Assembly: GCA_943736015.1 (NCBI GenBank)
Contig: OX031065.1
Coordinates: 1,247,501-1,311,500, forward strand
DNA length: 64,000 nucleotides
Direction: 5' to 3'
From: Tridacna crocea
Taxonomy: Eukaryota > Mollusca > Bivalvia > Cardiida > Cardiidae
The stretch's first letter is position 1. Each line of letters begins with the position of its first letter. Of this stretch, positions 1 to 64,000 are shown piece by piece. The notes under the pieces were generated by a model that was given only the letters and a program-made list of their open reading frames with translations, made no database searches and was not told the DNA's origin. Position numbers and translations under genes: made by a program.

Positions 1-549
1 TTGTTAAAATATTGCTCATGGTATCATTTAGATACATCTACAACTAAACACACACACACACCTCACTAAGAAAAATACTTGAGTGCATAAAGAGAGAATA
101 CACAAAGTGCACTGCATCTGGCGCCAATAGACTGCAAAACACATGCATGTAAGTGACCTACTTTATTACCAACTTGACCAACCTTTGAATTTGTCAGAGA
201 TATCACTGAGACAAACATTCTGATAAAGTTCCATGAGAATCAAGCTGAAATTGTAGTCTCTTCACCAGACACAAGTTTTTTTCAAACATATGGCCTAGTG
301 ACCTACTTTCTGATCTGTTGTGACCCAATTTCAAATTTGACTGAGAATCATAAGAATCAGGCTAAAAATGTGGCCTCCAGACTGCACACTATGTCTTTCT
401 CAGATTTGGCCTAGTGACCTACTTTTTGACCCAACATGACTAAATTTCAATCCTGTCAAAGACATGATCAAGAAAAACATTCTGACTAAGTTTCTTGAGT
501 GCCAGGCTGAAAATGTGGCCCCTAGTGTGCACACAGGTTTTTTTTTTTT
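1..549. repeat. Degenerate ~130-bp tandem repeat of molluscan type
   Basis: The phrases GGCCTAGTGACCTACTTT, CCAATTTCAAATTTG, CATTCTGA..AAGTTTC and AGGCTGAAAATGTGGCC recur with about 130-base spacing. The same array continues at 779-1010 on the other side of a MITE. A related array is at 57260-57520. There is a (CA)7 run at 46-61. Confidence 0.7.
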
Positions 550-778
550 TTAACCCTTTACCAAACGACAAAATCTTAGGTTTGTCCAAATAGAAAGCAT
601 TTGCAGATGACAAAATAAAAGTGACTGAAAATTTAAAATTTGTTTTGTGAAGGGTAGAAAACATTGTGGGAAAAGGAGAAAATGCTGGTAACCAGCATTT
701 TCTCCTTTTTCCACAATGTTTTCCAAAGGCTTCTTTCTTGGGGGCGTCAAAAGTAAGGATTGTGTGGTAATGGGTTAA
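550..778 (+). mobile_element. TTAA-1 MITE inside the tandem repeat
   Basis: This is a full forward copy bounded by TTAA at both ends, with a near-perfect central palindrome at 660-722. It splits the tandem repeat on either side, which dates the insertion after that array. Confidence 0.9.
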
Positions 779-1019
779 AGGTGTGACCCTATGACCTTCT
801 TTTTGATTGGTCTAATGTTAAAATTGTCAAAGATATTATCAAGACAAACATTCTGGTCGAGTTTCAAGAGTTTCAGGCTGAAAATGTGGCCCCTAGAGCA
901 CAAACAAGGTCAATTTTTGTGTCTAGACGACAGGTGACAAACAACAGAAACGGCACGATCAATTTCAGCATTTTGTGGGTGGGTGAGCTAAAAAAGGGCA
1001 TAAATGTGTCAAAACTATT

Positions 1020-1258
1020 TTAATCCTTTACCAGACAACAAAAATTTAGACTGGTCCAATATGAAAGCACTTCCAGACGAAAAAAAGACTCAAAATAAAC
1101 ATAACTCAAAAACTGAAATTTATTTCCAGCAGGGTAGAAAACATTGTGGGAACGGGAGAAAATGCTAGTTACCAGCATTTTCTCCTTTTCCCATAATGTC
1201 TTCAAAAGACTGCTTTTCCAGGATCATTGAAAGTCGGCATAATACGGTAAAGGGTTAA
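1020..1258 (+). mobile_element. TTAA-1 MITE downstream of DENND11 exon 7
   Basis: Full forward copy with TTAA at 1020-1023 and 1255-1258. It lies in the intron after exon 7, 68 bases from the donor. Confidence 0.9.
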
Positions 1259-1326
1259 GATAAAATTATCTTCACTCGGTGTCTTAAGCAAAAACTTTCT
1301 GTAAAAGCAAAAAATAAATACTTTAC

Positions 1327-1477
1327 CTCAAATTGTTTAATTTTTGGAATTTGTCACGATCTGCTGAACTACATTTTAGTAATTCTTTAAGAATGGGCGA
1401 ATGAGTTCGTACAACTTGATTATCAACATAAACATCGTAAAGACTGGTTTTACTCTCAAATATCTTTTCCGTTGTAC
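1327..1477 (-). CDS. DENND11: DENND11 coding exon 7 (last exon inside the window)
   Basis: This 151-base exon has acceptor GTTTTTTTACAG and donor TTTGAG/GTAAAG, and leaves in phase 2. Its first two bases complete the conserved Cys codon begun in exon 6. It encodes [20 protein letters not shown] then [20 protein letters not shown]. Vertebrates have [20 protein letters not shown] and ...LQPLLKINSADREKYRRLN. The predicted protein has 344 codons at this point. About 90 C-terminal residues of the family (the EEDLFVLFFLE...NPCCP region) must be encoded left of position 1. No matching exon is present in 1-1326, where I see only repeats. Confidence 0.96.
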
Positions 1478-1520
1478 CTGTAAAAAAACTTTTACATGTT
1501 TATACATGGATTGGTAGAGA

Positions 1521-2255
1521 ATAACTCATTACCAAACGACAAAATTTCAGACTGGCCCAAATTGAGAGCATTTGCAGACGACAAAAAAAGGTGGATTAAT
1601 AATTGAAATTTGTTTTAGGAACAGAAGAAAACATTGTGGGAAAAGGAGAAAATGCTGGTTACCAGCATTTTCTCCTTTTCCCACAATGTTTTCAGAAGGC
1701 TTCTTCCACAGGGTCATTATAAGTCCGGATTGTGTAGTAATGAGTTAAATGATTTTCTTGGTTATTGTTTATACTAATGCCACTTGTTCCCATGATATAT
1801 ACAAATACAACAAAGCAGAGAGCCTGCTTTAAGCCTTTACCACACAATGACGACTTTTGATGACCCTGAGGTAGAGGCCTTTTTAAAACCTTGTGGAAAA
1901 AGGAGAAAATGCTGGTAATCAGCATTTTCTCCTTTACCAACAATGTTTTCTACCATTCCCAAATTAAATTTCGATTTTAACATGCTTTCAATTTGGACTA
2001 GTCTATAAATTTGTCGTTTGTTAAAGAGTTAACCCTTTCCCAAACAAGCCCTGGTTTTTACGTGTCTGCAATAAAAGTCTTTAAAAACACTGTGAGAAAA
2101 GAAGAAATTGCTCGTAACGAGCAATTTCTCCTTTTCCCACAGTGTTTTCTACCCTTTTTGAGAACTTTCTGCAGGATTCTCCAAATCTAAAATTGTCGTC
2201 TGCAAACTCTTTTGGTTTGGAAGGGTCCAAAATTTGTTGTTTGGTAAAGAGTTAA
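1521..2255. mobile_element. Three TTAA-1 MITE copies, two sharing one TTAA
   Basis: Copies are 1521-1748 (forward; left target site decayed to ATAA), 1829-2032 (reverse) and 2029-2255. The last two share the TTAA at 2029-2032. The third belongs to a distinct subfamily whose hairpin tip is TTGCTCGTAACGAGCAA instead of GCTGGTAACCAGC and whose B end reads AAGCCCTGGTTTTTACG. Confidence 0.9.
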
Positions 2256-2406
2256 TTGTGCTGTTATGACTATTTCTCTCCAAAGAATTGCAGAAAATCT
2301 GCTCCCATAATTTTTGTCAGACAATGATATATTCTCTCTTAGGCCTTGTAGACGGAGGATTTAACGAAAATAAACAGGGATGTGAACATACAGTGCTAAC
2401 AGTAAT

Positions 2407-2621
2407 AATCGTGGTGTCTGTGGTCGTGAGGTAGAGCGTCGGCCTCATAACCTAAGGGTCCTGAGTTCGATACCCGGGAGCGGGTATCAACTTTGGGATT
2501 TTTCATTGGCCCACACATTCGGCGCGAGTACTGATGTAGTTCCCAGGAAGCAGAATCAAGAGAGATTAGTAGAAGTTGTAAGAACTTGTTTCTCAATCGA
2601 TGTAAAATAAATATGTTTAAA
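2407..2621 (+). mobile_element. tRNA-derived SINE with perfect target duplication
   Basis: A tRNA-like head carries A-box-like (GTGGTCGTGAGGTA) and B-box-like (GAGTTCGATACCC) promoter elements. A body of about 140 bases and a TGTAAAATAAATATG tail follow. An 11-base duplication CTAACAGTAAT lies at 2396-2406 and 2622-2632. The perfect duplication indicates a fairly recent LINE-mediated insertion in the DENND11 intron between exons 6 and 7. The same 3' tail recurs at 63753-63803. Confidence 0.9.
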
Positions 2622-2922
2622 CTAACAGTAATATTCTAACATGATACGTGAATTTGGCTCTATAAACACAGTGCAATGAAAGCATGGTTAAAACTGTGAT
2701 ATTCCATGTAGAGTGACGTCATTCTGTATAAAGTAAGTCAATGGAAAATGATCTGCATCCGCATTTTTACTCTATGGATGAACTTGTTTTCCTTTCATAA
2801 AGAATTATTTATGTTAGAACCGAAATATTCTTTTCCCTATCGCCATCGTGGATTATTTATTGTACCTCATAATTCACAACTGTGGTTTATTGAACGATAA
2901 ATCACGATAAAAAGATCATTTC

Positions 2923-3141
2923 TTAACCCTTTATCACACAATCCCTACTTCTGATGGTCCTGGGAAAGAAGTCTCTGGAAAACATTATAGGAAAAGGAGA
3001 AAACGGTAACCAGCATTTTCTCCTTTTCCCACAATGTTTTCTACTCTTCACAAAACAAATTTCAAATTATCAGTCACTTTTATGTGGTTGTCTGCAAATG
3101 CTTTCAATTTGGACCAGTCTAAAATTTTGTCGTTTTGTAAT
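2923..3141 (-). mobile_element. TTAA-1 MITE
   Basis: Reverse copy. The left TTAA is intact; the right end is decayed to GTTTTGTAATCA. The hairpin arm at 2995-3040 is slightly shortened. Confidence 0.85.
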
Positions 3142-3420
3142 CACACCTCTCAAACCACAACAGTCAGTCAGTTGGGAACAGAAATAAGCATAGGCTGATA
3201 TTACCAATTTCAGCGATTAAATTTTGCAGCTGGCAATTATAAACACAAATTAGACCTAATATTGGTGATTGTAAACAGTGTGATATGATAAAATAACCAA
3301 TCATGAAATCCTTATCGTTTTTGTATACTGAACACCACCTAATTTGTGGAATCAGCAAATGCAAACCAGCATTTTCTCTTTGTCCCACAGTGTTTTCAAA
3401 AAGTTTCATTTTTAAGATCA

Positions 3421-3667
3421 TTAACCTTTTACCAGACAACAAAATTCTAGCCTTGTCCAAATTGAAAGTAGTTGCAGATGACATTTCAGTTTGGATCAAA
3501 TGCTGCAATTGTTCTTTGATAGAGTAGAAAATTTTGTTGTACAATACTGGTTACCAGCATTTTCTCCTTTTCCCGCAGTTTTTTCATAAGTCTTCTTTCC
3601 TTGGTCGTCAAAACTCGTCACTGTGTGGTAAAGGGTTAAAACTCAGGATTATGTGGTAAAGGGTTAA
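3421..3667 (+). mobile_element. TTAA-1 MITE plus duplicated solo end
   Basis: The forward copy is 3421-3639. The terminal 32 bases are then repeated (3636-3667), giving a solo B end with its own TTAA that stops 16 bases inside the intron from the exon 6 donor. Confidence 0.85.
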
Positions 3668-3682
3668 ATCCACTCCACTTAC

Positions 3683-3805
3683 ATGCTATATAACTTATCT
3701 CAGTTTCCAAGGTTTCAATATCAGCTACATTCACATAAAAATGGGGCTTCTCTTTGTTCCCTATACCCGCCATATCATGTTTGGCTAGACAACATGCACA
3801 GTAAA
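3683..3805 (-). CDS. DENND11: DENND11 coding exon 6
   Basis: This 123-base exon has acceptor ATTTCTATTTCAG and donor GCAT/GTAAGT, enters in phase 1 and leaves in phase 1. It encodes [20 protein letters not shown] then [20 protein letters not shown]. Vertebrate DENND11 has YCCCCLANVSLPGIG...[22 protein letters not shown]; the vertebrate insert after GIG is a few residues longer. A TTAA-1 terminus begins at intron position +16, exactly as at exon 1. An additional 32-base solo MITE end lies at 3636-3667. Confidence 0.96.
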
Positions 3806-3840
3806 CTGAAATAGAAATGAACTTAGAATTGAAACTTAGT

Positions 3841-4412
3841 GTTATCAATATCAGCTACGGTCAAATATCAAAGAACCCAAAAGTCTGAAAAGCAAATTTG
3901 TAGAAGAGTGTTGAAATAGAATATCTTGTGATGAAAGCTTAAATTTCCATCACATGTAATAGAGATGAAATATGATATTTTATTTCACACCTACAATTCA
4001 ACGTCCAATGAAATCGGTTTAATACTTCCACATGAGTACCGAATATCTTAGCCAAAACCTTCTTTTGAAATGTTTTGATTTTTTTTTTTTTTAATTATTC
4101 AAATTGAAATGGCCCTAATCTTGTTGTTTATGTTAAAGTCAATACAAAAGTGTGAAATAAAAAGGTCAATCAACACACTTGGGTACAATACTGAATTCAA
4201 CTGAATCCATACACTGCAGAACCAGTCTATATTTTGGATGAGGCTGTTGCCAAATTATAGACTGGTTCTGTAGTGTACTCATTCAATAGAAATCAGTATT
4301 GTATCCAAACATGTTAAATAACCTCTTAAACTTTCTCTCTTGTATTCGATATGAGCAACATTTGAAAAAATTTGGTATCATGGAGACAGAAGGGTAGAGG
4401 TACAGAGCTACA
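3841..4412. other. Intron sequence without recognised features
   Basis: AT-rich DENND11 intron sequence. I see only a poly-T run (4080-4092) and a short inverted pair around CAGAACCAGTCTATA (4211 and 4259). Confidence 0.5.
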
Positions 4413-4589
4413 GAAACAGGGATTTTGATTTCAGTAGAAAATATTAATTATACTCCACTAAAACCCTATGCTGTGAGTACTCATTAGAATCGTTTCATAG
4501 AGACGATACTAATGAGTACCCACAACATAGGGTTTTGAAGAGATATAATGGATTTAGAATACCATCACTTCCCTCTTATCTGGAACTCT
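4413..4589. mobile_element. HP-3 palindromic MITE
   Basis: Two inverted arms (AAAACCCTATGCTGTGAGTA and its complement near 4520-4540) meet at AATCGTTTCATAGAGACGAT. The outer ends resemble the AGCTCCAGATAGAGGGA-type terminus of the other four copies in this window. Confidence 0.75.
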
Positions 4590-4681
4590 TGAGGTAGATG
4601 TGAACGTTTTCAATATCAAATTTTCTCACACTGTTTGGAATAAATAGAAGCATCAGGACAGGAATGTTACCACCATATAAT

Positions 4682-4881
4682 ATCAGGTATTTACCCCACA
4701 CAAAATAGTAGGTATTTACCCAACACATGATATTAGGTATTTACTCCACACAAGATATTAGGAATTTACCCCACACAAAATATCAGGTATTTACCCCACA
4801 CATGATATTAGGTATTTACTCCACACAAGATATTAGGAATTTACCCCACACAAAATATCAGGTATTTACCCCACACAAAAC
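4682..4881 (+). repeat. 25-bp tandem repeat, eight units with 75-bp higher order
   Basis: There are eight head-to-tail 25-base units of type AT(T/C)AGGTATTTACCCCACACA followed by AAAAT, TGAT or AGAT. Variants recur every third unit (AAGAT, GGAATTT...AAAAT, then CATGAT), giving a 75-base higher-order period. The units continue without spacers, so this is not a CRISPR-like array. Confidence 0.92.
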
Positions 4882-5021
4882 AGAGGTGGTGTTCTTTTGA
4901 TGAGCTAAAAACTCAATCATTATTTACCCGTATCCTGCAAGATAACTACAATTGAATTTTCAATTTGATAGTAATAATCAAAATATTGCTGTTTCAAAGT
5001 TATGTCTTGGGGAACAATATC

Positions 5022-5135
5022 TCCTTATCGGACAGTGTAGATCAAAGATCAGGCTGCACATTCTGTGCAGTCTAAACTTGATCCACATTGTCCGCAAAAA
5101 GGTCTGCGAGTCGCGCTTAGCAGCCAAAGGGTTAA
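5022..5135. mobile_element. TTAA-2 MITE fragment beside DENND11 exon 5
   Basis: The inverted core AGTGTAGATCA / TGATCCACATT surrounds GGCTGCACATTCTGTGCAGTC. It ends CCAAAGGGTTAA at 5135, 24 bases from the exon 5 boundary. The left terminus is not recognisable. Confidence 0.75.
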
Positions 5136-5158
5136 ATTTTCCTGCTTGTTTAACTTAC

Positions 5159-5297
5159 CTCTATAACAAACAACACCTATGGGTGGGGGTGAGAAAAATA
5201 AAATTCTTTTCTCCAGTAATGCATATTTCCACAAAATGAAAATCTGTTCTCCAAAAAATTTGGCAAACTGGGTAAAGCAACCAGCAGGATGGGTAAT
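5159..5297 (-). CDS. DENND11: DENND11 coding exon 5
   Basis: This 139-base exon has acceptor TTTCTTTCAG and donor AGAG/GTAAGT, enters in phase 0 and leaves in phase 1. It encodes [20 protein letters not shown], then [20 protein letters not shown] and GVVCYR. The match to vertebrate DENND11 is nearly residue for residue ([36 protein letters not shown]). In DENN proteins this is the core of the central lobe. The near edge of a TTAA-2 fragment is at intron position +24. Confidence 0.97.
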
Positions 5298-5343
5298 CTG
5301 AAAGAAAACAGAAACACAATAAACCCAAATAGACTATGCAGTA

Positions 5344-5490
5344 GAGCTCCAGTTAAGAGGGAAGCAGTGGTGTTCTAAATCCATTATTTCTCTTCCAAAC
5401 CCTATGTTGTGGGTAATCATTAGAATCGTCGCAATGAGTACCCACAACATAGGCTCCACAACATAGGCTTTAGAGGAGCTTTGAGCAGGA
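5344..5490. mobile_element. HP-3 palindromic MITE, truncated
   Basis: The AAACCCTATGTTGTGGGTA arm and its complement are present, with a shortened centre and a local duplication of CACAACATAGGCT (5445-5470). Confidence 0.7.
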
Positions 5491-5632
5491 AGCCCTGGGT
5501 CCATATTCAGACTAGATTCAACTAGAGCTATCACTAAACTTGATTACGTCCCCACCAGCTCCTTGTCACAAAAACAGGTCTTTGTAACAGAATGCAAAAT
5601 GGTTAAGTACAAAAGTAAAAGTTGAAAAAAGT

Positions 5633-5795
5633 TCAAGGGAAGGTAATTCCCTAGCAAATCTCAGCAGGGTCGTGAAAATTACACATGCACAACTTCATAT
5701 ATATAGGAACCCTGTGTGTAAATTTGAGTTCAGTACGTGAAAAACTGTAGGAGTATTGCTCTAGATAAATTTTTATCACATAACCTCCCTTGTTT
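5633..5795. mobile_element. Small TIR element (CAAGGGAAGGTAAT / ATAACCTCCCTTG)
   Basis: Imperfect 13-14 base inverted termini bracket 163 bases. Related AAGGGAGGTAA termini occur at 29783-29844 and near 7973 and 50048. No clear target duplication is visible. Confidence 0.5.
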
Positions 5796-6149
5796 TCAGT
5801 GTAATATACCCATTACGAATTTTCTTATCTCACACACGTTTAATATCACAATTGCGTGACGTCATTTTTGACGTCATTTTTGACGCATTTCACACAAGTG
5901 AATGGAAAATACCGCGGGTGCATTTATGAATGTTTTTGCATCATCTGATCTATATTTTGTGAAATATCGTAATGTGATAAAAAGAATCTGACATTTGTGG
6001 GCTTAATAACATTTCCCTTGACTCGTTTAATAAAATCTTATCTCAAAAGTCCACTCATGTCAGATCCTATATGTATCTAATGACAGATGGACAGATAGAC
6101 AGCCATGTTGGTTCCAGTATACCCCCCTCCATTTCCTTGTGGGCTGTAT
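5796..6149. other. Intron sequence, weak dispersed repeat
   Basis: It shares a short block (TGTAATA..TACCCATTAC) with 7985-8020. It holds a duplicated TGACGTCATTTTTGACG (5855-5885), which includes CRE-like TGACGTCA, but there is no evidence that this is regulatory. Confidence 0.4.
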
Positions 6150-6275
6150 AACAACTATTCAGAAGACCACATCACTCTTGTTCTCAAGAATTTTCTAAAT
6201 GCAAAAGCAACAAAACTTCTCATTGGCTAAAAAATATGGTAGAGTCAATCAGAATTTGTTTTACTTTCTAGATTT
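6150..6275. mobile_element. HP-4 palindromic MITE, degenerate
   Basis: AACTTCTCATTGGCTAAA and its inverted partner TCAATCAGAATTTG flank AAATATGGTAG. The outer termini are decayed. Confidence 0.55.
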
Positions 6276-6326
6276 AGACCTGGTATGAAAATAATAATGG
6301 TTGCTGAAGACCAAGATAAAAATTTC

Positions 6327-6565
6327 TACAGGGGAACAAAATTTTACACTTGTCTAAATTGAAAACAATAAATTTTGGAAAGAAGCCTTTGGAAAATATT
6401 GTGGGAAAAAGAGAAAATGCTGGTAACCAGCATTTTCTCCTTTTCCCACAACATTTTCTACCCTTCACAAAACAAATTACAAATTTTCAGTCATTTCCAT
6501 CTTGTCGTCTGCAAATGCTTTTGATTTGGCCAAATCTAAAATTTTGTTGTTTGGTAATGAGTTAA
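6327..6565. mobile_element. TTAA-1 recombinant with two A ends
   Basis: Both outer ends are A-type: GGGAACAAAATTTTACACTTG on the left and its inverted form with TTAA at 6562-6565 on the right. They are joined through the usual hairpin, so the B end is missing. Confidence 0.75.
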
Positions 6566-6607
6566 AAGAGTACAAGACATGTGAGAAGAGCAGAAAATGC
6601 TTGTTAT

Positions 6608-6837
6608 TTAAACCCATTATCGCATGAAGCCAACTTTTATCGACCCTGGGAAAGAGGCCTTTTGTAAACATTGTTGAAAAAGGAGACAATGCTGGTAACC
6701 AGCATTTTCTCCTTTTCCCACAATGTTTTCTCAGCTATCAAAGAAAAATTGCACCATTTGAGCTACACTAATATTGCCCTCTGCAAATGCTTTCAATTTG
6801 GACAAGGCTAAAATTTTGTTGTCTGGTAAAGGTTTAA
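6608..6837 (-). mobile_element. TTAA-1 MITE
   Basis: Full reverse copy with TTAA at both ends. The A arm carries the variant GAGCTACACTAATATTGCC, shared with copies at 41230 and 50472. Confidence 0.88.
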
Positions 6838-6990
6838 GCAGAAACTGTCGTTCAACTACCTTGTCAAACATCTTAAGCTTTTCTACAAGTATTATGAATA
6901 GAATTTGCACCATTTTCATCAGAATTTCAATCTTATCAATGTGACAGACTTCAATTCATGACATAATAACTGTACATGAACTATAAGAAA

Positions 6991-7545
6991 TTAATTCATG
7001 TATTTCTCTACCATTTGCAGATGACATCTGCGACTCAAATAATACACTTCCTCTGTAAAAGAGTAGAAAACATTGTGGAAAAAAGGAGAAAAGGCTGGTT
7101 ACCCAACATTTTTTTCTCCCCCACCCCCTACAAGTTTTTCAAAAGCATTTTCTCCTTTTCCCACAATTTTTTCTATCATAATAGGAAATTCCATCATTTC
7201 AGCCTAATTTTGGTTTCCAGCTGTTGATTGTTTGGTTGCATTGGGGTTTAACGCCACTCCAACAGCTAAGGTCATATCATGGCGGTCGATGATGCACATG
7301 TGTTTCCTGGATTTCTCATACCAGTACTAACACAACTTTCTTTCCAAAGCCACTGACTTATTTTCTCACATGCTTCAGCAGAGGCGAGAGGAGAAATTAC
7401 GCCAGAAAGAAAGTTCGCTTCAACCAGGTATCGGAATCACAACCACTAGGTCATGAGTCTGACACGCTCACCACTGAGCAACCCAGGCAGGCTTGAGCCT
7501 AATTTAAACTGTCATCTACATTTCTGTCTGGTGATAAAGTGTTAA
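6991..7545. mobile_element. TTAA-1 MITE split by a SINE
   Basis: The MITE halves are 6991-7210 and 7496-7545. The hairpin arm is partly lost (7100-7140). A SINE with a 10-base duplication interrupts it. Its right TTAA (7542-7545) is shared with the next copy. Confidence 0.75.
7211..7495 (-). mobile_element. tRNA-derived SINE inserted in a MITE
   Basis: Minus-strand SINE with a tRNA-like head at the right (complement of CTCAGTGGTGAGCGTGTCAG) and a 3' domain at the left (GTTTAACGCCACTCCAACAG). The duplication AGCCTAATTT lies at 7201-7210 and 7496-7505. Fragments of the same SINE lie at 38890-39055 and 58222-58305. Confidence 0.85.
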
Positions 7546-7769
7546 CTCTTTACCAAATCACAAAAACATAGACTTGTCCAAATAGAAAGCATTTGCAGAA
7601 GACAATTGAAATGTTGCTCAAGTGATGAAATTGGTACTTGTGAGGGTAGAAAACATTGTGGGAAAAGGAGAAAACACTGGTTACTAGCTTTTTCTCCTTT
7701 TCCATAATATTTTCAAAAGGCTCTTTTCTCAGGATCATCAAAACTCGGGATTGTGTGATAAAGAGTTAA
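7542..7769 (+). mobile_element. TTAA-1 MITE
   Basis: Full forward copy. Its left TTAA is the right TTAA of the preceding copy. Confidence 0.88.
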
Positions 7770-7810
7770 ATTTTACATACTATTAATAATTGATTAAAAT
7801 CAAGTCTTAC

Positions 7811-7949
7811 TTTTAACTCTGGCAATAGTTCTCTGGAAGGGGTAGTGGGTGTATTTGTGTTTGAGGCCATAGTTAGACTAGCAGACGCCATTTTGTCCTC
7901 AAAAAATGCTTGAAGTTGATTGTATTTTCCCGGTGTCTCTAACTGGTGC
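7811..7949 (-). CDS. DENND11: DENND11 coding exon 4 (variable linker)
   Basis: This exon is 139 bases, with acceptor ATTTTACAG and donor AAAA/GTAAGA. It enters in phase 2 and ends in phase 0. It starts HQLETPGKYNQLQAFFEDK, matching vertebrate HQLEMPGHYSHLAAFYEDK. A Ser/Thr/Asn/Pro-rich linker of about 20 residues follows and is unlike the vertebrate linker. The exon then ends LLPELK, where vertebrates have YMYPEMK. The linker is probably a fast-evolving surface loop. A TTAA-1 copy (7542-7769) ends about 41 bases downstream of the donor. Confidence 0.93.
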
Positions 7950-8212
7950 CTGTAAAATATTTTTCCATCAAATTACCTCCCTTGTTGTCAGGTGTAATAA
8001 TTATACCCATTACAATTTGATCTGATCTTCTACATATTCGAGATCACAATGGGGGGGGGGGGCCATTCCTGTGAATTAAATTATGTCCCATGCCACATAA
8101 AGACTGAAGGTAACCAAATAACACAGTGGTCTTTTCGCCTGTATTCCTTTGTTTTTATCCTTGGCTCCCTTGGGGATGTTGTGATAATTACAACAATAAT
8201 TTTTATGTATGT

Positions 8213-8894
8213 TTAACCCATTACCACACGAGAAAACTTTAGACTGGTCAAAATTGAAAGCATTTGCAGACGACAAAATAAAAGTGACTGAAAAATTGAA
8301 ATTTGTTCTGGGAAGGGTAGAAAACACTGTGGGAAAAGGAGAAAATGCTGGTTACCAGCATTTTCTCCTTTTCCCACAGTGTTTTCAAAAGGCTTCTTTC
8401 TCAGGGGTGTCAAAAGTAGGGATTGTGTGGTAATGGGTCTGGACCAATCTAAAATTTTGTCGTTTGGGAAAGGGTAAAGAAAATTTGGACTATCAGAGCC
8501 ACATTGAAATTGTCGTCTGCTGATGCTTTGAATTTAGACAAGGCTACAATTTTTGTCGTCTGGTAAAGGGTTAACAACCTTTACCAAACGACAAAATTTG
8601 AAACTTGTTCAAATTGAATGCATTTGCAGAAGACAAAATGAACTTGACTCAAACATTGAAATTTGTTATAGGAATATCAAGACCAGGTTAACCCTTTCCC
8701 AAACGACAAAAATTTAGAATGGTCCAAATTGAAAGCACTTACAGAAGACAAAATAAGCATAACTCAAAAATTGAAATTTATTTCCAGTAGAGTGAAAATG
8801 CTGGTTACTAGCATTTTCTCCTTTTCCCACAATGTTTTCATAAGACCTCTATCTCAGGGTCGTAAAAACCAGGGATTGTTTGGTAAAGGGTTAA
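8213..8894 (+). mobile_element. Cluster of TTAA-1 copies and half copies
   Basis: 8213-8438 is a forward copy whose B end stops one base short of TTAA. 8439-8477 and 8478-8573 are A-end fragments. 8570-8691 is a left half. 8688-8894 is a forward copy with TTAA. A G-run of 12 lies just upstream at 8051-8062. Confidence 0.85.
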
Positions 8895-9041
8895 AGATAA
8901 AGGATAGATAAAGCAACTTGGCAGCTTTTAAGTTACATAATTATCTTTATCTGCAAGCGACTAACATTTGGACTGACCTCAGAATAAGAGACTGTCATAT
9001 TCACAATAATTTCCACACTTTTAAACAGTACATGTATGATC

Positions 9042-9360
9042 TAAATTTTAATCTGTACCAAATAACAAAAGTTTTGACTTGTCCAATTTCAAAGCAATTG
9101 CAGGCAACAGAATAAATGTGACTGAAAAATATATATTTGTTTATAGAAGGTGAGAAAGCAATGTTGGAAAAGAAGAATACACTAGTTCCAGCATTTTCTC
9201 CTTTTCTCACATTGCTTCAGAGGCTTTTTTGTCTGGGTTGTTAAAACATGATTTGTAAGGAGAATACACTAGTTCCAGCATTTTCTCCTTTTTCCCACAT
9301 TGTTTCAGAGGCTTTTTTTGTCTAGGTTGTTAAAACATGATTTGTAATTAAAGGGTAAAT
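9042..9360 (+). mobile_element. TTAA-1 MITE with tandemly duplicated right half
   Basis: The segment AGAATACACTAGTTCCAGCA to CATGATTTGTAA (about 9173-9258) is repeated at 9261-9347. The left end is degenerate. Confidence 0.75.
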
Positions 9361-9430
9361 GCAATTTAATTCTCACATTGTTTTCCTTTGGTTGCCACTG
9401 GGTCTGAAAGTAAAAGTTACTTTTGCCTAC

Positions 9431-9589
9431 CTGACTTGTGTTTCTAAAAACTGTAAATGTCTGTATAGCAGTGTGTAAGATGTTGACAAGATTCCGACGG
9501 ACTTCATCCTGGCTCCCCTCTCTAGCTCGCTTTCCACTGGCATGTTCTCGAAACATGCCAGTCCATAAAGATTGTCTTTACGAAAATAT
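9431..9589 (-). CDS. DENND11: DENND11 coding exon 3
   Basis: This 159-base exon has acceptor TTGTTTCAG and donor AG/GTAGGC, enters in phase 2 and leaves in phase 2. It carries the most conserved stretch of the protein: [20 protein letters not shown] followed by [20 protein letters not shown] and [12 protein letters not shown]. Vertebrate DENND11 has near-identical sequence ([22 protein letters not shown]...). The first base completes a Val codon begun in exon 2, where vertebrates have Ile. This block lies in the N-terminal DENN lobe. The identity level makes the gene assignment essentially certain. Confidence 0.97.
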
Positions 9590-9691
9590 CTGAAACAAAT
9601 TATTACATGTACATGTATATCCAATAGTTATTTTGGTGAGAAGTTAAAACTTGGCACAGTAATATTATGACAGTGCTATACAATGACTATG

Positions 9692-9871
9692 TTAATCCTT
9701 GTCAACACAATCCCCAGTTTAAATGATGCAGAAAAGAAAGGCTTTTGAAAACATCATGGGAAAAGGAGAAAATGCCAGCAGTTTCTCTTTTTCCTTGTTT
9801 CTAGCATTTAATTTGTTGTCTGCAACACAACAGCATTGAGCAGTCTAAGATTTGGTTGTTTGGTAAAGAGA
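9692..9871 (-). mobile_element. TTAA-1 MITE, internally shortened
   Basis: Reverse copy lacking part of the hairpin right arm. The right end has decayed to GAGATGAAG. Confidence 0.75.
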
Positions 9872-9897
9872 TGAAGATTTAGGCTTTCCTTAGGATG

Positions 9898-10213
9898 AAC
9901 CAAGCCCCGGCAGCTCAGTCGGTAGCGTGCAGGACTTGAGAACACGGGGTCCAGGGTTCCATCCCTGGCTATGACCCCTGGCTAGGCCAATTTCTTTCCG
10001 AGGATTGATGATAGTCACTGCGACAGGATACATTCCTCTTCCACAGCTAACCATTGTTTTGATGATGATCATGAGGAAAAGCAGTCACTGGCTTGGAAAG
10101 AAAATTGTGTGAAGAACTGGTGAAAGAAACTCCTGGAACGCAAGGATAGGTGCACTGGCCACAGCAATATAACTGAAATAATGTTGCAAACGGTGTTAAA
10201 CACCATACAGTTC
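9898..10213 (+). mobile_element. tRNA-derived SINE, near full length
   Basis: The head carries an A-box-like CAGCTCAGTCGGTAGCG and a B-box-like GGGTTCCATCCC. The body includes GATTGATGATAGTCACTGCG. The 3' domain includes GGCCACAGCAATATAACTGA followed by AATAATGTTGCAAACGG. That 3' domain recurs in every SINE of this type here and resembles the conserved 3' domains reported for mollusc SINEs; I cannot confirm which one. Confidence 0.85.
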
Positions 10214-10369
10214 CTTAGGATGGGTTTCATCCTGTATCATGCACTATCAACCATAACTTAAGTAACAGTTTTCTGAGACAGTTGCCCATATGGACAAGGT
10301 TTGGTGATATTACACAAACATCAGACAATCAAATAAATTGACCCCCTTACCCTTACCCTTCTACTTGGA

Positions 10370-10535
10370 CTAAACAATCCCTCGAAAGAAGCCTTTTGAA
10401 AACATTGTGGTAAAAGGTTACCACCATTTTCTCCTTTTTCCCACAATATTTTATACACTATGAAGGACAAATTCCAGCATTTCAGCCATCTTTAATCTGT
10501 CATAGGCAAATGCTTTCAATTTGGACCAGATATAC
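10370..10535 (-). mobile_element. TTAA-1 MITE, truncated
   Basis: Reverse copy lacking its left terminus and part of the hairpin. It runs directly into a 5S-like segment. Confidence 0.7.
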
Positions 10536-10540
10536 AAGCT

Positions 10541-10680
10541 TTTCAAACCTGCCTTACTGTTGAGCTGGCTTTTACAGTGATGCGGTTTGGTGCATTTCTC
10601 TCCATGGAAGTTAAGCAATGTGCATTAGAATAATGCCTGGATGGGTGATCAGGCCATTGCATGTTACATTTGGTGGCAGG
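10541..10680 (+). repeat. 5S rRNA-derived repeat, copy 1
   Basis: GGAAGTTAAGCAATGT (about 10607-10622) and GCCTGGATGGGTGATC (about 10635-10650) match the internal A- and C-box regions of metazoan 5S rRNA at roughly the right spacing. The 5' third is different and the ends do not pair. It is therefore a 5S pseudogene or the head of a 5S-derived SINE, not a working 5S gene. Confidence 0.75.
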
Positions 10681-10857
10681 GGTGGGATGATGACAACTGT
10701 AGCACTGGAGTTGCCTTCCGTATGCACATTCCCCGTGGTTTATTGTATAATATGAATAGAAAAAAAGTAGTTTTACTAATTTTTTTTTTCAAATTACAAC
10801 ATTACCAGGTTACCATTTGATAATTGTATATCAGTCATGGGGTCGAGACTTCTCAAA

Positions 10858-10885
10858 GGGGAGGGGGGGGGGGGGGGGGGGGGAG
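10858..10885. repeat. Poly-G run
   Basis: A GGGGAGGGGGG...G tract of about 26 bases lies between the two 5S-like segments. Confidence 0.9.
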
Positions 10886-10942
10886 GTAATGTCATGGAGA
10901 GAGGTTAGATAATAGATATACAATGTACACAATGTATAAGCA

Positions 10943-11075
10943 CTTCAAACCTTCGTTGCTGTTGAGCTAGCTTGTACAGGCAGCGATGAGGTTTGGTGCA
11001 TTTCTCTCTGTGAAAGTTAAGCAATGTGCATTAGATTAGTGGCTGATGGGTGACCAGGTCGTTGCACGTTATAAT
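10943..11075 (+). repeat. 5S rRNA-derived repeat, copy 2
   Basis: This is a second diverged copy of the same unit (TTCAAACCTTCGTTGCTGTT...GAAAGTTAAGCAATGTGCAT...GATGGGTGACCAGG). The shared non-5S leader (CTGTTGAGCT.GCTT..ACAG) shows that both copies descend from one element rather than from separate 5S genes. Confidence 0.75.
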
Positions 11076-11091
11076 ATTTCCTACAAAGGTT

Positions 11092-11354
11092 CTCTTGCAG
11101 AATCGTTAAAACTAGGGATTGTGTGGTATACCATTACCATACAATCCCTACTTTTGACGACCCTGAGAAAGAAGCCTTTAGAAAACATAGTGGGAAAAGG
11201 AGAAAATGCTGGTAACCAGCATTTTCTCCTTTTCCCACAATGTTTTCTACCCTTCACAAAACAAATTTAAATTTTTCAGTCACTTGTACTTTGTCATCTG
11301 CAAATGCTTTTGATTTGGACAAGCCAAAAATTTTGTCTTTTGGCAATGAGTTGA
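11092..11354. mobile_element. TTAA-1 solo B end plus reverse copy
   Basis: 11092-11130 is a solo B end (CGTTAAAACTAGGGATTGTG). It abuts a reverse copy at 11131-11354 whose right TTAA has become TTGA. The copy ends 26 bases from exon 2. Confidence 0.8.
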
Positions 11355-11379
11355 AAAGATCAGGTGGTTGTATGCTTAC

Positions 11380-11479
11380 ACAAAATCTTTGATCTGTGTG
11401 TGAGATCCACTGACCATGGCTTTAAACTCCACTCCATCCAGGTCTGAATCTTCAGGCATACACCATTCAATTATGTTAC
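11380..11479 (-). CDS. DENND11: DENND11 coding exon 2
   Basis: This 100-base internal exon lies between a polypyrimidine acceptor (a T-run followed by CAG at 11480-11482) and the donor GTAAGC. It enters in phase 1 and leaves in phase 2, which fits exons 1 and 3 exactly. It encodes 32 whole codons including IIEWCMPED and [13 protein letters not shown]. These align with the vertebrate DENND11 segment NMVEWCLPQD...GVEFKSMASGSH, the longin-like part of the DENN module. The exon is too short to show up as a long open frame and was found by homology. MITE copies flank it on both sides: a reverse copy ends 26 bases beyond the donor, and another starts about 40 bases upstream of the acceptor. Confidence 0.95.
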
Positions 11480-11497
11480 CTGAAAAAAAAATTTAGT

Positions 11498-12749
11498 CAT
11501 TACCACATAATGCAGGGTTTTAACCCTTTCCCAAACAATCCCTGGTTTTTACGGGTCAGGAATAGAAGCCTTTTGAAAACATTGTGGGAAAAGGAGAAAA
11601 TGCCGGTAACCAGCATTTTCTCCTTTTCCCACAATGTTTTCTAACCTACCATGTCGAAAAATCATCTTATAAGTTATTAGCAACTGTTAATTTGTCATTT
11701 GCAAAATGCTTTCAATTTGGTCTGGTCCAAAATTTGCTGTTTGGGAAGGGTTAATAACTTATACCAGCCTCAATAAAAATCTAAAAATAAAAAAATATTT
11801 AAGTCTCTCTCAATTCTGCTTCCTGCACCAAGTACTAGCCGAACATGTGGGTGAATGAAAAATCTTAAAGTTGAAATCTGAGCTTTAACAATCCGTAGAA
11901 GATGATATCTGAAACCACTGTTAAAAATGAAAGAAATGTTAGTGACCAGCATTTTCTGTTTTTCCCAAAATGTTTTCAACATCTTCCGTTATCTTTTCAA
12001 AGACAATTTTCATTAAATAAGCCATATTCAACTTTTCATCTGCAAATGGTTTGAATTTGCACAAGTCTAGAATTTTTTTCATTTAGTAAAGAGCTAACCC
12101 TTTACCACACAATCCCTAGTTTTAACAACCCTGAAGAAGAGCGTTTCTGAAACATTGTTGGAAAAGAAGAGGAAGCTGGTAAGTGGTTCCCAGCATTTAC
12201 AAATTTTCCTACAATGTTTTTTATCCCATGAAAGCTAGAAGTCTACACATGCCTTCATTTCGAATAAATCCAAAACTTTGTCAGTCTGGTAAACAGTTAA
12301 CCCCTTACTATATAATCTGATTTTTAATGACCCTGAGAAAGAGAGCTTTCAGAAACCATGTTGGAAAAGCGGAAAATGCTGGTAACCAGAATTTTGTGCT
12401 TTCCCACAATGTTTTCTTATCTTTTACTAACAAATCCCATCACTTGTGCTATATTTACTATGTTCTCATAAAATGCTTCCAATTTGGATCTGTCTAAAAC
12501 TGTGTTAACCATATACTGAGTTAACCATATACTAAACAAACCCTGGTTTTTACGACCCAGAGGAAGAAGCCTTCTGAAAACATTGTGGAAAAAAGGAGAA
12601 AATGCTGGTAACCTGCTATTTTTCCTTTTCCCGTGGTGTTCTCTTCTCTTCTAAAGTCACGTTTCAACTTTTCAGTCACATTTATTTTGTGGTCTGCAAA
12701 TGCTTTCGATTTGGACAAGCCTAAAATATTGTCGTTAGGTAATGAGATA
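11498..12749. mobile_element. Run of TTAA-1 copies in DENND11 intron 1
   Basis: Members: solo end 11498-11521; reverse copy 11520-11754 (subfamily with CCTGGTTTTTACGGGTC); right half about 11920-12096; reverse copies 12094-12300 and 12297-12508 sharing a TTAA; and reverse copy 12521-12749. The target region ATATACTGAGTTAACC is locally duplicated at 12505-12530. Confidence 0.85.
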
Positions 12750-13759
12750 GAGCAACGTCGGGTATTGTCGACCGTCGGTAGTTATCGTCAATTCTTTATT
12801 GTGTCCTTTAATTCCATGAAAGATGAACAAATTCCTTTTTTATGATGTAAAATATGACGTCAATATTTTATCTAATCACAGTGCCGGAAGAAAACGGTAC
12901 TCTGTAAGTCCCAAGGAGTCAGTAAAATTTTATAGTAATAAAATTTCCTAACATTAACGTCTACAATAAGGAGGGTGGTGGTTTTTGTCAGCGTGAAGGG
13001 CGTACTGAAACGTGCTCGATTGCTTGAATTCAAACTTAAATACAAGTTTCAGATATATAATAGTGTTCTCATCACAAAATTGAGCGTGTTTTGCCCACCA
13101 TAAAGCAGCTCATTGATGTGTCGATGACTGCCGATGCAAATTTGTGTGATCGGCAATTATCGACAGATTAAGACATGAATAAAAGAAATTAGAATTAATA
13201 TGTCTTGTGTAATCACAATTCCTTTTTATCTTTCGGGTTACAGCTATGTTCAGCCAAATTTTGGCCTGAAAACTCCAAAACTAGGTCAATACTCATCAAA
13301 TAAAATGTCATAGGCCATAGAAATGGTGCGCAGTGGTGCAATGTCCAGACATATTAGTCCATGATATTACCAATGTGTGCCTGTTCGGCCTTCTTTTGCG
13401 ATTGTACTTCTGTTATGCGCCAAGTTTTACTTTAATTGCTTTATATAAGATCTAATTCGGCAACGAGTACTGAATAAAATCCATAATCATGAGTTTAAAG
13501 AGGATTTTGATGTTAAATTCTTGAAAATTAAATACAATGTCGATAATAGACGAAGCCTGTCGCTATCACCCGACATACCCTTATATAATGTTGGCGTTGT
13601 TTGCTACAATACGCAACTTTACACCATTATATTATACGCGTAGATCAGTAGAGTATCCGCAAAATAAACCACTGATAACTTCAGTTTGTATTTAAGGTGG
13701 CTGTTATCGACACCACACTTTCCCATCTCTTAAAGTGTCGATAATACCCGCCGTTGCTC
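12750..13759. mobile_element. 1,010-bp TIR element between twin MITEs
   Basis: The termini GAGCAACGTCGGGTATTG and its inverted partner (complement of AATACCCGCCGTTGCTC) match at 22 of about 25 positions. TA lies immediately outside each end, suggesting a TA target as in Tc1/mariner-like elements. The interior is AT-rich with no coding frame, so it is non-autonomous. It lies exactly between MITE copies 12521-12749 and 13760-13968. Confidence 0.7.
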
Positions 13760-13968
13760 TAGCCATATATCAAACAATCCCTGGATTTCATGACCCAGAG
13801 GAAGAAGCCTTCTGAAAACATTGTGGTAACCAGCATTTTCTCCTTTTCCCAGAGCGTTCTCTTCTCCTCTAAAATCACGTTTCAACTTTTCAGTCACATA
13901 TATTTTGTCGTCTGCAAATGCCTCCAATTTGGACATATCTAAAATTTTGTCTTTTGGTAGAGAGTTAA
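13760..13968 (-). mobile_element. TTAA-1 MITE 16 bases from the exon 1 donor
   Basis: Reverse copy most similar to 12521-12749: both share CTTCTGAAAACATTGTGG and TTCTCTTCTC.TCTAAA. Its TTAA (13965-13968) is at intron position +16. Confidence 0.85.
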
Positions 13969-13983
13969 TCCTTAAAATCAAAC

Positions 13984-14206
13984 CTGATCTGGTATCAAAC
14001 GCCACAACAAAGATGCAGACAATTAAGTCAGGCTCCACTCCAGATGGCGTGGTAACGGTTGCGTTTACAAATATCCGATCATCGGCACAGACTGCATTTG
14101 ATCTAACAGGTTCTGTTGGAAATAAATTCGGCTTTCGTCTGTTTCTTGTCACGGTGTTTTCATTATTTTCTGATGCGAGAAGAGGAGCTCTCTCCTCCTC
14201 CGCCAT
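13984..14206 (-). CDS. DENND11: DENND11 (LCHN) coding exon 1, start codon to phase-1 donor
   Basis: This exon encodes 74 codons plus one base. DENND11 is a DENN-domain protein of the family that acts as Rab exchange factors on membranes; that biochemical role is family knowledge, not visible here. The start at 14206 is chosen because it has A at -3 and G at +4. An in-frame ATG 36 bases upstream (14242) has a poor context. Residues 5-10 (ERAPLL) form an acidic dileucine-type sorting signal. Residues 11-58 are a low-complexity linker. From residue 59 (PDLIVCIFVVAFDTRSG) the chain matches the first beta strand of the DENN N-terminal module of vertebrate DENND11, which reads DQIVAVFVVTFDPRSG. The donor is AG/GTTTGA. 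A TTAA-1 copy ends at intron position +16. Orthology is very likely; the 5' UTR and transcription start are not visible. Confidence 0.93.
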
Positions 14207-14593
14207 CCTGTCACTTTTTTCGTGTATCGATTTTGACAACATCCGGTTTCCAAATCGGAGGTACAAAAAGTGTAATAATTAAAGGGAAACAACTCTAAAG
14301 CTATAGTATATTTTCCATTTGAGTTATCTTTCTTAGACCTTTGAAAACGAACAAGGACGGTGAACATTAGGTATAAAACGCAGCAGAAAATAAGTAATAA
14401 AAACCTACTTAACGTGAATTGAAAGTGTTATAGATCTACATTGTGTCAAAAGAAACTTCCACTCTGTTCGAGAATTTCCCTTTTTGCCGTGTTGCTTTGG
14501 TTTCCTTTATTTGTAAGAGGAGAAGATCTACTGCAAAAGTTCTATCTACAGATCGATGAAAAACTGTTTTATGAGGACTTTGTTTTTAATTTC
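14207..14593. promoter_or_regulatory. 5' flank and presumed 5' UTR of DENND11
   Basis: This is the sequence directly upstream of the DENND11 start on the minus strand. It is AT-rich and largely free of MITEs up to 14594, which is unusual here and fits a promoter or 5' UTR under constraint. I see no convincing TATA box, initiator or CpG cluster, so the transcription start cannot be placed. An in-frame ATG at 14242 could give a 12-residue N-terminal extension, but its context is weak. Confidence 0.35.
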
Positions 14594-15000
14594 TTAATCC
14601 TTTCTCACACATGTCTATTTTAGACCCTATATTTCAGAAACATCTGCAGACAACAGACTCAAAACTGTGCAAAAGAACTTGAGCCGTCTAATTGGGTAGA
14701 AAACATTGTGGGAAAAGGAGAAAATGCTGGTTACCTGGTTACCAGCATTTTCTCCCTTTCCCCACAATGTTTTCAAAAGTCTCCTTTTACCAGGGTCGTA
14801 AACGTAAGGAATTGTTTGGTAAAGGGTAAACAGACAACAATCAGACTCAAATCCTTTAACTGCATGTAATTCAAATTTGTTTTTTAAGGAATAGAAAATG
14901 GTTTGGGAAAAGGAGGAAATGCTAGATCTATATCTTATTACAAGCCTTTTTTTCCCTTTTCCCACGAAGTTCTACAAATCTTTCCTTCACTTTTCAAGCA
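14594..15000 (+). mobile_element. TTAA-1 MITE and a diverged second copy
   Basis: The forward copy 14594-14829 has a small insertion at the hairpin tip (GGTTACCTGGTTACC). It is followed by a strongly diverged forward copy, 14829-15000. Confidence 0.75.
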
Positions 15001-15032
15001 CCTCTAACAAATGTGATTGTATTTGCGGCTAG

Positions 15033-15192
15033 CGTAGATCAAGATCACACTGCACATTATGTGAAGTCTGATCTTTAATCTACACTTTCCGCTTTGCTAA
15101 ATTAGTCTTGACAAAAACGACAATGCATTTATTCGGGTTTCCTCTAGCGACTGAAGATTTCTGTTTGCTTTATTGGGGACCCTAAGGGTTAA
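15033..15192. mobile_element. TTAA-2 MITE, degenerate
   Basis: The core GTAGATCAAGATCACACTGC and its partner AGTCTGATCTTTAATCTACA is followed by CGACTGAAGA... and an end CTAAGGGTTAA. Confidence 0.7.
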
Positions 15193-15211
15193 GATCGTTT
15201 AAACCAGGGAG

Positions 15212-15428
15212 CGTATCCCATTACCACACAATCCCTACTTTTGACGCCCCTGAGAAAGAAACCTTTTGAAAACACTGTGGGAAAAGGAGAAAATGCTGGT
15301 TCTCCTTTTCCCACAGTGTTTTCAACCCTTTCCAGAACACATTTCAATTTTTTAGTCGCTTTTAGTTCGTCGTCTGCAAATGCTTTCAATTTGGACCAGT
15401 CTAAAAGTTTCTCGTGTGGTAAAGAGAT
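15212..15428 (-). mobile_element. TTAA-1 MITE lacking the hairpin tip
   Basis: Reverse copy. The left arm of the tip is deleted, so GAGAAAATGCTGGTTCTCC replaces the usual palindrome. The TTAA is lost at both ends. Confidence 0.8.
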
Positions 15429-15787
15429 ATACATATAAAAATATAAATACGAGCCATGCTAAAAATATACATGATACCAGAGAAGTCATCACAAAATTAT
15501 GGACCTGTTATATCCACTTTTGTTTTTTTAAAACAACTTGCCTAAAATGCGATAAACTGGTCCACAGACAAACACAGACAAACTTAAAATAGCGCAAAGT
15601 TATAACCCAGATCAGTCTGCGCGGCCGGCTCGGGCTGACCTGAGTGGATAACTTAATCATTTGCATTAATCCCCTTTTTCACAGAGCATGTCTCATATGC
15701 ATTGGTACATATGATCCCTCTCAAAACTTTTGACAATAAAGGAAAAGGTAAACAGAGAACTTTTGACTTGTGGTTTTGAAGAGTGCA

Positions 15788-16133
15788 CGTTGTCTGCGCA
15801 TGTCATATTCTTCGAAGATTCGACCGTCTTATATGACGCATCACTAGCCCCGAAAGCGGGCTGACTGTAATATTACGCTCTATAAAGTAGCAATGTAGAA
15901 AACAGCTTTTATCAATATGCTTGAGGAGAAATGAGACCTGCTTTAGCTCCACATTTCGCTAAACTGCTGATCATAGCTGAGTGAATTGCTATTTTATTGA
16001 GTAAACGTTTATTTTAGTTTGAAATTCAAAGTAACGGTTGCCGCGTAGGAAAGTGGTTCGGCTCTGTACCCAGGATGCCGAAATCAGATAGATGAGTATT
16101 TATAGAATGCCATCTAGCGGGAAGTAATGGAAG
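15788..16133. repeat. Dispersed ~350-bp repeat, copy 1
   Basis: It is about 85-90 percent identical by eye to 56031-56389, from GTTGTCTGCGCATGTC to ATGCCATCTAGCGGGA. It is flanked by AGTGCA and AGAGCA, a possible imperfect 6-base duplication. There are no obvious inverted termini and no frame. Confidence 0.7.
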
Positions 16134-16246
16134 AGAGCATATTCAAGTTCAATCGATGACGTCATTTACATTTGTTGTTGTTGTTGTAATTTTGCTTGTA
16201 TTTCCCAGGGCTATGTCAGTCTCTCGAATCCGAGTTCAATAAAGCT

Positions 16247-16481
16247 GAATCCTTTACCAAACGACAAAATTTAAACTGGTCCAAATTCAAAGGATTTGCA
16301 GTCGACAGGTTAAGTTAAACTCAAACACTTAAATTTGCCTTTTGTAGATTGGAAGAGAGCATTGTGGGAACAGGATAAAATGGTAGTTACCAGCATTTGG
16401 AACCCCTTTTTTTCGAAATGTTTTGAAAGACCTGTTTTTTATACATCGCGAAATTTCGGGATGTTGTGGTAAAGCATTTAA
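16247..16481 (+). mobile_element. TTAA-1 MITE, degenerate
   Basis: Forward copy with a damaged hairpin (GGATAAAATGGTAGTTACC). The ends are GAATCCTTTACC and GTGGTAAAGCATTTAA. Confidence 0.75.
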
Positions 16482-16792
16482 AGGGAAATAAATACCCGTA
16501 CATCTTGGCTGCCGGGGACGTATTTTAAATACGTAGATCAATACAGTCCCTTTTGATTGTAAATATAATCTGATTCTCAGGAGAAAAATGGACATGAAAA
16601 TGCGACTATACGTTTGCGGCGGTGTCGTGTATAATTGTTTTACATTTTTTTTTGTCCACGGTATGACACAAAATGCAAAATTCCCGCTTTATTAGTTTGA
16701 ATTTATCACGTGCTCGTTTTCAATTACTCGCGCACCTTGCAATGTTTACAGAGGGCGCTGTCGCGTCAGCGGTCGATTCAGTAGTTACGATC

Positions 16793-16889
16793 ATGGCGAA
16801 AGGCCATGACTGGGAATTACAAACCGCGAGTGTTATTTGGATATTTTTTGTGATTCTTGGAAAATCGTTTTGCAAAACATCTCAAACTT
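16793..16889 (+). CDS. Candidate first coding exon of a secreted or membrane protein
   Basis: An ATG with A at -3 and G at +4 opens 32 codons that look like a signal peptide. There is a short polar n-region (MAKGHDWELQ), a hydrophobic core TASVIWIFFVILG, then KSFCKTSQT. The frame then meets a consensus donor, CTT/GTAAGT, in phase 1. The 150 bases upstream are locally GC- and CpG-rich (TCGCGCACC, GCGCTGTCGCGTCAGCG), as expected near a promoter. It is divergent from DENND11, with 2.6 kb between the starts. I could not find a convincing second exon anywhere downstream, so the gene is unidentified. Confidence 0.5.
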
Positions 16890-17455
16890 GTAAGTAGATA
16901 TTTTTCGATTTTTCACTTTCTTGCGTTGACTCACCGACATTTGGATAAAACGCAGTAATTGATTCTAAATGACCGTAATATATATAGCGTTATATGATAG
17001 ATGACTATCAATTTAGCGACCGGGTGCTAAAACCACGTATTAGCTTCTAACATAAATATTAGTCAGTGGTCGGTTGTGATTAATCCGCTTACACTTTGCA
17101 TTTGCCGACTTTTGTCGTACATTTTATAGCTGAAACGGTTTTATATCATGTATGAATTACGTAGACCTTAAAAAAATTGTCGTCTGCATAGCTGTCATTA
17201 AGACCGACGTGTCATCGCTCTGCACACGAATTCTTTATCAAAGTTGCGCTGTCACAATCGAATTATCAGTTATTTACGAGCAGAAGGCCTCTAAATTACG
17301 ATACCTCATGGTGTCTTAATGCAAGAAAAATCAATTGTATGTTCCCTCAAGAAATATTCAGTTCCTATTAAAGTCCTAACTAGACCTTGATCCACTTGTT
17401 ATAGTCGTGAAATGTGTTGGTTTTGTTTTCATTTGTTCCAATCACAGCAAATGCT
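16890..17455. other. Unique sequence downstream of the signal-peptide exon
   Basis: No MITE, SINE or other repeat is recognised. If the exon at 16793 is real, this is the start of its first intron. Confidence 0.4.
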
Positions 17456-18345
17456 TTAACTCTCTACCAAATGACATAATTTTAGACTTGTCCAAATTGA
17501 AAGCATTTGCAGACAACAAAATAAAGGTGACTGAAAAATTGAAATTTGTTCTGGGAAGGGTAGAAAATACTGTGGGAAAAGGAGAAAATGCTGGTTACCA
17601 GCATTTTCTCCTTTTCCCACAATGTTTTCCTAAGGCTTCTTTCTCAGGAGTGTCAAAAGTAGGGATTGTGTGGTAACGGGTTAAATCTTTACCAAATGAC
17701 ATATTTTAGACTTGTTCAAATTCGAAGCATTTGCAGACAACAAAATTAATCTGCCTCTAAAATTGAAATTTGTCTTGGACAGGGAAGAAAACATTGTGGG
17801 AAAAGGAGAAAATGCTGGTTATCAGCATTTCTCCTTTTCCCACAATGTTTTCAATAGGTTTCTTTCTCAGGGTTGTTAAAAGTCGGGATTGTGTGGTAAA
17901 GTCTAAAAGAGTTAACGCTTTACCACATGGCAGAATTTTAGATCTGTCCAAATTAAAAGCATTCGCAGACACTAGTACAGTGTATGTCCAAATATGAAAA
18001 AGATCACCGGGGCGTCTCATTATTGAGACTATCGCAGACACCAGTTTCAAAGTGGCTCAAATGATGGAATTTTTCTTTGATCGGGTAGAAAACTTTGTGG
18101 GAAAAGGAGAAAATGCTGGTTATCATCATTTTCTCCTTTTCCCAGTATGTTTAAAACAGGTTTCTCTCTTACGGTCGTTTTGGTGTCATTGTGTGGTAAA
18201 GGATTAACCCTCAGGTTGCTAAGCTTGACTCACTGGCCTTTTGCAGACAGTGTAGATCAAGATCAGACTGCACAGAATGTGCAGTCTGATCTTGGATCTA
18301 CACTGTTTGTGAAGAGGTATCATTCCCTAAAATATAACTTCAAGT
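17456..18345 (+). mobile_element. Chain of three TTAA-1 copies and one TTAA-2 copy
   Basis: 17456-17684, 17681-17915 and 17912-18207 are forward TTAA-1 copies, each sharing one TTAA with the next. The TTAA at 18204-18207 is shared in turn with a TTAA-2 copy (18204 to about 18345) whose core is at 18249-18300. The third TTAA-1 copy carries about 70 extra bases in its A arm. Confidence 0.88.
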
Positions 18346-18501
18346 TCAAGTTCAAGTTTAGAGTCCTTTTCGCTGAATAGATCATGAATTTTAATTGCCT
18401 GCACTGGGAATGTTGTTTGGCAAGGCATATGCAGAGCCCCAGCCTAACAGTGACTCATGAAGCTCCTGAATCAAATACTATGATTGAGGTGATGCGGTGA
18501 T

Positions 18502-19296
18502 TTAACTCTTTACCACACGAGAAAATTTTAGACTGGTCCAAGTTGGAAGCATTTGCAGACAACAAAATAAAGGTGACCGAAAAATTAAAATTTAATGGGG
18601 GAAGGGTAGAAAACACTGTGGGAAAAGGTTACCAGCATTTTCGCCATTTCCCTCAGTGTTTTCAAAATGCTTCTCTCTCAGGATTGTGTGGTAATGGGTT
18701 AAATCCTTTTTTAGGTAATAAAATTATTTCGTCTGTCAGATTGACGGCATGATGCAGACTACAAACTGATGTGGCTGTAACAATGTGAACTGTCTTGGGA
18801 AGGGTAGAAAATGTTGCATGAGAAGGAGAAAAGCATTAATTTTACTCCTTTTCCCTTATAAGTTTCAAAAGCCTTCTCTCTCAGGCTTGTTCAAAGATGC
18901 AGTCATGTGACAACCCTTTACCACACAATGAAGACTATTGATGACCTTGAGATATAAGCCTTTTGAAAATATTGTGGGAAAAAGGAGAAAATGCTAGTGA
19001 CCTACCAGGCAGCATTTTCTCTTTTCCCCTCAATGGTTTCAAAAGGCTTCTTTCTTAATTCTTTATCACACAATCCTGACTTTAACGACCCTGAGATAGA
19101 AGCCTTTTGAAAACTTAGGAAAAGGAGAAAATGCTTGTTACCAGCATTGTCTCCTTTTCCCACAATGTTTTCTACCCTGCTGGAAACCATTTCAGTTTAT
19201 GAGTTAGTGCTTTTTTTTGTCGTCTGCAGATGCTTTCAATTTGAACAAGTCTAAGAAAAGTCTAAAAATAGTTGGCATTGTGTAGTAAAGGGTTAA
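18502..19296. mobile_element. Chain of TTAA-1 copies and recombinants
   Basis: 18502-18702 is forward with a shortened hairpin. 18699-18912 is forward and diverged. 18911-19058 joins a reverse left half to a forward right half. 19055-19296 is reverse with its A end fused to a B-end tail (TTGGCATTGTGTAGTAAAGG). Confidence 0.8.
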
Positions 19297-19566
19297 TATC
19301 TTACATTTTTTGCAAATGATAAATAACAAGGTTGTAACAGATTTTTCATGTAAATAACTTGCTCTTAATTCAATTAAGTTCCTCTCAGGTTAATTGCTTT
19401 CAGATGGCTGATTTACCCTTGCTTGTCATCAGCTATCAGCAGGTTTACATTTCTGTGGTGTGCATCGGAATACTGGAACACTTTCTCTTATGCATAGATA
19501 TATACTTTTTTTTGTACTTCTCCACCGCCTGTTTACTGGTATTTTGTAAAAAAAAAAAAATTCTTT

Positions 19567-20433
19567 CAACTCTTTACCAAATGATAAAATTTTACACTGA
19601 TCCAAATTGAAAACATCTGCAGAAAACAATTTCAAAGTAGCACAAATGGGGCATTTTTGCTTTGATAGAGTAGAAAACTTTGTGGGAAAAGGAGGAAATG
19701 GTGGTTACCAGTATTTTCTCCTTTTCCCACAATGTTTTCAAAAGGCTTCTTCCTCAGGGGCATAAGAAGTTGTTAATGTGTTGTAAAAGGTTAACTCTTT
19801 CCATACAATCCTGCCTTTTAACGGCCCTGAGAAAGATTAGGATTTGGAAACCATTATGGGAAAAGGAGAAAATGCTGGTAACTAGCATTTTCTCCTTTTC
19901 CCACAATGTTTTCTACCTATTCAGAAGCAGGTATCATTATTTGAAAACATGTCAGTTTTCCTTTGAGAATTTCCTCAGAATAGACATGTATGAAATTTTG
20001 CTGTGTGGTAAAGGGTTAACCCTTTACTCTTTTACCAAACGAGAAAATTTTAGAGTGGTTCAAAGTAAAAGCACTTGCAGATAACAAAATAAACATTCCT
20101 CAAAAATTGAAATTTGTTCCCAGCTGGGTAGAAAAAATGTTTTCAATGTTTTCAAAAGTTTTCAAAATGTTTTTATCTCGGGGTCGTAAAAACCAGGGAT
20201 TGTTTGGTAATGGGTTAAGACTCGTCCAAATTAAAAAACATCTGCAGACAACAATTTCAATATGGCTCAAATGATGAGATTTTTGTCTTTGAAAGGATAT
20301 CATAGAAAACATTGTGGGAAAAGGAAAAAAATGCTGGTTACCAGCATTTTCTCCTACATGTATTCCCACCATGTTTTTGAAAAGCTTCTTTATCAGGGCC
20401 GTCAAAAGTCGGAATTATGTGGTAAAAGGTTAA
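19567..20433. mobile_element. Chain of four TTAA-1 copies sharing TTAA sites
   Basis: 19567-19794 (forward), 19791-20019 (reverse), 20016-20218 (forward, hairpin tip lost) and 20215-20433 (forward, left end trimmed). Each junction holds a single TTAA. Confidence 0.9.
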
Positions 20434-20504
20434 AATAAGATACACAAGCAAATTTAGCAGCAAATAGGCAAGGGCCCTCAAAGTCTACACATTTGACCAA
20501 TTAT

Positions 20505-20797
20505 GAACTCCTTACCAAACAACAAAATTTTTGGCTTGTCCAAATTGAAAGCATTTGCAGACATCAAAATACAAGTGACCAAAAATTTGAAATTTGTTTT
20601 GTGAAGGGTAGAAAACAATTGTGGGAAAAGGAGAAAATGCTGGTAACCAGCATTTTCTCCTTTTCCCACAATGTTTTCTGTGGGTTCTGTCTCCGGGTCG
20701 TCAAAAGTAGGGATAATTTGTGGTAATGGGTTAATTTGTATCTGCAAAAGTTTTGAGTTTAGAGCAGTCTAAAATTTTGTCATTGGTAAAGAGTTAA
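20505..20797 (+). mobile_element. TTAA-1 MITE plus solo A end
   Basis: The forward copy is 20505-20734. An inverted A end (about 20740-20797, ending GTAAAGAGTTAA) follows. Confidence 0.82.
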
Positions 20798-21051
20798 TTA
20801 CATACTTGGTTATAATACATGTATAAGGTAACATTGAGACAGTACATGTTAATTAAATATAATACATATCTAAATGTTTTTTGCTGGCATTATAACAAAG
20901 ATATAATCCAGCTCATTTATAAATACCCAAGGTTTGCCAGAGACAACACAGATTTATGATTAAATCCAGCATCATCCAATCAGTTACTGACCTTTGTAAC
21001 CTTCTTCCTGATGAACAACATTCCCACGAAAAGGGGTGTACTTTTGGTCCA

Positions 21052-21211
21052 TATTCACCAACGATTCTCAAGAACATTCGTAGTCTTATTCTTCAGAATT
21101 TCATCATTGTGAAAGAAACAGAACATCTGATTGGCTAAACCGATGTTCATGCCAGTCAGAAAATCTTGAAAAATAAGACTAAGAACGTTCCTGAGAATGG
21201 TTGGTGAATAC
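21052..21211. mobile_element. HP-4 palindromic MITE
   Basis: The termini ATTCACCAACGATTCTCAAG and its inverted form (GAATGGTTGGTGAATAC) enclose arms with ACATCTGATTGGCTAAAC. Length is about 160 bases. Confidence 0.82.
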
Positions 21212-21214
21212 GGT

Positions 21215-21435
21215 TCCTGCTTGGATCAGCAGTAAAGTGTAGGATTTATGACACGGAGTCCCTGGGTTCGAGCCCGCTGGATTCACTAGGTTTTTTGAGG
21301 GAGTGTCTGTGGACAGCACACTTCAGAGTCCTAGCCTGGTTCTCATGAGACCCAGGAAATACATGAATATGTGTGCTGTTGCCATGATATGGCTGAAAAA
21401 TTGTTGAAAGTGGCTTAAACTCCATGCATTTAATC
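21215..21435 (+). mobile_element. tRNA-derived SINE, second type
   Basis: The head has a B-box-like GGGTTCGAGCCC (21265-21276). The 3' part reads TGCTGTTGCCATGATATGGC then TTGTTGAAAGTGG. A related element is at 51085-51385. Confidence 0.75.
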
Positions 21436-21469
21436 ATCTAAAAGATGTTTGTAGATCACTAGGTCTGTT

Positions 21470-21853
21470 TTAACTCTTTACCAAACAACAAAATTGTAGA
21501 CTGGTCTGAATTGAAAGCATTTGCAGACGACAAATTAAATGTGACTTAAAAACTGAAATTTGGTTTGGGAAGGGTAGAAAACATTATGGGAAAAGGAAAA
21601 AGTGCTACCAGCATTTTCTCCATTTCCCACAATGTTTACAAAAGGCTTCTATCTCAGGGTCATAAAAACTTTTGACGACCCCGAGAAAAAAGCCTGTCGA
21701 AAACATTGTGGGAAAAGGAGAAAATGCTGGTAACCACAATGTTTTCTACCCTGCGCAAAACAAATTTCAAATTTTCAGTCACTTTTATTTTGTCGGCTGC
21801 AATTGCTTTCGATTTGGACAAATCTAAAATTTTGTTGTTTGGTAATGAGTTAA
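21470..21853. mobile_element. Inverted dimer of TTAA-1
   Basis: A forward copy (21470-21668) and a reverse copy (21669-21853) are joined B end to B end at TCATAAAAACTTTTGACGAC with no TTAA between them. Only the outer A ends keep TTAA. Confidence 0.82.
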
Positions 21854-21922
21854 AATACTAATAGATCTAACTTATTTCCTAGATTATTTCATGAAAAGCT
21901 TTGTCTTGGTGGAATATTTGGG

Positions 21923-22635
21923 CAGGGTTTTCCATGACGCGCAAATCCTGCGTCATTGACGCAATTTTAATTCAAATGACCCCCAAAATAAATGACAGTG
22001 CGTCATTGGTGACGCAACTTTCCAAAATCTAAATAATGTACTAAGTTGAATGAAGCGTCATAATTCCAAATCTGTTCTTGCTTCAATGTCAGACAAACAC
22101 CGTTCTTTTTTTAACTACAGGGTTTATTTCAGATAAAATTGGTTTTCCGGTAATTTATTTATAGAATAAGACTGGTTTACGCATTATTTACGTGTCGTAA
22201 ATATGGGCCCAGTCAAAGTCGTGGTTGGGTTCTCTGTATTTCATTGCATATTTTTCACGACTTCCGGTACATAAAAGTACACATTACCGGTCTGTGCAGT
22301 TAGCGGAAAAATAATGTCATGACGAAGAAAACTGTAGCATTCTTCTATCGTCTGCTTCTTACAACTGCCGATCTGGCAAGTCACGTCAAGCAGCGATTCA
22401 GACGAAAATGTTTGGTCTGTCAAAAAGTGACATCGACCTTTCCGTCAGAAATGATCGACCAAATTTTAAATCTTGGAAGTTGGCGTTTTAAAGGTAAAAT
22501 GCATTATAAATCGTGTTTGAAGTTGATGACGAGGAAATCCATATTTTTGACCCCCAAAATTAATGAAATGACCCGCAACTAATGAGGAAGGGGGTCACAA
22601 TGACCCCCAATTTTCAAAGCCGTGGGAAAACCCTG
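21923..22635 (+). mobile_element. 0.7-kb DNA transposon, copy 1, 6-bp target duplication
   Basis: The termini CAGGGTTTTCC and GGAAAACCCTG bracket 713 bases. TTTGGG is duplicated immediately outside (21917-21922 and 22636-22641). CAGGG ends recall hAT elements, but those duplicate 8 bases. Both copies in this window duplicate 6. Subterminal repeats of GTCATT and GACCCCCAAAATTAATGA lie near both ends. An internal frame at 22319-22582 (87 codons) may be a remnant of a transposase exon. Confidence 0.88.
22319..22582 (+). pseudogene. Possible transposase exon remnant in the 0.7-kb element
   Basis: The frame starts MTKKTVAFFYRLL and has two Cys pairs (CLVCQK and, later, KSCLKL). In copy 2 the equivalent region is shifted and stopped. 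Read across the shift, copy 2 gives a conceptual FQSWKLAFKGKMHCKLCLK-like segment, reminiscent of the zinc-binding N-terminal region of hAT-related and ZNF862-like proteins. That resemblance is only an impression. Confidence 0.3.
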
Positions 22636-22785
22636 TTTGGGCCACAATTTGTTTGGGTAAGTGCAAGGGTCTGCAGGGCTAGTGATGTTTTGGATAATTT
22701 TTTTATTCTTGGAAATTTCAGGGATCACCTTTCCGGCTTTCCCCCAACTGTGGGATCATGTCATAACTGTTTTTTTTTCCATCTT

Positions 22786-22976
22786 AATTCTTTAGTGAGT
22801 TTTAATGACCTTGAGAAAGATGCCTTTTGAAAACATTCTGAGAAAAAGAGAAAAAGCAGGTGATATTTCGAATGTTACAGGTGCTGAAAATTTAGTGATA
22901 GTAAAATTGTCTCAAGTTTTTCAAAAGGCTTTTTCCACAGGGCCGTTAAAACTCAAGATTGTGAGGTAAAGAGTTT
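22786..22976. mobile_element. TTAA-1 recombinant with two B ends
   Basis: The left half is a reverse B end (TTTTAATGACCTTGAGAAAG) and the right half a forward B end (GGCCGTTAAAACTCAAGATTG). The hairpin is lost. Confidence 0.65.
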
Positions 22977-23103
22977 ACTCTTTCTGTACTGTTAACAACA
23001 CCAGAAGTTTTTGTGGACACTGTCCACTACACTTTGTTTTAGATAAAGTCCAAACTTTCTCTTTATCTTGCAGTGCAACTACGGTATATTCATAGCCAAT
23101 TAA
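22974..23103. mobile_element. TTAA-2 MITE, diverged
   Basis: It carries CACCAGAAGTTTTTGTGGACAC and ends at a TTAA (23100-23103) shared with the next TTAA-1 copy. The palindromic core is mostly lost. Confidence 0.5.
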
Positions 23104-23339
23104 CCCTTTACCTGATATGCCAATTTGAGGCTCTTCCATTTCAGCATCAAATAAAGATAGGATGTCAAAAATATGGACAAATGGCGATACAAATATCCAA
23201 CTGAGTGGAAAACATTGTGGGAAAAGGAAAAAATGCTTGTTACAAGCATTTTCTCCTTTTTCCAAAATGTTTTCAAAGGCTGTCTGTTGTTGATACATTA
23301 AAATGAGTATCTATGAAGTAAAGGGTTAAAGAATATAAA
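23100..23339 (+). mobile_element. TTAA-1 MITE, third subfamily
   Basis: Bounded by TTAA. Its right end reads GAGTATCTATGAAGTAAAGGG and its left end TACCTGATATGCC. The same subfamily appears at 28320-28541 and 62128-62334. Confidence 0.82.
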
Positions 23340-23609
23340 TCATCTACTTGTTAGTGAAAGAGTCATAAGCCTCTCGGCATATTGAGCCTATTTTTGTCTT
23401 TGATCCGATGCCTTTCAATTTTTAAGCTGGTATTTTTGTCTTTGATCTGATGCAATGACTGCATCCAGATCACATGGCTTCAAAGTTCAAACACATAAAA
23501 GGATAATACCTTTGTTTGTTGAGACTGGTAACTTGATCTATTGTTTGTACAAACCACATAACCCTTTACCTATCGGTATAAGTTAAACCAGATAAATTGG
23601 CCATCCATC

Positions 23610-23905
23610 TGTTTGATTGTATGGTGTTCAGTGCTTTTTTCAAGATTGTTTCAGTTATATTGCGGGGCAAGTGCACCTGTCTATGCTCTAATTTATCAAT
23701 GCTTTCTTTTACCAGTACAAAACAATATTCTTTCCAAGCTACTGGCTGCTTTCCCATATAAACATTGTCAAAATAATGGCCAGTGGTGAATAGAGGGATG
23801 ATTGCAATGACTATCAGCAGTCCAGGGATAGAAATTAGCAGAGCCAAGGATTGAACCAGTGCAATTCATCTGGATCAATCTATTGAACTTACATCACCTT
23901 ATGCA
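23610..23905 (-). mobile_element. tRNA-derived SINE, minus strand
   Basis: It carries the complement of the same 3' domain as 9898-10213 (CAAGATTGTTTCAGTTATAT), the GCCAGTGGTGAATAGAGG body and a degraded tRNA head. The 5' end runs into a 35-base tandem repeat. Confidence 0.75.
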
Positions 23906-24008
23906 ACCTAACCACTGCCACCATGGTAGCAGATAAACCGACCTAACCACTGCCACCATGGTAGCATATAAACCGACCTAACCACTGCCACCATGGTAGC
24001 AGATAAAC
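23906..24008. repeat. 35-bp tandem repeat, three units
   Basis: ACCTAACCACTGCCACCATG followed by GTAGCAGATAAACCG is repeated three times with one or two changes. It appears to be an expansion of the SINE head. Confidence 0.9.
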
Positions 24009-24022
24009 TGCTGGCAACATTA

Positions 24023-24248
24023 TTAACTCATTACCAAATGACAATATTTTTGGCTTGTCCAAATCGAAAGCATTTGCAGACAACGTAAGAGTGACTGAAA
24101 ATTTGAAATCTGTTTTGTGAAGAGCAGAAAACATTGTGGGAAAAGGAGAAAATGCTGGTTACAAGCATTTTCTCTTTTTCCCACAATGTTTTCTCAAGGC
24201 TTCTTTTTCAGGGTCGTCAAAAGTAGGGATGGTGTGGTAATGGGTTAA
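24023..24248 (+). mobile_element. TTAA-1 MITE
   Basis: Full forward copy with TTAA at both ends. Confidence 0.88.
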
Positions 24249-24349
24249 ACAACTGTATTCACAACTTGTGGCCAGTGTCTGTATGCCTTCAATCAGGCCA
24301 ATATTGGTATTAAACAAAATTAATATGCCAATTATTGCCTTTGAACTGT

Positions 24350-24783
24350 ATTACGTTGGAAAGGACATTTTTGAAAACATTGTTGGAAAGGAAGAAAATG
24401 CTGGTATCCAGGATTTCTTCCTTTTCCCACAATCTTTTCTGCCCCCATCATGGAGCTTATGCTCATTTATACCGATATTTCATTTTGTTGTGTACAGATG
24501 ATTTGAATTAACCCTTTACCACACAATCCCGACTTTTAATGACCCTGAGAAAGAAGCCTTTTGAAAACATTGTGGGAAAAGGAGAAAATGCTGGTTACCA
24601 GAAAGAAGCCTTTTGAAAACATTGTGGGAAAAGGAGAAAATGCTGGTAACCAGCATTTTCTCCTTTTCCCACAATGTTTTCTATCCTTCCTAATACAATT
24701 TTTTTTCTTTCTTATTTATTTTTTCGTCTGCAAATGCTTTCAATTGGGGCCAGTCTATAATTTTGTCATTCAGTAAAGAGTTG
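24350..24783 (-). mobile_element. Two reverse TTAA-1 copies, one with a 52-bp internal duplication
   Basis: 24350-24511 is a partial reverse copy. It shares TTAA 24508-24511 with a reverse copy reaching 24783, in which the left arm from AGAAAGAAGCC to GGTTACC is repeated in tandem (24548 and 24600). Confidence 0.82.
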
Positions 24784-24936
24784 AAAAGAGTCTGATTTTT
24801 GTTGTTTGGAAAAAGGATTGAGGTTGTGTCATCCATAAGCTGATTAGCTAGACAAACTTGATGGATCTGTTTGATGGCAAAAATTGATACAGATCAATCC
24901 TTCACTTGATCACCCTTCGGAAAAAGTCTGCAGAAT

Positions 24937-25245
24937 CTTTTTAGCTCTGTGGGTAGTGTACAAGACTTGAAAATTGGAGGTCGCAGCTTGCTGGTTTGAT
25001 AATACAGTTGTATTCTAGCTCGTCGAATTTCTGTCCGAGGATCGATGATAGTCATTGCAAAAGGATTCATTCCTCTCTCACAGCTGATCATTGTTTGGAT
25101 GATGGTTATTTGGGAAAGCAGCCAGTGGCTTAGAAGAATATTGTATGGAGGAGTACTAGTAAAAGAAACTCCGGGAAAACATGGATAGTCACACCAGTTG
25201 CAGTGATAAATGAAATAATTTTGAAAACAGGATTAAAACAAAACA
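24937..25245 (+). mobile_element. tRNA-derived SINE
   Basis: Diverged copy of the 9898-10213 type: AGCTCTGTGGGTAGTGTAC head, GAGGATCGATGATAGTCATT body, and the 3' domain at about 25195-25240. Confidence 0.75.
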
Positions 25246-25349
25246 CAATACAATCAGGAAAGTTCGTTTTAAAACATAGGAGATAATGGTGGTAAACAGC
25301 ATTTTTTCTTTTGCCTACCCTGTTTACTACCCCTCCTAAGTCAAATCTG

Positions 25350-25665
25350 TAAGTCGGTATTCCCCAACCATTCTGAAAAACTTTCTCTGTCTTACTCTCA
25401 AGAATTTTCTGAATTCTTTTCATTTGACTTAGCCAATTAGTTGTATTGCTTTCAAAATTCAGAAGTAAGACTGTGAATGTTCTCAAGAATGGTTTGTGAA
25501 TGCACCTGGATCTGTATTCACCAACTATTCGTAAGAATGTTCTTGGTCTTATTCTTCCAGATTTCCTGACTGTGAAAGTAACAGAGCTTTTGATTGGCTA
25601 AACCATTTGACAAAATTCTAAAGAATAAGACTATGAATGTTCTCAAGAATGGTTTTTTAATGCAA
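25350..25665. mobile_element. Two adjacent HP-4 palindromic MITEs
   Basis: 25350-25505 is diverged. 25510-25665 is better preserved (GTATTCACCAACTATTCG, GATTGGCTAAACC). They are head to tail with almost no spacer. Confidence 0.75.
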
Positions 25666-26639
25666 ACCCTGGATTTTATCCCAATACTAGCTCCATATTT
25701 TTAGTTTGCGATCCAATGATATTTTCAATATGGACACACATTTACTTTACGTGGTCTGGTAAAGGGTTGTTTATTGACAGAGAAGGAAAACATCCTTTTC
25801 TCTAATGTCCTGTACTGTTTCACATCAGATAGAGGACTTTATGCTTGTGTTGTACTTTTCTTCAAGTTTGGAATGATCAAAAGGTTCTCTTTTTGTAGTG
25901 TATAACATTTCGAAGTAATACCTCTAATCCATGAATTGGCCATGATCTGGGCACTCATACAGAGCGGGGTAGATTGCCTCAAATGGCCGCTGGATCGGTG
26001 ATTATGAGGACACTCCGCTCAGATAACAACCAGATGACGCTGTGCTGGCGATCAAGTAGCAACCATTGAGATCAGATAGCGATTGAACTGTACTTGGTTA
26101 CTATCGTAGCTTTACTGGGAGTTGTGACCTTTTACAACCTGTTTTTGCTCTGTTAGCAACCCAAGGCTTTGACGCTCCTTCCCCAGGGTGGTATACTATA
26201 GCTGACCAAAGAATTTATTGTACCTACACCAGGTGTGGTTTCCAAATGCAAAATGATAAAATGACTCGGTAGGATTAAGGTCCCTCCGTGCTCGAGGCAT
26301 ATATGGTATGGACCATTAGAGAGAAAGAATCTGCTACAAGGAATTCCGGGTATTGAAGCCCCAGTAGCTTTTCTTTGAATAGATCTCCTTGGTGCCTATA
26401 CATGCCTGATGTAAAGCACTGACACCCGCGATGCTACCTCTGCATGGCGATCTACAGTGCTCTATGAGAGCGTCGTAGATCGCAAGCAATTGGAATGGGG
26501 GTATAAAGGTACCTTGAAGTTGATATTGCAATTATTTGGTCTTTTCTTTCACCTAAGGCTATCCACCTCTTCCCACAGCTAAAGTTTTGCTGGCTTGACT
26601 GTAGTCCCACAAGATTTTCAAAAGTTTTGTTTTCAGAAA
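25666..26639. other. GC-elevated island of unknown nature
   Basis: 25960-26540 is visibly richer in GC and in CpG (GCATGGCGATCTACAGTGCT, AGAGCGTCGTAGATCGC) than anything nearby and has no MITE. The minus strand is open for 65 codons at 26334-26531 but has no splice context. It could be a fragment of a larger mobile element or of a gene; I recognise neither. Confidence 0.35.
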
Positions 26640-27050
26640 TTAACCTTTTACCTCACAAAAAGTATGTAGACTTGTGCTAATGTGACTCAATAATTTAAAT
26701 TTGCCTTTGGAAAAGTACAAACATTATTGAAAAGGAGAAAATGCTGGTTACCAGCATTTTCTTCTTTTCCTATAATGTTTTCGATAAGCCTTCTCTTGTA
26801 GGATCTTTGTCAGTAGGAATCATTTGCAAAAGGTTTACCATCCAGACTTTTAACGACCCTGAGAAAGAAGCCTTTTGAAAACATTGTGGGAGAAGGAGAA
26901 AATACTCATTGCTGGTATCCACAATGTTTTTTTCCCTTCCTAAAACAAGTTTCAATTTTTCAGTCACTTTTATTTCGTATATAATCTGCAAATGCTGTCA
27001 AAGTGTCAATTTGGACTAGTCTAAAGTTTTGTTGTTTGGTTAAGGATTAA
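26640..27050. mobile_element. Two TTAA-1 copies, B ends abutting
   Basis: A forward copy (26640-26836) meets a reverse copy (26833-27050) at TTTACC. Their B ends face each other. Confidence 0.78.
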
Positions 27051-27189
27051 CAGTAACATTTCTGACCACATGATTTGTTACAGTTCAGATCAAATCCAGA
27101 GATTAGAAATTCTTAAAACAATGACCTAAACAGCTGACACCAGTTGTCAATCAAAATATATGACCTTTACCCCGACATTTCCACATTGA

Positions 27190-27252
27190 CCAATTACCGC
27201 ACAATCCCTACTTTTGAGGACCTAAAATTTTGTTGTTTGGTAATGAGTTAAG
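27190..27252. mobile_element. TTAA-1 internal-deletion derivative
   Basis: A 63-base remnant in which the B end (ACCGCACAATCCCTACTTTT) is joined directly to the A end (CTAAAATTTTGTTGTTTGG), with the hairpin removed. Confidence 0.8.
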
Positions 27253-27390
27253 GGTAGTGGGCTTTTCACTGGTGGGCTTTTGTCCAGTGAGCTTTTGACC
27301 TAGTGGGCTTTTCACCTGGTGGGTTTTTACCTACACTCTAATATTATGCTGTCTGCAGAGTGTCTCTTGTTTCCTGTTGCCAAAGCATTG

Positions 27391-27935
27391 AAACCTTTAC
27401 CACATAATGCCGACTTTTGACAACCTTGGGAAGGAAGCCAGTATAAAAAACATTGTGGGAAAAAGAAGAAAATGTTGGTAACCAGCACTTCCTCCTTTTC
27501 TCTCAATGTTTTCTATCCTATCTATGAAAAGTTGCATCATTTGAACACATTGAAATCCTTGTCTGCAAATTCTTTAAATTTGGGCAAGGCTGAAATTTTT
27601 GTGTGTGGTAATGGGATAACAATTTAAACCATCTTTATGGATAGGAAAACAAATGAAAATCCATATGAGGAAATGGGAAAACCCTTTACATCAGATATGT
27701 GACGCCAAATACCATTCTGTCTTGATAGAATCTTTTCTTTTTCACCTTTATCTATTTTTACATCAGTTAAAACAAATGTTTTTTCTAAACATTTTTAGTG
27801 GTTGCTTGATTGACATGTATTGTTTTCATGCGAAACTTCACCCATTACCACACAATTCCGATTTTTGAAGAATGTAAGGATTAGTCCTTTAGAAAACATT
27901 GTTGGAAAAGGAGAAAATTCTTGTTACCAGCAAAA
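27391..27935. mobile_element. TTAA-1 copy and a half copy
   Basis: 27391-27619 is reverse. 27840-27932 is a reverse left half that stops at the hairpin tip (CTTGTTACCAGC). Confidence 0.75.
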
Positions 27936-28133
27936 ATCGATAGGTGTACCGTGAGGCACTTAGAATAGTGTTGCACTCACCAGTCGAAATGCAGTCTGAT
28001 CTTTGACCTACACTGCCCACTATAATGTATAATACTAGCTATGATGAGCCACGCAACAGCTGCAGTTATTGGGGCTTTTTTTTCCCCATCTGAAGTTTTC
28101 CTATTTTGTTTATTTAGCACTTTAGGGGGTTAA

Positions 28134-28937
28134 GATTATAGACATGCCCAAAATGAAAGCATTTTGTAGAAAACAAAGTGGTTATGGGAAATAAATGGGA
28201 TATGCCTTTGAAAGGTAGAAAGTATTGTGGTAAAAGGAGAAAGATATCTTTTGCTTGACACAGTCATCTCCTCTCCCCCCCCCTCCCCCCAAGTATTCTG
28301 CAAGTTACTAGGGTAAACACTAACCCTTTACCCCATAAGGCATTTCTATGGCATCTCTAATTGACTCTAAATGACAGCAAGGATGAAGCCGTTTCTTATG
28401 TGTAAATGACACCTTTTGATAGCATAGAAAACATTGTACCAAAAAGTGAAATTGCTTGTCACGAGCAATTTCACCTTTTGCCACAATGTTTTCAAAAAAC
28501 TCCTTCAAGCAATGTGTAGAAATGAGGGCGTGCGGTAAAAAAGCCAGAGGTAAAAAAGTCATCGGTAAAAAGGCCATTATAGGTAAAAAGGCCATAGGTA
28601 AAAAAGCCAGAAGTAAAATGGTAAAATGGCCTTGACAAAATACAAACAGTTGTGTTCCTTTTCCTGTATTGTTTTCCAGGAACATTTTACTGCACAGGGC
28701 ACAAGTCCTTTTGTATGCCAATCCTTTTGTTTTACCATGCTATTCTGACTTTTGAAGACCCAGAAAAAGATACCTTTGGAAGATACTGGGAAAAATAAAA
28801 TGCTGGTAATCACCATTTTCCCTTTTCCTTACTATTTTTTCTATCCTATCACCTTATCAAACTTTAATTTTCGTTTTGTTATGTGCCAGTCTTAAATGTT
28901 TTAGCTATATTCCAAATGGCAAAATTTTAGACTAAGT
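28134..28937. mobile_element. Degraded TTAA-1 copies with a simple repeat
   Basis: 28134-28316 is a degraded forward copy containing a C-tract (about 28266-28290). 28320-28541 is a third-subfamily copy with a TTGCTTGTCACGAGCAA tip. 28541-28640 is a GGTAAAAAGGCCA-type short tandem. 28725-28937 is reverse. Confidence 0.65.
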
Positions 28938-28994
28938 CAAAGCTAAAATCACATGATTTGTAATACATGTACAAACTAAATGCAGCACAAAAAA

Positions 28995-29110
28995 GAAAGG
29001 ATAAAAAATATTGTGGGAAATGGAGAAAATGCTGGTTACCAGCATTTTCTCCTTTTCCAACAATGTTATTAAAAGCTGTTTTCATGGCGGGAGGTGTTCG
29101 TTTAAATTCT
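28995..29110. mobile_element. TTAA-1 hairpin core only
   Basis: The palindrome at about 29010-29065 is intact but neither terminus is recognisable. Confidence 0.65.
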
Positions 29111-29366
29111 GGAGAGTTAATGACAGCTAAATATTTAACACTAAAAATTGACCTTCTGTGATCATGTTTTACAAATAACTGGGGTATATAGCTGTGACAG
29201 CTGCAAAATAAAGTCAGTAACCTCAAGCTATAACTTAAATATGCATGACTTAATGATTGAAAATGACAAAAGTATAATTATCAGATATCTGGATATTTTG
29301 ACTAGTTACCACACAAATGCAGGGATTTGCCTGTCACTGCTTGTTTCTTTAAAGTTGTACACCTAA

Positions 29367-30719
29367 TTTTTAGCTCCACTGGTGGAAGGCCAGCAGGCTT
29401 ATGTCATGGCCTGGCGTCCACTGTGTGTCAGTGCGTGTGTGCGTTAACTTTTATCTCAAACATCTTCGTCTCTGAAACTACCCATCCAAATTTGATGAAA
29501 CTTCACAGAAATGATCCTGCCATTCCTGCCAGAATTTCTTGAAAGAATTTGATCCCATTAAAATCTCTGATTGCCATGGTAACAAAACTGAAAACAAAAA
29601 TAACATTCTTAAAAATCTCTGAAACCACAAGGCCCAGGGGTACTGAATTTGGCATGTAGCTTTATCAAATGGACCTTTAACAATTTCTTCATATTATAAG
29701 CCTTGGGTCAAAATTGGCTCCATTCCAGGGATCACAAGTATAACATGGGCTTCCATATATATAGTCACTTCAATTTCAACATTAATCAAGGAAAGTAACT
29801 CTTTATAAAGGATAAAGTTTGTTACTATTTACCTCCCTTGATTAGCAAACTGCAGTGGTACATGATTGGTGCCTGATATTTAAGATTTTTTATAGAAAAT
29901 ATTCTGTTTTCAGGGAGAGTGATTCATATTGATGCTAATAGTTATGCTCACATGAGTGGAATATTAAAGGTGGGTATTTAGAATTTTCACATCTCACCAA
30001 ATTAAGAAATATATATATCACTGAAATTCATATGAAAAAATAATACAAATCATCAATAATTAAGATTTATAAAATTACAAAAAAAAATTTTTTTTGATGG
30101 TATTCCCTTAAAAGGCTACATAGCCTCTTCAGTTATTTTTAGATTTTGCTCCAAAAATCAATAAAGCATTGTGAGAATGTCAAGTGACTGGCACATGACT
30201 CATAACACTTAACTTCCCTATCATTACAAACATGTTGTAATTATTTTCCATAATGTCTTCTTCGGACGCTATGTTTTAAGCTTCTTCTGTGTATTCCTGT
30301 AGGTAAATGAGCGAATTGATCATCTAAAAATAGAATGTGTCTCCCGTTGGTGTCAGCCTTGGCCGTAATAAATCACTAATTTCTCGTGTTGTCGGACGGA
30401 TTTCGACTACTGGGGTTTTATGAATGAAAATTAAAAGGCTTTGGGAGTATAAATATGATTTTTTTGCACTTTTGAAAAATTTTCGTCCCAAAAACTGAAG
30501 GGCCACCTTTAAATTCAAAGCAAGGCTTCTGTCATTCAGGATTTTTTTCCCACCAAGAACTTTAACTTTCATGTCAATGAATAAACCTGCTTATATTGCC
30601 TGACAGTAATTATTGTTTTGAAAGGCCCTCTTTTTCAGGGTTATTAACACTTCAAATTGTCTGGTAATGGGTCAAAAAGCCAGTGGAGCGATACAGGGCC
30701 ATGATGGCCCTCTTGTTAT
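29367..30719 (+). mobile_element. Long dispersed element, AGCTCCACTGG variant
   Basis: It starts TTTTTAGCTCCACTGGTGGA and ends GCCAGTGGAGCGATACAGGG followed by ATGGCCCTCTTG. This is the inverted-terminus variant of the AGCTCACC elements at 39101, 53756 and 56686. It contains a small palindrome (29783-29844) and a solo MITE end (30605-30675). No coding frame. Confidence 0.7.
29783..29844. mobile_element. 62-bp palindromic insertion
   Basis: TAATCAAGGAAAGTAAC and its partner ATTTACCTCCCTTGATTA form an almost complete inverted repeat nested in the long element. Confidence 0.6.
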
Positions 30720-30794
30720 AAAATGTCTCTCTTCCCCCTGATGTTCTGAATTGAAAATGTCTGTTGGTGGTTTTTTTTTTCAGTGCTCTAAGAG

Positions 30795-31283
30795 TTAACT
30801 CTTTGCCGCACAATCCCGACTTTTAACAACCCTGAGAAAGAAGCCTTTTGAAAACATTGTAGGAAAAGGAGAAAATGCTGGTAACCAGCATTTTCTCCAT
30901 TTCTTACCATGTTTTCTACCCTTTCAAAATAAAATTTCAATTTTTGGTTCAGATTTTATTTTGTCGTCTGCAAATGCTTTCAATCTGGACCAGTCTAAAA
31001 TTTTGTTGTTAGGTAATGAGTTAAATTGTAGTCAGTTTACATGATTTTTTTTACCCTTTACCAAACAGCAACATTCTGGACAAGTCCAAATTGAAAGTAT
31101 TTGCAGGCCAGACGACAAAATAAATGTATCTGAAAAATTGATATTTGATTTGGGAGGGGTAGAAAACAGTGTGGGAAAAGGAAAAAAATCTAGTTACCTG
31201 CATTTTCTCCTTTTCCTACAATGTTTTCAAAACCTTTCTCTCTCAGGGTTGTTAAAAGTCAGGATTGTGTGGTAAAGGGTTAA
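30795..31283. mobile_element. Two TTAA-1 MITEs, A ends facing
   Basis: 30795-31024 is a full reverse copy. 31054-31283 is a forward copy with TTAA kept only at the right. Confidence 0.85.
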
Positions 31284-31429
31284 AAGAGCTTCATCATTCG
31301 GCTGATATACCAGATATAAAGCTTTCTGTATCATTCAGTCTAGAAATGATATCTTAATTCTGTACTGGCTGAAACCCGAAGATGGAGTATATCAAAAAAG
31401 TGAGTTAATTAGCCTATACAGATAGATTT

Positions 31430-32721
31430 TTAACCCTTAGGCCAGCACTGCTTCAGGCAATTCAGCAACCTCTTGCAGACAGTTTAGATCAAGATCAGAT
31501 TGGATCTATAGTGTCTGATAAGGAAATAATTGCTCCCCCCCTTTCCCCTACAAGCGCTTTAACCCTTTACCAGATGTCAAAATTTTGAACTAGTCCTAAC
31601 TGAAAGCATTTACCGGTGACAAAACCAATGTGAATCATAAAGTAAAGCTTGATTTGGGAAGGGTAGAAAACTCTGTGGGAAAAGGAGAAAATGCTGGTAA
31701 CCAACATTTTCTCCTTTTCCCACCATGTTTTCAAAGGCCTTTTCTATCAGGGAAGTTAAAAGTCAGGACTGTGTGGTAAAGGGTTAAATAGCAGTATTTT
31801 AGCTATAACTATTGGCTTTAACCCTTTACCAAACAATCCCTGGTTTTTATGACCCTCAGATAGAAGTCTTTTTGAAAACATAGCGGGAAAAGGAGAAAAC
31901 TGCTGGTTACCAGCCTTTTCTCCTTTTCCCACAATGTTTTCTACATAGTTGAAACAAATTTCAATTTTTGAGTTAATATGTTTATTTTGTCGTCTGAAAA
32001 TGCTTTCAATTTGGACCAGTCTAAAATTTTGTTGTTTGGTAAAGGGTTAAAGGTTAAATTAACTTTACCAAACAACAATATGTTATACTATCCATGTTAA
32101 AAGTGCCTGCACATGACAAAATTTTAATATTGTTTAGATGATGATATTTTGTTCTTGAACAGGTAGAAAATAATTTGGGAAAAGGAGGAAAATCGAAATG
32201 ATGTTTTCAAAAGCCTTCTTTCACAGGGTCATTAAAACTAGGCATTATGTGGTATTAGTTTTACTTATTAACTCTTTATCAAAAAACAAAATACATCCAA
32301 ATTGAAAACATTTGCAGACAACAAAATAAAAGTGAGTGAAAATTTGATATTTGTTTTGTGAAAGGTAGAAAACATTGTGGAAAATGGAGAAAATGCTGGT
32401 TAGTGGTTACCAGCATTTTCTTCTTCTCCCACAATGTTTTCTAAAGGCTTCTTTCTAAGGGTCGTCAAAAGTATGGATTGTCTGGTAAAGGGTTAACCCA
32501 TTACCACACAATCCCTACTTTTTATGCCCCTGAGAAAGAAGCCTGTTGAAAACATTGTGGGAAAATGAGAAAATGCTGGTAACCAGCATTTTCTCCTTTT
32601 TCCACAGTGTTTTCTACCCTTCCCAGAACAAATTTCAATTTTTCAGTCACCATTATTTTGTCGTCTGCAAATGCTTTCAATTTAGACCAGTCTAAAATTT
32701 TCTCGTGTGGTGAAGATTTAA
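31430..32721. mobile_element. TTAA-2 copy followed by five TTAA-1 copies
   Basis: 31430-31562 is TTAA-2 and shares a TTAA with forward TTAA-1 31559-31787. Then come reverse 31818-32050, forward 32058-32260 (hairpin damaged), forward 32268-32496 and reverse 32493-32721. The last two share TTAA 32493-32496. Confidence 0.85.
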
Positions 32722-32825
32722 GGACCCAAGAGTTGATCTGTTTACCTTGATGCTTGTCTGTTTTATCAACTTCAGATGAATGTTTTCTGTAACAATGTTT
32801 TATCTCTTCTTGACCTTTCTAATGT

Positions 32826-32950
32826 TAGGAGCAGATCAGTCCTTTGGATATAGTTGTGAGAAGTGTATATCAAGATCAGAAAGTTTGTGCAAAATATGCA
32901 GTCTGATTGTTGATTTATGCTGTCCATTATAATGACATGGTATTGGTCAA
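32826..32950. mobile_element. TTAA-2 MITE, degenerate
   Basis: Core GTATATCAAGATCAGAAAGT with partner CAGTCTGATTGTTGATTTATG. No intact ends. Confidence 0.6.
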
Positions 32951-33070
32951 ATTTAAAATTCAGACTTTTTGCACTCTGGGAAAAAAATAACTAATCTGGT
33001 TCAGATGAATGGTTTCTGTAAAGTTTTTATCTCTGCTCAACCCTAATACAGTGTAAGGAGCAAAGTTCCA

Positions 33071-33259
33071 GAGCTAGACAGATAAGAGGGAGTGATGGTA
33101 TTCTAAATCCATCATTTCTCTTTGAAACCCTATGTTGTGGGTACTCATTAGAATTGTCTCGATGAGAAGATTCTAATGAGTACCCACAACATAGGGTTTA
33201 GTGGAGCATAATCATTATTTTCAATTTTGAAATCAAAATCACTCCCTCTATCTGGAGCC
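33071..33259. mobile_element. HP-3 palindromic MITE, best copy
   Basis: The arms AAACCCTATGTTGTGGGTA and their complement are perfect over about 35 bases. The termini AGATAAGAGGGAGTGAT and CACTCCCTCTATCTGGAGC are inverted. Confidence 0.85.
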
Positions 33260-33365
33260 CTGAAAGTTCTATGTGGGACATGTAGATCAGGATCAGATAC
33301 AGACTGTAAAAATATGTAGTCAAGGGTTTCAGAAAGTCCACATTTTTGACAGGATAAGTAATGGT

Positions 33366-33593
33366 TTAACCCATTACCACACAATCCCTACTTTTGACGC
33401 CCCTGAGAAAGAAGCCTTTTGAAAACACTGTAGGAAAAGGAGAAAATGCTGGTAACCAGCATTTTCTCCTTTTCCCATAGTGTTTTCTACCTTTACCTGA
33501 ACAAATTTCAATTTTTCAGTCACCTTTATTTTGTTGTCTGCAAATGCTTTCAATTTGAACCAGTCTAAAATTTTCTCCTGTGGTAAAGAGATA
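33366..33593 (-). mobile_element. TTAA-1 MITE
   Basis: Reverse copy. Left TTAA present; right end GAGATAAT. Confidence 0.85.
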
Positions 33594-34179
33594 ATTATGA
33601 ATCCATAAAATTCATTTTGAAAACAACAAACTGAATCATGTGATAGACCCTTCCTTTGACATGTAGAAAATTGACCATTAGTTAAATGTTTTGATGTATG
33701 TCATCCTGCGTCAACATTCGGCATACCGGTAATGGGAGCCTCATATCCTCGGCTGTAACTGTTGGATTAATATGTGTCAGGTCGATACATTCATCGCCCG
33801 TAAATATGCCGGTTTATCGTTCTGAAAATTGTAAGGCTCCTCTTAAAAAAGAAAACTTGAGTTTCAATTTTCTTTCAAAATCTTTCTAACTATATTTCAG
33901 TTTACAAACAGTTTGTACATTCATTTTAAATGTGGTTTATCAATTCCGATTAAAGATTTTACAGACAAATAGACAGATGTGAATAACTTCATTGAGGTTG
34001 TTTGTCGTTGCTAAAGGACTGTCAGTGGTGGGCTATATATAGAATCACATGATTCTCATTTAAAATGGAAATCTCCTTGATACAGACAAGGTTAAATGTA
34101 GGTACGGAATAGGCCGAGTTGTGACGAGTGCATGCGTCAACTGCGAAGGCTGAGCAGGTTTGATAAGTTTGCAGGCACG
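33594..34179. other. Unique stretch with a CpG-containing patch
   Basis: 33700-33830 has higher complexity than its surroundings. The minus strand reads TGIFTGDECIDLTHINPTVT and beyond, with no usable acceptor; the plus strand is also open for 63 codons (33698-33889). No repeat is recognised. Coding status undecided. Confidence 0.3.
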
Positions 34180-34845
34180 TTAACTCATTACCACACGAGA
34201 AAATTTTGGACTGGTCCAAATTGAAATCATTTGCAGATGACAAAATAAAGGTGACTGAAAAATAGAAATTTGTTCTGGGAAGGGTAGAAAACACTGTGGG
34301 AAAAGGAGAAAATGCTGGTAACCAGCATTTTCTCCTTTTCCCACAGTGTTTTCAAAAGGCTTCTTTCTCAGGGGCGTCAAAAGTAGGGATTGTATGGTAA
34401 TGGGTTAAACCCCCTTTACAGAGAGCATGATCCATTCGAGAAAGACTTTCTAAACCGGAGAAAAGAAAGGTCAAAATGATAATCAGGGCAAAAAAGTAAT
34501 AAACATGTCAAATGACCTCGCTGACCAATTAAGATTACAGACATCTTTATTAGGCCACATGCCCAGGTAATTAATCTTTCCTTGTTTTAACAAACATAAT
34601 TGTCACTTGAACTGACTTTTAATTCTTTACCAAACAATCCCGACTTTTAACGACCTTGAGGAAGAAGCCTTTTGAAAACGTTGTAGGAAAGAAGAAAATA
34701 CTGGTAACCAGCATTTTCTCCTTTTATAAATGCTTTCTACCCTAAAAAAAGACAAGGTCTTTCATATGAACCCAGTCTTTATTGTCGAATGCAAATGATT
34801 TCAATTTGGACAAGTGTAAAATTTTCTCGTGTAGTAAAGTGTTAA
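34180..34845. mobile_element. Two TTAA-1 MITEs
   Basis: 34180-34408 is a near-perfect forward copy. 34619-34845 is a reverse copy with a damaged hairpin. Confidence 0.87.
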
Positions 34846-34867
34846 ACAATGACCAAATGGTGAATAC

Positions 34868-35049
34868 CTGATAAGAGAGAGTGATGGTATTCTAAATCTA
34901 TTACTTCTGTTCCAAACCCTATGTTGTGGGTACTCATTAGAATCCTCTCGATGAGGCGATTCTAATGAGTGGCCATAACATAGGGTTTAGAGGAGAAAAA
35001 TAAATATTTTCAATTTTTGAAATCAAAATCACTTCCTCTATCTGGAGCT
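34868..35049. mobile_element. HP-3 palindromic MITE
   Basis: Well-preserved copy with arms around ATTAGAATCCTCTCGATGAG. Confidence 0.82.
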
Positions 35050-35065
35050 TTGTCTATACCAGATG

Positions 35066-35605
35066 AAGGGCCAAGTAGGTAGCCCAGTTGGTAATGTGTA
35101 GGACTGTAGACCTAGGGCTCACTCGTTTGAAACCTGGGTTTGGCTAATTTCTTTTAACCCTTTACCACACGATGACACCTTTTAATGACCCTTGGATAGA
35201 AGCCTTTTGAAAAATATGCGGGAAAAGGAGAAAATGCTGGTAACCAGCATTATAGTCTCTTTTTCCACAATGTTTTCTACCATTTCCCTAAACCATTTTC
35301 AATTTTCAAGCCATAATTATTTTGTCGTCTGCAAATTTATGCTTTTGATTTGGACGTGTTGTCATTTTTGTAAAGAGTTAAAGATTGATGATGATTATTG
35401 AGAAAGCTACCATTCCATGCACTGACCACAGGGCTAATCTGTTTTGATGAGTTTTATTAAGAGAAAGCAGCCAGTGGCTCAGGAAGATAATAATTTGCTT
35501 GCAAAACTGATGAAACTAGATATCCTCAGGAAAGCATTGATACCGTTAATTGCACTGGCCTCCACAACATATCAGAAATAATCTTGAAATCAGTGTTACG
35601 CACCC
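35066..35605 (+). mobile_element. tRNA-derived SINE split by a TTAA-1 MITE
   Basis: The tRNA head (AGCCCAGTTGGTAATGTG, then TTTGAAACCTGGG) is at 35066-35153. The body and 3' domain are at 35382-35605. The two parts join cleanly in frame with the intact 9898 copy once the MITE and one TTAA are removed. Confidence 0.85.
35154..35381 (-). mobile_element. TTAA-1 MITE inside a SINE
   Basis: Full reverse copy with TTAA at both ends, inserted in SINE sequence AATTTCTT/TTAA/AGATTGATGA. Confidence 0.9.
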
Positions 35606-35646
35606 CACAAACAAAGGTAACATTTATTTAATGACTGCTGCTGGGT

Positions 35647-35772
35647 CCATAATTCACCAACTATATTTAAGACCATTCTTCGTCTTATTCTTCAAATTTT
35701 GTGGATGTGAAAGTAACAGAACTTCTGATTGGCTAAACGAAATGGTATAGCCAATCAGAAGATACTTTCAGG
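35647..35772. mobile_element. HP-4 palindromic MITE
   Basis: AACTTCTGATTGGCTAAAC and its inverted partner surround GAAATGGTA. The right terminus is lost. Confidence 0.75.
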
Positions 35773-36348
35773 TTTATTCATTGCGCCTCATAACTTGGAA
35801 CATTGTTTGTTGAACTATAAATACCATAGAAAGCAGCAGATTATTTTGATTCAACATGTAATGAAACGAAAACAAGTCCATACTTGTACTTAAGAGTAAA
35901 AACATGGATGCAGATTATCTTCCAATGAATAACTTACCTTTACTTTATACAGAATGACATCACTTTTATAGAATGACATCACTTTATATAGAATGATGTA
36001 GATTTTACAATGCTTTCTATGCACTGTTTTTATAGTGCGGAATTCATATGTCATATTAGTATATAGAGTAAATTGAATCACATTGAAACTGTTATCTGCA
36101 AAAAGCTGCATCATGTCTCCCTACATCATGTACAAAACTTTGCCATGTTGAATAGAATTTACATAAATTTGAAAAGTTTAGGAATTTATTGAGCAATTCT
36201 GTAGAGTTTAGTAGCACCTGTTTCTACACATCTTAAACCCAATAGTTTCTTAGCATTGTCAATTAAACACCTTCATTTCCTGCAAATTCTGTTTTTGTCA
36301 TAGAAATTGACAGGTAAAAATATTCAGTATAAGGCTGAATGTGTTTTA
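35773..36348. other. AT-rich sequence without recognised features
   Basis: There is a short duplication (AGAATGACATCACTTT at about 35950 and 35970) and nothing else. Confidence 0.45.
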
Positions 36349-37963
36349 CTCATTACCAAACAACAAAATTTAAGACTAGTCCAATTTGAAAGCATTTGCA
36401 GACGACAAAATAAAAGTGACTGAAAATTTGAAATTTCTTTTGGGAAGGGAAGAAAATATTGTGGGAAAAGGAGAAAATGCTGGTTACTGAGGGTTTCTCT
36501 TTTCCAAAAATGTTTTTTTTAAACACGTTTCCTTTCTTGGGTGGTGAAAATCTGGGATAGTTTGATGAGGAGTTTTAAAAGCATTAATGCAAAAAGGAAT
36601 AGCGGCTGCTAATGGTTGAGTAAGTGACTCAGTTTCCGCAGCAGACACCGTTGTTTTGACATGGATGAACTCTAACCACGAGTGACAAGTAAATATGAAT
36701 TTATGGACCGTAATCATCACAATAAAAAGCTCTGTAAAATGATCTATAAATCTCTGGAGGCACATCAAAGTCATATTCTCTCTGCAAAATACAACAGAAA
36801 GTGTGGTGTACTCTTTACCACAAGACGAAATTGTAGCCTTGTCAAAATTGGAGGAATTTGCAGGCAATGTTTTGAATATAGGTCAGATTATGCTTGATGC
36901 AGTTTACAACCCTGAGATTAAGAACCCTTTAGAAGACATTGTGGGAAAAGGAGAAATGGCTGGTAACCAGCAATTTCTCCTTTTCCCACAATGTTTTCTA
37001 CCCTATCAGAGTGGAAAATCATTGTATTAACCAGATTTTATTTGTTGTCTGCAGAATTCGGTCCAGTCCAAAAATTTGTTGTTTGGTAAAGAGTTGACTC
37101 TTTCCCACACGACAAAAATGTGAACCTGTCAAAATTGAAAGCATTTACAGAGTGGTTCAAAAGTGGCAGAAATGACGAGTTATTTTTGAAAGGGTAAGGA
37201 AACATTGTAGGAAAAAAAGAAAGGCTGTGTACCAGATGACAAATTTGTAGACTTGTCCAAATTGAAAGCCATTGCAGATGACAATCTCAGTGTGGCTCAA
37301 ATGGTGCAATTTTCTATGACAAGGTAGAAAACATTGTGGAAAAGGGAGAAAATGCTGGTTACCAGCATTTTCTCTTTTTCCTACAATGTTTTCAAAAGGC
37401 TCCTTTAAATGAGGAAGTGTGTGGTAAAGAGTTAATACGAAATTCAATGCTGTCTGGAGCCCTAATTAGGGACCACAAAACAATTAGGATCTCCGATAAA
37501 TGTCCCGTCTTTTATTCCCATGGCAATGCTGTATAGTGCGTTCTGAAACAAGCTTATAAATATTCACATACACATAATTAAGTCTTTTAAAAATGATAAA
37601 ATATAATGGACTTGTCCAATTCTAAAGCATTAGATGGCAAAGCTTCTGAAACTTTGGAGGTTGACTTTGATAGAACTGAAAACTTATTGGGAAAAGGAGA
37701 AAATGCTGTTTACCACCTTTTCTACAGGATTCTTTTTCAGGATGAAGTGTGGTAAGGGGTTAACCCTGATGACAAAATTTTGTACTTAACCAGAATAAAA
37801 GACATTTGGAGGTGACAAGTGTTGCTCAAATGATTATTTCTGCCTGTGATAGGGTAGAAAATTGTGTAGGTAATGGAGGAAATGCTGGCTATCAGCTTCT
37901 CCTACAATGTTTTCAAAAGCTGTCTCTTTTAGGGTAAAATAATGGTATGGGGTTGTATGGTAC
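36349..37963. mobile_element. Six TTAA-1 copies, several recombinant
   Basis: 36349-36578 is forward. 36810-37099 joins a forward left half to a reverse half (two A ends). 37096-37235 is a forward left half followed directly by 37230-37435, forward. 37588-37763 and 37760-37963 are forward, hairpin-poor copies sharing a TTAA. Confidence 0.75.
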
Positions 37964-37978
37964 CCCTTGTATTAGGCC

Positions 37979-38703
37979 CAGGGTTTTCCATGACGCACAA
38001 ATCCTGCGTCATTGACGCAATTTCAATTCAAATGACCCCCAAAATAAATGACAGTGCGTCATCGGTGACGCAACTTTCCAAAATCTAAATAATATACGAA
38101 GTTGAAAGAAGCGTCATAATTCCAAGCTTGTTCTTGCTTCAATGTCAGATGAACACCGATCTTTTTTTAACTACTGGGTTCATTTTAGATAAAAGTGGTT
38201 TTCCGGTAATTTATTTATAGAATAAGACTGGTTTACGCATTATTGCCGAAATGTATATTGGACACGTGTCGTAAATATGGGCCCCGTCAAAGTCGTGGTT
38301 GGGTGTATGTATTTCATTGCATATTTTACACGACTTCAGGTATATAAAAGTACATATTACCGGTCTGTGCTGTTAGCGGAAAAATAATGTCATGACGAAG
38401 AAAACTGTAGAATTCTTCTATCGTCTGCTTCCTACAACTGCCGATCAAGCCACGTCAAGCAGCGATTCAGACGAAAATGTTTGGTCTGTCAAAAAGTGAC
38501 ATCAGCCTTTCCGTCAGAAATGATCGACCGACTTTTCAATCTTGGAAGTTGGCGTTTAAAGGTAAAATGCATTGTAAATTGTGTTTGAAATTGATGATGA
38601 GGAAATCCATATTTTTGACCCCCAAAATCAATGAAATGACCCGCAGCTAATGAGGAAGGGGGTCACAATGACCCCCAATTTTCAAAGCCGAGGGAAAACC
38701 CTG
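37979..38703 (+). mobile_element. 0.7-kb DNA transposon, copy 2, 6-bp target duplication
   Basis: 725 bases, about 95 percent identical by eye to 21923-22635, in the same orientation. TAGGCC is duplicated at 37973-37978 and 38704-38709. It has a small insertion near 38245 relative to copy 1 and a frameshift in the internal frame. Confidence 0.9.
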
Positions 38704-38731
38704 TAGGCCTGTTTCCAGACAATAGAAAAGT

Positions 38732-39055
38732 TTAACTCTTTACCAAATGACAAATTTATAGACTGGTCCAAATTGAAAGCATTTGCAGACAACAAAATAA
38801 ATGTGACTGAAGAATTGAAATTTGATTTGGGAAGGGTTACTAGGAAACACTCTGGGAAAAGTTGAGGCGAATTTTCTTACCAGCATATTTTCGCCTCTCA
38901 CCTCTACTGAAGCATGTGGGAAAAGTAGTTGGTGGTTGTGGAAAGAAAGTTGTGTTAGTACTGGTTTGAGAAAACCAGGAAACACATGTGTGTCACCAAC
39001 CACCATGAAATGACCTTAGCTGTTAAAATGGCGTTAAAACCCAGTGCAACCAATC
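38732..39055 (+). mobile_element. TTAA-1 left half joined to a SINE 3' part
   Basis: 38732-38835 is a forward A arm with TTAA. 38836-39055 contains the 3' part of the SINE type at 7211 (AGGCGAATTTTC, TTGTGTTAGTACTGG, ATGGCGTTAAAAC). Confidence 0.75.
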
Positions 39056-39100
39056 AAAAGTGATAATTAAGGGAAAAACGCTGTCTCCCAAAATTTACAG

Positions 39101-40799
39101 TTTTTAGCTCACCTGAGCACAACATGCTCAAGGGGAGCTTTTAGGATCACCCAGTGTCCATCGTGCGTCAGTGCGTCGTGCATGTTCAACAATTCTTCAA
39201 CCCACATTTTGGACTCTTCCAAACCGAAAGAGTTTGCAGACAACAATTTTAGATTTGGATAAAATGGCAAAAAGTTCTTAAGAAGGGTAAAAAACACTGT
39301 GGGAAAAGGAGAAATTGCTCGGTATGAGCAATTTCTCCTTTTCCCGTGGTGTTTTCAAAAGACTTACTGCAGACACGTAAAAACCAGGGCTTGTTTGGGA
39401 AAGGGTTAAATATCAACACCTCCTAAACTGCTGGGCCAATTTGGACCAAACTTGGCAGGAACGTTCCTTGGGAGGTCCTCTTTCAAAATTGTCCACAGAA
39501 TTTAATTCCATCTAAAACTCTGGTTGCCATGGCAACCAAATGGAATTTTCTAGGAAATTCTTTAAAAATCTTCTCCTCTGAAACCGTTGGTCAGATTTTA
39601 AAACAATTTCACAGAGATGTTCCTTTGGTGACCCTTTTCAAAAATCATTCGTGACATTTTGATCCGTCAAGAAACGTAGCTCTGGTGAATGGGGGCTACT
39701 TGCACTATACAGAAATGAAGGAATTCTTTAAAATTGTTCTTCTCTGAAACCGCTGGTTAGATTTTAAAATGATATCACAGAGATGTTCCTTGAGTTACCC
39801 TTTTCAAAAATTGCTCATGATTTTGATCCGTCAAGAATCATGGCTCTGGTGAATACCAGGGGCTTCTTGCTCTATACGGAAATGAAGAAATTCTTAAAAA
39901 TTCTTCTTCTCTGAAACCGCTGGTCAGATTTTGAAATAATTTCACAGAGATGTTCCTTGGGTGACCCTTTTCAAAACTTCTTCGCGAAATTTTGATCCGT
40001 CAAGAATCATGGCTACTTGCTCTATACAAAAATGAAGAAATTCTTTAAAATTCTTTTTCTCTGAAACTGCTGGTCAGAATTTGAAATAATTTCACAAAGA
40101 TGTTCCTTGGCTAACCCTTTTCAAACTTTTTCATGAAATTTTAATCTGTCAAGAACCATGGCTCTGGTGAATGGGGGCTATTTGCACTATACAGAAATGA
40201 AGAAATTCCTAAAAATTATTCTTCTCTGAAACTGCAGGTCAGATTTTGAAATAAATTCACAGCAATGTTCCTTTGGTGACCCTTTTCAAAACTTGTTCGC
40301 GAATTTTTTTTTCCATGAATAAACAGGCTCTGGTGAATGGGGGCTACTTGCACTATATTGCCATGAAGAAATTCTTAAAAATTCTTCTTCTCTGAAACGG
40401 CAGATCAGATTTTGAAATAATTTTATAGAAATGTTCCTATGGTAACTCTGTTCAAGAACTGTTTGCAAAATGCTGATTTGTCAAGAAACATGACTCTAGT
40501 GAATGGGGGCTACTTACACTATTTGGCCATAAAGAAATTCTTTAAAATTCTTTTTCTCTGAAACAGCTGATCAGATTTTGAAATAATTTCACAGAAATGT
40601 TTCTAAGCTGACCTTTTTCAAAAACTGCCCGAGAAATTAGTTTCCATTAGGAAACATGGCTCTGATGGCTGTGGGTTTTTTACACAATGAAGACATGAAG
40701 AAATCTTTAAAAATTACTGGTAGATTTTGAAAAAAATGGCTATGGTCCTCTCAAAAATCCAGGTGAGCGATCCAGGGCCATCTTGGCCTGCTTGTTTTT
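39101..40799 (+). mobile_element. Long AGCTCACC element with internal ~165-bp tandem repeats
   Basis: It begins TTTTTAGCTCACCTGAGCAC and ends CCAGGTGAGCGATCCAGGGC followed by CTGCTTG. From about 39540 a unit of about 165 bases (GAAGAAATTCTTTAAAATTC ... CTCTGGTGAATGGGGGCTAC) repeats seven to eight times. A TTAA-1 copy interrupts it near the start. No frame is maintained, so any protein origin is gone. Confidence 0.78.
39190..39409 (+). mobile_element. TTAA-1 MITE, GAGCAATT subfamily
   Basis: Inserted in the AGCTCACC element. It has a TTGCTCGGTATGAGCAA tip and a B end with CAGACACGTAAAAACCAGG. The left TTAA is decayed. Confidence 0.82.
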
Positions 40800-40859
40800 G
40801 GATTTGTGCTCTTTGACACCAGGTGGTTACAAGTTTATGTAAAACCTGTATCCAGAGAA

Positions 40860-41088
40860 ATTTTTAAAAAGGAAATTGTTACAGAAAAAGGAGAAAATGC
40901 CTTCCTTTCCCATCTTAAAGAGGCCTTTGAAATAACCAGCAACTGGTTACAAGCAATTTTTCGTTTTCGCTCAATGTCTTCTTCCCTTACTGAAACAAAT
41001 TTCAAATTTGAGGTCCCTTTTGTTTTGCAATCTGTAAATGCTTTCAGTTTGGACAAAATCTAAAATTGTGCCAGTCTGTAAAGAGTTC
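40860..41088 (-). mobile_element. TTAA-1 MITE, degenerate
   Basis: Reverse copy with an unusual hairpin (AACCAGCAACTGGTTAC) and no intact TTAA. Confidence 0.65.
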
Positions 41089-41097
41089 AAGAAGGAA

Positions 41098-42210
41098 GAT
41101 TGAATTTCTTTACTCTCTCAATAAGGTAGGCGACACTAGAAGCTTTTGTGGACAGTATAGATCAAGATCAGAATGCACAGAATGTGCAGTCTGATCTCTG
41201 ATCCACACTGTTCACTGCTATATTCTAGATTAACCTTTTACTACACAATGCTGACACTCCTGGAAAAGAAGCCATTTGAAAACATTGTGGGAAAAGAAGA
41301 AAATGCTGGTAACCAGCTTTTTGTCCTTTTCCAACAATGTTTTTCTACTCTATAAGAGAAAAATTACACCATTTGAGCCACACTGAAATTGTCGTCTGCA
41401 AATGCTTTCAATTTGGACCAGTCCAGTCTAAAACTTTGTTGTCTATAAAGGGTTAAGACCAAACTACCTCTTGACTTAGTAGAGAAAATGTATTTTTAGC
41501 CTTTGAGAAAATGCATTTTGTTTAACTCTTTACCACACAATCCCGACTTTTAACGACCCTTAGAAAGAAGCCTTTTGAAAACACTGTGGGAAAAGGAGAA
41601 AATGCTGGTAACCAGCATTTTCTCCTTTTCCCACAGTGTTTTCTACCCTTCCAATACTGAATTTTAATTTTTCAGTCACCTTTATTTTGTCATCTGTAAA
41701 TGCTTTCAATTTGGACAAGTCTAAAATTTTCTCGTGTGGTAAAGAGTTAACCCATTACCACACAATCCTTACTTTTGACGCCCCTGAGAAAGAAGCCTTT
41801 TGAAAACACTGTAGGAAAAGGAGAAAATGCTGGTAACCAGCATTTTCTCCTTTTCCCACAGTGTTTTCTACCCTTCCCAGAACAAATTTCAAATTTTCAG
41901 TTACCTCTATTTTGTTGTCTGCAAATGCTTTCAATTTGGCCCAGTCTAAAATATTGTCGCGTGGTAATGAGTTAATAAGTAGTGAAAGAAATAACTCTTT
42001 ACCAATTGACAAAATTTTTGACTGGTCCAAATTTACAGATGACAAAATAAACATGGCAAAAAAAGTGAAATTTGTTTTGAGAAGGCTAGAAAACATTGTG
42101 GGAAAAGGAGAAAATGCTGGTTACCAGCATTTTCTCCTTTTCCTACAATGTTTTCAAAAGGCTTCTTTCCCAGGGGCGTTAAAAGTCAGGATTGTGTGGT
42201 AAAGAGTTAA
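41098..42210. mobile_element. TTAA-2 copy and four TTAA-1 copies
   Basis: 41098-41233 is TTAA-2, sharing TTAA 41230-41233 with reverse TTAA-1 41230-41456. Then come reverse 41522-41750 and reverse 41747-41975 (shared TTAA), then forward 41990-42210. Confidence 0.88.
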
Positions 42211-42407
42211 TGAGGAGTGAAGCTATAATTAATGACAGTCTTTAACAACACAAAAAACTGAGATTTCTTCTTCAATGATGAGAAAAGGGCAGAAAATAAT
42301 TACCATGTTTTCAGGGCAGTGAGATTCCCAATTAGGCACATACCACACTGTAGTGGTTTGTAATTACCAGCAGATATTTAGTAAGATATCATTGATATTC
42401 AGTTACA

Positions 42408-42410
42408 TAT

Positions 42411-42441
<31 letters not shown>

Positions 42442-43131
42442 CTACCATCATCATCAATGTCGTCATCAGATATGTAATGAGCTTATTCAGGTACATGCCA
42501 TCATCATCATCATCATCAATAGCAACAACAGAAATCTGTTAAGTTATTGATAATAAAGTCAGAGCTCAAGATATTAGAGGGAGTGATGTTATTCTAAATC
42601 CATTATTTCTCTTCCAAACCCTATGTCGTGGGTACTCATTAGAATCGTCTCAACGAGACAATTCTAATAAGTACCCACAACACAGGGTTTTGTAGAGAAT
42701 AATGAATATTTTCAATTTTGAAATCAAAATCACTTCCTCTATCTGGAACTAAAATAAGTAACATATTAATTAAAATCATCACTAACATCATCATCATCAG
42801 CAGCAGCAGTAGCAGGTATAGATCTGTCCAAAGTGGTTTGAAATTACCAACAGATATTAATCAAGATATCATTGATATTGAGTTTACACATCATCAACAT
42901 TATCATCAGTATTATCATCAGATATCTGATTACTGGTATGTTACTGGTAGTATATTACATCATCATTAACATCATCAGTTACTGATATTAAGTTAAATAA
43001 TCATCATCATCACCATCACCATCATAATGATATTATTAATAATAATCATCATTGCCACTACCACCACCACCATCACATCATCATCGCAATCATCATCATC
43101 ATCATCACAATCATCATCATCTGATATCAAA
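42408..43131 (+). repeat. CAT/ATC-rich microsatellite field
   Basis: Interrupted (CAT)n and (ATC)n tracts lie mainly at 42412-42450, 42500-42520, 42790-42810 and 43000-43130. The field continues to about 43700 beyond a MITE, and two diverged units starting GTGGTTTG(T/A)AATTACCA are recognisable. Confidence 0.88.
42561..42750. mobile_element. HP-3 palindromic MITE in the microsatellite field
   Basis: Complete arms (AAACCCTATGTCGTGGGTAC and complement) with AGAGGGAGTGATG terminus. Confidence 0.82.
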
Positions 43132-43358
43132 TTAACCTTTTCCCAAACAACAAATTTTGGACCCTTCCAAACCGAAAGAGTTTGCAGACGACAATTTTAG
43201 ATTTGGAGAAAATTGCAGAAAGTTCTCAAAAAGGTTAGAAAACACTGTGGGAGAAGGAGAAATTGCTCATTATGAGCAATTTCTCCTTTTCCCACAGTGT
43301 TTTCAAAGACTTTTACTGCAGACACGTAAAAACCAGGGCTTGTTTGGGAAAGGGTTAA
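43132..43358 (+). mobile_element. TTAA-1 MITE, GAGCAATT subfamily
   Basis: TTAA at both ends, tip TTGCTCATTATGAGCAA, inserted in the CAT field. Confidence 0.88.
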
Positions 43359-43811
43359 GTTAAATCAGCATCATCATCATCACCATCATCCTCCTCCTCA
43401 TGATCAACAACATCATCATTATGGTCATTAAGAAAAATCCATTAAGTCATAATGATATTAAAGAAATCAATATCATAGAGAACATCATCCCCATCATCAT
43501 CAGCAGCAGCAGCAGTACCAGATACTTGTATGTATTCAAAGTGGTTTGTAATTACGAGTGGATATTTATTTAGATATCATCGATATTCATTTACATATCG
43601 TCATCATCTTCATATCAATAACAACAACAGATATCTATAAAGAAACTGATATTGAGTTACATAATAAGTTATCAGCAACACCATCATCAAGAACAATATC
43701 TGTTGAAGGTATCTATTAAGATACTGGTTTTAAGTCAAAAAACTGTCATCATTCATATTAGTACATGTATTGTTAATCATAAGCCACAGACTATCATTAT
43801 TTGGGTTTTTA

Positions 43812-44025
43812 GTTTACCACAAAATCCCGACTTTAAACAACCCTGAGAAAGACAGCTTTTGAAAACGCTGTGGGAAATGAAGAAAGTGATCTTAGCCAGC
43901 ATTTTCAAGAGCATTTTCTTCTTTTCCCACAATGTTTTCTACCCTTCTCAAACTAAATTTCAGTCAAATTTATTGTGTTTTCAATTTGGCCCAGTCCAAA
44001 TGTCTGTGGTTTGGTAAAGAGTTGA
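43812..44025 (-). mobile_element. TTAA-1 MITE, degenerate
   Basis: Reverse copy with a disrupted hairpin (TGATCTTAGCCAGCATTTTC). Confidence 0.7.
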
Positions 44026-44171
44026 GGAATGGCAAATCATGAAAAAAATAGGATTTTTAAGTGTTTAACTTCATTATGAACCAATGACAAAAAAGGTCTC
44101 ATGTACCTGGAAAACGCAATACCTCATGTATTTCTATCAAAAAAAGGTCTTCTTCGGCAGGGGATAATCAT

Positions 44172-44740
44172 TTCAGCAGAATAACTTGTTTTAGATAATA
44201 AATCATTTTATGGTTGTCGATTTTGACGGTCAAGATAGAATCTAGATGTTCAAACTAGCATAAAAAATGAAAACTGAAATCTTACTGTATTGGTTGTTAA
44301 TGGTCAGACTTTAGTTCACTCAGATGGTATCAAGGTACTTTGTAAATTCACTTGTTGCAATCAATGGTTTTGAATTATTTTAGATGATGAATTATTTTAT
44401 GGTTGTCCATTTTGATGGTCATGATAAAATCTATAGTTTAAAAAGTATAAAAAATGAAAACTAAAATCATACTGTATGGTTGTTGATGGTCACTGGATGA
44501 CTTCAGTTTACTCAGATGGTATCGAAATTCTGTCGAAATTCATTTTGTTGCAATCAGTATTGGTTCAACATCTATGTTAAATTATTTTACTGTTGTCCAT
44601 TTTGATAGCCAAGATTGAATCTTAATTTTAAAATAAATTTACATACAAATTAAATCACATGATAAGGTTGTTGATGGTCGGGTTTTAACAGTTGACCCCT
44701 ATGGTATAAAAATAATTTCAAAACTTACTGATCAATGACA
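44172..44740 (+). repeat. ~189-bp tandem repeat, three diverged units
   Basis: TTTTATGGTTGTC.ATTTTGA (about 44209, 44397 and 44586) and GGTTGTTGATGGTC recur with about 189-base spacing. No coding frame. Confidence 0.75.
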
Positions 44741-44756
44741 TCGCAAGAAACCTGTT

Positions 44757-45255
44757 TGCTCATTATGAGCTTTTCATGACCATAATTGCCTTTGCAGCAA
44801 ATATGCATCAAGATCAGACTGCACAAAACATGCAGCCTGATCTTTGAGTTTGATCTGCACCATCCATTTTACTGAAATATTTTCTTGGTTCCTGGCAATA
44901 ATGTTTTCTATCCATTCAAAGGCAAATCTGGAATTTTGGCCTCAGCAAATTTTTATAATAATTGTAAGCCTGCAAAATGTTGACATGGAAGGCTAATGGT
45001 ATAAGTGTGAAGGTTGAACCAAGACAGAATCAGTTTAGGTCTGTGAACACTGAATGGGAAATTGTGACTATGAAACTGTCTGTGAAAATCTAATTTAAAT
45101 CTAGATTCTAAGAAAAGTCTGATATAGTTAATGTATTTATCCTTAGAGCTGCTTTCTCTACTGAAGTTGCCTGTTACAGCCATTGTAGATCAAAGATCAG
45201 ACTGTACAAAACATGCAGTCTGACCCTTGATTCTACATTGTCCACAAAAGGGGTG
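44757..45255. mobile_element. Two TTAA-2 cores
   Basis: 44805-44870 (ATCAAGATCAGACTGCACA with partner) and 45184-45245 (GTAGATCAAAGATCAGACTG with partner). Between them is unique AT-rich sequence. Confidence 0.7.
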
Positions 45256-45351
45256 AAATATTACAGACAAAAACAACCTCCATATTGTAGTTTATTACTT
45301 TATATCTTTCTTTTATATCTGAGCAGAAAATGGTTGTTGTGTTTATTTTGG

Positions 45352-45945
45352 TTAACTCTTTACCAAACGACAAATTTTAGACTGGTCCAATTTGAAAGCA
45401 CTTGCAGACAACAAAATTAATGTCACTCAAAAAATGAAGTCTGTTTCCAGCAGGGTAGAAAACATTGTGGGAAAAGGAGAAAATGCTGGTTACCAGCATT
45501 TTCTCCCTTTCCCACATTGTTTTCAGAAAGCTTCCACCCCAGGGACGCAAAAACACAAGTTATTTGGGAAAGGGTTAACTCTTTCCATACCACAGACAAG
45601 ACCAGAAGCTTTTGTGGACAGTGTAGATCAAGATCAGACTTACAGAATGTGCAGTCTGATCTTGATCTACACTGTCCACTGCTCTATTCTAAAGTATATA
45701 TCAGCGACGTAGGAAGGATTTCAAGATTGGGGGGGCTAACTTCGAAATACTGAGATTTTTTGTGCGGTTGTTTCATTGCGCTAAGAACTCGTATTTTAGT
45801 TACTATGGTTTTCAAAATTATTGTAGGGGTGGGGGGTGGGGTGAGCCTCCCCTAGCCAACCTGTATCTTGATCTTGTAGAGGAAATGTATTTCTAGCCTT
45901 TGGGAAAATATACATATTAGTTATATTCCGTATTGAAAGAATTAA
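45352..45945. mobile_element. TTAA-1 copy chained to an interrupted TTAA-2 copy
   Basis: The forward TTAA-1 copy 45352-45578 shares its TTAA with a TTAA-2 element running to TTAA 45942-45945. That element is interrupted by about 160 bases (about 45703-45862) beginning CAGCGACGTAGGAAGG and containing two G-rich tracts, probably another small transposon. Confidence 0.78.
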
Positions 45946-46230
45946 GGGTAAACCTGATAAAGTTATTGTATTCCCTGGTGGTAATCTGTTGTTTTACAAT
46001 CAGTTCTAGGAAAGAATTAGGAAATTTTATTGGTAGCTTAGGCTTGAATGTTTTCCTTGCTTATTTGCTATTATCAGCTCCATAATGGACTGCACAGATC
46101 AGTTTTTTGTCTGTCATCGATTGAGATAATTACAGAATTCAGTTTTCCTTACAAAACAAATGGGAGAGTTTTGTCGGTTTACCATACAAGCAGGCAACAC
46201 AATAAAGCCACTGTCACACCAAACTATTTC

Positions 46231-46462
46231 TTAACCCATTACAACACAATTCTTACTTTTGACACCCCTAAGAAAGAAGCCGCCTTTTGAAAACACTATG
46301 GGAAAAGGAGAAAATGCTGGTAACCAGCATTTTCTCCTTTTCTCACAGTGTTTTCTATCCTTTCCAGAACAAATTTCTATTTTTTAGTCTCCTTTATTTT
46401 GTTGTCTGCAAATGCTTTCAATTTGGACCAGTCTAAAATTTTCTCGTGTGGTAACGAGTTAA
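46231..46462 (-). mobile_element. TTAA-1 MITE next to the candidate exon
   Basis: Full reverse copy with TTAA at both ends. Its right TTAA is 10 bases from the splice donor of 46472-46594. Confidence 0.88.
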
Positions 46463-46471
46463 AATGCTTAC

Positions 46472-46594
46472 CCTGTCCAAGACATAATTGACAAACGGGT
46501 TACGGTCGGACTAGAACTTGTCACTGCCAATCGTTGACTGTACCGCATCTTCATTAGGATCCAAGTACAGCAGTTCCATTTGTAGAATGTCCAT
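46472..46594 (-). pseudogene. Candidate exon with an in-frame TAG
   Basis: On the minus strand an ATG in good context (A at -3, G at +4) opens 41 codons that end exactly at a consensus donor, AGG/GTAAGC. The frame reads MDILQMELLYLDPNEDAVQS, TIGSDKF, a TAG at codon 28 (46511-46513), then SDRNPFVNYVLDR. Composition on both sides of the stop is protein-like and unlike the surrounding repeats. A TTAA-1 copy ends at intron position +10, as at real exons of DENND11. It may be a decayed exon, a null allele or a sequence error (CAG to TAG would restore Gln). I do not recognise the protein family. Confidence 0.35.
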
Positions 46595-46677
46595 CTTGTT
46601 TTGAGTACGTTGTCACTCCGTCTAGTTACAGGTGGGGATGGACGGCAAAAAAATATGAGCAGGCTCAAAGTTCTGTG

Positions 46678-47374
46678 TCACCAGCATTTTCTCCTTTTCC
46701 CACAGTGTTTTCAAAAGGCCTCTCTGCCAGGGTTGTTAAAAGTTGGCATTGTCTGGTATAGGGTTAAGGTTAAGGAGCTTATAATCAAGATATCAGGACA
46801 TTTTGAAGTCCTTCAGCTAGACTGTCCCATGGAGTTAACTCTTTACCACACAATCTCGACTTTTAACGACCATGAAAAAGAAGCCTTTGAAAACATTGTG
46901 GGAAAAGGAGAAAATGCTGGTAACCAGCATTTTCTCCATTTCCCAGAATGTTTTCTACCCTTCCCAAAGAAATTTCAAATTTTCAGTCACTTTTATTTTG
47001 TTGTCTGCAAATGCTTTCAATTTGGACCATTAGGTATGTGGGAAAGAAGCCAGTAGCTTTGAAAGAATATTATGTGGAGTCTGGTAAATGAAACTCCAGG
47101 AAACCATGAATAGGTGCACTGGCCATGACAACATAACTGAAATAATGCCGAAAATATTCTTAACCCTTATCACACAATCACTACTTTTAACGACCCTGAA
47201 AACATTGTGGAAAAGGAGAAAATGTTCACAATCAGCATTTTCTCCTTTGCCCACAATGTTTTTTAACCTGACGGAAACAAATTTCAATTTTTGAGTTACT
47301 CTTTAAAAATTTGTCGTCTGGAAATGCTTTCAATTTGGAACAGTCTAAAATGCTGTCATTTGGTAAAGAGTTAA
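46678..47374. mobile_element. TTAA-1 copies separated by a SINE 3' fragment
   Basis: 46678-46768 is a forward right half. 46835-47034 is a reverse copy truncated at its A end. 47040-47162 is the 3' part of a tRNA-SINE (AACTCCAGGAAACCATGAAT...GGCCATGACAACATAACTGA). 47160-47374 is reverse. Confidence 0.8.
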
Positions 47375-47554
47375 ACACCTGATACAATTAATTATGAATA
47401 AAAAAAAAATGAAATAGACCAGTCCATTATTCAAAGCATTGCAAACAAAAAATTACATGTCGTTCTTATGGTGGGGATTGTCTTTGAAAATTTAGAGAAA
47501 CTATTTAGGAAAGGAGAACATGCTGGTTAACAGCAATTCCTCCAGGAAAAGAAA

Positions 47555-47640
47555 TTGGCCAAGCTAGGGATCGAGCCAACAAACCTTTTTCTCAAGTTCT
47601 GCAAATTACTTTTTAATTAAGCTACCAGCGCTTGGCTGTT
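47555..47640 (-). mobile_element. SINE head fragment
   Basis: Complement of a tRNA-like head (GGGATCGAGCCAACAAACC...AGCTACCAGCGCTTGGC). Confidence 0.65.
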
Positions 47641-47645
47641 GCCTG

Positions 47646-47992
47646 TTAAATCTATACCAAATGACAAAAATTTAGACTTGTCCAAATTGAAAGGATTTGC
47701 AGATGACTTGGTAAATGTAACTGAAATGATGATTTCTGCTTTTGATCCCGTAGAAAACAATGTGGGAAAAGGAGAAAATGGTGGAAATTTAGACGGGTTC
47801 AAATTGAAAGGATTTGCACATGACAATTTAAATGTAACTGAAATGATGATTCCTGTTTTTGATGAGGTAAAAAACAATGTGGGAAAAGGAGGAAATGCTG
47901 GTTACCAGCATTTTCTCCATTTCCCGTGTTGTTTTCAAAAGCCTTCTCTCACAGGGTCGTTAAAACTTGGGATTGTGTGGTAATGAGATAAA
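47646..47992 (+). mobile_element. TTAA-1 MITE with duplicated A arm
   Basis: A segment of about 120 bases (ATTTAGAC..GTCCAAATTGAAAGG to GTGGGAAAAGGAG) occurs twice before the hairpin. Confidence 0.8.
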
Positions 47993-48109
47993 GGCAGTTT
48001 TGTTGCCCTTTACAAGCCAAGAATAGAGGAATCTTTTTCAGGTACTCTCTCTGGAGCAACATAATGATGTCTTTCTAATGACATGAAAGGGACAATTTGT
48101 CAACGTCTC

Positions 48110-49204
48110 TTAACTCATTACCAAATGACAAAATTTTAGGTTTGTCCAAATCGAAAGCATTTGCAGATAACAAAAGTGACTGAGAATTTGAAATTTGTTT
48201 TGTGAATTGAAAGGTAGAAAACATTGTGGGAAAAGGAGAAAATGCTGGATACCAGCATTTTCTCCTTTTCCCACAATGTTTCCAAAAGGCTTTTTTCTTA
48301 GGGTTGTCAAAAGTCGGAACTGAGTGCTAATGGATTAACCTTTTACCACATGACAAGATTTTAGACTTGTCCGAATTGGAAGCATTTGCTGATGACAGTT
48401 TAGTATGGCTATATGAAATTATTTTTCTTTGATAGGGAAGAAAACATTGTAGGGAAAGGACAAATTGCTGGTTACCAGCATTTTCTCCTTTTCCCACAGT
48501 GTTTTCAGAAGGCTTCTTTCCAAAGGTCATCAAAAGTCTTCATTGTGTGGTAAAGGGATAACTCTTTCCATATCATAGACAACACAAGAAGATTTTGTGG
48601 ACAGTGTAGATCAAGATCAGACTGCACAGAAGGAACAGTCTGATATCTGATCAGCACTGTCCACTGCTATATTCAAAGTTGGGCCAAAACAGTCGCTTGA
48701 TCTTGCAGTGGAAATGTATTTTCAGCCATTTATAAAATGCAATTCATTTACACAGTAATGAAAGAGTTAACTCTTTCCCAAACAATCCCTGGTTTTTATG
48801 GGTCAGGAAAAGAACCTTTTTGAAAACATTGTGGGAAAAGGAGAAAATGCTGGTAACCAGCATTTTCTCCTTTTCCCACAATGTTTTCTACCCAGACATA
48901 GAGAAAAATAATCTTTTTAGCAACTGTTAATTTGTCAACTGCAAAATGCTTTCAATTTGGTCTGGTCCAAAATTTGCCGTTTGGTAAAGGGTTAACTCTT
49001 TGAGCTGATGAACAAACCTAATAGACATTTTCATTGTAGAAATATGACCAATATATTTGTAATTTCATGGTTGTTTTTAACTGCAGTGTTTCTGCAAAGG
49101 GGACAGTGTAGATCAGATCAGGCTGCACATTTTGTGCAGCCTGATCTTGATATACATTGTCCACAGCAGCAAATATTTTCATGAAAGGCACCATAATGGG
49201 TTAA
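48110..49204. mobile_element. Five-element alternating TTAA chain
   Basis: TTAA-1 48110-48338 (forward), TTAA-1 48335-48561 (forward), TTAA-2 48558-48770, TTAA-1 48767-48995 (reverse), TTAA-2 48992-49204. Each junction is a single TTAA, except ATAA at 48558-48561. Confidence 0.9.
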
Positions 49205-49456
49205 TTAAAGATGTTGAACTTTGCCGACCAACTTATGACACAAAACCGTCATAGGGGGCACAGGGATCTTGAATTGATTTCTCAGGGCCTTTTCCCCTCT
49301 TGACCTATGACCTTGACATCAGCTGTCAGGGACATTTTGAAGGGCTCTTCTGACAGCAATAAAGTAAGCTCCTAGTTGAGCTACATGATGTTTTTGAAAA
49401 TACAAATCCATCTGATTTTGGCATTCTGGGTACAGAGCTAGACTATTTTTCAAGTC

Positions 49457-50030
49457 TTAGCCCTTTACCACACAATACAGACTTTTGAGGACCCTGAAAA
49501 AGAAAGCTTTTGAAAACATAGTTGGGAAAGGAGAAAATGCTGGTAACCAGCATTTTCTCCTTTTCCCACAATGTTTTCTACCCTTCACATATCAAATTTC
49601 AATTTTTGAGTCACATTTATTTTGTCGTCTGCAGATATGTACAATTTGGACAAGTCCATAATTTCGTTGTTTGGTGCAGAGTTAAAACCTTTACCAAACA
49701 ATCCCGGGTTTTCACGACCCTGAGAAACTAGAAAGAAGCCTTCTAAAAACATTGTGGGAAAAGGAAGAAAATGCTGGTAACCAGCATTTTCTCTTTTTCC
49801 CACAATGTTTTCTACCCTTTGCAAAATATTTCAGTTTTTGAGTCACCTTAATTTTGTCATCTCTAAATGCTTCCATTTTGGACTAGTCTAAAATCATAAC
49901 ATTGTGAAAAAAGGAGAAAATGCTGGTAACTAGCATTCTCTCCTTTTCTCACAATGTTTTCTACCCTGATGGAAACAGTTTTTAAGATTTGTTTATTTCG
50001 TCTTTAAAATATCATTTATAAATCTAGGCC
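49457..50030. mobile_element. Two reverse TTAA-1 copies and a half copy
   Basis: 49457-49685 and 49682-49898 share a TTAA. 49899-50000 is a hairpin with a degraded A arm. Confidence 0.82.
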
Positions 50031-50470
50031 ACTCTATTCTCATTACAAGGGGAGATAATGATTACCTCCCTTTTCTGAAAACTAACAAAAATATCAACAA
50101 ATAATTTCAAGATGGACATCAAAGGAATTTCTGGTCAGTTAGAAATGTGCAAAAATATTATATCAGTATAAATCCTTATTAATCAGTTAATAAGAAATTT
50201 CATTCCATTTTGCACTAGAAGCATTTAGATGGTTACAATACCATAAGTTCAGGAAACCTTAAACACATTAATTCTATTTTTCTTATACAAAGCCTGAAAC
50301 GAAATGTCTAAATAAGGGGCAGTTTTCATGTAGAAAGAGCCAGATAGAGGGAGCAGGGTCTTGACAGTGATGGGTTGTGATGTCTGACCATAATGTCCCT
50401 GTCAGCCTTCAATGAACAAGGAATAATTTATTGTGCACATCTTCTGCATTATTGATGACTCATGATCTGC
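50031..50470. other. Sequence without recognised genes
   Basis: It contains a 40-base inverted pair (AAGGGGAGATAATGATTACC/TCCCTTTTC, 50049-50080) of the AAGGGAGGTAA type and otherwise unique AT-rich DNA. Confidence 0.45.
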
Positions 50471-50945
50471 TTTAACCCTTAACCACACAATCCCGACTTT
50501 TAACGACCCTGGGAAAGAAGCCTTTTGAAAACATTGTGGGAAAAGGAGAAAATGCTGGTTACCAGCATTGTCTCTTTTTCTCACAGGGTTTTCTACCCTA
50601 TCACTGAACAGTTGCACCGTTTGAGCCACATTAAAATTGTCGTCTGCAAATGTATTCAATTTGGACCAGGCCATTCTTTTGTCCTTTAGTGGCTCAAATG
50701 TTGCAATTTTTCTCTGATAGGGTAGAAAACTGTGCGAGTAGGAGAAAATGCTGGTTACCAGCATTTTCTCCTTTTCCCACAATGTTTTCAAAAGACCTCT
50801 TCCTTGGGGTTGTTAAAAGGTGTCATTGTGTGGTAAAGGATTAAACTTATTTGCTGTTGACAAACTTAGATAATGTTGCATAAATGATGATTGCTGTAAT
50901 TGATAGGGTAGAAAATATTGTGGGAAAAGGAAAATATTGTGTTGC
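50471..50945. mobile_element. TTAA-1 recombinants
   Basis: 50471-50690 (reverse) is fused at its A end to a forward right half ending with TTAA 50841-50844, giving two B ends. A degraded forward left half follows (50841-50945). Confidence 0.75.
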
Positions 50946-51084
50946 ACTATGGTGGAAATAATGTTGTAAATAGAATTAAAGATCATATAGTCATACAAAC
51001 TCTCAAAGAGAATGCTTAACTTTTGAGCCACATTTCATTAACTTGTGTGCAAGTACTGGGGGCAATGAAGTTAGCCCATAGTTA

Positions 51085-51385
51085 CGCTAAGTTACGTTAT
51101 TCAAATACAAATCCATCTGATTTGGGCATTTTGGGTACAGAGCTGGACTCCTGTGTGGCTCACTGGGAAAGTGTCCAGGGGCTTGTAACCTGGAGGCCTG
51201 GCGCTCGTACCCCCACCTGATCCCTGTTTTTTTCCCTGGAAAGCCCTTGTTCAAGATACAATGTATTTTAGAGCCCTAACCTAGTACTGGTGGAACCCAA
51301 GAAATACATGAGCTGTTGCCATGATATGGCAGAAATTATGTTGAAAGCAGAGTAAAACAGTCTATTCAATCAATCAATCAATCTA
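51085..51385 (+). mobile_element. tRNA-like SINE, second type
   Basis: The 3' part CATGAGCTGTTGCCATGATATG and TATGTTGAAAGC is shared with 21215-21435. The head is longer and diverged. It ends in a (CAAT)n tract (51365-51383). Confidence 0.65.
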
Positions 51386-51627
51386 CAAATGCTTTCAATT
51401 TGGATAAGTCTAACATTTTGTTGTTTTTTGCCACTTACATCAAAATCCTACAGAAGAATACTGGTGAAAACACCGAGGTAAAAGGAAAAAAAACAAGGTG
51501 GTAACCAGGATTTTTTCTTTCACTCAAAATGATTTGTATCCGATGTCAGATTACCATTATAATTTTAGACATATCTAATTTATGGTCTACAAAGCTTAAG
51601 AATTTGGACAAGTCTGAAAATTTGTCA

Positions 51628-52285
51628 TCACACAATCCTAATCCTACCTTTACCACACAATCCTGACTTTAAACCTCTACCACACAATCCTGACTTTAAC
51701 CCTTTACCACACAATCCTGATCCTACCTTTACCACACAATCCTGACTTTAAACCTCTACCACACAATCCTGACTTTAACCCTTTACCACACAATCCTGAT
51801 CCTACCTTTACCACACAATCCTGACTATAAACCTCTACGACACAATCCTGACTTTAACCCTTTACCACACAATCCTGATACTACCTTTACCACACAATCC
51901 TGACTTTAAACCTCTACCACACAATCCTGACTTTAACCCTTTACCACACAATCCTGTCCACTGCTACATTCAAAGTTAGGCCTAAACAGTCTCTTAACCA
52001 CCCAATCCTGATCCTACCTTTACCATACAATCCTGACCTTAACCCTTTACCACACAATCCAGACTTTAACCCTTTACCACACAATCCTGATCCTGATCCT
52101 ACCTTTACCACACAATCCTGACTTTAACCCTTTACCACACAATCCTGACTTTAACCCTTTGCCATACAATCCTTATCCTACCTTTACCACACAATCCTGA
52201 TCCTATCTTTACCACACAATCCTGACTTTAATCCTTTACCACACAATCCTGATCCTACCTTTACCACACAATCCTGACTTTAAAC
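51628..52285 (+). repeat. Satellite built from the TTAA-1 B terminus
   Basis: About 25 tandem units of TTTACCACACAATCCTGA plus CTTTAACCC, CTTTAAACCTC or TCCTACC. At 51643-51960 four larger units of exactly 79 bases are ordered A-B-C. Further right the order is irregular. The unit is the MITE terminus including its terminal TTAACCC. Confidence 0.92.
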
Positions 52286-53511
52286 CAGCTTTTCTCCTAT
52301 TTCCACAGTGTTTTCAACCCTGATAAAGGAAAAATTTCATCATCTGAGCCAGTCCTTCAAATTTTCCTGTACAGAATATTTTCAATGAGGACTGGTTTAA
52401 AATTTAAAAAGTAGTTAACCCTTAAACACACAATGCTGACTTTTGGCACTCCTGGAAAAGAAGCCTTTTGAAAATATTGTGAGAAAAGAAGAAAATGCTG
52501 GTAATGTAGCAGCATTTTCTTATTTTCCTTGAATGTTTTCTACCATATCGAAGAAAATTTGCACGATTTGAGCCACACCCTACACACAAAACCAGTTTCA
52601 AATTTTTGGTCACTTTTATTTGTGGTCTGCAAATGTGTTCAGTTTGGAGTAGTCTAAAACTTCTTTTTTTTTTGTAAAGAGTCAATTACTGAAAGATGGG
52701 CAGGTTTTTTGACAGGGTGAGCTATTATAAAATAAATGTGACTGAAGAATTGAAAAGCACTTTCTCCTTTTTCCCACAATGTTTTCAAAAGCCTTCTTTC
52801 TCAGGGTTGGGATCGTGTGGTAAAGAGTGAGGCCCTTTATACATAATCCCGACTTTTAGCGACCCAGAAAGAAAAAAGCCATTTGAAAATATTGCGGGAA
52901 AAAGAGAAAATGCTGGTAACCAGCATTTTCTCCTTTTCCCACATTGTTTTTATTATTCCATTAAAAAAAAAGTTCCATCAGTTGAATAGCATTTAAATTT
53001 TTGTCTTCAAATGCTTTCCATTTCGTTAATTTTAAATGTCGTTTTTTTTTTTAAAAAGAGTTAACCTTTTACGAGTACATGTGCTAGCCTTTTCCGAATT
53101 GCAGAAGACAATTTTGTAGTGGCTTAAATGATCGAGTCTTTCTTTGATAGGGTAGAAAATATTGTGGGAAAAGGAGACAATGCTGGATAACAGCATTTTC
53201 TCCTTTTCCCACAATGTTGTCAGAAGACGTCTTTTCCCAGTATCGTTAAAAGTCGGCATTGTGAGGTAGAGGATTAACCCTTTACCAAACAAAAAAATTT
53301 TAGCATGGTCCAAATCGAAAGCAATTGCAGACGACAAAATAACCACAACTAAAAAATTGAAATTTGTTACCAGCAGGGTAGAAAACATTGAGGGAAAAAG
53401 GAGAAAATGCTGGTTACCAGCATTTTCTCCTTTTCCCACAATGTTTTCAAAAGGCTTCTTTCTCAGGGTCGTTCAAAGACAGCATTGTAAGGTACCAAGG
53501 TAGAGGATTAA
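52286..53511. mobile_element. Run of TTAA-1 copies
   Basis: 52286-52418 is a right half. 52415-52685 is reverse (shared TTAA). 52725-52828 is a forward right half. 52829-53064 is reverse. 53061-53277 and 53274-53511 are forward, with single TTAAs shared between neighbours. Confidence 0.82.
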
Positions 53512-53755
53512 GAACGCTTAACGCTTTAGTTATTGTGCCATTTATGGTATAAAGAGGGTCAGTATAAATTACCACGGCTGTTTCACACCTGAGTGCCACT
53601 GTATGATAGGGGCTGGCCACTTGAGTTCAAATCCTTGTTTAAGGATAATTTTGACATCGAATCTTCAATGAGATGACACATGACAAAAGGGGATGTCCTG
53701 GTACCGCTATTTGAGAGTTAAATTCTGACTTACTTGATGTCATGTGTGTTGTGTG

Positions 53756-55584
53756 TTTTTAGCTCACCTGAGCACAACGTGCTCAGGGGGAGCTATTGTG
53801 ACCGGTCATCGTCCGGCGTCCGTCCGTCCGTCCGTCTGTCCGTCCGTCTGTCCGTCCGTCCATCTGTCCGTCCGTCTGTTAACAATTTCTTTAAAAATCT
53901 TCTCCTCCAAAACCAGAAGGCCAATCTTGATAAAACTTGGCAGGAATGTTCCTTGGGTGAAGCTCTACAAAAATTGTTAAAAGAATTTAATTCCAACAAA
54001 AACTCTGGTTGCCATGGCAACAAAATGGCTGAAAATGGAAAAAATCTTTAAAAATCTTCTTGTGACAAACCATAAGGCCGGGAGCATTCATATTTTGTAT
54101 GAAGCATCATTGGGTGACCCTTTACCAAAATTGTTAAAATTATTCCCCTGGGGTCATATTTGGGCTTTGCCCGGGCGCACCCTATTTTACATTGAAACAA
54201 AGAAGGAAAGCTTTAAAAAATCTTCTTCTGACAAACAATAATGGCTAGAGCATTCATATTTGGTATGTAGCATTATCTGATGATCCTCTACCAAAATTGT
54301 TAAAATTATTCTTCTGCTGTCATATTTGGGCTCTGCCCGGGCGCACCCCATTTTAAAATCTTTAAAAATCTTCTTGTGACAAAACATAAGGTTGGGAGCA
54401 TTCATATTTTGTTTGAAACATCATTGGGTGACCCCTTACCAAAATTGTTAAAATCATTCCCGTGGGGTCATATTTGGGCTTTGCCCGGGCGCACTCTATT
54501 TTACATAGAAATTTAGAAGGAAATCTTTAAAACTTCTTCTGGTGACAAATCATAATGGCTAGAACATTCCTATTTCGTGTGTAGCATTAACTGATGATCT
54601 TCTACCAAAATTGTTGAAATTATCCTTCTGCGGTCATATTTGGGCTCTGCCCGGGCGCACCCTATTTTACAATCTTTAAAAATCTTCTTGTGACAAACCA
54701 TAAGGCGGAGGGCATTCATATTTTGTTTGAAGCATTATTGGGTGACCCCTTACCAAAATTGTTAAAATTATTTCCCTTGGGTCATATTTGGGCTTTGCCC
54801 GGGCACACCCTATTTTACATAGAAACAAAGAAGGAAACCTTTAATAAATCTTTTTCTGACAAACCGTAATGGCTAGAGCATTCATATTTGCTATGTAGCA
54901 AAATCTGATAATCTTCTACCACAATTGCTAGAATTATCCCTCTGCGGTCATATTTGGGCTCTGCCCGGGCGCACCCTATTTTACATAGAAACAAAGAAGG
55001 AAATCTTTTAAAAATCTACTTGTGACAAACCATAAAGGCTAGAGCATTCATATTTTGCATGTAGCATCATCTAGTGACCCTTTATGAAAATAATTAAAAT
55101 TATCCCCTTGGGGTCATATTTTGGCTCTGTGCCTTGGTGCACACTATTTCACATAGAATCATAGAAGGAAATCTTTTAAAATCAATTCCATCTAAAAAGG
55201 AGAAATTGTTTGTAACAAGCAATTTCTCCTTTCTCACAATCTTTTCTACCATATAGATTACTTATTTTTCATTTTAGATACATTTTAAAATGTCGTCTGC
55301 AATTTGTTTCAATTTGGAACGGTCTAAAATTTTGTCATCTGGTAATGTCTAAACTACAAGTCAAAAAGGGAAAAAGACACTGTGAAGAGAAAAATTGATG
55401 ATAAGCAGCAGCCTTTAGCTCTACTGGCCAAAGACAAAGAAGAAAATCTGTAAACATATTTTTGTGACAAACCCTAGGGTATGCCTTATTGGAAAAGAAT
55501 TAATAGCCTGCCCTTGATAAGCCATAAGAATTACAAATATACTCAGGTGAGCGATATAGGACCATCATGGTCCTCTTGTTTTTT
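53756..55584 (+). mobile_element. Long AGCTCACC element with ~160-bp internal repeats
   Basis: It begins TTTTTAGCTCACCTGAGCAC and ends CTCAGGTGAGCGATATAGGA followed by GGTCCTCTTG. A (GTCC/GTCT)n tract lies at 53815-53878. About eight repeats of TTCTTGTGACAAACCATAAG...GGGCTTTGCCCGGGCGCACC follow at 54050-55170. A GAGCAATT-type MITE half (55190-55353) is inserted near the end. Confidence 0.8.
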
Positions 55585-55613
55585 GGGAGGGGGGGGACCA
55601 TGGGGGTTAGATT

Positions 55614-55900
55614 ATTAACCCCTTAACAAACAATCATCACTTTTAATAGCCTTGAAAAAGAAAGCTTTTTAAAACATTGTGGGAAAAGGAGAAAATGGTG
55701 GTGACCAGCATTTTCTTTTGTTACCATAATATTGTCTACCCTATCAAAGAAAAATTGCACAATTTAAGCTCAGGTTAGAAAACATTGTGTGAAAAGGAGA
55801 CAATTGCTGGTTACCAGCATTTTCTCCTTTTCCCACAATGTTTTCAAAAAACTTCTTTCCAAAGGTTGTATAACGTCGGCATTGTGTGGTAACAGATTAA
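55614..55900. mobile_element. TTAA-1 recombinant with two B ends
   Basis: A reverse half (55614-55770) is fused to a forward half (55770-55900) through the A arms. TTAA at both outer ends. Confidence 0.75.
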
Positions 55901-55991
55901 AACAAACTTTCAAGTTCAGAGTAAAAATCCAAATATTCGCAGCTATTTCAATGATACTTGATGTTGGACAGTGTAGATCCAAGATTTGGGA

Positions 55992-56516
55992 CAGTATTCA
56001 CCAACCATTCTTTGTCTTATTCTCCAGAATCGTTGTCTGCTCATGTCGTATTCTTCGAAAATTCGACTGTCTTATATGACCCATCACTAGCCCCAAAAAC
56101 GGACAGACTGTAATATTATGCTCCCTAAAGTAGCAATGTAGAAAATAGCTTTTATCAATATGTTTAAGGAGAAATGAGACTTGCTTTAGCTCCAGATTTC
56201 TCTAAACTGTTGATCGTAGCTGAGTGAATTGCACATGGTAGCGTTTTATTGAGTAAACGTTTATTTCAGTTTGAAATTCAAAGTAACAGTAAAAATGTCG
56301 CATAGGAAAGTGGTTCGGTTCTGTACCCAGGATGCCCAAAGTAGATAGATGAGTATTTATAGAATGCCATCTAGCAGGAGATAATGCTGCAGAATTTACT
56401 ACATTTGTAAATAACACAACTTCTGATTGGCTAAACCATTCGGTTAAGCCAATCAGAAGTTGTGTTACTTACAAATTTTGAAAACCTTGGAGAATAAGAC
56501 TAAAAGTATTCTCAAG
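55992..56516. mobile_element. HP-4 MITE split by a dispersed repeat
   Basis: The left terminus TATTCACCAACCATTCTTTG is at 55992-56030. The inner palindrome and right terminus are at 56390-56516. The inserted repeat lies between CAGAAT duplications. Confidence 0.8.
56031..56389. repeat. Dispersed ~350-bp repeat, copy 2
   Basis: Flanked by CAGAAT at 56025-56030 and 56390-56395, which matches the uninterrupted HP-4 consensus. It is therefore an inserted mobile element. Confidence 0.8.
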
Positions 56517-56947
56517 ATCCTGACTGCAGGTTCTGTGCCATCTTTTATTGATCTATATTGTCAACAGAAAGGTCCTAGAGTCACGCTGAGCAGCCTAAAG
56601 GTTAGATGTGGACAGATGATAGAAGTTGTAAGTGAAATATCAGAAAACATGGGAAATGGGGGGGAAAAAAAAGCTGAATACCAACTTTTTAGCTCACCTG
56701 AGCAGGAAATGCTCAAGTGGAGCTCTTGTGATCATTCTGTGTGTGATTGTGCTTTGTCTCTAGGCATCAACTATTACCTTGTACATGTACACTCTAAAGG
56801 TCCTCATTTTCTGTCCCATACTCATGAAACTTGGTCAAAATGTTTGTCTTGATAACATTTCAGGCAAGTTTTAAATTGGTTCATACAGTTAAAAACTAGG
56901 TCACCAGGGTAATAGGGTAATCTCAGAAAAAACTTGAGTGCACTTAA

Positions 56948-57038
56948 GAGCCTACATCCTCCTCAAGAGCCTACATTCTCCTCAACAGCCTACATTCTCC
57001 TCAAAAGCCTACATTCTCCTCAAGAGCCTACATTCTCG
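56948..57038 (+). repeat. 19-bp tandem repeat, five units
   Basis: GAGCCTACATTCTCCTCAA five times with single changes. Confidence 0.92.
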
Positions 57039-57061
57039 GTCTCATACTCATTAAACCTTGG

Positions 57062-57246
57062 CCTGTATTCACCTCCATTCATGAGAATTTTCCCTGTCTT
57101 ATTTTTCAGAAGTTTCTGTATTTGAAGTAACAGAACTTCTGATTGGCTAAACAATTTGGTTTATCCAATCAGAAGTGCTGTTACTTTCACAGTCCGACAA
57201 TCTTAAAGATTAAGACAAACACCTTAATGGTTGGGGAATACAAACC
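57062..57246. mobile_element. HP-4 palindromic MITE
   Basis: AACTTCTGATTGGCTAAAC and its inverted partner enclose AATTTGGT. Outer ends GTATTCACC...AATGGTTGGGGAATAC are inverted. Confidence 0.82.
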
Positions 57247-57718
57247 CGGGTCAGAGTGTTTGTGTTGATGATATCTGAGACAAGTTGGAAATTAGGTCAT
57301 ATAGGGCCAGAAAGTAGGTCACTGGATCAAATCTTAAAAAAAAAAAAAATTGTGTACTCTAAAATCTGTAATTCAGTCTGATACTCATAAAATTTGGTCA
57401 GAATGTGTGTCTTGATATTATCTGGGACAATTTTGAAATTGGGTCATGTAGGGTCAAAAAGTAGGACACTTGACCATATGGAGAAATTATTTTGCACCGT
57501 GTAGAGGCCACATTTTCAGCCTAATACTCAAGAAACATTGTCAGAGCATTAATTTTTGTCCTGATGATATACCGGTACTAGTATATTGGGCAAAAAATAG
57601 GTCACTAACACTCATAAAAGTAATGTTTTACATCATTACAACAAGGATGCCTTCAGCTTTGTAAATTCGATTTGACTTTGCTTAGGTGAGTGCTTTGTGG
57701 CCTGTGACCCTCTTGTTG

Positions 57719-58341
57719 ACCTGTTCCCACAATGTTTTTCTAAGCTTTTTCAGTTTTTGCCATTAACCCACAGGGTTTTGGGCAAAGGGTTGAGAGATAA
57801 TTATAAGATTTGCCAGTAAGAAGCAGATTTTAGGTATATCAGTTTCTCCCAGTAGACCACAATCTAATCAACTGGTACTCGGAAAAATCAACATGTCAGA
57901 TTTTTTCATCAAGAATGTAATGGAGTTAATAATGATGCTTCTACAGTCATTTTTGCTTTGATTAGGTTTTTTTCCTACCCATAGAGTAATTCCACCTGGT
58001 TTTAGTCTCTGAAATAGAGAATGCTTATTCCTGTTCGATACGATCCTGATGACAAAATTGTGGACTTGTCCAAATTGAAAGCAGTTTTGTTGATGGCATT
58101 CCACGTATGGCTCAAATCCAGATACTGTCATCGCTTCATAACATAATTTCACCTGCCTCTGTCAGCACTAGAGTTTCCTATGAAACTAAATGCAGGAATC
58201 TTTACTTAATGTCGCCTGCCTCTGTTGGTTGTATTGGTGTTTAATGCCACTTTAAAAGCTAAGGTCATATCATGGCGGTCGGTGATGCACATGTGTTTCC
58301 TGACTGTCTAACTATTAAGGTTTTATGATGTAATAAAGTTT
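57719..58341. other. MITE debris and a SINE fragment
   Basis: 57719-57795 and 58040-58085 are short TTAA-1 pieces. 58222-58305 is the 3' end of the SINE type at 7211 (minus strand). No gene seen. Confidence 0.5.
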
Positions 58342-58892
58342 TTAACCCTTCACCACACATTCCCATTTTTTAATGACCATAAGGAAGAAGCCTTTTGAAT
58401 AGGTTGTGGGAAAAGGATAAAATGCTGGGAACCAGCATTTTCTCCTTTTCCCACAATATTTTCTACCCAATCAAAGACAAATTCCATCATTTAAGCCACT
58501 TTAAATTGTTGAATGCAAATGCATTTTCTCCTTTTCCCACAATATTTTCTACCCAATGAAAGACAAATTCCATCATTTAAGCCACTTTCAATTGTTGAAT
58601 GCAAATGCTTTGAATTTGGACAAGTCTGGAAGTTTATTGTTCCATACAAGTTAACTCATTATCCCCGACTTTAACAACCTTTAGAAAGAAAGCTTTTGAA
58701 GACATTGTGGGAAAATGAGAAAATGCTGGTAACCAGCATTTTCTCCTTTTCCACAATTTTTACTACCCTCCCCAAATAAAATTTAAATTTTTGATTCACA
58801 TACATTTTTGATTCACATACATTTTCTTGTCCCCTAAATTAATGCTTTCAATGCATACTAGTCCAAAATTTTGTTGTGTGGTAAAGAGTTAA
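58342..58892 (-). mobile_element. Two reverse TTAA-1 copies, one with an 86-bp duplication
   Basis: 58342-58654 contains its right half twice (58435-58520 and 58521-58606). It shares a TTAA with 58651-58892, which has a 17-base duplication of TTTTTGATTCACATACA. Confidence 0.85.
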
Positions 58893-58943
58893 GCAGTAAA
58901 CAAGGTTTGAGGTCAGAGTTGTACTATCTTCCACAAATATGTG

Positions 58944-59509
58944 TTAACCCTTTACCAAACGACAAAATTTTAGACTGGTCCAAATTGAAAGCACTTGCAG
59001 ACGACAAAATAAATCTAAAACTGAAATATGTTTCCAGCAGGATAGAAAACATTGTGGGAAAAGGAGAAAATGATGGTTACCAGCATTTTCTCCTTTTCCC
59101 ACAATGTTTTCAAGAGGCTTCTTATGATCTCAGGGTCGTAAAAACCAGGGATTGTTTGGTAAAGGGTTAATTATTGGGACCAAAAGAGCAACATATGAAT
59201 GTGGGAGAAAGATTGCTAGAGCCATGGACTGTTTGGCTTGTAATTGCCTGTAATTGGTCTTGGTTGTATGGTTTTTTAACTTCTTTAACTTTGTATTAAA
59301 CAACAAAATTTTAGACTGGTCCAAATTGAAAGCACTTGCAGACAACAGTACAAACTTACTCAAAAACTGAAATTTGTTTCCAGCAGGGTAGAAAGCATTG
59401 TGGTAAAAGGAGAAAATGCAGGTTACATGTACCTGCATTTTCTCCTTTTCCCACAATGTTTTCAAAAGGCTTCTATCGCCGGGTCGTAAAAACCAGGGTA
59501 AAGGATTAA
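58944..59509 (+). mobile_element. Two forward TTAA-1 MITEs
   Basis: 58944-59170 and 59285-59509. Both have the AAAACCAGGG-type B end. Between them is unique DNA. Confidence 0.87.
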
Positions 59510-59569
59510 TATCTATTTCTCTCCCCTGTTTTTTGAGGGACATGTACCCAATCAGCGCCTGGATTACAT

Positions 59570-59885
59570 TATAGACTTACTATACGCCTGGCCCCCACCT
59601 ACAAAATCGAGGGGGAATGTACATGTTCCATCATACCTTTCTGTCTGTTACAGCCATCTGTCCATCTGCAACCTGTCCACATCTATCCATCTGTAAACTT
59701 TTGGTTTCCATGCTGTAACTCAATAGCTGTTTGACCTTGACCTAGGACCCTGAAATTTTATACAATTGTTGCTCATGATCCAAAGAGGTGCTTTACTCTT
59801 TATGGCTCACAAAGTCATGGGTCAGAGGTCAAGGTCATTTGTGAACTTTGGTTGGTAACCCTTTCTGAGCTGTAACTCAAAAGCT
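59570..59885 (+). repeat. Fragment of a molluscan repeat array
   Basis: CTGTAACTCAATAGCTGTTTG and CTGTAACTCAAAAGCTGTTTA recur about 160 bases apart with GACCTTGACCTAGG phrases between them. Confidence 0.5.
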
Positions 59886-59892
59886 GTTTAGT

Positions 59893-60425
59893 TGATTGAT
59901 TGCAGTGGTGTTTAATGCCATTTTCAGCATTATTTCAGTTATATGGCTGCAGCTAGTGCACCTATCTATGTGCTCATGGAGTTTCTTTAACTCTTTAGCA
60001 AATGACAAAATTTTGGACTTGTCAAAATTGAAAGCATTTGCAGACGACAAAATAAATGCGAATCAAAAATTGAAAATTTATTTGGATAGGGTAGAAAACA
60101 TTGTGGGAAATGGAGAAAATGCTGGTTACCAGCATTTTCTCCTTTTCCAACAATGTTTTCAAAGGCTTGCTTTCTCAGGGTCGTTAAAAGTCGGGATTGT
60201 GTGGTAAAGAGTTAACCAATACTTTACACAATTTTCTTTCCAAGCCACTGGCTGCTTTCCCACATTACCATTGTCGAAACAATAGTCAAGGGTGGGAGAG
60301 GAATGAATCCAGTGGCATCAATACTTGGGAAGAAATTGGCCGGGCCAGGGGTTGTGACCAGGGATCAAACCCTGAACCCTGTGTTCTCAAGTCCTGCACG
60401 CTACCTACTAAGCTACTGGAGCTCG
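59893..60425 (-). mobile_element. Minus-strand SINE split by a TTAA-1 MITE
   Basis: The 3' domain is at 59893-59986 (complement of ATATAACTGAAATAATGCTG). The body and tRNA head are at 60216-60425 (complement of AGCTTAGTAGGTAGCGTGCA). It is interrupted once. Confidence 0.85.
59987..60215 (+). mobile_element. TTAA-1 MITE inside a SINE
   Basis: Full forward copy with TTAA at 59987-59990 and 60212-60215. Confidence 0.9.
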
Positions 60426-60559
60426 GCATACATCACAGAGATGCATTAACCCCCCTTTGTCAGAGCATGGATGGAATACAATAACATTTGATTTCTATCC
60501 AAATTTTTTTTGATAAGGAATTGTATACATGCCTAGAATATATTGCCTTGTAAAAAGTT

Positions 60560-61190
60560 TACTTTATCTGTTTGTCAAACAACAAAATAACAGACTGGTC
60601 CAAATTGAAAGCATTTGCAGATGACAAAATTAATGTGACTTGAAAATTCAAATTTGGTTTGGGAAGGTTAGAAAAACATTGTGGGTAAAGAAGAAAATGC
60701 TGGTTAACAGCATTTTCTTCTTTTCCCACAATGTTTTCAAAGGCGGCAGACTTCTTCTTCCTGGTCGTTAAAAATTGGGACTGTGTTGTACAGGTTAAAG
60801 GAGAAGAGCTTTTGTTGATCAGGAAGTCAATTATGCTACTTAAATTCTAAATTGGAATGTTAACCTGTCAGGTCAGGTGCTTGAACTGGTGACCCCAGTA
60901 AACTGTAGGCCCTTGATATATAGGCTTCTTAATCAACATTTAACTAACAGGTGGTCTTTTTGGGAAAAGGTAACCCTTAACTCCTTACCAAATGATAAAA
61001 TTTGGACATGACCTATTTTGACGACAAAATAAATGTAGCTCAAAGGATGAACTATGTCTATGATAGGGTAGAAAACATTGTGTGAAAAGAAGAAAATGCT
61101 GGTTACCAGCATTTTCTTCTTTTCACGCAGTGTTTTCAAAGACCATTTTCTCTAAAAGTCTTTAACACTCAGGATTGTACGGTAAAGGGT
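60560..61190 (+). mobile_element. Two forward TTAA-1 MITEs
   Basis: 60560-60797 (left end decayed) and 60977-61190 (right TTAA decayed to TTGA). Confidence 0.82.
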
Positions 61191-61717
61191 TGAAATGTTC
61201 TCTCATATCTACAGTTATTTGTTGGCTGCGCCATTCATGAAAATAATACAGATGGTATTCACTCGATGAAATAAATTTTGATCTTTCACCGAAAAAAGCA
61301 AATATCCTCTATATCTTTTAGGTTTATTTTTGCCCATTATAGATGCACCTTTACAGTCAGAGAGTGAAGAAACACTTTTAAAACTTGACAATGTGTAGAA
61401 TCTAGGCAGCAGTGTAAACATAGATAAAAAATGGATATAAGGTGTATGGGATGAAGAGACGCCAGGAATTTGTTTTCGATTTAAATCAGAAACTGACTGG
61501 TTATAATGTCTATGGCTAGCTGCAATAGAATGGAATCCATTTTCTGTCCGTCGTAATCTGTGCAACCTTTCAACATTTGGCACAAAGATACAAGAATGAT
61601 TATAATTCCATGAAATTAAGATAAAATTGATTACAAACCTGGATGAAAACTAGTTAAAGTACATCTTTAAAAGTTAAAAGCAGCAGACAGTGGCTACCAG
61701 CTAGCAGACACCCTCCT
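61191..61717 (-). other. Repeat-free stretch with open minus-strand frames, coding status unclear
   Basis: This stretch has no MITE. On the minus strand one frame is open for 122 codons from 61583 to 61215 (including NVERLHRLRRTENGFHSIAA and a Ser-rich middle). A second frame over the same bases also reads like protein (MLKGCTDYDGQKMDSILLQL...) before a TAA. I recognise neither. No strong acceptor-donor pair brackets either frame. It could hold an exon or an old gene remnant, or simply be unique intron sequence. Confidence 0.2.
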
Positions 61718-62731
61718 TAATTTCAGTTGAAAGATTGAAACCATTGGCAGACTTCAAAATAATTGTGGGTCAATATTGGGCTGGAATTTAATGTTTGAGT
61801 GTCGGAAAACATTGTGGAAAAAGGAGAAAATGCTGGTAACTACAAGCTGCATCCTTTGCAGGAATTGTGAATTTCATCTTGTTATTTATTTGCCCCTTTA
61901 GCCCTTAACCACACAATCCGAAGTTTTAACAACCCAATCAAGGAAGCCTTTTGAAAACATGGTGGAAAAGGAGAAAATGCTGGTAACCTGAGCATTTTCT
62001 CCTTTTCCCACCATGTTTACTATCCCTCCAAGGCAAATTTCAGTTTTTCAGTCAGATTTATTTTCTCATCTGCAAATGCTTTCAATTAGTCTGTCTAAGA
62101 TTTTGTTGTGTGGTCAAGAGTTAACAGTTAACCCTATACCTCATAAGGCATTTCTATGGTATCTCTAAATGGCCCTTAATAACAACAAGGATGAAGCCAT
62201 TTCTTACATGTATATGACAGCTTTTGATAGCATAGAAAACATAGTCACGAGCAATTTCACTTTTTGCCACAATGTTTTCCAAAGGCTCCTACAAGCAATG
62301 TGTAGAAATGAATATCTATGAAGTAAAGGGTTAACCCTTTATTACACAATCGCAAAACTTTAAAAACCCTGATGAAGACAACTTTTGAAATCATAGTGGG
62401 GAAAAAGGAGAAAATACTGGTAACCAGCATTTTCTCCTTCAAATTCCCACCACATTGTTTTCAAAGGCTTTCTTTCTCGGGGATGTCAAAAGTTGGGATT
62501 GTGTGGTAAAGAGTTAAAGATTTAACTCTTTACCACACAATCCCGACTTTTAACGACCCCGAGAAAGAAAGCTTTTGAAAACATGGTGGGTAAAGGAGAA
62601 AATGCTGGTAACCAGCATTTTCTCCTTTTCCCACAATGTTTTCTACCCTTCCTAAATCAAATTTCAGTTTCTGAGTCACATTTGATTTGTCGTCTGCAAA
62701 TTCTTTCAATTTGGCCTAGTCCAAAATTTTA
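61718..62731. mobile_element. Run of TTAA-1 copies
   Basis: 61718-61840 is a left half. 61899-62124 is reverse. 62128-62334 belongs to the third subfamily. 62331-62517 has two B ends and shares a TTAA with the preceding copy. 62522-62731 is reverse and truncated. Confidence 0.8.
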
Positions 62732-63110
62732 TGATCCAAAAAAAAGTTTATCCCATTTTTGCAATGTTTTCAAAAAGTACTAGCTTTAAAGAAAGTCAAA
62801 AAAGAAAGTCAAAGTGTTGTACAAAGTGTAATAAAATTGATTTACTTCCATGAAGGTCTTTCAAAAGTCATGAATTATTTTCCATTCATTCATCAAAGCT
62901 TTTCATCAAAGTACCAAAGTACTGATAGTGTATTGCAACAGTGACTGCATATTGCTTGATAAGATGAGCTTTGATTAAAATCTCTTTGGGCTTTTGAGCA
63001 TAGAGAAAGTAACCTTTCTTGCTTTGAAGCATGAATCAGCCTTCCTGTAGGAAGTATGCGATGTGCAGCCTGATCCTTGATCTACTTTTATGGTATGATT
63101 ATGTTCAAGT
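62732..63110. other. Sequence without a gene, TTAA-2 remnant at right
   Basis: AT-rich with no recognised repeat, except GTGCAGCCTGATCCTTGATC at 63063-63082, a single arm of the TTAA-2 core. Confidence 0.45.
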
Positions 63111-63752
63111 ATGTTGACAACAAAACTTTAGAGTCTCATCTGAATTGAAAGCAATTGAAGACGACAAATAAACTGCTTCTGTAATGATGGGATTTTAACT
63201 GAAAAGGTAGTAAACATTGTTGGACAAGGCGAAAATGCTGGTGACCAGCATTTCCTCCTTTCCCATCAATGTTTTTAAAGGCCATCTACCTTGGGATGGT
63301 TAACTCTTTCCAAACGATGTAATTTTAAACTTGTTCAAAGTGGAAGCATTTGCAGACAACAAAGTTAATTTGACTCATAAATTGAAATCTGTTTTTGGAA
63401 GGGAAAAAAACATTGTGATAAAAGAGAAAATGCTGGTTACCAGCATTTTCTCATTTTCCCACAATGTTTTCAGAAGGCTTCTTACCCAGGGTCATGAAAA
63501 CCAGGGATTGTTTTGGAAAGGGTTAAAACTCGAAATTGTGTGGCAAAGGGTGAAGTCTAAATTACCATACAATCCTGAGTTTTAAGGACCCAAGAAAAGG
63601 TTTTTTGAAAATATTGCGAGAAAAGGAGAAAGTGCTTAGGTAACCAAGATTTACCATACAAATATAAATATTGTGGGAAAAGGAGAAAATACTGGTTTTA
63701 TAGGCTTCTTTCTCGGGGTCATTAAAAGTAGGGATTGTGTGGTAAAGAGTTA
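63111..63752. mobile_element. TTAA-1 copies and fragments
   Basis: 63111-63303 is forward and diverged. 63300-63526 is forward and shares a TTAA. 63527-63752 is a jumble of B ends around a broken hairpin. Confidence 0.75.
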
Positions 63753-63803
63753 GGTTGTAAGAACTTGTTTCTGAATCGATGTAAAATAAATTTGTTTAAA
63801 CTT
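63753..63803 (+). mobile_element. 3' tail of the 2407-type SINE
   Basis: GTTGTAAGAACTTGTTTCTG and TCGATGTAAAATAAATTTG match the last 45 bases of the SINE at 2407-2621; nothing 5' of this is present. Confidence 0.75.
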
Positions 63804-63807
63804 TAGA

Positions 63808-64000
63808 CAATCCAAATTTTCAAACACTGAAGAAAAATGATTTTGAAAACATTGAGGGAAAAGGGGAAGAATGCTTAGGTAACCTTTAAACATTTTTAAT
63901 TATCACACAATCTTTACCACACAATCCTGACTTAATGACCCAAAAAAAGCAGCTTTTTGAAAACATTTTTGGAAAAGGAGAAAATGCTGGTAACCAGCAT
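63808..64000 (-). mobile_element. TTAA-1 copies cut by the window edge
   Basis: A left fragment lies at 63808-63890. A reverse left half (63912-64000) runs off the end at the hairpin tip. Confidence 0.75.

Follow-up and report, generated by a model that had tools for sequence, protein, structure and literature searches.

How the terminus of a transposable element turns into a tandem repeat is the question raised by an array at 51629-52286 (+) of a 64,000-nucleotide stretch of the Tridacna crocea genome (contig OX031065.1), here called the window. The initial annotation had described it as a satellite array of about 25 units born from the end of a MITE. Tandem Repeats Finder confirmed a tandem array at this position, reporting overlapping rows with a period of 27 (24.1 copies, score 641) and a period of 79 (8.2 copies, score 796). 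Segmentation gave 24 unit starts: 23 units measure 25, 27 or 31 bp, mostly 25 or 27 bp, and one is an interrupted 54-bp unit (51943-51996, +) whose non-array sequence cuts the array in two. Identity between units was 0.908 at lags of three and six and 0.900 at a lag of nine, as opposed to 0.805-0.817 at other lags. This peak at every third unit indicates that a 79-bp higher-order repeat (27+27+25) is real. Four such copies had been called exact and placed at 51643-51960; the higher-order repeat stands, but the copies span 51643-51958 (+), and while copy 2 is identical to copy 1, copies 3 and 4 agree with it at 77 and 76 of 79 positions.

Inside the array, BLAST matches to the B-end of the MITE extend over consensus positions 1-33 and are 86-100% identical, which supports the proposed origin of the array from this end. 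The units themselves correspond to B-end bases 1-29 of a 229-bp hairpin element. Its consensus was derived from an alignment of 66 B-end regions of the window; the two ends are unlike but both contain TTAACYCTTTACCAMAC, the B terminus is TTAACCCTTTACCACACAATCCNGACTT, and a central hairpin has a 32-bp stem (fold z=-9.4). TTAA occurs in the consensus at positions 1, 29 and 226 only, so that the sole internal site lies at position 29, 28 bp from the B terminus, with none near the A-end. The termini read TTAA-CCCTTTACCA and TTAA-CTCTTTACCA, and in random sequence (200 kb) and the window together, 93 of 139 complete elements showed the exact target-site duplication TTAA on both sides. At matches with E up to 0.01 the family occupies 38% of the window and 22.4% (bootstrap 15.5-29.3%) of random sequence, the latter being 20 stretches of 10 kb (L029-L048) from the 1.05-Gb genome, the first 20 of 60 drawn from 14 of its 31 contigs. 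Five shuffles of the consensus gave 0 matches at the same E-value. The random 200 kb held 93 complete copies, which by extrapolation corresponds to about 0.49 million complete copies genome-wide (0.31-0.68 million). There was no Pfam match in the 10 window open frames searched (of 17 listed), no Rfam match in the window at gathering scores, and no match to viral contigs in a search with a 24-base core. Being short, non-coding, bounded by terminal inverted repeats and a target-site duplication and present in high copy number, the element is a MITE.

The TTAA target and the CCC-type terminus are both present, as at piggyBac ends, but Kolobok elements also use TTAA, so these two features do not decide the superfamily. 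The piggyBac-type transposase domain PF13843 gave 118 matches on many contigs; many of these lack an internal stop, and several score equally. None of the 14 control genomes had a match. A genome with many candidate transposase genes of this type, identified by their domain, would fit a TTAA-inserting MITE. A PF13843 element bounded by TTAACYCTTTACCA, if present, would name the transposase source.

The window contains further repeats and open frames. A 25-bp array at 4679-4880, with a unit ending in TTTACCCCACACAA, was considered as a second B-end array and rejected, as 57 of 500 shuffled units aligned equally well; it is a 25-bp minisatellite with the TTTACCCCACACAA motif. Two arrays of ~166-bp units, with alternatives of 148, 314 and 332 bp, lie at 39554-40715 and 54042-55183. 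An open frame of 182 codons at 13730-14278 (-) had no Pfam match and contains MAEEERAPLLASE, reminiscent of the start of PIP4P (TMEM55) proteins.

Because a TTAA follows the terminus at position 29, TTAA flanks the first 27-28 bp of the MITE at either border. A new copy inserting at this internal TTAA in the same orientation would leave a 27/28-bp end standing in tandem with the B-end that it brings, an arrangement encountered at many loci, and the expected order is then a 27/28-bp end, a complete copy, TTAA and the rest of the outer element. We scored this remainder over 30 bases, with the 99% point of random positions as threshold. A 100-base score proved too strict for loci with a decayed 3' part, several clear cases falling below many random positions, and was replaced. 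Loci L010-L067 and the window gave 442 views when every complete element was taken on either strand. A solo B-end lay upstream in 35 of them, and in 23 of these the outer remainder directly followed the distal TTAA, compared with 5 of the 407 flanks without a solo end. In most nested copies TTAA was present at both junctions. Self-nesting at the internal TTAA therefore generates tandem B-end dimers. A double insertion of transposable elements at a shared target site, as put forward by McGurk and Barbash in 2018, reportedly seeds satellites; the dimers seen here likewise form through a target site in an existing copy, the site being internal and not the terminal duplication.

The loci contributing to this count were not all chosen alike. 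L010-L028 and L049-L067 were picked for similarity to the window array, and the 27-bp spacing at these loci is biased by that choice. The first listing comprised 26 B-end runs, with L008 and L010 being one locus, and the first batch of picked loci showed a remainder in 7 of 12 cases versus 1 of 25. In the second batch of 19 loci, six (L049, L055, L058, L061, L066 and L067) had no B-end dimer; five of these entered the 442-view count because the inner copy is reversed, and L067 was left out. Among copies not picked by array similarity, those of the random 200 kb and the window, the remainder was found in 4 of 5 cases versus 3 of 134 (Fisher p=1.2e-5). The weakest of these four is L039, whose first TTAA reads TGAA and whose solo end has a score of 6, the cut being 4.

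Two nested elements lie in the window. A complete MITE at 3421-3639 (-) sits inside the internal TTAA of another, with the lone 28-bp end at 3640-3667 and the outer remainder (consensus 29-88) at 3365-3424; the second, at 63300-63526 (-), has its lone end at 63527-63554 and an outer remainder (consensus 29-214) at 63117-63303. A complete MITE at 11520-11754 (+) also follows a lone 28-bp end (11492-11519), and no outer remainder was found downstream of it. It is one of the 12 of 35 solo-end cases without a scored remainder. Four of these (L028, L049, L052 and L064) start like a remainder, with ATGACCC or ACAACCC, but are diverged or deleted and score too low to be counted. A remainder-like start is missing from the other eight, namely L011, L013, L019 (first inner copy), L021, L025, L042, L058 and the window copy at 11520. 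At L014 two stacked lone ends precede an inverted inner copy, which is followed by two remainders starting from positions 29 and 28. In a hand count of rounded identities at 22 loci, taking the first remainder for L014, the inner copy resembled the consensus more closely than the outer remainder did at 15, less closely at five and equally at two. Of the 139 complete copies that the window and the random stretches contain between them, 4 to 7 are nested at the internal TTAA, which would amount to roughly 14,000-25,000 nested copies genome-wide.

The initial annotation had suggested looking for longer arrays elsewhere, and had allowed that this one might prove unique to the assembly. Other arrays of the same B-end are in fact present in the same assembly. 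A whole-genome search with the window array (C10:1299129-1299786) returned an array on contig C5 together with many short matches; when part of the C5 array served as query in turn, arrays on C4 and C18 and a match on C1 came up as well. The C5 array (C5:9075094-9076008) has 34 units, mostly of 27 bp. In the C4 array (C4:64916948-64917328) the unit measures 28 bp, occurs in 14.8 copies and carries a variant of its own, CCTGAGG. At C18:3822482-3822857 there are at least 16 units, all but one step being 26 bp, and the stretch read may stop before the far end of the array. The C1 sequence (C1:54422644-54422792, 149 bp) is known as a search match alone. None longer was found among the best 40 candidates scored in either search; the array counts are lower bounds because scoring covered these best 40, and the searches may have passed over longer arrays whose units have diverged. 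With units within ~10-60 bp and arrays of hundreds of bases, the arrays read are minisatellites. The four measure ~0.4-0.9 kb and the largest has 34 units in ~0.9 kb, well below the long arrays of many thousands of units that define a satellite, which makes the original label an overstatement.

No exact unit type is common to the C10 and C5 arrays. Since unit lengths and variants differ, the four arrays read and the C1 match most likely arose separately from different B-end copies, as far as their sequences can tell; descent from one array-bearing copy that transposed and then diverged is a possible alternative. The last unit of both the C5 and the C18 array continues into the MITE's own interior. 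The C4 array is joined to a reversed A-end via a stretch that shares an array variant, a junction that could also be the product of recombination. After the C5 array a second remainder-like stretch starts at the next TTAA. Of 3212 TTAA sites, 72 scored as well, a number that will include some true internal sites, and nested seeding of the C5 array is moderately supported.

The window array is embedded in MITE sequence on both sides. On the left, a diverged MITE (51454-51626, +; consensus 44-212) has its A-end cut off at the array start. On the right lies the right half of the array-bearing MITE (52283-52405, +; consensus 89-208), its left hairpin arm missing between the last unit and 52283. 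The next MITE copy (52415-52685, +), with an internal insertion of ~35 bp, starts at the TTAA after the array-bearing element. No outer remainder was found after the window array, and nested seeding is for this reason not demonstrated there. Both of the largest arrays (C10, at 52283, and C5, in its right flank, L009) are located in copies with the left hairpin arm missing or replaced.

The window array is probably a minisatellite that grew in place out of the B terminus of a hairpin MITE with TTAA as its insertion target, was seeded by nesting or slippage, and then expanded. The founder event is not visible, and the seed may have been either a nested insertion or slippage. In addition to nesting, the TTAA-bounded segment could duplicate by slippage, as homogeneous multimers suggest, and a dimer or trimer might then expand via slippage or unequal exchange to give an array with its own higher-order repeat.

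The closest competitor is slippage alone, in which two TTAA sites 28 bp apart duplicate the intervening segment and nesting, however common, is irrelevant to long arrays. We place its chances somewhat below even, an estimate that overlaps with that for growth from a nested or slipped seed, where either seed is allowed, and the two estimates are not additive. The proposal of slippage was already part of the initial annotation, and slippage-like duplications were indeed seen elsewhere: L010 carries three near-identical units and L025 two, the units at L026 share private variants, and at L021 a 29-bp duplication occurred without TTAA. Slippage alone is also consistent with the C18 and C5 arrays, which run directly into their own element's interior, and with the window array, after which the outer remainder was not found. 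It does not account as readily for the second remainder-like stretch after the C5 array, nor for the 79-bp repeat of the window array, which mixes the unit heads TTAAACCTCT and TTAACCCTTT as if there had been two source copies. Furthermore, complete copies with an upstream solo end are mostly nested (23/35). L013 and L019 contain tandem copies of a lone end, with or without an inner element, and these point to local unequal exchange. At both loci the lone end is duplicated in tandem together with flanking or inner MITE sequence, and L013 could be an L019-like state after the loss of one inner copy.

The initial annotation had raised, as one possibility, elements stacked at TTAA with subsequent loss of the interiors, here taken as whole elements stacked at their shared terminal TTAA. 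The role of TTAA and the stacking of elements hold: around the 139 complete elements, 18 neighbouring parts end at position 229 and 16 begin at position 1, in a tally that counts each pair of complete elements from both sides. However, interiors would have to have been lost repeatedly at one and the same 27-28-bp breakpoint, whereas nesting yields this breakpoint without any deletion and the missing remainders lie on the other side of the inner copy in most cases (23/35 solo-end cases vs 5/407 flanks). Interior loss is therefore unnecessary, and we regard this origin as improbable. Capture of a pre-existing minisatellite by the MITE, as proposed for miDNA4 in Xenopus, has a precedent in the internal tandem repeats of some MITE families (noted in part of PMC12628747) but is very improbable here, the unit being the element's own terminus, which is single in ordinary complete copies (a solo end lies upstream of 5 of the 139), and the arrays read differing in unit sequence and length. 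An assembly artefact is just as hard to credit: tandem arrays are difficult to assemble and the evidence is assembly sequence, but arrays are found on several contigs and each has variants of its own; those on C10, C5, C4 and C18 have identifiable MITE flanks.

Growth in situ from the B terminus leads to a broader and more tentative proposal, that the TTAA 28 bp inside one end acts as a standing generator of satellite seeds. Transposition of the MITE would go on supplying terminal dimers, from which several loci would have grown arrays independently, with the opposite end, which has no such site, seeding none. We consider this possible, with the balance somewhat against it. A target site 28 bp from one end and none near the other amounts to a built-in control, which makes the seeding hypothesis testable. 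Allowing up to four mismatches, local counts gave seven runs of the B-end (five dimers spaced 27/28 and both halves of the window array) and three of the A-end, with spacings of 30, 36 and 38. At up to five mismatches there were eight B-end and nine A-end runs, one A-end spacing being 28. The A-end core is low in complexity. The local run counts weakly favour the B-end over the A-end.

Reviews cover the double-insertion route via shared target sites as well as MITE-derived satellites, among them Xstir and miDNA4, as far as the portions of PMC12628747 and PMC9659126 available to us go. In the former, the work of McGurk and Barbash (2018) is described as taking a double insertion of a transposable element at a shared target site for the satellite seed. 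The likeness lies in target-site-specific re-insertion that gives expandable tandem copies; in that description, however, the element linked through its target-site duplication forms the unit, whereas here the unit is the 27/28-bp terminus because the target lies inside the MITE, 28 bp from one end. The Xmix MITE and Xstir of Xenopus (Hikosaka and Kawahara 2004) also represent tandem repeats from a MITE, the source region being the TIR according to the portion of PMC9659126 consulted and internal sequences according to that of PMC12628747. For this system stem-loop excision between neighbouring elements was proposed, and a built-in target site is not part of the description in those portions of the two reviews. 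In miDNA4 of Xenopus tropicalis (Scalvenzi and Pollet 2014), the copy number inside a MITE changes through microhomology, as it may do here, but the relevant section of PMC12628747 has it as a captured tandem repeat inside a Tc1/mariner MITE and not as the terminus of a TTAA element. In Tetris/TIR-220 of Drosophila virilis, too, satellite units come from the terminal region of a foldback element; unlike the present MITE, this element has, in the part of PMC4079207 covering it, internal repeats of ~220 bp in long TIRs, target-site duplications of 8-10 bp and arrays of kb size. In rice, 11% of MITEs are in multimers (Jiang and Wessler 2001, in an extract of PMC10664404), which resembles the present case in that MITEs often insert into or beside MITEs; a tandem terminal array, as found here, is not mentioned in that extract. 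Within the titles and abstract openings of the literature searched, we found no description of a MITE end whose internal target site seeds a satellite.

The B-end array adds a case, on the scale of a minisatellite, to the satellites born from transposons, and its new feature is a target site inside the element near one end. Little has been observed of the step by which a satellite first passes from single copy to tandem repeat. Here one 27-28-bp segment provides a graded series within one genome, extending from single ends through nested dimers with visible founders, a double stack and homogeneous triplets to arrays of ~15, at least 16, 24 and 34 units.
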